Below the pieces are notes generated by a model. That model did not search any database and was not told where the DNA came from. It was given only the letters and a program-made list of their open reading frames with translations. Positions 1 through 64,000 of a stretch of DNA of 64,000 bases are shown piece after piece; the first letter of the stretch is position 1, and every line of letters starts with the position of its first letter. The position numbers were made by a program, and so were the translations under genes. This DNA comes from Patagioenas fasciata. Taxonomy: Eukaryota; Chordata; Aves; Columbiformes; Columbidae. The stretch covers positions 84,661,549 to 84,725,548 of the forward strand of contig NC_092560.1 in assembly GCF_037038585.1 (NCBI RefSeq). The letters are read 5' to 3'.

Positions 1-330
1 GTGAAACTTGCTCCACACAACCCCGTGGCTTCCTCCTCCATCCCCATTTTCCCCCGTTCTTCCCCCAAATTGCCGTTCGGCGCAGAGGTACCCACACCGC
101 AGGCTCCGGGGGAGCAGCTGCGGCTGATGAGCTCACCTCTATTTATGCAAATGGCAATAATTAGCGTTTGATAGCACTTGTCAATGAGTCTGATTACACG
201 GCGCTGGGTGATGAGTTGCAGCTCGCACGGTGGTGCCCAGGAGAGGAGCTGGGGCTGCGGCGGCATCGTGGGACCTGCAGGGACCTGCTGCTGCCTGTCC
301 GAGGGGCTTGAGACCATGGGCTGCCTTGGG

Positions 331-575
331 AAGAATCATTTGGGTTGGAAAAGCCCCTCAAGATTGAGTCCAACCATTAACCCACGCCTGGCACTACCCC
401 ATGTCCCTGAGAACCTCATCTGTGTGTATTTCCAACCCCTCTAGGGATGGTGACTCCAGCACTGCCCTGGGCAGCCTGTTCCAGTGTCCCTTTGGGGAAG
501 AAATTGTTCCCCAGATCCAACCTCAACCTCCCCTGGCGCAACTTGAGGCTGTTTCTTTGTGTCCCTGTCTCCCCT
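331..575 (-). mobile_element. CR1 LINE 3' fragment
   Basis: Begins with the antisense CR1 3' end (aatcatttgggttggaaaag, then gattgagtccaaccatt) and continues through the GACTCCAGCACTGCCCTGGG / AGCCTGTTCCAGTGTCC segment. It is 5'-truncated, as is usual for CR1. Confidence 0.85.
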
Positions 576-2375
576 CAGCTCCTGTTCTCCAGCTGAACCC
601 CCCAGGTCCCTCAGCCGCTGCCATCACACTTGTGCTCCAGCCCCTTCCCCAGCTCCGTTCCCTTCTCTCAACTCGCTCCAGCACCTCAAGGCTTTTCTCT
701 TGAGGTGATCCCGCCACCCCTCTGGCCGTCATTCTGAGCCCTGAGGTGATTCTGGTGCCGCCATTTAAGCCCTGAGGTGAGGGGCCCAAAACTGCCCACA
801 GGATTTGAGGTTTGGCCTCCCCAGTGCCAAGGTCTTAAGAACTCTATTCTCTTCTTGAGAACAGTCAGTGTGTCAGCAGGTCTCATTAATTAGCACAGGC
901 AATTGCAGAGATGAGGAAACTGCTGCACATAGGAGCAGCTGGGAGGGGTTATTTTGTTTAGTTATCCATTATTTTTGGATCATAAAGTATTGTAAGATAA
1001 TGGCTGGAAAAAACCACCAGGTCAGTAAAGTTCAAAGATGAAAAATGTTGTTTTCTGCCATGAGATCCACATGAAGAAAAATATTAGCACAGAAATAAAG
1101 TAGCAGTGAGATGTTTTCCTGATTGGCCACATAGCTGTGATAGTCATCATTCTACATTTCTTCTAAGTTTACAGAGCCAAGCTCAAAGAGAATCAAATTT
1201 GAGGTAAATTAGCAGTTCACACTGAGAATGGCTTATTAGGGAAGCCACATTTGGGTGGAAAGCCATGTAAATGCAGAAAACTGGTATTAAATGCTGAATT
1301 TATAGAGTGAAATAATTAAGTCCAGCTTCCTCATACTACCACTACACTTTTTCAATTTTTCAAAGAAAGGTTGAATAAGAGAATAAACATAGAATAAAGT
1401 ATTTCCTTTGAAGGTAAGTGTTGATAATTTCAGTATTTAATAAACCCCCCCAACTTTATTTTGGGGATAAACGGGAGGGGACTGTTGGGAGCACACACAG
1501 AGCAACGTACTTGCTCCTGTGAAAAGGCTGCAGAATTTACAGCCGGTCACTTTGGGGTTTCCAGAACGCTGCCAAAAATACAAAACCACGCAGTAGATAC
1601 ATGCAACTTACAGTTAGTGGTAAGGACATCACCAGGGTATGGTTTAACATGCAGCAGGTCAACAAAATCCCGGGATGAAATCAGCCCCACTGTGGGTTAC
1701 GCTGTGGTATAGACCAGTGTCCTACGAGTAAGGAAAAGGAGTTTTTGGAGTTAGTACGTAAGAAGCAAAGTTTTCTTTAATTGGCAAAGCAGCACTACAG
1801 GTTAAACAGTGAGTATGTGACAAAAATGGGTTATTATTTGTTAGTATGAGTTGACATGAGAGCCATAACACAGGGCAGGGATTCACTGCCATCCCTCATG
1901 GTCTATATCGGAGGCAGGAGTATGGTTTCTTAAAATGTGCTCATTTAGTGGAACCAGAAGGCCTATTTGCATTAAAATACACCTGCTGGATTCCACATTG
2001 CATTCTGCGACAAAGATGTGGAATCTAACTCAAAAAATCAAAGACATGGGTGGATGTCCCACAACATGGTAACATCTGACCAGCTCCAGGCAGAGGAAAG
2101 TGAGAGAGGGTCAGAGAAGACAAAAAGGGGAGGATTCTTTATTTGTTTTCTGGTTTAGGGATTTTTTTATACACTTGAGCCATTTACACATGTATAATAG
2201 GTTCTGAGAGCTCTCTCCATACCCAGGGCCATCTCCCTCAAGTTTACAAGTTGTTACTGATTCAGAACATATTTAGTATTGAGAGCTTTCTTTGTCCCAG
2301 TAGAAGTCTTTTTAGCCACCAGAATTCACACAGAGAGCGTTAAAATAAAATCTTTGTATCAAATTATCGTATTAC
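576..2375. other. Intergenic or intronic; nothing recognised
   Basis: No exon with a good protein match was seen. A TTTATT at 1456-1461 (AATAAA on the minus strand), followed by about 250 bp of moderately GC-rich sequence, could mark a transcript or element end, but no family was recognised. Remaining STARD6 exons should lie here or beyond position 1; none could be identified. Confidence 0.4.
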
Positions 2376-4547
2376 AGCTTGTAAGATTTTAATGCTTTGT
2401 CCCATTTGCTTCGATATTCAGGAAGATACATAAAAGGAATGATTTTACTGGGCACTTCCTTAATTATCCCTTCTCCGCGGTATCTAGATGGTGTAAAAAA
2501 CAGAGATTGAATTCACATTTATGAATTGGAAAAATAGGTTATACAAGAATAAGTTGAAGATGCCAAGCTATAATAAGGTAAAGTTGTAACCCATTTGGCA
2601 CTGATTGCCAATCTTCTCCCTATTTATGAACTAGCGCATTCTGGCGTTTCTCCAACTGTTGTTCGTAATCTTTTGAGGAGTTCAAGGGAAAGTTCACGGG
2701 GGGAAGAAGGAAATAGGCAACTCCTGCAATGCTGGGAACTGCTCATGGCAACAGAGAGTTCTCACAGGCAGTTCCTTGTGAATCACCACGGTGAGCACGA
2801 ATTAAACACAAAGGTGACGGACGCTGCGTGACAAGAGGTGAGCTCAAAGGCGACTGTTCAAGAAACGTGACATCAGATTTACAGCCCCTGGTGATGCACA
2901 AATGTAAGTCAGAAAGACCATCTGAAATGTCTTTCTTGAGTTGAGGTGACATAATTCCAAATGAAATCCCACTCAGGCTTGAACAATCCCCTTCATGCTT
3001 CCCTGAACTCTGCTGAAAATATTTCACCTGACTGAAGCAAGGATCCCTATTGCTTTTCACTGCCAGATCCCCCACTGATTTCTTTTAGCAAGTAAAGCAA
3101 ACTCTTCATACTCCTGCAATTTAAAAAATCAACTGGTGCTTGAGATATGAGGTTAATAAATAATGCCCGACTGAAAATGAGAAGAGCTACACTTTTGCTC
3201 CTAGAAACAGGTAGTATTCCTTCACAAAAGACACACTACAGACCAGTACTACTTGTTAATGTGACAAAGATTTATACAAAAATAAATGAATGCAAGATTT
3301 TGGCTCCCTGAGCCAAATGGCAGAAAGCACAATGATGCTTCTCCTGACTGCAGAGGACTCGCTATATACAGATCTGGGTACAAATGAAAATGGTTTTGTG
3401 CCCAACTGAGACTACAGAACATCTTTTTTCCTTCCCCCAAAATCGTCAGGCACGTTCTCCTGAATTCTAAGCCACCCGACCCTCACACCTTCACATCCAC
3501 CTGTACTGAAATACGATCTGAAATACAATTAGGCCACATACAACATAAGCAAATTCTTATTAAGTTAACAGTACTTTTAACATATTCTAATGAAATAGCA
3601 CAGCTACTTTCCATTATCATACTGTAGAGTAATTCATCTGTAACACATCTGCACGCGAGTGTCGGGTATTTCCCAAGCAAAAATTTCATAGAATCATAGA
3701 ATAGAATCATTTCAGTTGGAAAAGACGCTCAGGATTATCGAATCCAACCATAATCTAACTCTAGCACTAAACCGTGCCCCTGAAAACCTCATCTAAACGC
3801 CTTTTCAACCCCTCCAGGGACGGTGACTCCAGCACTGCCCTGGGCAGCCTGTTCCAATGCCCAACAGCCCTTTCCAGGAAGAATTTTTCCCTAATATCCA
3901 ATCTAAACCTCCCCAGCACAACTTGAGGCCGTTTCCTCTTGTCCTAAAGCAGGAGGGGTGAAAAGGTGTAAAACATAACAGCTCCAACAGAATATTCCAC
4001 CAGGAACAGTCACTGACTTAAGGCCAAAAGTGTGACTCCGGATCTCCTTATACTTCCATATTAGTAAGTGTTATATAGTATAAATCCACCTCTTGTATTC
4101 CAGCCCTGCACTGACCCAGTGTAACTACAGCACAAAATCCTCTCTAAATCTAACAAAACTATAATCACGAGGGCGTTAATGTCTCCATTTCAACTTTGGG
4201 TGTCACTGTTCAAAATAAGATGTTAATCATCACCATTTTGAACAAAATGTAAATACATATTTCCCACACACTCTTTTGAAGGTTTGGAAGAAACCGTAAC
4301 ATTTTTTCTCAAAGTAGAAAAAGGAACAATAAAAACTTAGCAGTTGATAACGAGTTCTGAACTAATTGTTAAAGGAAAACAGTTTTAAACACTTTTTGCA
4401 ACAGAATGGTTTGAGTACAAATAACTTCATAAACAATATTAACTAATATTTTCTTACTGAGACTTTTATCACCCTCCATCCTGAAGTATCTTGACTGTAT
4501 GATAACAGTTTTTCTGAAACTTCATCTGTGATTTTCTTATAGTCCAT
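2376..4547 (-). CDS. STARD6: STARD6, first three coding exons (partial, frame disturbed)
   Basis: STARD6 is a small START-domain protein thought to bind sterols or other lipids. Three minus-strand exons align with the N-terminus of mammalian STARD6 as I remember it. Exon 1 codes from 4547 to 4458 (acceptor before 4551, donor GTAAGA) and reads MDYKKITDEVSEKLLSYSQD followed by TSGWRVIKVS; the human protein has DTSGWKVVKTS. Exon 2 (4307-4257) carries VTVSSKPSK...GN. Exon 3 (2483-2376) reads YRGEGIIKEVPSK then YRSKWDKALKSYK, matching human YRVEGII...WDKSLQVYN. Splice phases between exons 2 and 3 fit (ATAT|GTATTT donor, CTAG acceptor). Exon 2 is 51 nt where 50 nt is needed: a run of six A's follows the acceptor and five would keep frame, so the literal reading hits a stop early in exon 3. 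This is either a real frameshift or a homopolymer error. Later exons were not found; they may lie beyond position 1. Confidence 0.8.
3689..3950 (-). mobile_element. CR1 LINE 3' fragment
   Basis: The plus strand starts with atagaatcatagaatagaat, the antisense CR1 tail, followed by cagttggaaaagacgctcag and the CCTGGGCAGCCTGTTCCAAT block. It sits in a STARD6 intron and is 5'-truncated. Confidence 0.9.
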
Positions 4548-5145
4548 TTATCTGTAAAGATTTAAAAGCAGTTTGCTGGTATAGATAAAAGCATTCCTTA
4601 AAGAGCAAAAAAACATGGGGTTCACTCCTGTTTCCTTTCCATGGCTTTAGTTCACTTCATATTAAATCCATCATTACTCTGCATTCAAACCTCCCCTCCT
4701 TAGTTTATCACCCGAGATTCTGATTCTGCCGTAACTGACTGAAGTCACTTCTGAAGTCACTGAAGTCACTCACAACAGCGCTGAACGATTCAGGACCGGC
4801 CTCTCACACAAAATCAGCTTCAGCCCTAAACCTTTACGGGGCTGTCCCGTGGAACGGGTTGCACAGACTTTTCCGGAGCCCCCTCAGTGGGATTCCGGCA
4901 GGCGCTCGGTGTGAGGGCCCCTCACCTCCGCCGCCTCTGGGCTGACAGGGAGCGCTCAACACGCCGCGAAGCCCAAGGCCTCACAGGAAAGACTCCCACC
5001 CGGCAGCCCCGCTCCGATCCCCCGCCTGAGGCATCGTCTCCGGGGGCTGGCGAAGAGAAACCGGCCGCCCCAACCGGGACTCACCTCAGCGGCGCCACAC
5101 GGAGCTGACGGCCCAGACCCGCCTTCCCGCCCTCCCGCCGCGGGG

Positions 5146-5165
5146 GATGCCGGGAGTTGTAGTCC
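5146..5165 (-). promoter_or_regulatory. ZNF143/STAF-type site 1
   Basis: Reads gatgccgggagttgtagtcc on the plus strand, the reverse complement of the ACTACAAYTCCC-type consensus bound by ZNF143. This motif positions transcription starts at CpG promoters. Confidence 0.75.
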
Positions 5166-5173
5166 CCGCGGGG

Positions 5174-5193
5174 CATGCCGGGAGCTGTAGTCC
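5174..5193 (-). promoter_or_regulatory. ZNF143/STAF-type site 2
   Basis: Reads catgccgggagctgtagtcc, in the same orientation as site 1 and 28 bp downstream of it. The close spacing looks like a local duplication. Confidence 0.75.
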
Positions 5194-5224
5194 CCGCTAG
5201 TGCCGCGCCCCGTTGACCGACTCC

Positions 5225-5244
5225 GACTACAACTCCCACAATGC
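5225..5244 (+). promoter_or_regulatory. ZNF143/STAF-type site 3
   Basis: Reads gactacaactcccacaatgc, in the opposite orientation to sites 1 and 2. It therefore faces C18orf54 while the other two face STARD6. Confidence 0.75.
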
Positions 5245-5256
5245 TCCGCGCCCCCT

Positions 5257-5285
5257 TGCGCCTGCGCCTGCGCGCCGCCATTTTG
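5257..5285 (+). promoter_or_regulatory. NRF1 motif pair and YY1 motif
   Basis: Two overlapping TGCGCCTGCGC copies (5257-5267 and 5263-5273) match NRF1. GCCGCCATTTTG at 5274-5285 matches YY1, which often sits just downstream of the start site in this orientation. Confidence 0.65.
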
Positions 5286-5380
5286 CTGAAGGGGCGCGGT
5301 CCTTTCAAAAGCGGCGGGCGGCAAAGACTGAGGAGCTGCTGCTGCGGGGCGGGGACGCCCGGGGTTCCATGGGCGGGCAG
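5270..5380 (+). other. C18orf54: Probable non-coding first exon of C18orf54
   Basis: The transcribed segment is inferred from the YY1 motif to the donor GGGCAG|GTAGCG at 5381. It would be spliced to the acceptor CATTTAG at 6463. The 5' end is a guess. Confidence 0.5.
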
Positions 5381-5500
5381 GTAGCGCACCCTCCTGGGGG
5401 TGTGGAGGGGTTGTGCTGCTTTGGGTGCTTCTTGTGAGGGAAACGGGGTGAAGGGGTCTGCTCGGCCTCTCCTGGGGGTCCTGAGGCCGGTGCCCTATTC

Positions 5501-5714
5501 GGCTCCTCCTCGGCTCCTCCTCGGCTCCTCCTCGGCTCCTCCTCGGCTCCTCCTCGGCTCCTCCTCGGCTCCTCCTCGGCTCCTCCTCGGCTCCTCCTCG
5601 GCTCCTCCTCGGCTCCTCCTCGGCTCCTCCTCGGCTCCTCCTCGGCTCCTCCTCGGCTCCTCCTCGGCTCCTCCTCGGCTCCTCCTCGGCTCCTCCTCGG
5701 CTCCTCCTCGGCTC
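5501..5714 (+). repeat. 11-bp minisatellite (ggctcctcctc)n
   Basis: About 19 head-to-tail copies of ggctcctcctc, essentially without variants. It lies in intron 1 of C18orf54, about 120 bp past the first donor. The minus strand is a purine-rich GGAGGAGCC tract. The unit is not a multiple of three, and the open frame through it is a by-product of the repetition. Confidence 0.95.
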
Positions 5715-6515
5715 TGTGGGTAAAACCGCTTCGGCCTTGAGAGAGCTGTGCCCTACTGAATCTTTTACATATAAATCCTTATACTGCTGTTGCCTGGTTA
5801 TATTTGTATCTTTATATGTTCCGATAGAACAGACTTTTTGCTCTTTGTTCCTTCTACAGCACCTGTTTCCTTAACAGAGTCTTCAAATGGCCTTTTACCC
5901 AAAGGGCTGAAACAAACCGTTAAGTTTCTGTCAGTGACCTTGACCATCCTATAACAGCATTTAGAACAATCCTGTGCCTCCAGCTCCTCAATTTACAGTT
6001 TGTGGGGCCACAAAGGCAGCTCGGATTAGTTTGGCTACACTACATAGATAACACAATTCAATATGCTTGTAAAATTCTTTACTTTGTGTACCCATTGTGG
6101 TTATTACCCATAAAAACCTGTGCGAGGGCAATGGTTTCCTGCTCTTGCTACCTTGAGTTGTTAATTTTTAATGCTACTTAAGCGGCTTTTAGTTCTGGTT
6201 TTGTGCCTGGATACGACTCTTGTGCTCCTGAAATCAAAAGTTATGGTACTTGGGGCCTTTGCTGAATTGTGTGGTGACAAACACCAGCGTGGTGCATATA
6301 TATATAACAAACTTCTTTAAAAAGTAGCAAATTGAATAGCTAAGTAGTGTTTTTAGGAAAGTGCTAACATTTTACAACAAGAGTAAAAAATCCTGATTGT
6401 GTTATAGTTTGGGAAAAATCAGTGCAAAGGATCACTTGCAGTTTTGTTTCTCTTCCCATTTAGATTGATCTAAAAGGTGAGCGAAGGTTCTGCCCAGAAA
6501 CCTGGATTAAAAACC

Positions 6516-9500
6516 ATGAGTTCGGGAGAAGAAAGCACCCGCTCTCCTGATTCCACAGTATCTTCTCTTTTAAGAAGCTTTAGCATTGACAGCGCTAATC
6601 CCGGCTCAAACAGTTGGATTCGTTACAAGGACAAGTTCTACAGCTCCGCATCTGAGGCTTTGGAGGCTTATATTGAAGATTTTGATTTAAGTCTCACATC
6701 TCCAGGCGTAAGCACTGGAAAAATCTGCCTGTGTCATAGCACTCCCAAACAGACTGAGTTTTCCAAGCGTCGCGCCAAAGCCAAACGTGGTATGTGATCT
6801 GCAAATGCACCTTTTGATAAGTTGTTTGATTTGGGTTTATTTGTTGCTCTCTGTAAAGCTTTTTTGTAAAAGCTTGGATTGGTGAGAATTCCTGACCACG
6901 CTCATCAATGCGATAATGAGTTATAGAGTATGGAATAAAAGCTTTGTTTTCTCTATCTGAATACATACTAAAGACAATTTAAATCGTTGTTTAAATCTGA
7001 GTCTTGGAAAGAGTAAGTAACATCAGAATCTAATTAATTGAAGGAGTTCCCTTAAAACAAGTTTTACCACTTCTCTTGATTTCTATGGAATGGACTTTAA
7101 GGTGTCTGGACAATGTATATGGGTTTGATTGGCTTTTATCATTATTAATTAGCTTGAATAAATATAGATTTAATTGATTAGATCACTTTTATGAGATGGT
7201 CTAGAATAGATAACTGTGCCTGAGCTAATTTATATTGCAAATTCCTTGTCTGTTATGTCTGAAATAGCAAAGTCCTGGCAAACTTTGTTCTATGAAAGAT
7301 GTAATCTTGTATTTTATTCTGAAATCTTTCTGTTGCTGTTCTTTGCAGAAGTCTCGTTAACTCCATTCACCTATTAACGAGTCTGCATGTATGTTTGATA
7401 TATTATAATAGTCTAAAACACCAATTTCACTCACTGATATTACAGTGAAAGGGAGAAGAATTCACTTCCAGATACTGAGGGAAACTTAATTTCATCAATC
7501 ATAGTTTCAGTTAATTAAAAAAAAAAGGGTTCTAATGGTGGTAATTCTCTCCTGAAAAACTAAGTTTAATCTTCTATGCTATATAAGTTTCTGTAGGGTC
7601 GAAAAATGGGTTTATAGGCCCATTATCTGGCTCCCTGCCTTGCAAGCTGTTGCTTTAGCCATAATTTTTCATGGAAATGTTCATTTTCTATATGGGGAAG
7701 GTCCAGAAGGTTCCCGTGTGGAGGAAGTGTTGCTCCTAGGACTGAAATACTGAAGGCCCCGCTTGCAAACTACACAATTCTGAATGTGCAGCTAAAAATG
7801 GGCTGTAGTGTTGAAGTCCTGGTTCTCTTAAAACACTAAAGAAAATACTCAAAGCTGTGGATGTTGTGTAGGAGGAAAGAGTAAGGTGTTCATCAAGATT
7901 GATTGGTGCATAATTCATGGAAATCTTTGTTTTTCAGCGCTGGGTGACTTCAATCAGCCGGTGGGTTTGGATTCTTGTGCTTCCCCCTCTGGAAGGCAGA
8001 CAGAACATGACCCAGACTCCATCAGTCTCGCAACAGATGATCTGTTGGCATTTCCTACAGACGGGTCGCTGCCTTTTGACCTTTTGAAATCGAGGCATCC
8101 ACGCAGTGCCTGGAACAGCCGGTCGCTTAATACGTCTTGCTGCCCTTACCAAACCTCATCGCTCGATGCCAAAAGCACTTTTGGTCTCCATGAGGATGGG
8201 AAAACTGTTGCTCGTCAGAATCCGCACAAAGACTTGAGCAAAAAGACAGATCGAGTGTCTAAAGCTGATGGGTGCGATGCTGTCGCCTCTAAAGGAAGTT
8301 CCAGACCCTTGTCTTTGGAAGATCATTCTTTTTCCATGAGGAATTACCCGCGGTGGCTCACCAGCCAGAAATCTGCCCTGAGCGTGTCAGGGATAAGCAG
8401 CATCCCTGATTTGCACTACCCAGCCTGGCTCAAGAGTTACAGCCTCTTTCCTGATTCAACTAAAAGCGATGGGCAAAATGTTAACGTACAAGGCAAAGCT
8501 TCCTCTTCACAGACTTCGGAGATCCTGCAAAGAACACACTCTGGAGATCAGGACAGTTCTAATTGTTTTGAACAGAACAGTTGCCAGGATCTAAGAAGTG
8601 ATAATAAACTAGAAGGAAGTTGCAACTCTGATCCAGACACGTGCTTCCCGTTTAATAACTTGTTTTCAAGACGCATCAAAAAGACATTCAGAGGTAATTA
8701 TACTTACTAAAATTTAAAAAGAAAATGGAGGGTATGTGTATAAAATCACATACACTTTTTAAACCAACATTCTCTAGACATGTTAGTCCAGCCACACTGT
8801 ACAGATTTATTCACATCCATCACTGACAAGTGACTCAAAGCACTTACTAGTAGTTGGCTAAGTTAAACAGCTTTTACACTACACGTTTTTGTATATAAAT
8901 CAATATTTAAGCATTCATTTTACAGCCATGGTGGCATATTTAGTACCTCACTGTGAGATAATGACAGTAAATCCATTAATATTTGAATAGCATTTCAAGC
9001 ATTAAATGAAATTACATGAAGCGTAACCTTGGGGGAGGGAGATCCCCGCACGCAGTGTAAATGAACCCGTCAAATTGGTAAGAAATGCTCTTTATCCTGC
9101 AGTTTTTTCCGTACTTTAGAGTCAGCAGGAGGTATTTGTAACCCATATATGTTGGTTATCCAGAGTTTTCAGTGTCTGTAAAGCTTTTCCTTGGGAATTG
9201 CTCTTGGGAAGCAGGGAGGTCCCCCTGTGGTGAAGCACCATCTCTGTGCTCTGAAACAGCAGTGCAATTTGCTTTGATATGAGAGATTAACCTTTCCAAG
9301 TGTTAATTACCTTCCCTTCTAAGTTTACCCAGCTAAAGAGAAAAAGATTCTTTCCTTTGTTATGCAAAGCATTAATATTGATATCTCCCTTTTATAAGCT
9401 AAATTAAGATGTTGTTTATGTTGTGCATTCAAAGTGACAAAATGCCAGATATACAAATGTCTGCAAATGCCTTTTTAGTGTGTATGCATGACAAACTTTA

Positions 9501-12500
9501 AATATAGGGTTATAACTCTTTTTTTCCCCATACAGAAAATGTTACCATTTTGAGCCCTTGTCTCAACCTATATTTGTGTGAGTCCTGTGTGTGATTGTAT
9601 TTTATTTATATATATACATGCAAATCATATATATATATGTTTGCATGATTTCTTTCCCAGGTATCTGTACAAGCAGCTATTAGAAAAACCTCTGCAAAAT
9701 AAGAAAACTAACCAAAGAACTTATAGCATGAATCAATAATATTTAATATTATATTGTGAATTACTTACATTTCCTACAGCATGAATGCAAGGTAAAAACA
9801 CAAAGTAATCTTGAATCTGTTATATAAGTTGGGAAAACAAACTTTTGACTACTGGAAATGCTCTCCTGGCTGGAACGTTGCAGCTCCCAGTTTTTACTGA
9901 TGGTTTCCGTGCCGTACTCCCACACCACGATAACCAAAGGAGTTGTATTGGTGCTGTACTCTCCGTCAAATATTTCCAGTGCTAAGTAATGTGGAAATAA
10001 CGCCCCTGAAGAGGGTCGGACACGTTGTCCTTGTTTTTCAGAAGACCAGCTGGAGTTCCTTACCTCAAAGGCTGACAAAGGTCTGGAGGGTTCAACCCAA
10101 GATGTGTCAGATACCCTGGAAAACGCTGCGAGTCCTTCAACCACAGAAATACTGGGAGCAGAAAGATCATGGGAAAACACTCCAGCTGCTTTGTAAGTGA
10201 AGGTGGAAATGCAGAATGTGTTTAATTGCTTACTGTAGAGATTGTGAGTAATGGGGATGTGGCATGTGTGCAAAGGATTTACGGTTCGAGGTAAGGATAT
10301 TGATGTCAAGGTCAGGATATTGATGCGCTGCTTTCCCTTCTTTATCAACTTGCAAAGAGTTGATTTATATCTCATTGATATACAAAGATGTATTTCAAGA
10401 GAAAAAATATTCAATGGAACCTCAATTGGCAGGTTTAATAGTTTATAAAAAAAAATTAACAGTGGGAAGCCCATTTAAAAAAATACTATATCTTAAACCA
10501 ATCCCTTTAGTTTATAAAGCTGTTATTCTCCATTGGATGTTGGTTTAGTAAAGCACCCGTGCCTGTGTGCTGTGAGGACATGGAGAACGCTCCACCCCTC
10601 CCCAAGGCAGAGATCATCCACAAGTTCCTGGAAGACTGCTTAAATGACAAAAATAAGGTCAGTTAAATGGAGTATTTCTTTGAGACTGCCCCAAATGTAG
10701 ATTAGAGGTGGGGATACCCATAAATTTGTTTTCCTCCTTCTAGAATGTATGAAGTCCAACTGCATTAGTTTAGTCATATTTGAGCACGATGAATCAATGC
10801 AGTTAATAAATCCTATATAACCTAAGTCATAGAAATTATCCTTTAATTGGTTTCAGGGAAGCTAAAAGTTGGTGGCTCTTTTGTTTTGGGGTTATTTGGG
10901 TTTTTTTATGTGCATTCTCAACAGCTGCTTTGGGTTTTGCTTTAGGAAGCCGTTTCTTATGACTATCAGCATCACAGACCCCTTGAAGCTTTGAAGCTGA
11001 TGTTGTTTAAACTTCAAGCAATTCAGGGAAGCTTCAGCCAGAATGAAACTGTCGAGCAAAAGGAAGAATTGGAAAGAGTGAGTAGTCATTTCCTTATGTT
11101 GTATCATGTCCATTTCGGAGAAAAACCCTTAATCCTTTTAATCGACTTGATTTCCAGTCATAGAAAGAGCACTGCCAGTAGATTCAACCCGGTTTGCATC
11201 AGGAGCATGTGCTCAAGGTTTTCCTGCCCTAAATCCCGTGTCTCGCTGCCGTTGGTGCAATGGGAGGCTCTGTGTACGCTGCAGTGTCTCCTGCGTGTAA
11301 CCCCACAGTGGACTCAGCGATGCTGCAAAAAGCCGTTTGTAAACCAGAAGATGGCGACATTTCGGGCAATCCTGCCCAAAGTGCAGCCTCTGCTGCTCTA
11401 GCAATAGCTGTGTTCTGGAAAAAAAAGCTGTTTTCTGTTAATATCCCCATTAACTTTAGGCTTTCAGGGGCATGTACCAAATTTTTTACAAGCCAGACCT
11501 TCTCAAATCCTCTCTCCTTGCCACCTTTGACATCAGTGAGTTGGTATTTTGTGGCACTTTTATTTCAAAATGATTTTATAGACTTTTTTTACAGCTCTCT
11601 TGAAAATGCTCAAGAGGTCTTGGGAGGCACAAGCGTATGAGGAGAAAAGAATGGTGAGGGGAAACCTTCTTGCTCTACAACCACCTAAAAGGAGGTTGGA
11701 GTGAGTTGGGGTTGGTCTCTTCTCCCGATAAGAAGTGACAAGACAAGAGGAAACAGCCTTAAGTGGAGCCAGAGGAGAAGTTTTGCTGTCTCCATCCTGG
11801 AAGGTTTTTGGGATTTGAGCGGATAAAGCCCTGAGCAACTTGCCATAACCTCAAAGCTTCTGGTTCGAGCAGGAACCCAAACCAGAGCTCCCTCCCAACC
11901 CACATTACTTTATGATGCTATAAAGTTGTTGGCGATACTTTCCGATGCAATGTGCTATAAAAACTCTGTATTGTCACGTTCAGTCGCTTTTTCTTCCTTC
12001 AGTTAAGCTTTTTTTTGCTTGTTTTTTGTTGTTTTAAGCTTTCTGGACAAGCAGAGTCTGAATTCAAACTGTGTGCCAGTGAGATAATCCCTCTTACTAA
12101 TTCTATTCAAAAGTAAGTGACCATTGATTTTTCTGACTTCTCACTGTTTTATCATCCTTTTTCTGCACTTCTTGAAGTTAGCTAAGAGTTCTCATATGAT
12201 GTGAAAACTTCGTTAAGAATAAGCCAGTAGCGACTAATTACAACATGACAATTCATGGAGCAAAGAAATATCTGAATGGGTGCAGCGATGTGCTCTGGAA
12301 ATGAACTTTTGTCTTCCATCCATATCAATAGATATGGAAATATTTTGTCCCCTATTTCCCCTATGGGGAAGTAATTGCTAGTGAACATTGATATGCTGTA
12401 TTATGATAATGTTTTACAGTGTTTAACATACCTATTCTGTAATCATTTAATCGGAGCTGTGTGTGTAAGCACCTATATTAGAGAAGTTAAGTTTCAAGAA

Positions 12501-12785
12501 GTGTTGTAGCAATTAGAAAAAGCCTTAGTGCATTTTAGAATCTCTAAAACAGAATAAGTGGAACAGTTAGACTTAGATGTGAACTGTATATAATGTTAAG
12601 CTGTTTGTAAGAAATGACCATTTTGTGTTAAATATAAACAGCAATATATACACTGTGGTTAAAGCTTCCATTTTTCCTGATCTAGGGCTTTACACCATTT
12701 GTCACGTCTCCAAAGTCTTGAAGATAATGGCAACCAACAAGAGCAGACCAGTGATCATGAAGATAAGCAAGAAATGAAAGAATAA
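6516..12785 (+). CDS. C18orf54: C18orf54 / LAS2 (lung adenoma susceptibility protein 2)
   Basis: Seven coding exons: 6516-6789, 7938-8693, 10042-10192, 10549-10657, 10946-11077, 12039-12112, 12686-12785. All splice phases agree (1,1,2,0,0,2) and give 531 residues plus TAA. The first ATG is in the exon after acceptor 6463; an in-frame TAA at 6471 blocks an upstream start. The N-terminus (RSPDSTVSSLLRSFS, SNSWIRYKDKFYSSASEALE, AYIEDFD) is the recognisable LAS2 signature. The large second coding exon is Ser-rich and low in complexity, with a repeated short motif around Trp-Leu (NYPRWLTSQKS, HYPAWLKSYS). The C-terminal exons are acidic and helical (LEALKLMLFKLQAIQ). LAS2 is poorly characterised; in mouse it is linked to lung tumour susceptibility. 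Position next to STARD6 supports the call. No frameshift seen. Confidence 0.92.
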
Positions 12786-12811
12786 TCTCTGAAATCGATA
12801 AATTACAGAAT

Positions 12812-12817
12812 ATTAAA
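12812..12817 (+). promoter_or_regulatory. C18orf54: C18orf54 poly(A) signal
   Basis: ATTAAA lies 27 bp after the stop codon. No AATAAA is nearby, so the main 3'UTR would be very short. Confidence 0.5.
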
Positions 12818-13044
12818 GTATTCTTAGATAAATAATTGGTCAGCCTGACCACTGGTCAAAAGTCTTTTGAAAGCCGAACCAGTGCATGTTCCCAAAAATG
12901 TTGTATTCAATATTTCTGTGCATGTGTTCTTAATATTAATTACTTCAAAGCTTAGCTGATTATTAGTGCTTCCAGTAGGATCTAACAATGTGGCAAGAGA
13001 TACCGCTTTTTAATGAGTACATAATTAAAATAATGTGAATGTTT

Positions 13045-13800
13045 CCATGGAATCGCAGCCTGGTTGGGGTTGAAGGGACCTCTGGAGATCATCAGTCTAA
13101 TGCAGGGTCACCAGAGCAGGTTGCACAGGTCGGTCCAGGCAGCTTTGAATGTCTCCAGAGGAGACTCCACACCTGCTTTGGGCAACCTGGTCCAGGCTCT
13201 GGCACCTCAAAGGAAAGAAGTTGCTCCTCATATTCGGATGGAACCTCCTGTGCCTGGTGATGACGTCCAGAAGGAGCTCTTCCATCACCTTTCCAGGGTT
13301 GGAGGTGAGACTGGCCTGTAGTTTCCTGGGTCATCCTTCTTACCCTTTTTGAAGACTGGGCTGGCATTGGTCTTCAGGCACCTCTCCTGTTCTCCAAGAC
13401 ACTTGAAAGATGACGGAGAGCGGCTCTGCAATGACATCTGCCAACTCTCAGCACTCCTCGGTGCATCCCATGGATTTGTGGTTGTCCAGTTTGCGTAAGT
13501 GATCTCTAACCTGCTCTTCCTCAACCAAGGGCAAGTCTTCCTTTTGACCAACTGTCTCTAGGGTCTGGGATTACATAAACACCCTTTCTCCACCCAAGTT
13601 TTGATAGGAACTCCTTACTCATCTCCTTTACTTGATTTCTTCTTCCTAGGGATGCATCTTGAGCTTGGAGGAAATGATGTTGGAATATTACCCAGCTCTC
13701 TTCAACCCCCCTAGCAATTTTCAAAAACAAAACCGTTTGGCCGCTTCTAATCACCACTTCATTACACGGCCCGTTAGGAAGAGGGAGATCAGTATCATGC
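13045..13800 (-). mobile_element. Internally deleted CR1 LINE
   Basis: On the minus strand, conceptual translation gives ORF2-like pieces: a linker resembling the CR1 stretch before reverse transcriptase (LQAQDAS...MSKEFLSKLG, near 13600-13740), then FKKGKKDDPGNYRPVS (13325-13375), the RT region 1 motif. Only about 60 bp later (through a VPGKVMEE-like stretch) the sequence jumps to the CR1 3'UTR (13045-13250), so most of the polymerase is missing. The copy is old and not coding. Confidence 0.8.
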
Positions 13801-16800
13801 GTCAAGTTAAGCGATAAAGTTTAGCAATAATATGATTACATAATATTTTCAGTGTTTTCTAACAGGACTTGAGTTGATGTAATTTTATGCTCTGTGTTCT
13901 CCAACCACCAACTTAGCAAATCTATCGCATCAAGAAGTGTCTGAAGTCTTTTTGCGTTGTTCCCCTTTCCCATCCTAGTAAAGCCGGGCTCTTTGGGGAG
14001 ATAAGGCCTGGTTTAGAGCCATCCTTGCTGGGAGAGAAACAGAACAGTTCTCACTACCGCTGGGAAGTCCTAATCTCCCATTTTCCTTTGTTCTTGGATT
14101 TGGAGCATAAAAAAAATCCTTCAGTGGGCCTAAATAAGTGGAAAAATAATAGATTTAAATGTTTGTTTCAGCATAATTGAATAGAATTAGCTCGTGAAAG
14201 CCACCGATAAGCACCAGAACTTGCACAAGAGAGAGAGGAGTGTGATTTACCCCGTTTGGCAACGGAGAATGGAGAGACAAAGGGAAAAGCTGTGAGTAGG
14301 AACTGGAGTTGTGAACTGAAATCTGTTGGTGGAACATTGTGCAAGCAGCTTTCTGTACCTCTTCTGAGGCTTGGAGAATGCGGCCTGGTGGTTTGTGCTG
14401 TCAGCAAACCACACAATGTGCCTTTTTTTAGTGAACTGCTTCCTTTTAATGTGGATATTTATAGATACATATGAGAAAGGAGGTATCTGAGCACGTACTG
14501 ATGCTGGAAAACGAAACAGAAAGCAGAAAAAAAAACAGTAGAAGGAAGATGAATGACATATTTCTCCCATCTTCCTGTTAAGGATTAGTAAACAGACTAA
14601 TAATAATAAATGACTTCATTTTATGGCTGTCTAGCAGCATGAGAACATAGGTGGGTCGTAAGTAATACGTAATAATGCATTTCAGACAGATTTTATTGAT
14701 GTTTCTCAAATGCTGGGAGCTTGACCTGAAAGCAGGGGTGGGAAAATGAAGTTATTCCTTTAGAAAACTTGCTTGGAGAAGCTTTTCTAAAGCATTGCAG
14801 GGGTGCATGGGTCCAATGTAAAGCACCCCCTGCTCCCTTAGAGCTTCTCTTGGTGTTAGGGCAGAGTTTGTTTGCTAGTTAAAATGTCATTTTCATTAAT
14901 TCCCCCATGGAGAATTAATACTCATACTAATCCATATTAGTGAGGTTCCTCATCCTTTGGAAATGTTTATTACCCTCTGGATATCTCTCTTATCAGTTTA
15001 ATAAACTTTGGAGGATTTCAACACAACATTTGGGGGGGTTTGTGGCACACAGAGCAAGGTAACAACTCAAAGTATTGTTGAAAATATTGAATATTCATAT
15101 TTACTAGCTGTATATTGGCCAGATCATGGATAAGGTCCCCTGTGTGAGGTGCTGTACTGCACAAGATAAAAATAACAGAAGGTGTAAATTAAGTACTAAA
15201 CAAAAGCAACTAGCATATCCAAGATATCAGTGATGTTCTTGTGCTCAAGGCTACAGCAGAGAAAAGGGATTTTATTGACCTACAGTCATAGTGAAAAGCA
15301 AAAAGGCAGGTGGCAAGACAAGAGAGCAGGAATTGAGGGAAATACTACAATAAAAATAGCAGTCACCATTTCTCAGCAAGTTATTATACAAGAACTGTTT
15401 GCTAAGGATGTACACAAGTATTTATGATCTTATGTATTTGCATACGCAGGAAATCTTTCCCGAGGGCACTTCCTGAATTACGATGTATATATGTATCAGT
15501 AAAACGGAGTGGGGGGAAGTGGAGGCTTTGAAGCAAGAGTTCTCTTGAGCCTGGTGAAGATCCTACCTGTGGTAAGACTGCGACTTGGCGTGGGGGGGAA
15601 TATTCACCGGTGGGGTGTTTGATACCTGATTCAGTCTGCAAAGGAGGATCTGAACAATTGCAAACCCCATAGTCCCTCATTAGCAACCTATTAATTATTT
15701 TCCTGCGTAACTCGGATGCTGTGAGCTCGGTTGTGGTTGTTTTCCAAGAGGTGATTGTGGATTCTCACATATATATATATATATATATATAAATATCTGG
15801 AATTGTGAAATAGTGCAGGCTGGGTGGAAACTCGGTGGAAGAACCTAAAAGGTTGTAGACAAAGGTGTGATTTAGATAATGTAAAAGTTGACTTGGTGGC
15901 ATATTTCATTTGTTAATGAATTAATATAGAAAGAAAACAAGAAGGGAGGTGACACCCAAAGCAAAGGGAAGGATGATGTGTTTCTCTGAATATTCACCTT
16001 TGTATTGAAGTCTAGAAAATTGACATAATCTATTAATTAAAACTATCGTTATGATGATAAAAGTAAAAAGCCTGAGTGCTCTTTGAGGACCTACCATTAA
16101 GTTCACCGGAACAAGAAGGATAAGATGGAAAGAGCATTTTTGTGAACAACCAACAATAATTTGCCTTGAGGAGAAATTAGTTAACCTGATATTTGTTGGG
16201 GGAAATGAATGAAATACAGAGTATCCAGGGTGTATTTAGCCTATGGTAATGTCAGGTTTTGATACAGATTAATACAGGATGTTCTTATAAGGTTTTCAAG
16301 AGGTTTAGAATGGGAAAGAGGAAGAATAGCAAAAAGCAACTACCAGAAATTACATCCAAAGCACAAAAATGAGACACAAGGAGGATGAGCTGCCGAAGAT
16401 AACAAACTAACCCAAAAGTTCCTTGTTGCTTCTGCTAGTAAACAACAAATTAGTCACTAATACAAGGGAGATTGTGGTCCGTGAGTTCCCTGCAGAGAGT
16501 AATAAATGATGTCGGCGAGGGTTATAATGTTTACTTAGAACATCAACGGCAGCGGTAGATAAAACGCAGATTACAACGGGGAGAACGTGACTCGTAGCTC
16601 TTGCACAACCACCTGTGTTCAGCACCTCCCGCAGGAACACAAAGCGCTTGGAGAAGCGCCCAAAGGTGTTTTCCAGTTATCAGTGATGTTTAGAACTCTG
16701 TAGTCCCAAAAGAGTCTAGAAATGGGACCAGCCAAGGAACTTTGAACTGAAAGTCAGTTCAATGATACCAGAGAACTGAGGCAATAAGCTTAACCTCAGC

Positions 16801-17408
16801 TTCCTAGAAGTACGTAATAAAATATAAAATACATCAAGGAAATAAGGAGGGGAAGAATTACAAACAGCTCTCACCTCGTTGGGCATTTCCTAGGTATTTA
16901 GGTCCATTGTGGGAGGGTGAAACTGAACAGTTCTGTCGCAGCAAGAGAGATTTAGGCTTGTTAAAAGCTTTTTAACAGTGACATGTAAGCAGGAAAAAGG
17001 GTTGCCAAAGAAGTTCTAGAAGCTCAACCGTTGTAAGAGTATTACACAACCAGGCAAAGCTGTTATTTGAGTATCTTGAGCCCTTAGCATCGGTGAAGGA
17101 GCTATATCTGCTTTCTTTTCCAAAGCATTTGGTGGTTCGGGCTCTGTCTCATTGTCACGTTGTGTCTTGGGGTTCATGTGGTACGTGAATGATGTGAAGT
17201 CTGCATGTGGGAATTGTCAGACTTTGCTGTTGTAGTTTAGTAAAGAGGTTTTCCTGTATTGCGTCACATTTCTGCACAAGGGTACTTCACTAAATATTAG
17301 CGTTGCTGTGCAGAAGAGCATGAGTCACTTCCCTGGACTCTGACATAACTGAGCACCTATCAGAATTAACATTCTTTTGGTTGTTTTCTGCGGCCTAATC
17401 TATTTCAG
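13801..17408. other. Intergenic; AT-rich, no gene seen
   Basis: AT-rich sequence between C18orf54 and the cupin gene. It holds an (AT)n run at 15769-15791. Any upstream non-coding exon or promoter of the cupin gene should be here, but none could be recognised. Confidence 0.5.
15769..15791. repeat. (AT)n microsatellite
   Basis: Uninterrupted AT dinucleotide run of about 23 bp. Confidence 0.9.
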
Positions 17409-17417
17409 CTTCACTAA

Positions 17418-20400
17418 ATGGATAACCAGGCATTCGAAATGCACGGAGAGAACCTACGAAGCGCTTCCCAGGGAAAACAGTGGCCCCAGAAAGAGGTACC
17501 AGTCATTGCCTTTTACATCATTACAGAGCCAACCCTTGGTTTATAATATAACCTAATCCTATATTATTAAGAGAGTCTTGGAGAAAATAAAATCTCTGAA
17601 GAGCTATAACTGTGAAGGTCCTAAAATACAAACTCCACATTCACCAGCTCAGATTTGAACTGTGAGACATAATTCCCTGGCCCCACTTAATAACTAAAAT
17701 CTTTATCCCGTAGCTACTGGACTAAGTAATTACCTTTGGAGGATTCCCCATTGATTTTAACAGAAAGAGCTACTTAAAAGGTCATCTTGTGGTAACATTT
17801 AATATCTCTACGTAGTTACACATGAGTTTCACCTTTTTTTGCCCTGGAGAAAAGTAATTTGGATTTTCCCAGTCAAGTTTTTACTTCTTGGGACTTGAAT
17901 TGACTTCACGTGGTAAGAGTTGGCGTATCGCTCATCCCCTGTTACAGTTGTTTGCCATCAGTGCTGCTTCTTGGCTATAAATACACCGAGGGCAGCGATT
18001 TCCTCCCGACATAACTCGCTGTATAACGTATCGTTATGGAATATGTGCAGCATCCTTTCTACTGGAAAACTAATTAGTGGATTGGTGCTGCCGCTGTGAA
18101 AATGCTGGAAATTAAAGGTCCTTCAAATCTGGTCCTCAGTGTTTTGTCCCACGGCCTAGAAACAGCAATGAAAAACAACTTGAAGTGCGTGTTAGATCTA
18201 ATAAAGCTCTCTTTTGTTTTTAATTCAGGAAAGAAAGGGCGGCTGGTCCCTGATGAAAGTCTTTCTGGTTTGCCTGTTGGCCTGTGTGATCACCACGGCG
18301 ATCGGGGTGCTGATCCTGTCCTTGGTTTATGTGAATAACCCTCCTTTTGTGAGAGGCACCGATGGCGGAGACAACGGAGCATCTTCCCTGAACCCAGAGG
18401 AGAAAAGCGTGGATGTCAAATTCCAGTTCCTGAATCACCTGGGAAAATCAAAGGTGAAGGCATCTTTGCTGTGTGCTTCTCAAATCGGAGTGTGAAATGC
18501 TGAGAAACAAAACCAGAGTAGCACACAGACCTTTTCATTCTTAGGACGGGATTCAAACAGAACCAGAGTAGCACGCAGACCTTTTCATTCTTAGGACGGG
18601 ATTCAAACAGGTTCTGATGTTGCTATTCAAAATGAACTCCAGGATATTGCTTCAGTGAGCTGAAATGGATTGATTGCCAATGGAATGGAGCCCTAGGAGT
18701 TCTGTAGGTTTTGTTGAGGTGTATTTTGGTACTTATAGAAACATTGGACCAAACTGAATACATGCTCAATCTTCTAAAGATATCTTTATATAAAAACAAT
18801 CCCTGATTAAGGGAAAAGGGTAGATTAAATAGTAGGGTATTTCAAACTGACAACACACTTATGTTTGCTTTAGCTTTGCCATTCACTTTCAAACAATGCT
18901 TTGAAGAAAGCAAACACAAGTGTTTAAGCGGAGAGCAACGCTTTTTGTTTTCCTCGGTACAAGGGGATTCTTGCAAGTGCAAAATATATTCTACAGGAAG
19001 TAGGAAAATTGGGGAAGGGACAGATTTGCAGCCATAGACGTTCAGTTTATGTTTTGAATCTCAAAGTTTAAGGATATACAGAACTGACTTCCCAAATCAA
19101 AGTCCAGAATGATGGAAAAGAGGAGCAGATGATTTTGTTCCTGATATTGCTGTTTATCTCTTGTAGAAAAAATATCATTACAGCATGACATCAGAAAGTA
19201 TAGAAATGATTGTGAGAAGCAAGTAAAATACATAGAGAGGGAATCCTCGCTGAGAAAAGGAATAGGTGGTTTCAGTGACCCACAATTAATCCAATTCTCC
19301 ATAACTCTCCAGGTATATACCTACCCGGGTGGTGAAATTCAGTGGGCAAGATTCAGGAATGACGTAAATGAATATCTGAGTGATGAAGAAATGGCGTTTG
19401 GCAAAAGCATCAATAACCATCGCTCCAAAATGACTTTTGGAACCTTACGGATCAAGAGCAACGGGCTTCGGGCTCCCCACTGGCATTTTAATGCCAACGA
19501 GCATGGCTATCTGGTGCAGGTATTATCTCATTAGCTCAGCTTTATTAATTGCTTTTGCCGTTTAGAGCATCATGTATATATAGAAAATGTCCATACATAA
19601 AAAAGATGACATATACATTAAATACAAATGTTAACAGGTAATAAAAGCAGAACTATTGATTGATTGATTAGTTTCCTTGCTTGAAATAACATTTTCAACT
19701 GGAAATGCTCAAAATAGGCTGTTCGATGTTATTTGTGAGAGGAACAAACACCTGTAGATTCCAATGAAAATAAAACCTGAGGTCAGAGGAGATTTTGGAC
19801 ACCTTAAAGTGACAGAAGTTTATGTACTTATCCAAGTGCTTGCAGTGATTTCAGGAATTGTTATTATAGAGCTATCATAGAATCACAGAGATTAAGGACT
19901 CTGAAGGTTCTGAAGAAATTTGAAACCAAAATGATCTTTCTTTGGAAGCATAGGTGCTTCCAAATATCTCAATCATTAGCTTATTTCTAAGAATAATTAT
20001 TAATATTTTGATTTTGGTCAAAGATGATTCCTTTATAGCTGCTCACAGCCTCTTGAGTACGAAATGGTTCAAGTCCAAGCCATGTGTGTTTGCCACGTGT
20101 TCCTCAAACCTTCTAAAACGTTGTCAATTCTGGATTTCAAGTCGCAAAGAGAGCGTGTCAGGATCTGTTTTCCCCTAAGAACCTTCAGCTTATTCAAATT
20201 TGCAATATTGATTAAATGAGAGAATGTTAATTAGCATGGTTAAGTTCTGGTTCTGTTCCAGGGCACCGCCTGGGTGGGAGTGATCGGCCCAGATGACAGC
20301 GTGGTCACCACGTACAACGTCACGGCCGGCCAGGTCATCTTCTTCCCCAGAAACACCGTGCACTGGATCAAGAACGTCGGGCCGGACGACTGCCTGTTCT

Positions 20401-23328
20401 TGCTGTTTTTCACAACGCACGAAGAGCTTCAGACCTTAGATGTAGATGATGCCTTTTTCTCCACCCCAGAGGACATTGCAGCTCGAGCGCTTCAGGTCTG
20501 TATGATCGGATAGAGCTAGGATTCTATACATTAACATGACTCTATATGTTGTAGGGAGGATCCTCCCTATCTCAGCTGTGTCCATGTCCTTTGTGTCACA
20601 CTGGGCCACCCTGTGTGTTCATTAATACACAAGGAGAAATAAATGATGATGCTCTCTCCAATAAACACATTTTCCCCTCCACTCTCCATATTTATTCCCA
20701 ATTCATGGCGGATCCTCCATATTTCCAATGAGGAAGGGAAAATAAGTGAAGCCCAAAGCAAATTTCCCAATAGCCCTTTGTGGTATGAGAAGATCTTATC
20801 GGAGACTAAGTTCATCTCCTTGTTAAAATGGATCGTATTTGAACCGAGTAATTAGTGTGTCCCATGAGCAAGAATATGCCCGCAGTTTCTGCTGAGACTG
20901 AGGGATGTGCATGTTCAAAGCACAAAGTTGCGATAGACCATCCCACCCCCAAAAATTGGATGGGAGAGGATGGAGTTTCCCTTCTGCTCCAAATTTCTGT
21001 GCTGAGAAGGAAGGGCAGAGCAGAGGAGCGAAATATTGATGGGGTAAGGGAATGAAAGAGCTTTGTCCACAAGGCAGAATTTCAGGGATATTCAATGAAG
21101 CAAAGTTTTAATGACAGTTTGTGTGTATCTGTTGCATTAATGTGTGTTTTGTGTCCCGCAGCCACAAGGTGGAGTCAACTTCATCAGAACCTTCAAGAAA
21201 CAAGCAGAAGATCAAGCGATTAACCTCCCATCAAACTTAAACGAGCTGGTACAAAATGCCACCTACGTGCAGTCTCCAGACAACCTTGTGTGGCAATACT
21301 TCTATGATCTTAAAGGTATAGATGCATATAGAATTGTGTGTGAGAGCTCTTGGCGCTTCTAGAGCGGGAGAGTAGTCGATTCATTCAAACAGGACTTAAA
21401 AAAATAGAGAGAGAAATGATGAGAAAATATCTTGGTATTATATCTAATGGCTCCTAAGCAATAACCTAAATCTAAACTTGGCAGAAATTAACATTTAACA
21501 GGCCAGGAAGCTCTGCAGCAATTTAATTGGAGACTGATTAGTGCTGAGTTTATTAGAATACTTTGTGTTTCCATGTGAAACTTCAATGAATAAACACCTC
21601 ATTATGTCCTCGCTTTTCTTTTACAAATACAACTTCATAAACAGCATTGAGCCACATTCACTGGGTGGTTTATCGAGAATGATATTAAACAACGCTGCAT
21701 ACAACCTGGATCTAGTGATTATCAGTGAGCACCTATGAAACACAGATGGCAAACTTAATTTCAAGTAGCACAATTAATTCTAAAAGCTATAAAAAGCAAA
21801 TATGGGTCTGGAGCTCCACACAGAGCTGATAGAGCTTGTGAGGAGTAAATGTGGACCAAAGTGTTCTGCTGCACAAAATATTGTGGCACACAATCAGGTT
21901 AAGATGAATTAATATACTTAATATAACATGAATTAATATACTTCAAGTGTGTTGCTACTGATTGTGATTTGGGATGGAGAAAATGGCCTTGGAGTTTTGC
22001 ATTATGGTTGTTTGACCACAGAAAAATAGGTCAGCTAAATGGGATTCGTTTTGGGCTGGTAAGATTTAAGGCCTTTAGTACATAGTAATGATTTGAAGTT
22101 GGCCAATGCAAGCGGTGTTAAACCTGGTTGAAAATGCGATGTCTTTGTTTTAGGGTCAGCAGAATACCCCTTCCCAGGAGGAATCTTCCAGTGGGCTCGT
22201 TACCGCATCAATGGCACCGGACTTAACGAAACGGAAAGAATCTTCAGCGAGTCGCTGAACAAGGTACGTGCTTCCAATGGGTACCGGAGCTATTTAAACC
22301 CAAGGCCCACGATGCGATTTGTGTCGTATATAACAAATGTAGGCAATTCTGAGTGGTTTTGCTCTGCTTTTCAGCACGAAAACACCCTGACGTTGGCAAC
22401 CCTGCGCATCTTCAGCAATGGGCTGGGGCAGCCGCACTTCCACTTCAACGCTAACGAGATGGGTTATGTCATTAGCGGCTGCGGGCAGGTAATTGGTGAC
22501 ATGGGTGAGGGAGAAGATGGTAAAACAATTACAGACCTAATGGTTCCCAACCTCAATTAATAATACTCCAATTAGTAGTATTACAGAACTTTGTAGAAGG
22601 AAAGTGAGGATACAAATAAAATGTTGATCTCAGTTACATTTTTCAGCTGCTTCAGCAAAATCCCACGTGCTTGGGAGCACAAAATACAATAGAAACACTT
22701 GATTTAGTGCCTCTGAGGAACAGATAGAGAAAATATAGTAAGTATTAAGATTTAGAGAACAGGATTTGATGATGTTTTGCACTCAGTGCAGATTTGAAGT
22801 GCCAAGATAATTGAGGTGGAATGATGAGACTTCACACTGTGAGGGTTAATGTGGGATTGGGGTCTCAGTGCAAACGCTGATTCTCCGCTATCTGCAGCCG
22901 TCACTGCGTATTTATCCACTATCAGCACACTGAAAATGGTTGAATATTGATCCTTTCATTGCAATAGGTCGGAGTTATTCTCTCCGGAGTCACCGCCAGC
23001 TTCAACATCGGCATCGGAGACGTCATCTTCTTCCCTGTCGGAACCCAACATTACATCAAGAGCGTGTGCGATGAGGATTTATTATTGATTTTAGCCTACA
23101 GCACGGGAAACCAGGTGAGAATCCATATGAGCAAGAGGAGTAAATTATCCAGCTGTCCATAATGTTGTAGAAATTGCTAGGAATGCTGTGATTTTTCTCT
23201 CTAAAATCACATCTTTTTCCTCCTAGCTGGAAACCCTTCGCATGAACGACTATTTCCGCAGAACCGCAGATCACATCCTCGCTCAGCTTTTTTTCAAGGA
23301 ACAGGCCGAGTTTAAGAACTTCCCCTAA
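17418..23328 (+). CDS. Membrane-anchored double-cupin protein (DYNAP-locus bicupin)
   Basis: Nine coding exons: 17418-17495, 18229-18453, 19313-19519, 20262-20495, 21162-21315, 22154-22263, 22375-22488, 22968-23114, 23227-23328. All phases agree; 456 residues plus TAA. Residues 1-36 are hydrophilic (MDNQAFEMHGENLRS start, ERKGG before the membrane). Residues 37-61 form one hydrophobic segment (KVFLVCLLACVITTAIGVLI, then LSLVYV). Two cupin domains follow. Domain 1 has PHWHFNANEHGYLVQG (H157, H159, E164) and GQVIFFPRNTVHWIKN (H204). Domain 2 has PHFHFNANEMGYVISG (H357, H359, E364) and GDVIFFPVGTQHYIKS (H402). This is the Mn/Fe-binding His3Glu set of germins, oxalate decarboxylases and Physarum spherulin 2. 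N-glycosylation sequons NVT, NAT, NGT and NET sit after the membrane segment, consistent with type II topology and an extracellular or luminal enzyme. The acceptor before the first coding exon implies a non-coding upstream exon. Substrate is unknown. Confidence 0.93.
17975..17983 (+). promoter_or_regulatory. TATA-like box upstream of the membrane-anchor exon
   Basis: CTATAAATA inside intron 1 of the cupin gene, about 250 bp before exon 2. A transcript from here could retain the sequence before exon 2 or splice differently. The first in-frame ATG would be 18253, giving a protein that starts directly at the hydrophobic segment. This is inference; AT-rich introns produce such boxes by chance. 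Confidence 0.3.
18511..18610 (+). repeat. 50-bp tandem duplication in cupin intron 2
   Basis: 18511-18560 and 18561-18610 are identical except for one A/G difference (gcacacagac versus gcacgcagac). It is a recent local duplication. Confidence 0.95.
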
Positions 23329-23469
23329 AAATGAAGCTCACGACCTCTCTCAGCACCAAACGGCTCCAGGAAAGTTCATATGATCACCGTGTTGCTAATT
23401 ATAAAAAGCTATTTTCTCTTTTGTATTTATACAGTGTTTTATTTATAGTGCAATGTAATTTGATTGTAT

Positions 23470-23475
23470 ATTAAA
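23470..23475 (+). promoter_or_regulatory. Poly(A) signal of the double-cupin gene
   Basis: ATTAAA 141 bp after the stop codon, followed by a T/G-rich stretch (ctcttgctctgtgt), giving a short 3'UTR. Confidence 0.6.
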
Positions 23476-23490
23476 GTACTTTCTCCAGTT

Positions 23491-25079
23491 AAATTGCCTC
23501 TTGCTCTGTGTACCATCAGCCCCTGTCTCTGCTGGAGCTGACATTGATTTAATCACGGACACGCCGCTCTTTTCCAACAGCATCTATACAGCAAAAACCT
23601 TCAATTTGTTTAATTCAGGCTCAGGTTTAAACCAGTTCAGCTGGCCCAAGGTTGGTTTAAATGTTCTGAGATGCTCTGTAGGAGGTTTAGGGGTGCCCGT
23701 TGGATAGGGGAGATCTTTATATGAGATGAAGAAAGGGACACATCAAGCTGTGAATATCTAGCTTGTGAGCCCAGATCTTTGCATATGTGCTACAAGGAAA
23801 ATGTTTCCCATAGACTTTAGCAACCTACTTAAATTTAATAATAAAGCTAATTTAGACTGACAAGCAGGGGCGTTCAGGTACCATCCCTTTTCCCATAGTC
23901 TGGGCCCATTTCGGTATAGATATCTTAGTCCAGGCTTAAACCCCAGACTTGGCAAGTGGGGTGAGAATGTTAGCGACCTGAGATGTGTCACTGTCACTTA
24001 TCAATCCCTAATCAAATAACTGTTGCTTTGTGCCTCCAAATCAATCAGGTTAAGAGCCATTCCAGGGTCTTAATACAGGATGATTTAATAATTAAACCTG
24101 CTCTGTGCATCCCTTATGGTGAGTTTTATAGACCCCAAAGGACAAAAGGAAATTTCCTGTGGTTTATTGCGTGTTCTTGTCACCGCCAGGTTGGAAACAT
24201 TGCGAAATCCTTGATTTTTGCCAAAACAAACGGGGCCAAACGGAAAATCCGGCCCCAACCAACCTGTGATGAGTCAGTACTGATGCATCTTTTGTAGACA
24301 AGCCAGGCTTTGTTGGACCCGAGGTTTTGATGGCCGCATGGCTGGAAATAGCCCGTTTTATGGGTGGCATCCCATCATAGTCCAGGTTATGGAGCCGGGG
24401 ACTTCCCAGCACGCTTGGAGGTTCCCGCCGAGTCCTTTGTGGTTAATGGGCAAATATTTGTTTTTTGTAAGAAAATGGGTTTTTTAGTGATTGTGCATTT
24501 TTCAGTGCGTTCATTTTGGAAATAATACAGAGTTAAACAAATGATAAACTGCTTGTGCTTTATAGAACAGGAACCCTGGGACAGCACTGAGCGCTGGGGG
24601 GCTCCTGCAGCCCTTGGCACCCCAGTTTGGCCCCGGTGTCCCCGCACTGGCCCAACTGGTGTTGCCCAGGAGCACCAGCGGCTCATAAACTCCTTCCCAC
24701 CAAATCTGAGGGATGCGATGAGCTGCTTGTCCCTGTCCTGGCCCATGAGGAGGGTGAGAAGAGGGAAAATCAACAGGAAAATGAGTCCTGAGCAGCTCGC
24801 GAGGGAGAAGCAAATCAATTATTAATGTGCATTTGAGGAGAAGGTTAAACGAGCTCTCGAGTCTGCTGTGAGGTGACTTTTGCTCAGTAAAGCTCACCCT
24901 TGGTGTTCACGAGAGACACCAAGGAAAACAGGGCTGGGGGGGACAAAGAGAATTATCTTCAACTTCTCCTTATTCTTGCAATTAAAACATTGCACATCAC
25001 TGAGGGAAATCTGGGACTGGTCAGGGCTTTGGGTTATGTTTTCTGATCGAGCTCCTTTTTCTGATGGAGCTCAAAGCAT
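23491..25079. other. Intergenic; nothing recognised
   Basis: No coding exon was identified. Moderately repetitive-looking sequence at 23760-24440 did not match an element family I can name. The open frames here have no family features. Confidence 0.4.
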
Positions 25080-25390
25080 CATTAAATACCCCTGAGCTCC
25101 CCAAACCTTCCTTAGGAACCCCTGCCCAAACCATCATTAAATACCCCTGAACCCCCCAAACCTTCCTTAGGAACCCCCGCTCAACACATCATTAAATACC
25201 CCTGAGCCCCTCAAACCTTCCTTAGGAACCCCTGCCCAAAACATCATTAAATACCCCTGAACCCCCCAAATCTTCCTTAGGAACCCCCGCTCAAACCATC
25301 ATCAAATACCCCTGAGCTCCCCAAACCTTCCTCAGGACCCCCCGCTCAAACCATCATTAAATACCCCTGAGCTCCCCAAACCTTCCTCAT
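25080..25390 (+). repeat. 55-bp minisatellite
   Basis: Units start at 25080, 25135, 25190, 25245, 25300 and 25355 (last one partial). Each begins cattaaatacccctga and contains ccaaaccttcct. Variants are C/T and A/G changes. About 5.6 copies. Confidence 0.95.
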
Positions 25391-28300
25391 CACCATTTTA
25401 ATTGACTCGGGAGATGTAGGACGCTGTAAATGGCAGGGTTTAAATAATTAAGGCGCCGCTAATCCTCGAGAAATGTCAGAAAGTCCCTAAGAGATGCCAC
25501 GTGAGATCCTCGCTCTTGTGAATGGGCTAATTAAAGGGATCCTGTTCATTGACGCTAAACGACGGTGCGAGGCTGTGGGCTGCAGGGGAAGCGAGGGCTG
25601 GGGGGCCGTTAACTCCTCTCACCAAAACGCCGGCTCATGATACAATAGCCCAAAATATCAAGGACTAACTCCTATTTTGCAGCGCTGTGAATGACGAACG
25701 GGGGCTGCGCAACTCGAGATGGACACAAAGAGGTCTCAGAAGCTGCTGGCGACCTGCAGGTAAGTGCGGGACAAGGGAAGGGGGGGACACCCGCTGTAAA
25801 GTCACCTAGAATGAGTTTATTAGTGTAGGGTGGAGATCTGTACGGTGTCGGTAGAACGTCCGGGCTTGGCGGGATGTCAATGTCCTTTATTTTGCCCCAT
25901 CCATCCCCGCACCTCCCTTCTGCATCCTTCAAAAGCTGGGTTTTGAATACGACGTGCTGGAAATCCCGGTTGGAACGGGACTTGAGAAAGCAGAGCCCGC
26001 AAGTGGAAAATGTCCAAGCCTGCAGAATTATGGCTCTGAGGCATTGGCCTAAACAACAAAACAAGCAGCTGGAGGAAAAGACATTCGCTTCCAGATGGAT
26101 TTGTCATGGGCAGAAGCAAAAGGCGGCGCTGACACCAACTGGGTGGCTGTTCTGCATTGGAACCTCCAGAAGCAAATCGGTGCCAGGGAGAAGCATCTTT
26201 CCCTCCAGATGTCCTGGGGGAAATGGAGGTTGTGCCAGACAATGGGGCAAACACGCTGTTTGAAGGCTGGAATGTGGTAAAATAAAGAGTATCTGGAGCA
26301 AATAAAGAGTATGCGGAGCAAATAAAGAGTATCCAGAGCAAATAAAGAGTACCCACAGCTCAGCGCACCAGGGCACCCCGGAGCATCCAGGAGCGGTGGC
26401 TTTGGGTCCTATTGCTCCGGCTCCTCAGACTCTCCCTTAGGATATCACCGAATCCTCTCATCTGATACATTTTGGGGTGCAAGAACATCCCTCATCTAAA
26501 GAAAAGCGTGAAAATGGCAGTTTTGTCCCGGTTCCCCCCGTTTTGGTGGAAGATGCTCTCACATCATGGCGCTATCGCCGGAACCTGGATCCACTCCGTC
26601 TGCTCGATCCATTGATGTTTTGATTGCAATTAATATTGCCATTAAACATTCCCAGTGCCCCCCCGTGTCCCTGTGGGAAGAAATAGTCATCAAGACACTG
26701 CAGGAGGCAAAAATATGTCCTGGAGGTGAGGGGCAAAAAGTAGAGGGGCAAAAAGCACGGGGCACAATTGTGTGCATCGGTGCCTCCTGTTTGAACAGAA
26801 AGAAATGGCAAATTTGGGCGATATCCCTTGGGTAAATCTCATGTTTGCACACACCGGGTGCAGGGACCAGCAGGGCTGATCTTCAGCCCCAAAATGGGTT
26901 TTATTCCACCCATCCCCAGCGCGATGCCCAGGGATGGGCTCGGGGAGGGTGCAGCATCCGCATCCTTTCCGCTCCTGCAAGCAGATGGACACGGGGAAAG
27001 AAGAAAGGAGACTTTTTGCTGTTGGTTTTCCTCCTGCTTCTGTCGCACAGGCTTTAAACCCCCCCGGCAGCCATTCCCAGCGGGGTTCGCTCTGTCTTCT
27101 CAATGCAAAGATGCTGGTTTAACTCTTCTCTCCCCCGAGCAAAACCGATGGCTTAAGCAACAAGAAAGGAGCAGCGACGTTTGATGGGCTGACGCGGCAT
27201 TAAAACGGAGCTCCCGAGATGCCTCCGGCAACCTGAATCCTGCTCTACGAGGGGGAGAAAGCATCATTTTCTGTTATAGGGTGTATTTGCTTGCAAGAAG
27301 GGGAAACTGCTGGTACAGGAGCTCTGGTGCGGAGGGAAAATCAGGGCAGGGATGTCCTGCCCGTAGGTGGGATGCACATCCCCATTCTCTTCTATTGATA
27401 TAAAGCCCGATGCCATAAATGGGGTGGTCGGTGCCTTTGCGATGCTGAGGTTGAGCAGCACCGCCGGGACACGATTGAATGTGGAAACGGTCTATTCGAG
27501 ACATTAAAAAATAGGGCGATGCTGCAGGCGCTGGCTTTAATATTTCATCTAGCGGTGATAAATTATTGCGAACAAGTTGGAAGGCAGCAGGAGGATTAAA
27601 CTTGAGCTGGTTCGCTGGTAAGTCCATTCATTTTTGTTTTCGAACGGTGCGCTTTAATACGTTGTCTATTAGCTTTGGGTTAATGTGAAATTGCTTAGGA
27701 AGATAACCAGGGAAAGGCGCTGTTAAAATCGACGTGGTGATTTATGTTTAACTTCTATTCTGCTCGTCCCTCCTCTTCTTGGGGGGCTCTCGCTGAACCT
27801 ACGGCTGCAGGATTTATTTAAGGCCGGTTTTTAAGCAGATTGGATTGAATTGCGAGGGGAATTAGGGAACTAAAGTCATTGTTTTGCATCTAATCTCAAA
27901 ACATAAAGAGAATTGGACTGGAGGGCGATGGTTCCTTGGGCTGCAGGAAGGCGAATTATTACAGGGTTTGTTTAATTAATAGTGTGTTAATTAAAATTAA
28001 GAAATGGAGAAGGCCGCTCTGAAACTTTTCTCAGACTGTCTTTACTAAATTTACCATCCTGGTGTCTTTTATTATATCACAGAACCACCAGCATTCATCA
28101 CTTTTAATGCAGCTGATTTACCGTCCTAAGGGAGCCAAGTCAATCACTGCAGCGCCTTCCCCTCCATCCTGGTTTAATTCATCACCCTCCTGCCAAGGTG
28201 TGTGATTCCTCCACTCATTTAACCGCTTTTTTTCATTTAATACAAAATATTTGAGTGATTTGACCCTTCAGAGGATCCGAGTGTCTATAAACCCCATGAA

Positions 28301-28867
28301 TTTCACTCCTCTCTGCTGTTGGATGTGATTTTCTTTGGGAAAAAGCTTCGATGACACAAATCGCGTTTTGGGTTATATAGGTTGTTATCACCCTGTTTGA
28401 ATTCACCCTCGGTGGCTCAGGAGAGGGTGTAAATACCCCATTTACAACATTATTCCTCATTCGAAGTGGGGGTTTGGGATCGTGTGGCGTTTCAAGGCAC
28501 GAATAATTCGAATGAACATCTCAATAGGACGTTCCTAACGGGACATCCAAGTGATGTGACCACATCATGCACGTGGAGGGGCTTAAATGATTGTGTCTAT
28601 ATGTTGAAGCACCCCCGTGGCCGTTGGGAATTGGCATCTCCAGCCTGTGCATGGGTCACTTGAAAATCGAGGGTTATCCATCATTTCAGGGCAAATCGCA
28701 TCCAAGTTCACCTGCACGCAGCCGCCTCCTCGCAGCCGGTTGCTAAGGCAACGTTTTCCCCCCGCTGGGATCTTCCCTGCAGCTTTTTAGCTGCGGCTCC
28801 ATCAGCAAAAATCTCTTACAAGCCGGGCTTAAGCTGTGAAGAGCTCAGCTCTGCTTATCTGGGACCT
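25391..28867. other. Intergenic; no gene seen
   Basis: Moderate-GC sequence with many overlapping open frames on both strands, none with domain-like features. It holds an isolated strong splice donor CTGCAG|GTAAGT at 25760 and the 20-bp array at 26281. A non-coding RNA is possible but not demonstrable. Confidence 0.4.
26281..26356 (+). repeat. 20-bp tandem repeat, each unit starting with AATAAA
   Basis: Nearly four copies of aataaagagtatctggagca with small variants (atgcgg, atccag, acccac). Every unit carries a canonical plus-strand poly(A) signal. Confidence 0.95.
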
Positions 28868-29296
28868 GTTGGAGCAGGTGCAGAGGAGGCCATGAAGATG
28901 ATTTAAGAGCTGGGGCAGCTCTGCTATGCAGACATTTGGGTTTATTCAGCTTGAGAAGGCGCCGGGGAGACCTCAGAGCAACCTCTGGTATCTAAAGGGA
29001 CCTACGAGAAAGCTGGGGAGGGACTTGGGACAAGTGCGTGTTGTGATGGGACAAGGGGTGATGGCTTTAAACTGAAAGAGCGGAGATTGAGGTGGGATCT
29101 AAGGAAGGAATTCCTCGCCATGAGGGTGGTGAGACACTGGAACAGCTGCCCAGAGAAGCTGTGGATGCCCCATCCCTGGAGGGTCCAAGGGCAGGTTGGA
29201 CGGGGCTTGGAGCAGCCTGGTCTAGTAGAAAATGTCCTTACACATGGGCCTTGATGAGCTTTGGAGGTCCCTTCCAACCCAAACCATTCCATGGTT
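28868..29296 (+). mobile_element. CR1 LINE 3' fragment, sense
   Basis: Follows the CR1 3' consensus (gagctggggcagctctgcta, aaagctggggagggacttgg, gagacactggaacagctgcc) to the 3' end ggtcccttccaacccaaacc. The stretch before the end (tagtagaaaatgtccttaca) differs from the common CR1 form and is shared with the copy at 63355. Confidence 0.9.
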
Positions 29297-29504
29297 GATG
29301 CAAGAGCTTTGGTGCATGCGAGAAGCGAGCAGTGAAACCAAGAGCATGCAGGGGTTAACTTGGGAGCTGATCTAAACCAGCGGTACCCAGCTTAACGGTG
29401 CAGCTTCTCGCGGTTGTTGAGGCTGTTCTATCATCTCCCTGCGCTACCTCATGCGCTTCCCCTGAGGAACCGCCTGAGGAAATCGGTGGAATTGATAGAA
29501 TCGG

Positions 29505-29690
29505 TATTTCTTCATGGAAAGGGCATTGAACAGGTTGCTCAGGGCAGTGGTGGAGTCGCCATCCCTGGAGGGGTTGGGAATACACATGGATGAGGTTCTC
29601 AGGGACATGGGGCAGTGCCAGGGATGGTAGAACACTTGGACTCCATGATCTTGAGGGTCTTTTCCAACCCAAAATGATTCAGTTTTCCCC
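29505..29690 (+). mobile_element. CR1 LINE 3' fragment, sense
   Basis: gaacaggttgctcagggcag, then gccatccctggaggggttgg, then the 3' end ggtcttttccaacccaaaat. It is a different subfamily from the copy just upstream and closer to the ones at 331 and 53450. Confidence 0.85.
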
Positions 29691-30847
29691 TTGGCCTTTG
29701 CCGGCATTTCTTCAGATATATTTTGGATCAAGTATCTATGTTATAGGAATGCTTGTTGTGGTGAAAATGGACTATTCCTGCTAGCGAAAGCCCCATGATA
29801 TCTGAAATAAACACCGATTTATCGTGAAAGAGTGGACTGATTGCTGAGAAGCCGTCCTGCAATGGGGTTCCCTGGTGGGCGGCCGTGCCGTAACCACTGC
29901 CACCTGGCATTTGCCCTCGAGTCGTGTAGAATGATCATAACACTTCATCCGATAGGCGTTAGTGATGCACTGTTGATAAATGGGTATTTCCTCTGCTCCG
30001 AGCACACCGTCACCAGCCCTGCCGTTGCCGCTTTGCTTTGGGGATGCTCAGTACCGCTCAGCACTCCTCTGCAAGGCTTTGCTGCATCTTTGATGGGTCT
30101 AAAATGGATAGAGCACCCTGGAAATAGCCAATAATTGTACAGAAAGCACCAAGTGTAGCTTAGGGGGTTCTGCTGATACAACACCTGAAACGCGTATCTG
30201 GGTTTTCAGGGAGCCGCAGGTCGCAAGGAAAGCGCCGGTAAGGCAGCGGCGGCATGAAACCAGTTCTGTTTCATTAAATCCCTTCTCCTCACATGTGCGA
30301 AACGTAATAATAAGCCAGACAGCCCCTGGGAGGCTGCAGACGACGCTGTGGGCTCAGCGCCGCAACAAAGAGCCCTCACCTCCCGCCTCCGGGAGCAGAC
30401 GGCTGGCGATGGGGTAGCTGGCGGAGCTGGAAAGCTCGCTTTGAAACGGGCACTGTTCTTCTAGACAACGCGATCATGTACGTTCCCTCCTACGCAGCTG
30501 TAATTGAATTAGCTTTCCTACTCTTTTCGATACAAACGGTAATCCCTGCTTGCATCCCTGGCCTGTTCTCTGCGCCGTAGCGTTGCACAACGTAGCTAAA
30601 AGAACTTGGATATTAATCTCTTAATTAGTGTGTGCCCTAAAAGGTGTAAAAGATAGAAACTCCTGCTTATACAAGGTTTTGAGATTAACAATTTATTTGT
30701 GTGTGATTATAATATGTAGGTTATTACTTAGGCTGCTCTGTGGGTAAGAAGCTCAAGTTGCATCCCGCGGTGCCTGCCACCGAATTTGCAGAACTATTCT
30801 CTCTCTGGAAATTATCTACTATTTTAACGTTAGCATGATCGGTTAGA
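29691..30847. other. Intergenic; nothing recognised
   Basis: No coding exon, RNA gene or named repeat could be supported here. Confidence 0.4.
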
Positions 30848-31035
30848 GAGCAGGGGAAAGGGAGCTGGGGGTCCTGGGGCCAGCAGGGTGAGCATGAGCC
30901 AGCACTGGGCCCTTGTGGCCAGGAAGGCCAATGGTACCTGGGGTGGGTTAGAAGGGGGTGGTCAGTAGGTCAGAGAGGTTCTCCTGCCCCTCTGCTCTGC
31001 CCTGGGGAGACCACACCTGGAATCTTCTGTCCAGA
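30848..31035 (+). mobile_element. CR1 LINE internal fragment
   Basis: Resembles the CR1 segment upstream of the 3'UTR: gggagctgggggtcctgggg, ggccaggaaggccaatgg, cctggggagaccacacctgg, ctgtccagatgtgc. It is an old fragment lacking the 3' end. Confidence 0.7.
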
Positions 31036-32924
31036 TGTGCAGCGAGTTTACCTCTTCTGAGCTGCCAGGAGCGGTAGATGCGGGATTGTTAATCCCCACG
31101 GCAAAGTGGCTCTTGATGAGCCTCGCTAAGGCACTTAATTACCTGCGGGGGACTTGCAACGTGCCCCAATTATCATGTTTCCCCAAAGCTTGTGCCTGGA
31201 GAGCTCAACGCTGCTTTTTGCCACGGTTTTATTGCAGTACGTCGGGTTTATTGCTGCTCTGCCCCACGGGGCCGCCACGATCCAGTCGCTTCATCCATCA
31301 TATGTGAATAATTTCGACACTAGGATTATTATTTTGGAGATTCTGGATAAATATCTTATTATGGCAAGTGGGGCGGAGCGGGTTTCGGGGACATTATTGC
31401 TGGGAATAGGACGGTAGGAATAGGCATTGGGTGTTCATTCTGAGGTTCGCAGGCTCACGGCATCCTCCACCAGTAAAACCAGTGGGGAAGGAGGACAAAC
31501 CGGGCTCCCCACTGCGGGGACATCGCTCAGCCCGGCCCAAAGGGACAGGTCCCCGTTCAGCGGGGACACCCAGCACCTCATCTTCCATTTTCCGTGCGAA
31601 ACGGGCAGAAAAAGAGGTGTTTTTGAAGCTGAGGTTCTCTGCTCAGCGTGGTCTGCGACTCCTTCGATCGCTCGCTCATTGAGCGAAATGGGGTTTGCTC
31701 TGTGGGCTGCCAAGAGAAGAGCAAGACAGAGAAATGGGAAATAACTAACAATGGACTAAAAATAGGCTTGGTTTAAAGCCGGTTTCAACTGACAATCGTG
31801 GAGTATTTCAAGGTTTCTGTTCCCCAGTTGCTACCCAAGCACAGAACTCAAGAATAGAAGAGGACAAGAAGTCTGTTGAGAAGTGGTTCCTAAATAGCTG
31901 GATGGATACAATGGGAGGTATTAATGCAAGCACTTGTTAGTTAAGCGCAGTCCTAATCAGTCGTGTCCTTAAAATCAATACCAGCTCCAATGTGGACTAT
32001 TTGCTTCCTGCTTTGAGTTTCAAACAAGCACAAAACCCCCCAAGGAAAAGAACCTTTGCGCTGGTCCGTCGCCTTTCCCTTCTACCTCTTTTTACTGAGG
32101 CTTTTTCTGAACAACCACTCGGTTGTTTGTCCGCTCTGCCTTCCATTTATTTCAATATAAAATGTCTATACATGGTATTAAAACGACGAATATTTTTAAT
32201 GATGCTGCGCTCCACGCGCTCATTCCCATGTATTCCCATGGCCCCTCGTGCTCCAGATGAGTCAAAACCCAGGAGCTCATGAAATTTGGGGTTTATTGTA
32301 CAGCTTTCTTCATCGTAATAAATAAATGCACGTGCGCACAGTGATTTAGGTGCCGATGCTTGGCGATTGCAACACCAAAGTGATCCTGGTTTGTTCCTAA
32401 ACACGCGGGCACACCAAATATTGAAGGTGCTGTAATTGGGAAAAATGGGGTTTGAAGTTAAATAGTAGATCTGGTTTGAAAAAGCGATGCAACTTGCAAT
32501 CGCAGATTGGATTTTTGACTAGGCAGGAATGACCAAGGTAATTATCTGTTGGCCTTGACCATGCTATTTATTTCATTAAAATCAGATTTTCTGCGTCTGA
32601 ATGCAATCTGGGGCAACATTCTAGATGCAAAATGTATTTTAATCCAAGAACTTAGTTGCACCAAATAACGAAATAATCAGGGCTTTTCTTTCGAGCATCA
32701 TTTTCAGCAGAAGCGGATATTGGTTTCTGACCAAGCTCGTTCATTCCTCTTCTTCTTAATGATTTAGCCCCGGGCTAAGAGCAGAAAATATGAGCAAATC
32801 CTGCTGAATGATGATGGTGTAGGAACCACAGAATGGATTGAACGCCCTATTGGCATAAATCGATGGAGTTTTGTGGAGCTCAGCGGAGTTACACTGACAA
32901 GCAGCATGAGTGCAGACATAGACT
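31036..32924. other. Intergenic; no gene seen
   Basis: Open frames at 31427-31744 on both strands overlap each other and show no domain features. Nothing else was recognised. Confidence 0.4.
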
Positions 32925-33050
32925 AGACCAGACTAGACTATTCCAGTTAGGAGGGGCCTAAGACCTAGTCCACCTAGTGCCTTATCTAATTAACCTGCTG
33001 GCCTTATGTAACTAAGGCAAGCGTTCACTCCAGATTCTCCTTGGCCATAT
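32925..33050 (-). mobile_element. Probable old CR1 tail fragment
   Basis: actagaccagactagactat followed by tccagttaggaggggcctaa and a diverged cctagtccacctagtgcc resembles the antisense 3' end of older CR1 subfamilies. It is weakly conserved. Confidence 0.45.
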
Positions 33051-35430
33051 ATCTACTTTTTATGTTCTAATCTAAATCTAAATAAGCCTTTTGCAAGCTG
33101 TTGCTTGTGAGTTTAGTCTTTTCTTGCATAGATAGCCAAGAAACATGCTTGATATTATTGCAAACAGAAAGTTTCTCGGCAAATAATCTTGGCAATTTGG
33201 GCAGTATTTTGATCAAGGATGGGGAGAGCAAGAATATGAAGTATTCCCAGTCCTAACAGAGCCATGCTGGGCTAGTTAGACCAGACTAAAAGACGTTTGT
33301 AGCAGCGTAGCGAGGTTGAATAGACATTAATTCAGCTTGCAGTAGTGAGATGAAAAACGACGCTTCGTGCAAAGCCGCAAGAACTGGTTTCAAACAGCTT
33401 CCTTAAGGCATCCGCCGCCTTTGCTAAACAGGGGGAGAACGACTTTTCTTTTCCCAAGTCGAGCAGGCCTTAGAGAGGAATAATTTGGCTAAGAAATAGC
33501 TTTGTGGGATAATTAAAGGCAAAGCAGGTGAGAGAGGGAAGCTCTGCCAGGCCGGGCAGCTGGGATCTGCTCCAGCTGTGGGCACAGGTGAGATCAGGTA
33601 TTTACTTTCCTAATGCAAACACGCTGCTCACAGGGAGCTGAAATACCACATCCTGCTGCTGCTCCCAAAGCTACTACTCCCCGGTTGGTTTTTTTTCAGG
33701 AAACAGCACGTTATTAATATTGCATGATTTTCTGTAATAACTCTGCGAAGCGCTCGTTCCGTCACACGGAATCGCGCTGTCTGGGAAGAACAGGATCCGC
33801 ACGCGTTTCCCGTTCTTGTGAGGTTTGATTGTCGGAGGGACAAGCAGGAAAACGAGGTTACTGAATAAGCCGCTCGCCTTGAATTCGAGAGACCCAAAGG
33901 AAACACCACGACGATGGTGGTGTTTAACATTTAGCAGCCGAGATGAGATAAAGAGAATTATGGAGAAACTGCGAGGGCTTTAGAGAAACGCTGCTGTGTG
34001 AAACCGTCCATCAGAGCAACACATTTCCAGCTATATCAGCAAGAGCTGGCAGGCAGCGGAGTTGCTAATTGCCTGTGTGGCCCAACTGAATCACCACGGA
34101 TCGGCGGCCAATTTGCCGGATGCCGCGTGGGTGTGAAGCTCTGAGCCGCGAGGCTTTGGGGAAGTGTTGGCCAACAGTTTGATCTCCTCCGTCTACCAGC
34201 ACCGGGCATTTCCCAGCGGGGAAAGGGGGGGAACCATTAGAAAAAGCCAGTGAGGGGCTGAGTGATGCGAAGTGGGGCTGGGAGCGCTGGGAAGTGGGGC
34301 TGGGTGCACAATTTGCAGCTGGATCGCCCTCCTTCAATCACCAACAGCTGGTTACCCGCAGCCGTCCCCGTTTTGCAGGTGTCTCTGGACACATAGAAAT
34401 CAAACCAGGGAAAAGGAATGGCATGTTCTACTAGGGTATGAAGCTCAGACTCCCATTCTTTGCTCCTCCATCTGCTTTATCAGTGAGACACTCCAACATT
34501 CCCCGTCACGTCTCACCAACGGCCTCACACACATCAAAATTTCAAAGGGGAATTATAAGCCATAATTTCACAATACATTCTGCTACGACTATGACGAGGC
34601 CAAGGATTCGAGTGAAAACACTACAAGTCACTCTGAACACGTGGCTCTGCTGCCCAAGGTCTCTGCAACGGGCAAAACTTGCCAAAATAAGCACATGGGG
34701 TGACACCAGCCCTTATTTTCTACGCTGTCCTCACTCAGCTCTCTCCCCCTCCTGCCTATCGCATTCTCATTTTTAAAGCAGATATTTTAGGACCTAACGA
34801 CGTGCCAGTTATCAGCAGCTTAGTGAAATACTTCTGTTTGCCCCGTGGATACCAATGCGCAGCACTAGAGAGAGAACGCGTCTCTCCCAGCCTTGCGTGG
34901 CTTCCCAAGTCAAGGTTGTAGCAGAAATGATTGTCACCGTGCTCTTGGAGTTCACGGAAGGTACTCCAGTCCTGGCGCTGTAGAAGTGCTTCACTTGGGC
35001 TGGTTTTTGGCTGGTTTTGGTTTTCCTTTTTCTCTTTTATTTCAGTATGATGGGCTGCTTGGGTTAGCAGGACTGGATTAGCGCTGGACGAGCTCTTGCA
35101 GCCGCGTCGCTCGATTCTCACAGCGCTGGGTTGGCGGAACGGCTGTTTGAGACACAACCCGATTAACCAACAGCCTTGGATTGAGCTTTGGGAAGTAGGA
35201 GATGGACTAAAGGGAAAAATCCGAGTTAACTCAAGCTGTGGAAAGAAGCCCTTTGAACTTTTTCCCCTAAGGATTCAGGGGGGTGATAGTAACAGGTTAT
35301 AGCTGCTCTTTGCTCTGGACCAGGGCTGCTCCCCTGGTAAAACCCCAGTGTGCATCAAAGCCACGGCAGGGCACAAGTTGGGACTCGCAGGCTCCTGCTC
35401 CTCCTTCTCCTTCCAGGAAGGCAGAGCCGG
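33051..35430. other. Intergenic; nothing recognised
   Basis: No exon or named element could be supported between the CR1 remnant and the 18-bp array. Confidence 0.4.
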
Positions 35431-35990
35431 GCCCTGCGCCAAGGCTGGGTCTGGCTCCATGGTTGGGTCTGGCTCTATGGTTGGGTCTGGCTCCATGGTT
35501 GGGTCTGGCTCCATGGTTGGGTCTGGCTTCATGGTTGGGTCTGGCTCCATGGTTGGGTCTGGCTTCATGGCTGGGTCTGGCTCCATGGTTGGGTCTGGCT
35601 TCATGGCTGGGTCTGGCTCCATGGTTGGGTCTGGCTCCATGGTTGGGTCTGGCTTCATGGCTGGGTCTGGCTCCATGGTTGGGTCTGGCTCCATGGTTGG
35701 GTTCTGCACCATATCTGGGTCTGGCTCCATGGTTGGGTTCTGCTCCATGGCTGGGTCTGGCTCCATGGTTGGGTTCGGCACCATATCTGGGTCTGGCTCC
35801 ATGTTTGGGTTCGGCACCATGGCTGGGTCTGGCTCCATGGTTGGGTTCGGCACCATATCTGGGTCTGGCTCCATGGTTGGGTTCTGCTCCATGGCTGGGT
35901 CTGGCTCCATGGCTGGGTCTGGCTCCATGGTTGAGTTCTGCTCCATGGCTGGGTCCTGCGCCAAGGCTGGGTCTGGCTCCACGGCTGGGA
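35431..35990 (+). repeat. 18-bp minisatellite (ggttgggtctggctccat)n
   Basis: About 31 units of 18 bp. Variants include ggttgggttctgctccat and ggttgggttcggcaccat with atctgggtctggctccat, which form local 36-bp and longer higher-order units. Because 18 is a multiple of three and the unit has no stop, several frames on both strands stay open (for example Glu-Pro-Asp-Pro-Thr-Met repeats on the minus strand). These are repeat artefacts unless a transcript is shown. Confidence 0.95.
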
Positions 35991-36129
35991 CTCTCCACTC
36001 TCAGAGCACAGACGTAGCTCAGGTCCCTGGTTTCCTCAGGGTGAAAAGCTGTAAACCCTCCACTGGAGGTGGTTTGCCTGAGGGATAATCAGGGAAAGGG
36101 GGTCTACAATGAGACCACTGTGTCCGGTT

Positions 36130-36600
36130 GTGGCCCCTCAGTTCCAGAAGGACAGGGAACTGCTGCAGAGAGTCCAGCGCAGCCACCAAGATGCTGAAGG
36201 GAGTGGAGCATCTCCCGGGTGAGGAAAGGCTGAGGGAGCTGGGGCTCTGGAGCTGGACAAGAGGACACTGAGGGGGGACTCATTCCTGGGGATCAATATG
36301 GAAAGGGGCAGTGTCAGGAGGATGGAGCCAGGCTCTTCTCGGTGACAACCAGTGACAGGACAAGGGGTAATGGGTGCAAACTGGAACACAGGAGGTTCCG
36401 CTTAAATTTGATAAGAAACTTGTTCCTGGTGAGGGTGTCAGAGCCTGGCCCAGGCTGCCCAGGGAGGCTGTGGAGTCTCCTTCTCTGCAGACATTCAAAC
36501 CCGCCTGGACACCTTCCTGTGGAACCTCAGCTGGGTGTTCCTGCTCCATGGGGGATTGCACTGGACGAGCTTTCCAGGTCCCTTCAACCCCCGACACTCT
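36130..36600 (+). mobile_element. CR1 LINE 3' fragment, sense, abutting the RAB27B CpG island
   Basis: ggacagggaactgctgcaga, gtgaggaaaggctgagggag, tggagccaggctcttctcgg, ggctgcccagggaggctgtg, then the 3' end ccaggtcccttcaacccc. About 470 bp. The CpG-dense RAB27B promoter block begins right after its 3' end. Confidence 0.9.
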
Positions 36601-37110
36601 GTGCTCGTGTGGCCCCCTCCTGGTCCCCGAGGGTTCACCCTGGCCCGCTCACAGCTGCACCGGCACCCCCCCCGGGCTCGCCCACCCCGCTCGCACAGGC
36701 TCCACGCCACCCACTCCCCCATGTCGGGCAGCGCTTTCCCCGCGGAGCGCCCGGCCCCTCCTCCCGGGCCGTCCCCGTCCCCGTCCCCGCCCCGCAGCCG
36801 CCAGCCTGGGCCCCGGGCCGAGCGCCCACATCCGTGAGCCCGGCCCGGCAGCGCCGCCTCCGCCTCAGCCCAGCGCCGGGCTCCCGCACAGGGAGCTGCT
36901 CCGCGCCCGGCCCGCACCGCCAGCACCGGCCAGGACAGAGGCTCCCAGAACAGGTCTGTGCTGCGGGGGAACCGGCGGCTCTGGGGAGCGGGGGGAAGGC
37001 GGCGGCCATGCGGCTCCGTGTGCGGAGGGAGGGGAAGATGGAGCCCGGCGGCGGGTTGGAGTCGCCCGGGGAAGGTGAGCGCGGAGCCGGGCGGCTGGAG
37101 ACCGCGGGGT
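36600..37110 (+). promoter_or_regulatory. RAB27B: CpG-island promoter and first exon region of RAB27B
   Basis: Very GC- and CpG-rich block upstream of RAB27B on the same strand. Two candidate first-exon donors are visible: CAG|GTCTGT at 36953 and GAAG|GTGAGC at 37075. The RAB27B start codon is in the next exon (acceptor 43310), so the first exon is non-coding. No TATA box was seen. The long open frames here come from the base composition. Confidence 0.7.
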
Positions 37111-40100
37111 GTCCCCACGGCGCGCTGTCGCGACAGTGTTCTCACGACATGTACAGCGAACCCGTGGAGCCTGTATTCCTGTCGTATCCCGCGTTGGTGA
37201 TTGTAGCCGACCGAAAGGGGAGGGCGGCGTGAAGCTGCCGGTGAATGGTGCATGGAAACGGGGGGTGGATGTAAAGCGAGAAGGGAATTGGTAACCAGGC
37301 GCTTTAGGGCCGGAATGGCCAAATATAGGTGCTCCGAAAATAGTTCTTCCGCGAGCAGCCGGGGTTTAGCGGCGCCGTGGCTGCCGTCGCTCCCGAATTG
37401 GGGTGGAGGGATGAGGTGGGAATATAAAATGAAGGATATAAAAAGATCGGATGAGTGCGCTTTTTCACCTAAAAATGAATTTAAAATGAAACACTGTGAA
37501 CTTCGTGTTGTTACAGCAACGTATGGTTGACACTTTTCTATAGCTATTAGATGAGATTATTGGGGAGAGGCGTCTTTTACACATTTTGCAGGGATCACAG
37601 AGGCGGATTTGGTCCTTAAGTTCAAAGCCGAGCGCGACGGGTGCAGAGTTTAACTGAGCAGCTGTGGCAGGAGGAGGAAGGCAGGTACAGAGCAGCACGC
37701 TGATCGTTTGCATCTTCTGAGCTCTAGCATAAAAGTTCCTTTAAAGTAGCTCTGCGCCGTGAGCTGTAGGCATTAAATACAAGTGCCACAGGTAAAATGA
37801 ATTGCATACTTGCAGGCAGGTGGGGGAAAAAAGGCCTGAGCCTTGGAGTTATGCTAATTCACAGCAGTGAGAGCGAGCGTGACTCCTCTTTCGCTTCTTT
37901 AATCAAGACTTTGACTGGAAGGAGAAACAGTTTTCCCATGCTGCAAAACGAATCTGTCGGGTTTTGGCGGCGCGCGGAGTCCTCAGGATGGGCTGTCAGG
38001 AGTCGACGCGCGGGAAGGCAGCGGTGGCAGCCTTGCTGGTAAAACATGGGAGTTTGGGCAGCTGCAGAGCGAAGCGCTGCTTGGTTTTGCCTTCTAAGCA
38101 AGAGCAATAGGGTAGAACGTGCGGAACGGGGAGCAGCGTGCCCCAAAACCGCAGAGGCTGGTCAGTGCCCAGCTACCCGTTGTTTAAACTGCTATAATAG
38201 CATCCCGGTAAATACGCTGCTCGTGCTGCTCACCTATGCGTCTGCTGAAAGGCATAATTTGTATTTGTTACAACTAGAGAGTTGTTTTTCCTTGGGAGAA
38301 GCTGTTTTCTCGCTGTTCATGCGTTGCAGGCTGGATTTTCCAAGCTGATTTTATTATTGTGTGCTCTCAGAACTTATATCTTGTGCGGGTTCCCAAGGAA
38401 GCTTTGATTTTGCTCTTTCATTGAGAAACAAAGTAATCCCGAGTAATTCAGCAAAGTGTTGCGTTTCGTGTGTTGAAGCGGTGTTGGCAGCAGCACAACG
38501 CAGCAGGTTTGGGGTTGGTTTGGGTGGCATCGGGACAATCGGTCCTTGTCCCCCGGTGAGCTTGGTGGCCTGGGTGGACGTGTCCGCGTCCGAGAGCCGA
38601 GATGAAGCTGCACTATTCCCTGTTCTGGTTCGTGCAGCGTTATGAAATGGCCAAGACAGCATGGAAATGGGGAGTTTCTGTGATCTAAGCCACAGCAGGT
38701 TTATCAAGCAGTGAATCATTCTGCAACGACCGGTGGAGAGTGGACCGTGTAATCTTGAGATTTCACAGGGAGAAAGGAGCTTTATGTTTCCTTTAGAATC
38801 TGGAAGAACTGGCTGGTTCGCACGGGTGAGAGCGGTAGAAGTCAGGGTGATCTTGCTTGTGGTGCATGAGTGATATCCCAGGGAGCTAAATGGGTGTGAG
38901 AAGAGAGAAATGACTCTTCCCTGTGCCTTTAAGGGCTTCAAACTCCTGGGATAACCAATTGGTGCTTGGGCAGTACGACGGACTTTAATTCCTAAAACCT
39001 TTCATGGAATAATCAGATTGTCTGCCGGAGAAAGAAGAAATGATTTACTGCTTCAAAAGCGGTGATTTAAATGTCTAATAGCCATTAGCTTGTTAGAGCT
39101 ATTGACTTTCTATCTCGAGGAACCTTCTTTACAATGCGCAGCCCTTAAAGAGACGCGATCGATGGGATCGGAATATTTGCCAAGCCAAACACTTTTGATG
39201 GGGGTTGTACGTTTCTGTTTAAACAGAGTGGCACGGGGAGTGGAAATCTGCTTTATTGTATGGAGGGCGGTGTAGCTGCCCTTGTGGCTAATGATTATTG
39301 GGACAATTGTTTAAAGGGACACCCAACGTGTTACAACTTTCCGAGCTTGTCCCAAGCAATATGGAACCCACTTTCAGATTCCTGACAGCGAGAGGGTTGC
39401 AAAGGGCTCTTTGATGAAGTGCAATCAAGTATGTTGACCTGTGTGGTGTTCCCTGGGATCAGGTGTGAACTGAGTGTGCGAAGCCAGCGAAAAGCCTCCG
39501 TGTTTGTCCTGCAAGCCCCTGCACAGGCCTGGGGTACAGCACATATAGGCAGCATTAAATGGCAATTCCATTCATATTCCAGCACATATAGGCAGCATAA
39601 AATGGCAATTCCAAAAGACAGGTTTGATTTGGGGATCAACGAATGATGACCATAGTCAGCCCTGTCTTCTGAAAATACCATTGGAAGGAGCTTAGAAAGG
39701 ATCCCAAATATTAAACCAGAGCTTTCTCAGCCAACCTTTGGCCTTAGTAACTAAACCAGCATGACTGGTGAGCAGAGCGATGCCGTTTTGCAGCATCAGG
39801 GGACGACCCCAGCTATCGGGACAGGATTTGTGACCTGTGGAGTTGACTTCCCACCACCCACCCCTTTGCTCTTCACTGTTGCTTGCTGTTCGTTGCACAT
39901 ATTGAGCCACGTACGAGTAGCTGGCAAACGTCCAGGTCTTTTAGATGGCGTCATCCAGTTTGGAATCTTCATCGGCATGGCAGGCTTCCGAAATTTAACT
40001 GGAGATCTGTGTGGTGGCAAAGGCTGGGCTTGGTCAAAGGAGTCCTGCAAGAGATCGATGGGGAGCTTTGCATTCAAAACGTGGCTTTGATAAGGTCAGG

Positions 40101-40314
40101 GAGAGATGAAGTATGGCTAACGATACCACGCTTCTGCAGCTGAAAAGCCGCTCCAGCCCACTTCATGTCTTGCAGATAACTATATTAGCTCATAAATTTT
40201 CATCGGATTTATGGCAGGCAGACAGCTCAGTCTCGTCATGAAGGGGAGGTTTCGCTTGCCTTCGAAAGAGCAGGAGAGACCTGCAGGGTTGAATCCGTGG
40301 GGAATCTGCACAGG
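37111..40314 (+). other. RAB27B intron 1, first part
   Basis: No exon seen. Contains a 43-bp tandem duplication at 39538-39613 (agcacatataggcagcat repeated from 39581). Confidence 0.5.
39538..39613 (+). repeat. 43-bp tandem duplication
   Basis: agcacatataggcagcat...ggcaattcca starts at 39538 and again at 39581, with one T/A difference. The second copy is incomplete. Confidence 0.9.
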
Positions 40315-40680
40315 GTGGGACGGGACCCTGCGCTTGGGACAGGACCCTGCGCTTGGGACGGGACCCTGCGCTTGGGACGGGACCCTGCGCTTGGGGCGGG
40401 ACCCTGCGCTTGAGACAGGACCCTGCGCTTGGGACGGGACCCTGCGCTTGGGACGGGACCCTGCGCTTGGGACGGGACCCTGCGCTTGGGATGGGCCCCT
40501 GAGCTTGGGACAGGACCCTGCGCTTGGGACGGGACCCTGCGCTTGGGACGGGACCCTGCGCTTGGGACGGGACCCTGCGCTTGGGACGGGACCCTGAGCT
40601 TGAGACGGGACCCTGAGCTTGGGACGGGACCCTGAGCTTGGGACGGGACCCTGAGCTTGGGACGGGACCCTGAGCTCGGG
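40315..40680 (+). repeat. 19-bp minisatellite (gggacgggaccctgcgctt)n
   Basis: About 19 copies in RAB27B intron 1. Distal copies change ctgcgctt to ctgagctt, so variants are clustered by position. Protein frames through it repeat every 57 bp (three units) and are not coding. Confidence 0.95.
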
Positions 40681-43310
40681 GCAGCCGTCCCCACAGCCCC
40701 TTTTGTCCCTTGAACCTGGGTTGCTTCCCTCATACAACTTCAGGACTTCCTCAAAGGTGGTGATGTGATTTCTATGTATTTAATGAGATTTTTTGGTTTC
40801 GGTGAGCCGCTGAAACTTCCTCCTCCTGGCTTGAATACGCTCCTTTAAATGTCATTGATTCCTGCGCTTGTTTTCCTTTTGTAAATGTGAATGAAAGGTT
40901 AGAGTATGTGTCGTCTGGGTTACTTACAGTGGCAGGATTCTGCTTCCTCGTGCGAACTCCATCTCCGCCGTGTGTATTTTGCAGGTATTTTGTAAGCGGT
41001 GGTTATTTTCTGCTCAGCGGCACAGTTGTATTTGTGCGGTCAGTCGAGCGTGCCAGGCTGGGTTGTGTGCTAAATACAGACCCGCTGCGGCACAATCAGC
41101 CCACAACTCATTCCTATAGTGACCAAGCAGGTTTTCGAGGTGGTGAAATAAAGGGGAATGTGTGTGATCGCTTGTGTTGTGACTCACCTGGTGCTGCGTG
41201 TTTGGCCCGGAGGGTAAAAAGTGTCGTGATAACAGCTCCTGGTAGCACTGGGCGCAGTCCTTGTCTTGGCCTTTTCTTCTTCTTTGCATTGCATGTTTAT
41301 TGTGGTTTATTCTGAACACATGTGCGGCGGTGCGAATGGGTTCCAACTGGTGTTGCCCATCTGTTTGGGAAGCGGTATTTGGAGCTTTGAGTGGGTTTTC
41401 TTGTGAGCAGAGGCGTCTTGTGAGTTGCAAGGGGTTTGAGGTCGTGATGGCTCCTTTGCAGGGCATGAGGAGCGTGGTACCCAACGCACCTTCTTACCTA
41501 TGGAGTTACGCTCAGGTGCACTCAAGCGGGTGGAAGCTCAAAGCCCTTACACTAAAGAAAACTTTGGCTCATCATGGGCCATTTAGTTGGCAGCTCTGCT
41601 TTTTTGGCAGACAAATTATAGTGTGGTGCTGTGTTGACTGGATGGAGTTTTATCTTCTCTTTCCTCCATCCTGTCTCTTCCTTCTGCTCAGGAAAGACTT
41701 ATGATAGCGCCCTCTTACATTTAATGCTCTACCTGCTCTATTTTGCATGGCAGGCGGTCCTCAATATTCTCCCTGCTCGGGAAGAGGTGTCTAATGCGAC
41801 TGTGTTAATGAGCTGGATGTTAATTATCTGGGGTTCTCTGTTGGCTGCTCCGTTGTCCGGAGAAGTTGTCCCACAGCAGGAGAGTAACAGCTTGGGGGGT
41901 TTTGAGGGCACCAGGGCACTCGAGTTTAGTTCTTCACGCTATAGGTGGATTAATACTGGTCAGAATCTTAAGGATGGCAGACAAGGTTTTAAAAGACAGG
42001 ATCTAATAATCTCTTGCTGACCAGCTGCTGGTGCAATATGTGCGCTGGGAGTTTAGGTGCTGCGTTTTGCTATTTAAATGAGTTTTTTGTTTGTTGGCAT
42101 TAAACTAGCAAGGGAAATAAACTCTAATCCTCTGGAACTGGCTTTTCTCTCATTGCGGACCTCGCTTTTCCTTGATGTTCCCTTTATGGAATTGAATCCC
42201 TCTCAACAACTCTCAATCAAGGTGAAAATGCGTGAGCAAAGCAATTTAGATTTCAATGACTTACCTTCCTCCCAGTTTTTGTGGAAAATACTACGAACAG
42301 AAGAAGAAAAATGGACTTAAAACTGTTCTTCGCGTCCTTTTCCCTGCACTGGGTCTTTGGGAGCATTGATTATCCTGGCTGAGCATCTTAAGGTTTGATT
42401 GGTTTAATCCGAAATTAATAGTTTGTATTAACAGCATTAGGCAGAGAATCACCTCCCAAGATACTTCTGGTTTTGTCGACCGTTGTTATTGCGTTGATCA
42501 AAAATACTTTGGTTTTGATGCTCTTCAAGTTCCACTTGCTCAGTGTTGCCTTGCAGCAAATTTGGGGTGTTCTGGAAGGGCTTAAAGAGGCTGAGTTAAT
42601 CTCTTGAAGTCAATGTGTTGGTGCTCTGGCCTTTCCCCATCAGATCAGGGCCTTTTTTCTGCAGATTTATTAAACCTTTATTATCAGAAGAGCCTCTCTG
42701 GGTGGCTCAATATCCAAGGTATAAACCTCGCACAATGGGACTGCTCAATCCACGGCTTTTTTACCCTGAAAGCTGTTGATACGCGGAATAATCGGGCTTG
42801 GTTTAGTTGAGTCGTTGAGTCACAGCGGGTCAGGACTCGCTAATTGAAACGCTCCCCAAGTTAGATCTGAATTCTGATGGAAATGAAGGGCTTGTGTGGC
42901 AACAGGCGGTGGGGTTGTGAATGGGATACGGCTCGGAGACCACAATAATTAGGCTCCGAATGGAGCGGATTTTCCTGTACGCCGAGGATTAACAGGGAGA
43001 AAAGAGCAGGCTTAAATCATGTTGAGAAAGAAGGGTGGAAACCAGGTGGTGGTTCATAGGATTCCAGGCTTCACACACGCAAATCAATACTTTGTGGATG
43101 TATTTCTTGCGTGCGGCCCCTTTCCTTCCCCTCTGGAGCTTCATAACAAAGTCAATACAATCGCAAGACCTTGGTGTTTAGGGTAATACAAAAGAACTAA
43201 GAACCTGCTTGGTGGAAGGGTGTTAGGCTTGGAAGATGCTCGAGCAGCTTATTTCGAGAAGCGATACATTGGATGTATTGAGTATTGCGTGTCTTCTCCT
43301 CTTTCCATAG
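40681..43310 (+). other. RAB27B intron 1, second part
   Basis: No exon or named repeat was recognised up to the acceptor CTTTCCATAG at 43310. A 147-codon frame at 41261-41704 has no family features. Confidence 0.5.
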
Positions 43311-43329
43311 GTTCCTCAAGATTAGCACT

Positions 43330-46300
43330 ATGACTGATGGAGACTACGATTACCTGATCAAACTCCTGGCCCTCGGGGACTCTGGGGTTGGGAAAACAAC
43401 GTTCCTGTACCGATACACCGATAACAAGTTTAATCCCAAATTCATCACGACGGTAGGGATAGACTTCCGGGAAAAACGAGTGGTGAGTTGTCCATGTCTC
43501 ATCTTTCTCTATTCGTTTATTCTGTGAACGCATTTGATGCAATATTGCTTCTCTTAGTGCGGGTTTAGCCTGTGATAATGGGTTGTCTGGTCTAGTTTTT
43601 GGCTTAATTATGAACTCTGGATTAAGGGGCCCAAATATAGAATTTAAATAGATGCACAATGAGGTTCCACCAGCTCATCACCTGAGTCAAATAATTACTA
43701 ATTACTGATTTTTCCACTCTTGACATTTTGGGGTATAAATTATAAGTGCAGGAGAAACTACATCTTACATGGGCTTACCAGCCTTGAAATGACTTAAAGG
43801 TCTAATGAATTATGTTGTAAGCAAGTGATCCAAAAGGTTAAATATGTTGTTCTGCTATGTAAAAGTCACATTAAAAATGACTCTGTGAGATACCTTGTTG
43901 ATCGCGCTAAATATTACAGGCACACGTAATATTTAATTCACACACCTGGTGCGGTTGATCCATTGATTTTCACAGCTGATTTAACATCATTAGGAGCAGC
44001 CTCTGGAGTGGTTTTAGAGGCCAGAGTTGCCTTTTACTGAAGGGCAGAACTTATAACTCATCGCTGGTGCGAAGTGGAAGGTTTTGGGGGTTTGGTGTGA
44101 CCGGTACCTCTCTCGGTAGGTCTACAACCGCCAGGGACCGAATGGATCTCCAGGAAAGGCCTTCAAGGTCCATCTCCAGCTCTGGGACACGGCCGGCCAG
44201 GAAAGGTAACCACCTTCAGCTCCGTGCAAAACACCCCCCGCTTTTTCACTTTTTGGGGTATTTTCAGGTGGAAAATAGAGTTTTTCCGATGCTGTGCTCA
44301 GAGGAGCTCGGGAAACAAGACTGGAAGAACCGAGGGTGATGTGCTCCGCGCCTCGTGCCCGCACACGCGGGTTATTAGTTAATATTGGGTTTATAATACC
44401 TTCCTAAGCTCTGGAAGATACACAGAACCTACCTAAGCGCCTCGTGCTTGTATTTCACATTTTTGGGTAAGGCAGGTTCTGATTAATTTGGATGAAGCCG
44501 TCAGGTTATTCCCCTTTAAGCAGCAAAACTGTAATGGCTTGTTAAGGGTTTTGATTGCGGGTGAGAATAAACCGTGAAATTCAGCCCAGGCGATAGGGAT
44601 GGAAAGAAGGACAGAGAGAAGAGAGTTGGAAAAATTGGAAGTGTTTTATTAATGCTATTGATAAAATACAGAAAATAATAGAAAATATATGAAACCAATC
44701 TTGAAAATCTCAGCAACTACAGAGCTGGCAGCCAAAGTCCTGGACTGGACTCTGCAGCCAATGGAACTGGACTCAGTCTGTCATTAGGCCCCAGTTTGCA
44801 GGGACGACTCGCAAGGTCCTCTCCTCATGTCGGCCATAGGGAAAAGGGACGAGATCCTCGTGATCTCCCACTTTTATACGAAATATTCGCGTGAATGGGA
44901 TGTTATACACAGTTGGTCAGGTTCTGATCCCCTGTTCCTCGTTGCCCCTCTTGCGAGATGTCCATCCATGCTTATCAATGACATTGCATTGCTATGTCTA
45001 CCAAAACATGGATCTGGTTCTCCAGGAGAATGCAGCTCATATGAAGCTTGAGCTGACAGGCAAATTCACTACAAGAGAAACTTGGTTTTAACCAAACCAG
45101 GCCGTGGCTTTAATTTTCCTTCTCACAGCCCGACCGCCCAGCACCCTCCTTTGCAGGATTATTTTCTCTAATCGCTCGCTCCCATCCTGTGCGTGCGCAG
45201 TTGTTTGTTCTTCCCAAGGACCTTCTTGACTTTTGGCTATTGAATTTCATCCTGTTATTTTCCTAACGGGAGGAGTGCGTGTTCTGCTTCCTCAAGCTTC
45301 CCCTGCCTAGTTACATACACTGGTTTCGCTCTTAGAGAGTGAGGGGCACCCTTTTTACCTTAAACCCTCCAAGTCATGTCCCCAGCTCAAGAAAGCGCTT
45401 TTTTCTTTGAAATCTGCGTGGATTTGTGGCATAAAATATCAATATATTTCTTTTCTTTCACCCAACCCTTCTCTGCTTTGCTGTTGATTCAATCAGGCAG
45501 AATTTGAACTAATAGATTAGTCACTGGCCGTGCTTATGTTCTCACATATAAACTTCCTCGGGTCGATTACTAACACACTGATTCATAAGCGTGGATGCAT
45601 CAGAGCCAGAATTAAAGTCCAGAATTAATGTTGGGTTTACTTCCTAAACTTAGTTCAGCAAAGCTGCGCTCTATATGATGTTAATAGAGCCGCGTTGTCT
45701 TTCCTCTCCCACCCTCAGGTTCCGAAGCCTCACCACCGCGTTCTTCAGAGACGCCATGGGCTTCTTACTCATGTTCGACCTCACCAGCCAGCAGAGCTTC
45801 TTAAATGTCAGGAACTGGATGAGTAAGTAGAACCTTAGCGCTGGGCTTGTGTATTTTGGGCTGCCAGGCTCCGTGTGGTTGTGAGCTGGAAAACGCTCAA
45901 AGAAAGCCGTTGTGTCTAATGTGTCTAATTTGGGGTGAAGGCTTCATCAAATTGGATGATACATGCTCCTATTTTATTTTGCACGATAGACTGTGTTGGG
46001 TGTATTCTTGATAATCCTAATAATCCGAGGATGTGGCTTGAAAGCCCCCAAAGAAATGCGTTTGGCGTGTGGTTAGTTGAGGTTATTTAGAGGTGGGGAG
46101 CAAGAATTGATTGAATCGATTAATTTGGAATTATTTTGTCAACAATCTTGGTCTCCAAGGCGCTTCCAACGTTCTCTTATCTCCTCATCTTTGCTTCCAG
46201 GTCAGCTGCAAGCCAACGCATATTGTGAGAATCCAGATATCGTCTTAATTGGCAATAAAGCTGATTTATCAGACCAAAGGGAGGTAAACGAGAGGCAAGC

Positions 46301-47474
46301 GAAGGACCTGGCAGACAAATACGGGTGAGTAAATAGTGACAGAAGGTAAATTGAGTCTGTAACTAAGTGTAGTTGGTGATACTTGGACAAAACACTCATA
46401 AATTCCAAGACTTGTAGGCACTGCGGTATCACGGTGATAGTGAAACCCAGCTTGTCACGTTTTCCCATCAACTTGCTTAAACAGGAAACAGGTAGAACAA
46501 AACACCCTGTTCTAGTAGTTTGGCCCAAATCCATGGGAAATAAGGCTGAAATCAAACATTCTTATTAGAAAACTCCATTTTTCGCTTGTCCTGCGAGTTC
46601 AGGCCAAAATACCAAAGGCAGCTGCACACTCAGTGCCATGAACCAGATAACTAACAGTATTTATAGCTTGATTTCTAGTTAGTTTGGACACCTGTGGATT
46701 TTGGTCAGGTTCTAAGCAGCGCTGAGTTTATTTAGTTATAGATAATAAAGCTGTTAATGGCCTTTTTCTTATTCTAGTGAGGCTTCTATGTTTATTTGCA
46801 CTAATAACCGCAAAAAATGGCTCTGTGATATAGTCAGTAAATCATTTTTTGGGCAAAAAGAGGGTGTATTTTTGTCCTTAGTTGCCCTTATTGGGCAGCG
46901 AGGGATGTTCAGAGAGAGTTGGGCCTGCGAAACTATGGGGAGAAATAAGCAAATCAGGCTTAAAAACACTGAAAGATTATTAAAGAGTTGTCTGCGGCCA
47001 AGCAAGGAGCAATTAGTTTGTGCCGAATTTCATTGCTGAAACTATTTGTAACCTTCTCTTTTGAAAAAGGTGACAATATTATGGATTTAAGGGCGTTTGT
47101 GGTGATGCGACCGTGATATCGAGCTCAGAATGCCAGGATAGGTTTGAGCTTGGGTTCTGCCAGATAGAGACCAAAACTCAGCCCCGTTCGCTCTATGGCC
47201 ACCAAACCCACCGCACCGCGAGTAGAACAAAGACTCTTGGTTGGCCTAAAAGTCCCTCCGGTAAAGCTTTTCCTGTCTCCGTAGCATCCCGTACTTCGAG
47301 ACGAGCGCCGCCACCGGGCAGCACGTGGAGAAGGCCGTGGCCACGCTGCTGGACTTGATCATGAAGCGCATGGAGCAGTGCGTGGACAAACCGCCCGGCG
47401 CCGACGCCGCCAACGGCGCCGGCTCCGCCAAGCTGGATCCGGCCAAAGCGGAGGAGAAGAGATGCGCCTGCTGA
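43330..47474 (+). CDS. RAB27B: RAB27B, small GTPase
   Basis: RAB27B is a Rab GTPase that docks secretory vesicles, lysosome-related organelles and exosome-producing compartments through Slp/Slac2/Munc13-4 effectors. Five coding exons: 43330-43482, 44120-44205, 45719-45822, 46201-46324, 47285-47474, with phases 0,2,1,2. They give 218 residues, equal to the human protein. Motifs: [20 protein letters not shown] start, P-loop GDSGVGKT (16-23), switch [15 protein letters not shown] (73-79), NKAD (133-136), ETSAA, and a C-terminal CAC for double geranylgeranylation. The body is nearly identical to mammalian RAB27B. The C-terminal hypervariable part is Ala/Gly/Pro-rich ([20 protein letters not shown]) and encoded by very GC-rich sequence, unlike the human linker. 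RAB27A is less likely given the exon 1-2 sequence and the CCDC68 neighbour. Confidence 0.97.
44556..45099 (-). mobile_element. Solo LTR of an avian ERVL-like endogenous retrovirus (fossil)
   Basis: About 540 bp in a RAB27B intron, antisense to the gene. On the minus strand it shows LTR parts in order: a TATA box (tataaaag) near 44873-44880, a poly(A) signal in agcattaataaaacacttcc near 44640-44660, and a pyrimidine-rich R/U5-like stretch (caactctcttctctctgtcc). The terminal dinucleotides fit TG...CA, but the ends are approximate and no target duplication was confirmed. No internal genes flank it, so it is a recombined solo LTR and a broken fossil, probably tens of millions of years old. Confidence 0.65.
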
Positions 47475-50400
47475 GTGTCGCCTTGGAACTGCGAACGCTG
47501 CGTCCCGCGGCCGATCCACCACCGAATCCCGCGCGCGGAAGCCGAATTGCGTTGTTTTATTGGGATGGCGCGGTTTCCTCCCGAGAACCGAGGGAAATCG
47601 CGTCGCCGCCGGGCTCTTGCGCTCAATGATCCTTCCCGATCCGGTGCCATCGTGGCAAACCCTCCCACCTCCTCCTCCCCGCTCCCCTCATCTTTGGTTT
47701 TCAGGTGATCAGGATATTGAATAGAGGAAAGTAGCTTTATTTTTTTAAAAGAAGAGGGAATCTTGTCTGCATACGCAGGGTGTTGATATTAAAATAGAGG
47801 TGGGTTTTCTAGGCCTGTGCCATTTTTCCACAGAATCCTGTTTCTTTCTAATTCTTAAAGTGCATCAGGGAGTGTGTGTTTTCCAAGGCGATTTTCTGTG
47901 GCCTATTAGGATGTCAGAGTAAGCGATGCTGCGAATCCGGCCTGAATCGCTGTGAACGGTAGGCGTGCTTTGGCTTTTTGGGGTGAATTAGGGTGTTTCA
48001 ATTTAAAAGAACTTATCAGGGAATTGTGCAGCATGGCTTGTGTTGCCAAAAATCCAAGCAGGGATTGGAACGTTACAGGGAAAAAGGACGGAGAGGGATT
48101 GTGGTGCTGCAGGGGCAGCTGATAAAGAAGAGACTATGAGAACAGAGAGAAACTGTATTTGATGAAACTGTTTTGTGCTGTTAGGTAAAACTGTTCCCCC
48201 CTCTTCAACATGAGGAAGTGATGCTTGGTTTTCTCTTTGCGTATCGCAGGTGGGATGTAGGGAAGAATTCGTGGCTCTTGGAGCTGCGGAAACTCCGCTG
48301 TGCCAAAGGGGCAATGGCAAAGATGTATACAGGAAAGAGATAAAAGAGATAAAAAATAGTATATTTATAAGTATAGATCGTTTTCTAAACCAAGTTACAG
48401 TATATTTATGAGTCTACCCTGTCCTTTTTTTTGTAGAATAACCGTTGTGGTTGTATACAGGTGGTAGTTAAAGGTCTAGTTGTGCTTATTGTGCTTTAAG
48501 CTGCTTTAAAATCACTCAGGGGGGAGCAGATCGCTCGACACATCGAGTTAAATTGGTTGGGTTGGCGAGACCGCAGACTTCGCTGTATTTCAGTGTTTTC
48601 AGCCTCCAACCTTTGGGAGCTCGTAAACGTCTCCGTGCCTCCCACAAGCGGGCAGAAGGTGGAAGTAGAGCGGTAGGAAGTGAGTTGGTGTTTGGATACG
48701 TGCACTGGAACCCAGGTTGCGTTGCTTTGTAATATGTAGCGTAGAATGTAAAAAGTAAAGCAAGGAACTCCCTCTCTTGCTTTCAAAGACATCTTTCAGT
48801 TTGTGGCATCGTTTTGCTGTCCGGTGACCAGGAAAGAGAGAAGCTCCGGTGCTTGTATTTCTCTCTCCATCTGCTGCAATTAGCGCTCTTAAATACTAAT
48901 AACTTAAATATACAGTGGTGATAGCTGGCGCGGTCTGGTCTGGAGGAAGGTTCCTCCACCTCGCCACTGAGTTTGCTTCAAGAACGACAGAAATGACTGT
49001 AGTAAGAAAATCTATTGCTTATTTTGTATTTATATACTTGCTAACGCAAGCAATGGATCCTTATTCTGTGCTTTTTAATAGGAAGAAATCTCTGAATGTA
49101 TATGAATTATCCCAAAGGATTTTTGCACCAAAGCTTTGTTTGGAGGAAAGGAAGAGGAGTTTCGATGGATTTCTTTCCCTGGTAGGTGGCTTAGTTATTA
49201 AATGAAGAGGAACATGAGCAGTGATTCTCAGTGGCTGCTACCAGCTCTCTTGTTTATCAGGTCATCTCATTTTTCGCAAGGAGAGTTAATAATCTCTTAC
49301 TAAAAATTGCTTCCCGTCCCACTAGAACTCGAATCCAGATTCTGCTGTTGCAAAACTGGATGCTACATCTTTGAACGTTTGCGTTTGAGGACAAATGCGG
49401 CGCGTTTGCAGGCCCGCCGGGTATCCCGCATCACGGGGATGCTTTATCCAGGGTGATGCTAAAAATTCAATGTCAGTGCAGGTATTTTAACCCTGGGGGG
49501 GTTTGTCTTCAATTTCAGTCCAACCACTGGTTTCTCAAGGTCTCTTTGGAGGAGTCCCTTTGGTTTTCAGGATCGCTGCGGTAAATTGCGCGGTCATTTC
49601 GGAACCGAGCGGTGCTGTGCACAAAGGGGATGGTCGTACCCATCCTTCAGAGCGGGGTCTTTATGCTGAGAATAATTCGGGTTTCCTCTTTCTTTCTGCA
49701 TAGTTGTGCCCTCCTCATCTCATATTTAACAGGATGGTTCGAGTTACCCGACTTGTTGAATCCGGTCCCTTAATCTCGGCGTGAAGCCGCGTACCGACGT
49801 CCCACCTCTCGTCCTTAGCGCTCGTCCCTTCTTCCCGCTCTCCAGGTATTTTTGGCCTCCCGCTTTTAAGCGCGAACGTAAGAACGCGGCCTCAAAACCT
49901 CGGTGGCACCGCGGTGATCCCGGTGCCTCCTGTTCTCCACGTCTTGCTAAGTATCTGCTTTGCCAAAGCCTGGTGGTGCTGCTCCTTTTGTATTGAGTTC
50001 AGCCCTGGGTTCATAGTCGGAGGAGCGAGGACGCTTTGAGCTGCCATTGCGTGTGAACTGAGGAGCTGTTACCAGGGCCAAACAAGAGCTAAAATGGTGT
50101 AAAAAGACTCCACAAAGTACCTACTCCGTCAACACAGAGATGTGAATGAGCTTTTTGGTGTTTTATCAGCTGCACATGGCCAGGAGAGTATTAATGACCG
50201 TTCTTCAATGCTTTTAGAGGCGTAAGCAGATGCTCTCTAGGAGTTAACGTGTAGCAATGTGTGTTAGAAAGGTCTGAGACACAGTGTGGCACATGGTGGA
50301 TTTTATGCCTGACAATCATTTAAGCTTTAATTTTATGAACTGTTTTTATCTGTGATCAGTTTGCTGTGCCCGGGCAACCACGGCCGCAGCAAATCCTCCT

Positions 50401-51250
50401 TTCTCAGCCTAAATATGTGAAGCGTTGTCATACACATATTTACGTGTTAAAGGATCGGATCATATAAGAGACGTCATTAAAAGTCGCCTAAGAGTTTCAG
50501 ACCATGCTCTGATCTCACAAAGAGAAGGAGAAAAAGCTGTAAAGAAGGAATAGTTTTCTACCTGAGTGCTGGGAGACACCTTTTGAGGCACCTTTAGATT
50601 ATCCCTCCCCAAAAAATCCCCCGGCACCCATATAGGATAAGTTTGGGGTTGTTTTTTCCAGAGGATGCTGTTGACTCTTTGATGCTGGGCAGATCTGTTT
50701 CTAATTTATTCTTAATTATTATTTCTAGCTGAAGGCGCCAGAGGCAATGATTCTTTGCTATGTGCTTTTGGTCCGTACGGTTAAAACATAACGTTAGCAA
50801 ATAGACCCTAAAATTGTCCATCCGCATTGTGCAATAGGGCTTGGTGGACAAACTGTAGAGTAGAAGCCGCCTGTTGTATTTTACTCAACTTACTTCTGGG
50901 GTTTTTTGGTTTTCCTAAGGTCTCTTTCGCACTAAGATCCTGTAGCAATCACCATATCGGTGTTTCCTTCTGTTACGCCGCCCGTGAGCTTGTTTTATGT
51001 TCGTCTTAACGGATCTGTGCTCTGAGCGTGATTGAAGCTGTATCTTCAACACAAATAGGCTCTTATTTTAAATTAGAGCTGCCCCTTGATGCTTGTTCCT
51101 GTCCCTCTGTTGTACCCAAGTACCTGTGGCTTCTAAACCTCCTGTCACCAGCTCCACCGGTGGCTGGGGTCGCGTCATCCAGCTGAGGAATGTAACCTGT
51201 GCCTCCGTTTCTGCACTGGTATTTTCACAATAAAAGGATATTTTTCAGTG
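47475..51250 (+). other. RAB27B: Probable long 3'UTR of RAB27B
   Basis: No AATAAA was found between the stop codon and 51229, where AATAAA is followed by a T/G-rich stretch. Mammalian RAB27B also has a multi-kilobase 3'UTR. No other gene or named repeat was recognised inside. The open frames here lack domain features. Confidence 0.55.
51229..51234 (+). promoter_or_regulatory. RAB27B: Candidate RAB27B poly(A) signal
   Basis: AATAAA followed by cagtgcggtctctgg. The convergent CCDC68 ends roughly 0.4-0.9 kb further on. Confidence 0.55.
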
Positions 51251-51674
51251 CGGTCTCTGGGCTGCTTTGGGGAGGAAACAGAGGCTTTGCCATGAGTTTT
51301 CAGCACTGGAAATGATAGGAAAACACGCCTGGCACCCCGACTTCACCCGGCGGGGCAGTGGTTCCATTGACGGAGCTCACCCTCCGGAACGGGGCCCAGG
51401 TGAGTGTGACCGCACAACCGCCTCACCCCGGCCAAGGGTCTGTTTGCACCCTCGCCAGGTTAATCCCGTGTGTGAGTAATATAGCTAAAGTCAGAGAAGA
51501 AAAGGAACAGACTGACACTTAGCGCCTTTACGCCTTATTTTAGTAGCGCTGCTTTGTTTGGTTCCCAAGATGTGCCACAACACCCAAAAGGACAGAACCT
51601 CCGCCTCAGTGCCTCCATCATCCTACAACCGCGGGTGGAGAAGTGCGACTGTAACAACGTGCCAGGCAGCCAAG

Positions 51675-51823
51675 GTTTATTTTCTAGTCTTACCTAAAGG
51701 TGAGTGGGGTTAAACCGAGTCTCTGTTTGTCTGTGCAGGGGGAGCCGCGTTGTGCTGCACCAGGGATGCGACACCCCCAGGTGTGGCCATCTCAGCATCT
51801 CTTGCCTTATTTCCAGGTTTATT
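51675..51823 (-). promoter_or_regulatory. CCDC68: Candidate CCDC68 poly(A) signals
   Basis: TTTATT (AATAAA on the minus strand) at 51818-51823 and 51675-51680, about 350 and 490 bp past the minus-strand stop. Which one is used cannot be decided from sequence. Confidence 0.45.
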
Positions 51824-52165
51824 CTTGCAAGCAAGAGGTTGTAACGCAGGAAAAGTCCTTGCAAAGGTCGGGTTCGAAGATCCAGGCGTTCCCTTCAGCT
51901 CTCCTGCTGCCGGAGCCGGGCGAGCATCCCATAAGGGGACGCTCCGAACGCTCCCGAATGGCGCGGGGCACTGCAAAGCACAGAAGGTGGAGATCACTTA
52001 AACACACTAAGCCAAGCTTAACCCCCACGAGGTTTGTAACTTTGGCCCTGGTTTGCAGCAGAGCTTGTGGTTTTCCTCTCCTTTATCAACATAATCTGTG
52101 TGGGATGAACTGAGGCCTCAGAGCCCCGTGGGGACAGCGGTGGTTGCTCATGTGTCCCCAGGTAC

Positions 52166-55100
52166 TCACTCTGTCCAGACGCCTTTGGAAACCATAGTCT
52201 TGGACTTTCCAGACCAGAACTCCACTCTGTCTTTCAGTTCTTTATTCTGCAAGGAAAAAGAAGTTAGAAAATCAACCAAACCCCTCTCAGCAGCTGCTCC
52301 TCCACAAAGGGTTTTGGGGGGTTTGGGTGGATATTTTTGTGCTTCACCTGTGCTTCCAGTGCAGTCAGCTTCTCGGTCAGGTCCTCTATCCTTTTATCTT
52401 GGCTTTTGAGTTCCTTGTTCAGTTCTTCTGCCTGAGGGGTAGGAAATCAAACCTTGTGAGAGATTTGAAACCTTAAAAACATCAAAAATATCTCCATGTT
52501 GAGAAAAAACACAGAGCTGAGGGTATCGTGACAACAGGGTAAGTGCAGACCATCCAAGTCCCTGGTCTTTGACCATGTTGATGAATGGATTTGCCGTAAT
52601 TGATTGAGCTGCCCTCCTGGATGATCATATTGATTAATTGATGTACCATAACTGATTGAGCTGACCTCCTGGATGACCATATTGATCAACCAATTGGCCA
52701 TAACTGATGGAGCTGACCTCCTGGATGACCATATTGCTTAACCAATTGGCCATAACTGATCAAGCTGACCTCCTGGATGACCATATTGATTAATTGATTG
52801 GCCATAACCAATGGAGCTGACCTCCTGGATGACCATATTGATTAATTGATTGGCCATAACCCATGGAGCTGATCTCCTGGATGACCATACTGATCAACCA
52901 ATTGGCCATAACCAATGGAGCTGGCCTCCTGGATGACCATATTGATCAACCAATTGGCCATAACCAATGGAGGTGACCTCCTGGATGACCATATTGATCA
53001 ACCAATTGGCCATAACCGATTGTGCTGATCTCCTGGATGACCATACTGATGAACCGATTGGCCATAATGGATGGAGCTGACCTCCTGGATGACGGCGCGC
53101 AGGCCGTGCTGCTGGGCCTGGATGAGGCGCTGCAGGTGACAGATCTGCTCCCGCAGGGTGACAATCTGCTGCTCCACGTCCCAGCACCTGCGGGCAGAGC
53201 GGCGTCAGTCTGGATCCTTCACCCACCCGCATTGCTGGTGAGGATAAATAACTCTTAATTCATACACGTATAAAGCACAACAAATAAAACCATAGTCTGA
53301 AATGTGTTTTGCCTGGTAGGACCTCCCTTATTAGTTGTCAATGAATAAATCCATAATAATGGCTGTTGCCTTTTCTACCTCACATAAAACATCACCGAAA
53401 CAGTGTCGAATTCAAGCAAGAATAGTGCAATTAGTGCAGGCAAGGTGGAATAGATTTTGATTGGAAAAGTCCTTTAAGATCGAGTCCAACCATTAACCCA
53501 CCCCTGGCACTGCCCCATGTCCTGAGAACCTCATCTGTGTGTATTTCCAACCCCTCCAGGGACGGTGACTCCAGCACTGCCCTGGGCAGCCTGTTCCAAT
53601 GCCCAACAACCATTCCCATGAAGAAATGTTTCCTAATATCCAATTTAAACCTAGCAGTTCAAATAGAATCAACATCTAAGTGCTGCAGGACATGAACATC
53701 AAGAAATCACAGTAAATCACTCTTTGACCCACTTGCTGTCATCAAGAGTAATCTCACTACCAGAAGGAAATGATTCTCTGGTAGCCTATGTGGAATAATC
53801 CCCCTAGAAAGAAAGAAAAGCACTTTCTATCACATGCATTGAGTCACCGTTTGCTGTCTTCATTCCTCGCCATCATCTGGTGAAGCGTCTTTTCAAATGA
53901 CGTCTTCTTCTCTATCAGCGTTTGCTTTTCCTAAAGAAACCGAATGGAAAAGTTATAACACGCTTCCTACCATTGGGTGAGAAGTTTGGCCGTAGGTTCT
54001 GCAAACAGAATTCCCCAATAAGCACCTCCATCAACATCAGTTCTGGGTACAAACCAGTCTGACCTCTGCAATTGAATCCAAAAGGGGTGACTGTATGGCC
54101 AAAGTCCATATTGTGTTAAAATCGCACTTCTCGCTTTTACTTAATGACCAAAATTATGAGCATCCGGGCAGGGAACACCGTGTTACTGCTACATTGGCCA
54201 TAATTGATGGAGCTGACTTCCTGCATGACCAAACAACATCCACACCCATCACTTCCAACACATTTTCCAATATCTGAGGGTAAAAGGAGCGGTTTTTACT
54301 ATTGGGATGGCGAGGTTTTCATTTCAAGGTGAAATAGCAACTGAACACAATGAATTCCTCGCCCGCTCCCGGGATGGACGGACACGCAGACAGATGGACA
54401 GACGGACCTCCTGCATCCTCCGCACGCGCGTCTCCATCTCCGCGATGCGGCTGCATCGGTCCCTGACGCTTTCGGCGAGGCGGGCGCTGTTTTGGGAGCT
54501 TTGCCGGAGCTTCGCTTCGTGCTGGAGATTGTGGGTCTGCAACAAGAAGGGAATTAACTGGGCTTTGCTGGGATGGGGCTCAAGGGATTTCAAACCAATT
54601 CTACTTCTCCTAAATCGAAGTTTGCAGCGCAAAGAGCCGGACCCAGGGGAAATATTATGATCCTGAACATGGTCATGGCCACACAGGGGGAGATTTGTAC
54701 CTGGATTTGCTGCTTCTCATCCTCGTGGCTTTTTCTCTGCTGTTCCGAGCGCGCCTGGTAATTCTCGTACAGCTTTTGGGAGGCGGATCTGAGGGCTTGT
54801 ACACCCGCTTCTCTCGTGGCTTCCAGCTGCAAAGAGCAATTGTACCATATATATATATATGTATATATAGCTTTACAAAATGAGGTTGTAACCACATGCT
54901 GAATAAGCCCTCTATACAAAATAAATATCAGTATTTACCCTTGTCAAAACCAAATGGATTGAGCAAGCACCAGGTTGCAGCAGCCAGGACACAACGCTAA
55001 AGAACTGTGCTGCAAGGCACAGGTATTTGTCCAAAACCCTCCAAACCCAACCCAAAACGCACCTTGATCTTCAGCACTTGGTTCTCCCTGCTCACCAGCA

Positions 55101-55921
55101 GCAGCTGCTCCTCGGTTTCCTTCAGCGTCGTGGCCACGGGGCTGCGGTTCCAGCGGCTGCACCGCGGCTCCGGCGCCTCCCCCGGCACCTGCTCCAGGAA
55201 ATATTGAGATATATTTAGAAATAATATGAGAAACAGCTCAGGCGATGGAGCTGGCTCGGCAAGACTCTGCTGCTTTGTAAAAAAGAACTTTGCGCAATTG
55301 ATTATTTGTTAATTATCCCCATCGCATCCTCCTGTCTCCCACCCCACAGCGCTCTTTTGGGATGGGGAAAAACGGCTTTTGCGCATTGCTGAGAGCGAAG
55401 AAATGAGCCATCAGATGGACTGGGCCGTCTCAGTGCTCACAACACCTCTCACGGGAGAAAAATATAAGGAAATGGTATATCCAACCTATTTGGGGTGGTG
55501 TCGGCGTCAAGCAGGACACGGCGTCTCCAGGGTCACCACCACCACCATACTTTAATTGTTTCTTGGGAATGATTTGGGTTATGAGGCGCTTAAGAATTCG
55601 TTGTAAAGTTATGGTAGCTTCGTAAATTTAATTGTAAAGGGAATGAAGAGATCTTATAGAAAGCAAACGTTGGAGGGGTTCTCTTTGCCATGGCGGACAT
55701 TAAAATCATTAACTAAGCTCCGTTCTTCCTGCTTTTCCTCCGGCGTTCAGGGAAGCAACAACCCCAGAGTATTTCAGGTATTGGAAAGAGCACGGAGATA
55801 CCTTCTTGACGTATTCGGCCTCCTGGGTGAGCTGGGAGCAGGAGGAGCCGTAGAGGACGAGCTCCCCCTGGGCGCCGCGGTCCTGCCGGCTGAGGTGCTG
55901 CGTCAGCAGCAGCGTGGTCAT
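52166..55921 (-). CDS. CCDC68: CCDC68, coiled-coil protein (centriole subdistal appendage)
   Basis: CCDC68 works with CCDC120 at centriole subdistal appendages in microtubule anchoring. Minus-strand coding exons: 55921-55802 (start; MTTLLLTQHLSRQDRG... ending EAEYVKK), 55188-55063 (KETEEQLLLVSRENQVLKIK), 54826-54701 (LEATREAGVQALRSASQKLY then ENYQARSE), 54536-54408 (AKLRQSSQ...ETRVRRMQE), 53930-53848, 53187-53082 (QIVTLREQICHLQRLIQAQH), 52431-52348 (KSQDKRIEDLTEKLTALEAQ), 52246-52166 (NKELKDRVEFWSGKSKTMVS, stop TGA). Phases agree, 284 residues. Each exon aligns with human CCDC68 (335 residues). The human segment after EYVKK (IRTTLQKIR..., about 35 residues) was not found between 55802 and 55188. 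The last exon ends before the human C-terminus; a GTGAGT overlapping the stop could splice to an unseen exon. Heptad-rich throughout. Confidence 0.9.
52614..53089 (-). repeat. 52-bp minisatellite copying the CCDC68 exon-intron junction
   Basis: ctcctgg recurs at 52614, 52666, 52718, 52770, 52822, 52874, 52926, 52978, 53030 and 53082, exactly 52 bp apart. The last copy is the true junction: on the minus strand the exon ends ATCCAGGAG and the intron starts GTCAGC (donor 53081-53080). So the array consists of the last bases of the exon plus the first part of the intron, repeated nine more times into the intron. GT is kept in the copies at 52666, 52718, 52770, 52822 and 52978; the others have GG, AT or GC at that place. 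Confidence 0.95.
53450..53690 (-). mobile_element. CR1 LINE 3' fragment
   Basis: Antisense CR1 3' end (gattggaaaagtcctttaag, then gatcgagtccaaccattaac) followed by the CCTGGGCAGCCTGTTCCAAT block. It lies in a CCDC68 intron. Confidence 0.88.
54193..54230 (-). repeat. Stray copy of the 52-bp unit in another CCDC68 intron
   Basis: attggccataattgatggag then ctgacttcctgcatgacc matches about 38 bp of the junction minisatellite, but lies in the intron between the exons at 54408 and 53930. Confidence 0.8.
54843..54930. repeat. Duplicated intron segment, copy A
   Basis: A short (TA)n run followed by gaggttgtaaccacatgctg and aagccctctatacaaaata. The same unit recurs at 56395-56480. Confidence 0.85.
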
Positions 55922-55943
55922 CACGATCCGCGCGGGTCTTGGC

Positions 55944-55944
55944 T
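55944..55944 (-). promoter_or_regulatory. CCDC68: Acceptor of the CCDC68 start exon
   Basis: The minus strand reads ccctgcag|agccaagacc, with exon sequence starting at 55944. It leaves 22 nt of 5'UTR before the ATG at 55921. Confidence 0.6.
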
Positions 55945-56084
55945 CTGCAGGGAAAAGGGGCTTTTTAGTACCCTTCTCTTGAGCCCGTTTCCTTCCCTTC
56001 CAACCCTGGGACAAGAAGGAAGCACCAGCTTGAAGCACCAAACGTTGGCGACCACTTGAAAAAGAACGCAGGCACCTGGTTGCT

Positions 56085-56925
56085 ATTTTTTCGATGAGAT
56101 ATATTCATTATATGTTATATATATTATATATATAAATATATCAATATAAAATGTATATAAATATATAGTATTATATATAAAATTGTATTATTATATTATA
56201 TATAATCCTATATATAATATTAATATATAATTAATATAAAAACATATATATTCTATATACTATATAGAATATATTGTATATAATAGTGACAGCAATAATT
56301 AATATAGAAGATGTATATTATATGATATATATAGACTATATATATTATATAGATTTATATTATATATAATATTATCTATAATATATATATTTTTAATATA
56401 TATATGCACACATAGTGCTTTAAAATATGAGGTTGTAACCACATGCTGATTAAGCCCTCTATACAAAATATATCTATTATAAATAATAGATATTATATAT
56501 TATATAATAATATAATATATTATAGTAATATAATATGTAATATATTATATTACTATAATATGTATTTTATATATTATTATATTATATACTATGTATTATA
56601 TATTATACATATTAACATAATATATTATAGATAATATTATATAATATATATCTTATATATTAATTAATTATATATAATTACTTCTTTATATATTCATGAT
56701 ATATTATAGATGATATTATATATTATAATATATAATTATATAAAAATATAATGTACAATATATAATATGTAAAATAGATAATATATAATATGCAATATAT
56801 AATAACAACATAATATATAATATCTAATTATATGTATATATCACGTATCATATATCACATATCATGTATCAATCACATATCATGTATCAATCACGTATCA
56901 ATCATATATACTTACATTCATTTCT
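56085..56925. repeat. AT-rich satellite-like tract in the first CCDC68 intron
   Basis: About 840 bp made almost only of A and T in degenerate ATATAT/TATAAT blocks, interrupted by the duplicated segment at 56410-56470. It ends in short repeats of atcatgtatcaatcac. The ORF-like stretches of Ile/Tyr are a composition effect. Confidence 0.9.
56395..56480. repeat. Duplicated intron segment, copy B
   Basis: Shares about 55 bp with 54843-54930 (gaggttgtaaccacatgctg, aagccctctatacaaaata), again next to TA-rich sequence. Confidence 0.85.
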
Positions 56926-58560
56926 TTTCCCTAACTATTTCCCCAACTTTCTACCAGCAACCTGCACCCCAACGCTCTATTATTCCAGACAACTCGCAGC
57001 CAGAGATCCCATGCAGAAAATAAGGGAATAACTCACACATTTATGCAGTTTAAGTAAAAACCCGAAGCTTTTGCCACCCGTCTGCGAAGTTCCTAAAGCA
57101 AACCCGACTATCCCGCGCACAGAACTGGGTTTAAGTGGCTTCGGGAGCTTTATCCCTGTCCTGCTTCGACATGAGCAGCAGCGCAAAGCTCCGTAACTCT
57201 CAGGAATAATAACAATAATGATTTTTCAAAGCTATATAGGGGGTCAGATGAGAGCCAAGCCGTGATTTCTTTTTCTCATAGAGAGAACCAAGCCCCGAGC
57301 CCCATTGCCGGGTTTGCGCTGTGCAAGGGTGACATCCAGTGTCAGCCGGATTGCAAAACTCCCGGGCTGCAAACGCACGGCAGACAAGCTCATTATTAAT
57401 GCCTGCAACCAATTCAGCTTTACACAGAGGGATAATGAAGCCACTTAAGGGGCGGGGAGGGTGTGGATGGGCAAAAAAGTCCCCGCCAAAAGCGGTTGCG
57501 CTTTGCAAAGCTTCCACATCACTTAGGACAATATCCCGGTTTTAAAGGCGTTAATTTGACAATACCAAATTCAAGGGGTTTGGGCTGCTTGCCCGCAGTG
57601 CCAGGAAGGTCACTTGGGCTGGCACCTTTCTTAATTAGCTCATTTTCTGATAAAATCATAATGAGGCGCATTCTGGAAACGGGAGCATCAGCAGATGCCA
57701 CATCCCTGCCCAACCGAGCTGGGCTGTTCTGGACATGGATGAAAATCAGGTTGCTTAAGAGTGAGCGACCTTTTCTAGGTATTCTACATTTTTAGGACCG
57801 TAAAAGCACATCTCTGTTTCTACTGATGATGGTCGCTGGCCCTAAAGCTCACACCAGAATCCAGGACACACCAAGCAGGAAAGCACCACCCTCGCTTATA
57901 TAAGGAACAGCCCAAATGATCCAGAATAACGTTATTTGGAGGAACAACATGAAACAATCCTTATGTTATTACAGGTTTGGTCATAAAGAGGTAAATAAAC
58001 ACCGCGCTCTTCCTACAGTTTATATAATATCCATCCACTTTCTAGTGCACATGCACAGAAAAGCGGTTTATTTGTTACCGTTGTTCTCACAAATATTTAG
58101 AAGAAAAGGTTTTACGAATACTCCAAGCACATATCAACACCACCGCCTCTCTCCAGGCAAAACCGCACCTATTTGATGTTGTTTTCCGCACGGAAGCCGA
58201 GGGAGAACATCAGATAAGCGGTGACTAACAGCACCGCAACAGCTCAGAGCCAGAAATCACTTTGCAAACAACCCCCAGACCCGCGGCTACGAGACGTTCG
58301 CTCATCCGGGCGGCATCGGCACAAACCGCAAAGAATAACTCACTTCTGGCTTTACACGGGCTCGTTAATTAGGGCAGGGATACGGGACAGGGAAGAAGTG
58401 GGTGATGGTTTATTAAAAACATGTGGCGGTTGGTGCCAAAGGTCGCTCAAGGGACGGGATTTGTCAGGTTTTGGAGGGGCTAATATGGGGGAAATGCTGA
58501 ACGAGCACTTGGGGTCACAGAGAGCTGAGACCCAGCAGCTCAGTCCCAAAGTCGGGGGGT
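56926..58560 (-). other. CCDC68 5' intron, unremarkable part
   Basis: No further coding exon was recognised between the AT-rich tract and the CpG island. Non-coding first exons could be hidden here. Confidence 0.4.
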
Positions 58561-58870
58561 CGCGGCAGCCGCGGGGATGGTGTTTTAGGGGCCACCGGGG
58601 TGAGGGAAGAGATGTCACCGCCCCCCAGGGAACAACGCGCCGTCCCCAGAGCCCCCGAGCCCGGACTCACCTGGGGAGGGAGCGGACATGGGACCGGCGG
58701 CCTCGCTCCGGACACCGCTCCGGGGACCCCGGCACAGGGGAACCGACCCGAGCCGGACCGACCCGGCCCGGGGTCACACCCCCCTGGACACGCCCCCACC
58801 TGTGGCCACGCCCTCGGCCACACCCCCACCTGCGGTCACGCCCCCACCTGCGGCCACGCCCCGAGTGAAA
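58560..58870 (-). promoter_or_regulatory. CCDC68: CpG-island promoter and first exon of CCDC68
   Basis: GC- and CpG-rich block. On the minus strand a donor CTCCCCAG|GTGAGT ends a first exon at 58671. Upstream lie several CACGCCC / CCCCACC boxes of KLF/SP type in a short imperfect tandem (58786-58862). An ATG at 58689 is in the exon, but the conserved protein starts at 55921, so this exon is probably 5'UTR. Confidence 0.6.
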
Positions 58871-59573
58871 AGGTGGCGAATATACAGGGAAAATACGGTA
58901 ACTGCACAGCTGTAAATGTGGCGAATATACAGGGAAAATATGGTAGAGGTACCACTGAAAAGATGGCGAATATACAGGTAAAATACGGTATTTGTACCGC
59001 TGAAAATGTGGTGAATACACAGGGAAAATACAGTAATTTTACTGCTAAAATATGGAGCATATACAGGTAAAATACAGTAACCATACCTCTTAAAAGATGG
59101 AGAATATACAGGTAAAATACGGTAACCATATCGCTGAGAAGGTGGTGAATATACAGGTAAAATACGGTAATTGTACCGCTGAAAAGGTGGTGAATATACA
59201 GGGAAAATACGGTATTTGTACCACTGAAAATGTGGTGAATACACAGGGAAAATACAGTAATTTTACTGCTAAAATATAGAGAATATACAAGTAAAATACA
59301 GTAACTGTACCTCTTAAAAGATGGAGAATATACAGGTAAAACACGGTAAATGTACCGCTGTAAAGGTGGCGAATATACAGGTGAAACATGGTACACGTAC
59401 CGCTGAAAAGGTGGCAAATATACAGGTGAAATACGGTAGCCATACTGCTGAAAAGGTGGTGAACATGCAGTAAATATACAGCACAAAATGTGGTGAATAT
59501 ACAGGGAAAATACGGTAACCATACAGCTGAAAAGGTGGCAAATATACAGGTAAAATATGGCAAATATACCACT
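58868..59573. repeat. 45-bp minisatellite with higher-order structure
   Basis: About 16 units of 44-45 bp, each with a core gaatatacaggtaaaatacg and a ctgaaaaggtgg-like joint. A five-unit block is repeated (taattttactgct recurs about 224 bp apart, near 59034 and 59258). As 45 is a multiple of three, the minus strand stays open over about 300 codons with a 15-residue repeat (Tyr-Phe-Pro-Cys-Ile-Phe type). No evidence of coding beyond that. Confidence 0.93.
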
Positions 59574-62500
59574 AAGAAATGAGGCCTGGGAAAGCAGCTG
59601 TCTTGAAGAAAAGGGTTTTAAAGAAATGTATTGATGGAAATATGGCTGAGAAAACCACAAACATCCTGGGAAAGAGGCTAAAACGGAGAATCCACAGCTA
59701 AAAGTGTGCGATAAACTCTCTGACAAACAGGAAAGTCCCGATCGGCAAGTCCGTTCCTGCAAGATCTATATCCCAATCGCATCACACCCATCAATATATC
59801 AAATTGCGCTCTGTTTTCTTTTTTTCCAATCAACATTTTGCATCTGAAGGCGATTTTGCCCGTGGGCTGCACACCTGTACGTGCCCTGCACTCCTATAGG
59901 GACCTGGTTATAGGTGCCCGGAGGCCTTGGGGGCTGAAAGGTCCCTGTGATTCCCCTAGGTGACCTGCATGAATCCTGCATCTTAACAACAGGATTCTGT
60001 TGGAGCGTAAAATGATTTGCTTATTAACTAGAAATGGGGAAAAAAAAATATATATAAAAATATGCCACCCATTTCTCACCCCCACCACAGAAGCAAAGAG
60101 CCTGGAGGATGAAAGAGCAAAGTCTTGGGGATGAAAGTGCAACTTCAGGAGCCGTTCCCAGAGCAAACATGGGATCAGCAGCACCAAGTTTGGGTCCCAG
60201 CCTCACCTGCCTGTGCCCGGTTCCTGTCAACCCCTGGGCTGCTCCTTCCTTGGCAACAGCAGCTCCGAAATCTCCAAACCAAGAGGCCCAGGGGGTGGTT
60301 TTTCCTGTTATCAGCCCAACTGAAAATAGCTAACTAAGGTTAATCTTTAACACATTCCTGGGACTAAGAGTCTCCTCGATGGGCTCCAGGTGCCCTCTGA
60401 ATGCAGGGTGGGGTTTCATTGGGATTTATTGCTTCAGGGAGGTGAAGCAAAATGCGACTTAATGCATCTTTAAAGCCACGTTTGGAATTGTTTGCTAACT
60501 CCGTTTTGCCGTGGGAAACCTCTGAGGGCGTAAGATTTGGTGCTTTGTGGGGTTATTGTGGCACCTCATCCATGGGAGGCGATGGGTGCGATGCTGAAGG
60601 AGCTCGTCCCGGGCTCTCATCCCTTGCTCCTGCATGGCAACGCATTCCACAGTCAACAGGCTGCGTATTTCAGGTTTTATTGCAAGAGAGCTTAGACTCG
60701 GCCTAACCTGAGTCCTCGACACGTGTAACACCCGCGTGGCAGCGGAGGTGAACGAACCCGGATAACATGGGCGAGCGATTCAGCCTGGGATCATCGCTCC
60801 TCCTCGCTGCAGCATCCTGTTTAGATCCAGCACCGAGGTTCTTAGAGAATACACTCTAAGCTCAGCCTACGGATGGAAACTCAGCTCCCACAGCTTGTTC
60901 AACCACGCAACCGTTTCATTTATCATTCACACATCTGATTTTTTGCACAGTTATATCCACAAACACATGAAAAAGAAAATGGAAAAGTTAATATATGGCT
61001 ACAGGTTTTCCCTCAAAACTTCAGTTGTGTTTTGCTGAGTCAAACATTAAGCTTATTTGCAAATTCGGGGCTCTGGCCTAAAGCCTGTTGAATATAACGT
61101 GAAGAAATGTCGCCACATGTCCTGCCCACCATCTGGGTCCGTGCTCCCCAGAAACCACGCAAATACGTTTAAAGTGAAGCTTTACTCATCGTAATGGAGA
61201 CTCCATGTTCCTCCAAGCAACTGCATAAACAGCCTTTCAGTGGTGGCTTTGAGAACCTTTTCCGCTTGTAGCCCCAGAGAGAAGGTGTTTAACCAAAGAC
61301 CGAAGGTTGGGGTTTCCAGATGAAGATGTCAGAGGAGGTTTTTGCTCTGACAAGCCCGGCAGCTCCATAAACCCCGTGAGTCATTGGTCTGCTGCCCGTG
61401 TGAGTCACCACCAGGACCCAGATGCCAAACATCCCGCGTGTCCGCGCACACGGGTTCTCACGGGGCTCCCAGGCATTTCCCTACCGTTAACAACCCCCTG
61501 CAGCCGATGGCTGCGCCCGTCTCTTAAAATCCTCCTTACAACCACCAAAATCACGCCCGAAGTGGAGGGATGTGATAGAGAACGTCCCGAAGCCGGAGCG
61601 GCACACGGTAGCAAAGCTGCCTCAGAAACGCAGACATGAAGGGGTCGGTGGCTTCGCGTTTGCACCTGAGAAAGTCACCTAATTCCAGCTAATGTTCGAA
61701 CTGAACAGCAATAATCCTTCAAGGAGGAGCCAAAGACAGCTCTTTTTGCCTCAAGTGTTTAATAGTCACCAGGGAAGCCTGGTAATTAATTTATTGCTTT
61801 AATTATACAGTGTGTTAACTGTTCCTGTCAATGTCTTTTTAAGATAAGAGTTTTGTTGCATGAGGAGTTTGGGCAAGAATAAAGAGTTTTGCTTATCTTG
61901 CCGAGGCTGCAAACACAACATTAGCAGGAAAATGAAGCCCTCGCTCTTCCTGCAGGTTATAGAGACATTTTAAAAGCATCTAACCAAGACCAGGGAGTGC
62001 CTGCTTACTCCTGACTAAATAGGTCCTCTCACAATATTCGCTATTTGAAAACGAAATAAATATTGTGTCGGGTCTAACCAACCACTAATTTGAATTAATT
62101 AAATAGGAACCGAAGCTTGGAATCTGTTCCTTTAGTTTCATACGTACAGAAGAGCTTGTGAACCAAAGAGCTTGTCGTGTTATTTTGCCCCCCATAAATC
62201 ATTTGTTCCAACAAAATGCTCTCCCTATAAAACTTGCTTCACTGTAATTAAAACGAGGGGTGGTTATTGGCAGGGTTTGTGTGCTCTGTCAGTACTAAAT
62301 TATCCTACCAAACTTTATTTGCCGTTCTCAGTAGCCCTGTATAATTATTCAGTTTATATCGAAATTGGTTGATGCTGTTTATCGAGTGGAGATGAACCAA
62401 CTAATCAAGTTACACCGGGCATGGAGATCCCCTAAAAACAGGGATTAGCGACTGTATTTACACCAAGAAAATGTAAAGGAGTCAGGAAGAACCTGATGTG

Positions 62501-63354
62501 GACCACTATGGTTACGTTTACACCCGGCTGCTATAAAATTAGTGCTAATTTTCTGCCCGTAGTGATGAGGAAAGCGAGGTCTGGAAATGGTGACTCACTG
62601 TTTCCACCCTGCTGCGCCCTATGGACCAGGAAAGCTCAGACACCGTGGTTTTTTTGATCGTCATATGCGATTGCTCTTAGAAAATCACTATTTTCACGGT
62701 CTGATGCTGAAGAAGAAGGTGCAAGACACACATTTTCCTGCCCGTGTCAACACTCGGGATGATAAATGAGTCGGTGATGTTCTCTTACCTGCTAACAAAT
62801 GAAGCTGTCTTCTTCCATTCTGGGTTGAAAGTCATGGTTTTCTCATCCTCCAGACCTCAAGAACATGATGGAGTACATAGAAATACACATCTTCTTGGAT
62901 TTGCATCGCGTGGTGTTATCCTCAGCTGCAGGAAATACAGGAAATACTTGAATTTGCTTTCACAGCCTTGGGTCGCATCACCTGTAGCAAGACACGTCAG
63001 CCCAGAAGAGCATCAGGTAACCAGACCCCATCACTTTGCAACCTGGAGGAAGCCACAGCCTCAACCTTTGTGCACAGAGTTACCGTGGAGTAAATGAGTT
63101 GTAACGCGTGGGTTTGACCCCAATACAACACAAGACTTAGGGGACGCTGCCTGTGAGTTTATACCCCATTTATGTCGCCTTCTGGAGGTGCTTCCAGCTG
63201 GCCCTGGCCCAGCAGATATGCCCAAGGAGCTCTTGTGGGTGAGATAAACAGGGCAGGGCCTGATCCTGATGTGCTGATGGAGCTGGGACATGACTGGGAG
63301 GTCTGGTGGGGCAGGAGCAGCCACATGCTCAGCAGCAACTTCCCCATGGAGATG
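59574..63354. other. Intergenic; nothing recognised
   Basis: No exon, RNA gene or named repeat could be supported. In other amniotes the next gene on this side of CCDC68 is TCF4; none of its exons was seen. Confidence 0.4.
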
Positions 63355-63735
63355 GGCTGAGAGACCTGGGGTTGTCCAGCCTGGAGAGGAGAGAGCTCCA
63401 GAGACCTTAGAGCAGCCCCCAGTACCTAAAGGGACCTACAAGAAAGCTGGAGAGGGACTTGGGACAAGTGCGTGTCGTGATGGGACAAGGGTGATGGCTT
63501 TAAACTGAAAGAGGGGAGATTGAGGTGGGATCTAAGGAAGGAATTCCTCACCATGAGGGTGGTGAGACACTGGAACAGCTGCCCAGAGAAGCTGTGGATG
63601 CCCCATCCCTGGAGGGTCCAAGGGCAGGTTGGACGGGGCTTGGAGCAGCCTGGTCTAGTAGAAAATGTCCTTACACATGGGCCTTGATGAGCTTTGGAGG
63701 TCCATTCCAACCCAAACTGCTTTACAACTCTAGAA
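63355..63735 (+). mobile_element. CR1 LINE 3' fragment, near-identical to the 28868 copy
   Basis: ctggggttgtccagcctgga through aaagctggagagggacttgg to the 3' end ggtccattccaacccaaact. Over about 278 bp it differs from the copy at 29001-29278 at about seven positions. Confidence 0.9.
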
Positions 63736-64000
63736 TACAATTGACCTGGAGATCTACCAGGAGAAATGTCTGGGCTTACTCAACCGAGGATACACATTGA
63801 CACTTGGTTTCTTAAAGCAGCACTTAGATGGGACACCTAATTCTTTTCGTAGCTTTGGCTTTGAGGCGTTTTCCTGCCTCACAGGGTAGGAAAACATCTC
63901 ATTTACTTGAGCATTAATCATGTGCCTGAAGAGCGTGCCCAGGAGTGGTTCGGGAGCCGGCGGCTGCGAGGGTGATGATGTGGGGTAGACCTGGCAGATC

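Follow-up and report, generated by a model that had tools for sequence, protein, structure and literature searches.

A membrane-anchored vertebrate bicupin with two non-equivalent putative metal sites, encoded beside RAB27B at the probable locus of human DYNAP

Metal-binding domains of the cupin kind are familiar mainly from bacterial and plant proteins, and, to our knowledge, few bicupins are known from vertebrates. The gene described here, which lies at 17418-23328 on the + strand of a 64,000-nucleotide stretch of vertebrate DNA, probably from a bird (hereinafter the window; contig C48, positions 84661549-84725548), encodes a bicupin with a membrane segment near its N-terminus and raises the question of what such a protein might do in a vertebrate and to which known genes it might correspond. 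Among the matches listed in searches of the open-access literature (titles and the beginnings of abstracts), there was no vertebrate bicupin of this build and, among the matches listed, nothing joining a cupin to DYNAP (dynactin-associated protein, C18orf26), the human protein with which the locus is compared below; predicted entries for a protein of this kind may well exist in the sequence databases. The best explanation that we can offer, and one that we hold with roughly as much confidence as doubt, is that this is a functional, single-copy gene for a type II glycoprotein, that the DYNAP locus would be present here in complete form, and that its product would be a metalloenzyme working at one of its two sites. 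If this is true, the intact protein would be an unrecognized Mn- or Fe-dependent enzyme at the Golgi or cell surface in vertebrates, one of its cupin sites being active and the other purely structural.

Gene structure and membrane topology

Nine exons on the + strand, separated by eight introns that are all of the GT..AG type, join into a single open frame of 456 residues. An intact nine-exon gene had been proposed in the first-pass annotation, and on re-deriving its exon coordinates we recovered the same exons, introns and frame. Exons 1-8 end in phase 0, save for exon 5, which ends in phase 1. The first coding exon (17418..17495) supplies a 26-residue N-terminus that we take as cytoplasmic, and exon 2 (18229..18453) encodes a membrane segment with the CLLAC motif (residues 32-60) and then a stalk up to residue 101. 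The first cupin is divided between exon 3 (19313..19519), which carries its first half with R154, H157, H159 and E164, and exon 4 (20262..20495), which carries its second half with H204 and a short acidic lid (H223-E225). Exon 5 (21162..21315) encodes the inter-cupin linker; the second cupin starts in exon 6 (22154..22263; glycosylation sequons N319 and N324) and continues through exon 7 (22375..22488; G354, H357, H359 and E364) and exon 8 (22968..23114; H402), with the C-terminus and the stop codon in exon 9 (23227..23328). At the 5′ end, a TAA stands in frame directly before the ATG, the start context is weak (T at -3), and an acceptor-like TTTCAG ends 9 bases 5′ of the ATG, which makes an upstream non-coding exon likely. 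At the 3′ end, ATTAAA occurs at 23470, 142 bases past the stop codon. Intron 6 (22264-22374) is itself in frame and stop-free over its 111 bases (open frame 22132-22560); its retention would add 37 residues to cupin 2, about 20 residues before the first metal ligand of that domain.

The most hydrophobic 19-residue stretch of the protein starts at residue 37 (mean 2.90), and the next, which starts at residue 377 within cupin 2, reaches a mean of only 1.65, in agreement with the earlier claim of a single N-terminal membrane segment. Likewise, the four sequons that had been placed on its C-terminal side are found at residues 189, 280, 319 and 324. The balance of Lys+Arg minus Asp+Glu, 0 over residues 1-35 as against -2 over residues 61-95, leans weakly toward an N-terminus on the inside. 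Sequence profile searches matched the membrane segment to the Pfam CLLAC-motif domain (PF15675), a hydrophobic domain of 30 positions, both with the whole protein (9.4e-16) and with the N-terminal 101 residues alone (1.3e-16; 60.3 bits, above the gathering score of 25). From the membrane segment, the positions of the sequons and the comparison with DYNAP presented below, we infer that the bicupin is a type II membrane protein.

Two cupin domains with complete but unequal putative metal sites

The domain matches of this protein lie well beyond what chance would give. The Pfam Cupin_1 profile (PF00190) matched two stretches of the protein (3.1e-35; 121.4 bits against a gathering score of 22), with 74.1 and 52.9 bits when each half was searched alone; Cupin_2 and Polysacc_synt_C also scored above their Pfam cut-offs. 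In phmmer searches of the PDB, oxalate decarboxylases matched both cupins, the best at 8.9e-17, and the best 14 matches were all oxalate decarboxylases or their close kin. Both halves display the HxHx(3-4)E motif and distal histidine at the spacing seen in OxdC (Bacillus subtilis): HxHx4E lies at 157-164 and 357-364 and the distal histidines at 204 and 402, so spaced that the E-to-H distance is 40 at site 1 and 38 at site 2, next to 39 in OxdC. The domains are paired crosswise by phmmer (window cupin 1 with the second cupin of OxdC, window cupin 2 with the first) and straight by MAFFT (cupin 1 with cupin 1, cupin 2 with cupin 2); under either pairing, the HxHx4E ligands of each site fall on OxdC ligands. 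The two cupins of the window protein are 46% identical when aligned with each other, and in a translated comparison exon 3 resembles the start of cupin 2 at 51% and exon 4 its end at 38%, which indicates that the pair arose by internal duplication.

Across 84 aligned relatives (see below), the columns of H157/H159/E164/H204 and the Arg corresponding to R154 are kept in 84/84 and those of H357/H359/E364/H402 in 83/84 (one gap), counts that are inflated because the Arg and His columns went in part into the patterns used for retrieval. At site 2, G354 stands where 83/84 of the relatives have Arg (one gap), a count less affected by this bias, though not free of it; the contrast between R154 and G354 within the window protein is independent of it. 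In OxdC, each cupin has an Arg at the third position ahead of its first His (R92 and R270, PDB chain numbering), with a role in substrate binding. The two full sets of ligands described in the first-pass annotation do align with the solved oxalate decarboxylases over the two Cupin_1 stretches; its picture of two metal sites holds as to the completeness of both, but the sites are not equivalent, site 2 being without the Arg.

Mn or Fe would be expected at both sites; we would place the chemistry at site 1, with R154 available to bind a carboxylate, and assign a structural role to site 2, where the Arg is gone. Under the mechanism that we propose, a short cytoplasmic tail and the CLLAC anchor would tether a bicupin that faces the extracellular space or the Golgi lumen. 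Cupin 1 would bind Mn or Fe on H157/H159/E164/H204, and R154, perhaps together with the lid acids E224/E225, would act on a small carboxylate in the manner of a decarboxylase or an oxidase. In cupin 2, the metal on H357/H359/E364/H402 would serve structure alone. Oxalate would be a possible substrate, though not a favored one given the changed lid. For the capacity of the fold, the PDB match 2vqa offers a precedent: its protein, SLL1358, is presumably MncA. This cyanobacterial cupin is described as a Mn oxalate decarboxylase (PMC11742986), which shows that the fold with these ligands is capable of such chemistry.

The main rival to catalysis at site 1, a minority reading in our estimation but one with real weight, is that the protein is a metal-binding, non-catalytic bicupin, serving in binding, adhesion or storage at the surface or in secreted form and keeping both metals for stability, much as seed globulins retain the fold but no enzyme activity. 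Such a role would fit the Arg-less site 2, a lid with neither the length nor the sequence of that of OxdC, and the presence of 11S seed globulins among the PDB matches (3ehk, prunin, 1.9e-8); it fits less well with a site 1 that has the Arg of all 84 aligned relatives and with ligand sets that are complete at both sites, whereas storage globulins have usually lost their metal ligands.

Gene neighborhood and the probable correspondence to human DYNAP

Downstream of the bicupin gene lies RAB27B (43330..47474, + strand), whose five coding exons splice into a protein that matches Rab-27B (PDB 2iez, 9.7e-126) ahead of Rab-27A (3.4e-101). Upstream lies a C18orf54/LAS2-like gene of several exons (6516..12785, + strand), the model of which is approximate: its 508 residues match Pfam LAS2, the sole Pfam family at E up to 0.1, with an E of 0.0027 and 18.4 bits, below the 27-bit cut-off, and four separate pieces of the gene gave no Pfam match. 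Further downstream, on the - strand, there are coiled-coil pieces (54593..55308) that possibly belong to CCDC68, which we take them to represent; four pieces from this area matched no Pfam family above cut-off. STARD6 and POLI were also considered for the sequence beyond the window and were set aside, the flanking open frames being too noisy for naming.

Several repeats accompany these genes. A perfect tandem array of TCGGCTCCTCC (5499-5714; 19.6 copies, 100%) lies upstream of the LAS2-like gene, and two arrays with 18- and 19-base units (35446-35989 and 40316-40680; 30 and 19 copies, respectively) lie in the interval between the bicupin gene and RAB27B, which is GC-richer there. A long AT-rich low-complexity stretch (56099-56832) is found just past the putative CCDC68 pieces, and a layered tandem array with periods of 22, 45 and 224 at 58866-59557.

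In a human table that we take as gene order, the succession is MBD2, SNORA37, POLI, STARD6, C18orf54, DYNAP, RAB27B, CCDC68 and TCF4; the same paper reports a chromosome 18 inversion that breaks DYNAP and TCF4 and takes in RAB27B and CCDC68, which lie between them (PMC4868023). Set beside it, the order in the window (the LAS2-like gene, by a weak match, then the bicupin gene, then RAB27B) would place the bicupin in the slot of human DYNAP, clearly so on the RAB27B side and probably so on the C18orf54 side.

DYNAP is reported to cross the membrane once, in type II orientation, at the Golgi and plasma membrane, with its C-terminus outside; its membrane region and tail are coded by its last exon (PMC8329785). 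It has 210 residues, an S/T-rich outer tail and one possible N-glycosylation site, and its physiological function was stated to be unknown in 2015 (PMC4540312); PMC9550069, which gives it only as a table entry, was not drawn on. Like DYNAP, the window protein would be a single-pass type II protein, and the two would share the CLLAC segment: a provisional version of the human DYNAP segment matches the CLLAC profile at 1.3e-18, in agreement with the gene position, and we treat this match as a lead, not as proof. Unlike DYNAP, the window protein has 456 residues and carries two cupins in the place of the S/T-rich outer tail of the roughly 210-residue human protein, for which the passages of the cited papers used here mention no cupin. 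Exon 2, which encodes the membrane segment, ends in phase 0, and read-through past its donor reaches a stop after 13 codons. Were splicing at this donor lost, the product would therefore be a short type II protein resembling DYNAP. The first-pass annotation had missed both the identity of the membrane segment as a CLLAC domain and the placement of the gene in the DYNAP slot.

Taken at the level of sequence and position, DYNAP, a human protein that has been studied in its own right, probably corresponds to the bicupin gene, though without its cupins, and we infer that it amounts to the bicupin gene minus those domains. On the sequence side, this link depends on a hydrophobic domain of 30 positions and a provisional human sequence. 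We regard it as an evenly poised proposition that the human oncoprotein DYNAP is what truncation has left of a bicupin metalloenzyme tethered to the membrane, which this lineage, probably of birds, and perhaps other vertebrates keep whole: mammals would have lost the cupin exons, and DYNAP would have kept the anchor and the cytoplasmic tail. The reverse direction may also be considered, in which the cupins were joined to an old DYNAP, a gain instead of a mammalian loss. If the link to DYNAP holds, it would account for where a gene of humans came from that in 2015 was described as having an unknown physiological function (PMC4540312), suggest that the cytoplasmic tail of DYNAP once served an ectoenzyme, and make the function of DYNAP testable in species that retain the whole protein. 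It would likewise point to a metal-dependent step that mammals no longer have.

It is improbable, in our view, that the bicupin is unrelated to DYNAP and came by chance to lie beside RAB27B with a similar membrane segment. The CLLAC domain comprises just 30 hydrophobic positions, the human segment is provisional and the LAS2 match is weak, all of which would suit a coincidence; against this, the gene occupies the same slot by RAB27B and probably by C18orf54, the CLLAC match exceeds its cut-off by a wide margin (60 against 25 bits), and tail, membrane segment and outer part follow one another in a similar order, as predicted for the window protein and as given for DYNAP in the passages cited above.

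Relationship to oxalate decarboxylases and prokaryotic bicupins

Exact peptide patterns taken from the window sequence alone matched 5 stretches, with no relative among them. Patterns based on an alignment retrieved at least 576 confirmed relatives, and the best 80 of these, which were used here, share 23-30% identity with the window protein (29% being the highest in the tree set). The 84 aligned relatives comprise 80 genome-contig loci and 3 viral-contig loci (L016-L098) together with the plasmid protein P0001; by a mechanical rule, each was taken to begin at the earliest Met in its open frame. P0002 and P0003 were excluded from this alignment and used only in two other alignments. Identities of only 23-30% give no sign of a recent transfer, and neither these nor the 35-38% of the short plasmid matches are high enough for carrying over a substrate. 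The viral-contig relatives give no clue to origin: of the 3, one is identical and two are near-identical to a protein from an enterobacterium that the tree also includes.

The lid of cupin 1 distinguishes two groups. Its span is 25 residues in the window protein, 24 in 8 relatives and 27 in 76/84, and the 27-residue lids are mostly SENST-like among the rows printed. E225 falls on a column with Glu in 73/84 and Asp in 8, an assignment that depends on gap placement, and it equals E162 of OxdC only under the chosen gap and the straight cupin pairing of MAFFT. E162 is the catalytic Glu of the SENST-type lid in OxdC. In the tree, the window protein and the 8 short-lid relatives are split from the other 76 with support of 100/99; the window branch is 4.14 long and carries a long-branch warning, and only the split is used, with no sister group assigned. 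The short-lid prokaryotic bicupins come from Chlamydiota (4: L023, L052, L063 and L069), Nitrososphaerota (3: L016, L064 and L088) and Alicyclobacillus (1: L086). Besides their nearly equal lid span (24 against 25) and their place on the same side of the split, they share with the window protein a PHWH followed by P-N-A-N/A/S-E; unlike it, they have Arg at both sites. Two of them, L016 and L023, are 26-29% identical to the window protein.

Among characterized proteins, OxdC and SLL1358/MncA resemble the window protein in having two cupins, each with HxHx(3-4)E...H. In both, an Arg occupies the position three ahead of the first His, a feature of oxalate decarboxylases at both sites that is present in the window protein as R154 at site 1 only, with G354 at site 2; relative to them, the window protein also has a membrane anchor added, a shorter lid and a score below the curated cut-off of TIGR03404, the NCBIfam oxalate decarboxylase bicupin family (133.2 against 254.2 bits). 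Germin (oxalate oxidase 1), which has the same ligand set in a single cupin and is secreted, gave a cupin match of 1e-5 (PDB 1fi2). By its description, the insect "spherulin-2A"/Yp4 yolk protein subunit might be set beside these, an animal protein named as a relative of Physarum spherulin-2A in a paper on butterfly eggs (PMC3654919).

With a TIGR03404 score below cut-off, a short lid and no Arg at site 2, the likeness to OxdC is one of domains and ligands, not of family: the bicupin has the build of an oxalate decarboxylase, yet lies outside that family by the tests made. In the same way, the oxalate decarboxylase geometry recognized in the first-pass annotation carries over for the domains and metal ligands and fails for family membership. 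It is quite unlikely that vertebrates acquired a canonical oxalate decarboxylase here, even though the best 14 PDB matches (from 8.9e-17, over both cupins) are such enzymes or close kin and plasmid-borne proteins annotated as "oxalate decarboxylase family bicupin" match across 65% of the protein (among the plasmid matches, short ones of 65-74 residues have 35-38% identity): the deficit of some half of the TIGR03404 cut-off, the lid span of 25 against 27 in 76/84 relatives and the 100/99 split, which is to be read with the very long window branch and its warning, all argue against it.

Copy number and constraint

A tblastn search of the window with the whole protein found no second bicupin; besides the gene itself, there was one 19-residue match (E 1.0). 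A Cupin_1 search of the whole genome (1.45 Gb, 359 contigs) gave 2 hits, one in exon 4 and the other in the counterpart on contig C47. Because the search takes exons singly and did not register the remaining cupin exons of the bicupin gene itself, a divergent paralogue could escape it; the bicupin is likely to be single copy. The surroundings of the C47 counterpart are about 98-99% identical to the window over the 40 kb compared. Between the two copies, over 17301-23600, 1/1371 coding bases differ (a silent change at 20474) against 38/4929 other bases, counting substitutions only and leaving out bases inserted in the C47 copy. Coding bases thus differ some ten times less often than the rest (binomial p 2.9e-4; Fisher 1.4e-3), and on this evidence, modest but real, the gene is probably under constraint. 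That it is a recent pseudogene or an unexpressed relic, for which the weak start context (T at -3) might speak, is very improbable, given a frame and splice sites that are intact in both copies and the ten-fold deficit of coding differences.

On C48 (85.9 Mb), about 1.2 Mb separate the window from one end of the contig; on C47 (70.5 Mb), the counterpart is reversed and is found about 1.2 Mb in from the start. C48 and C47 are candidates either for homologous haplotypes or for the shared end of a Z/W pair.
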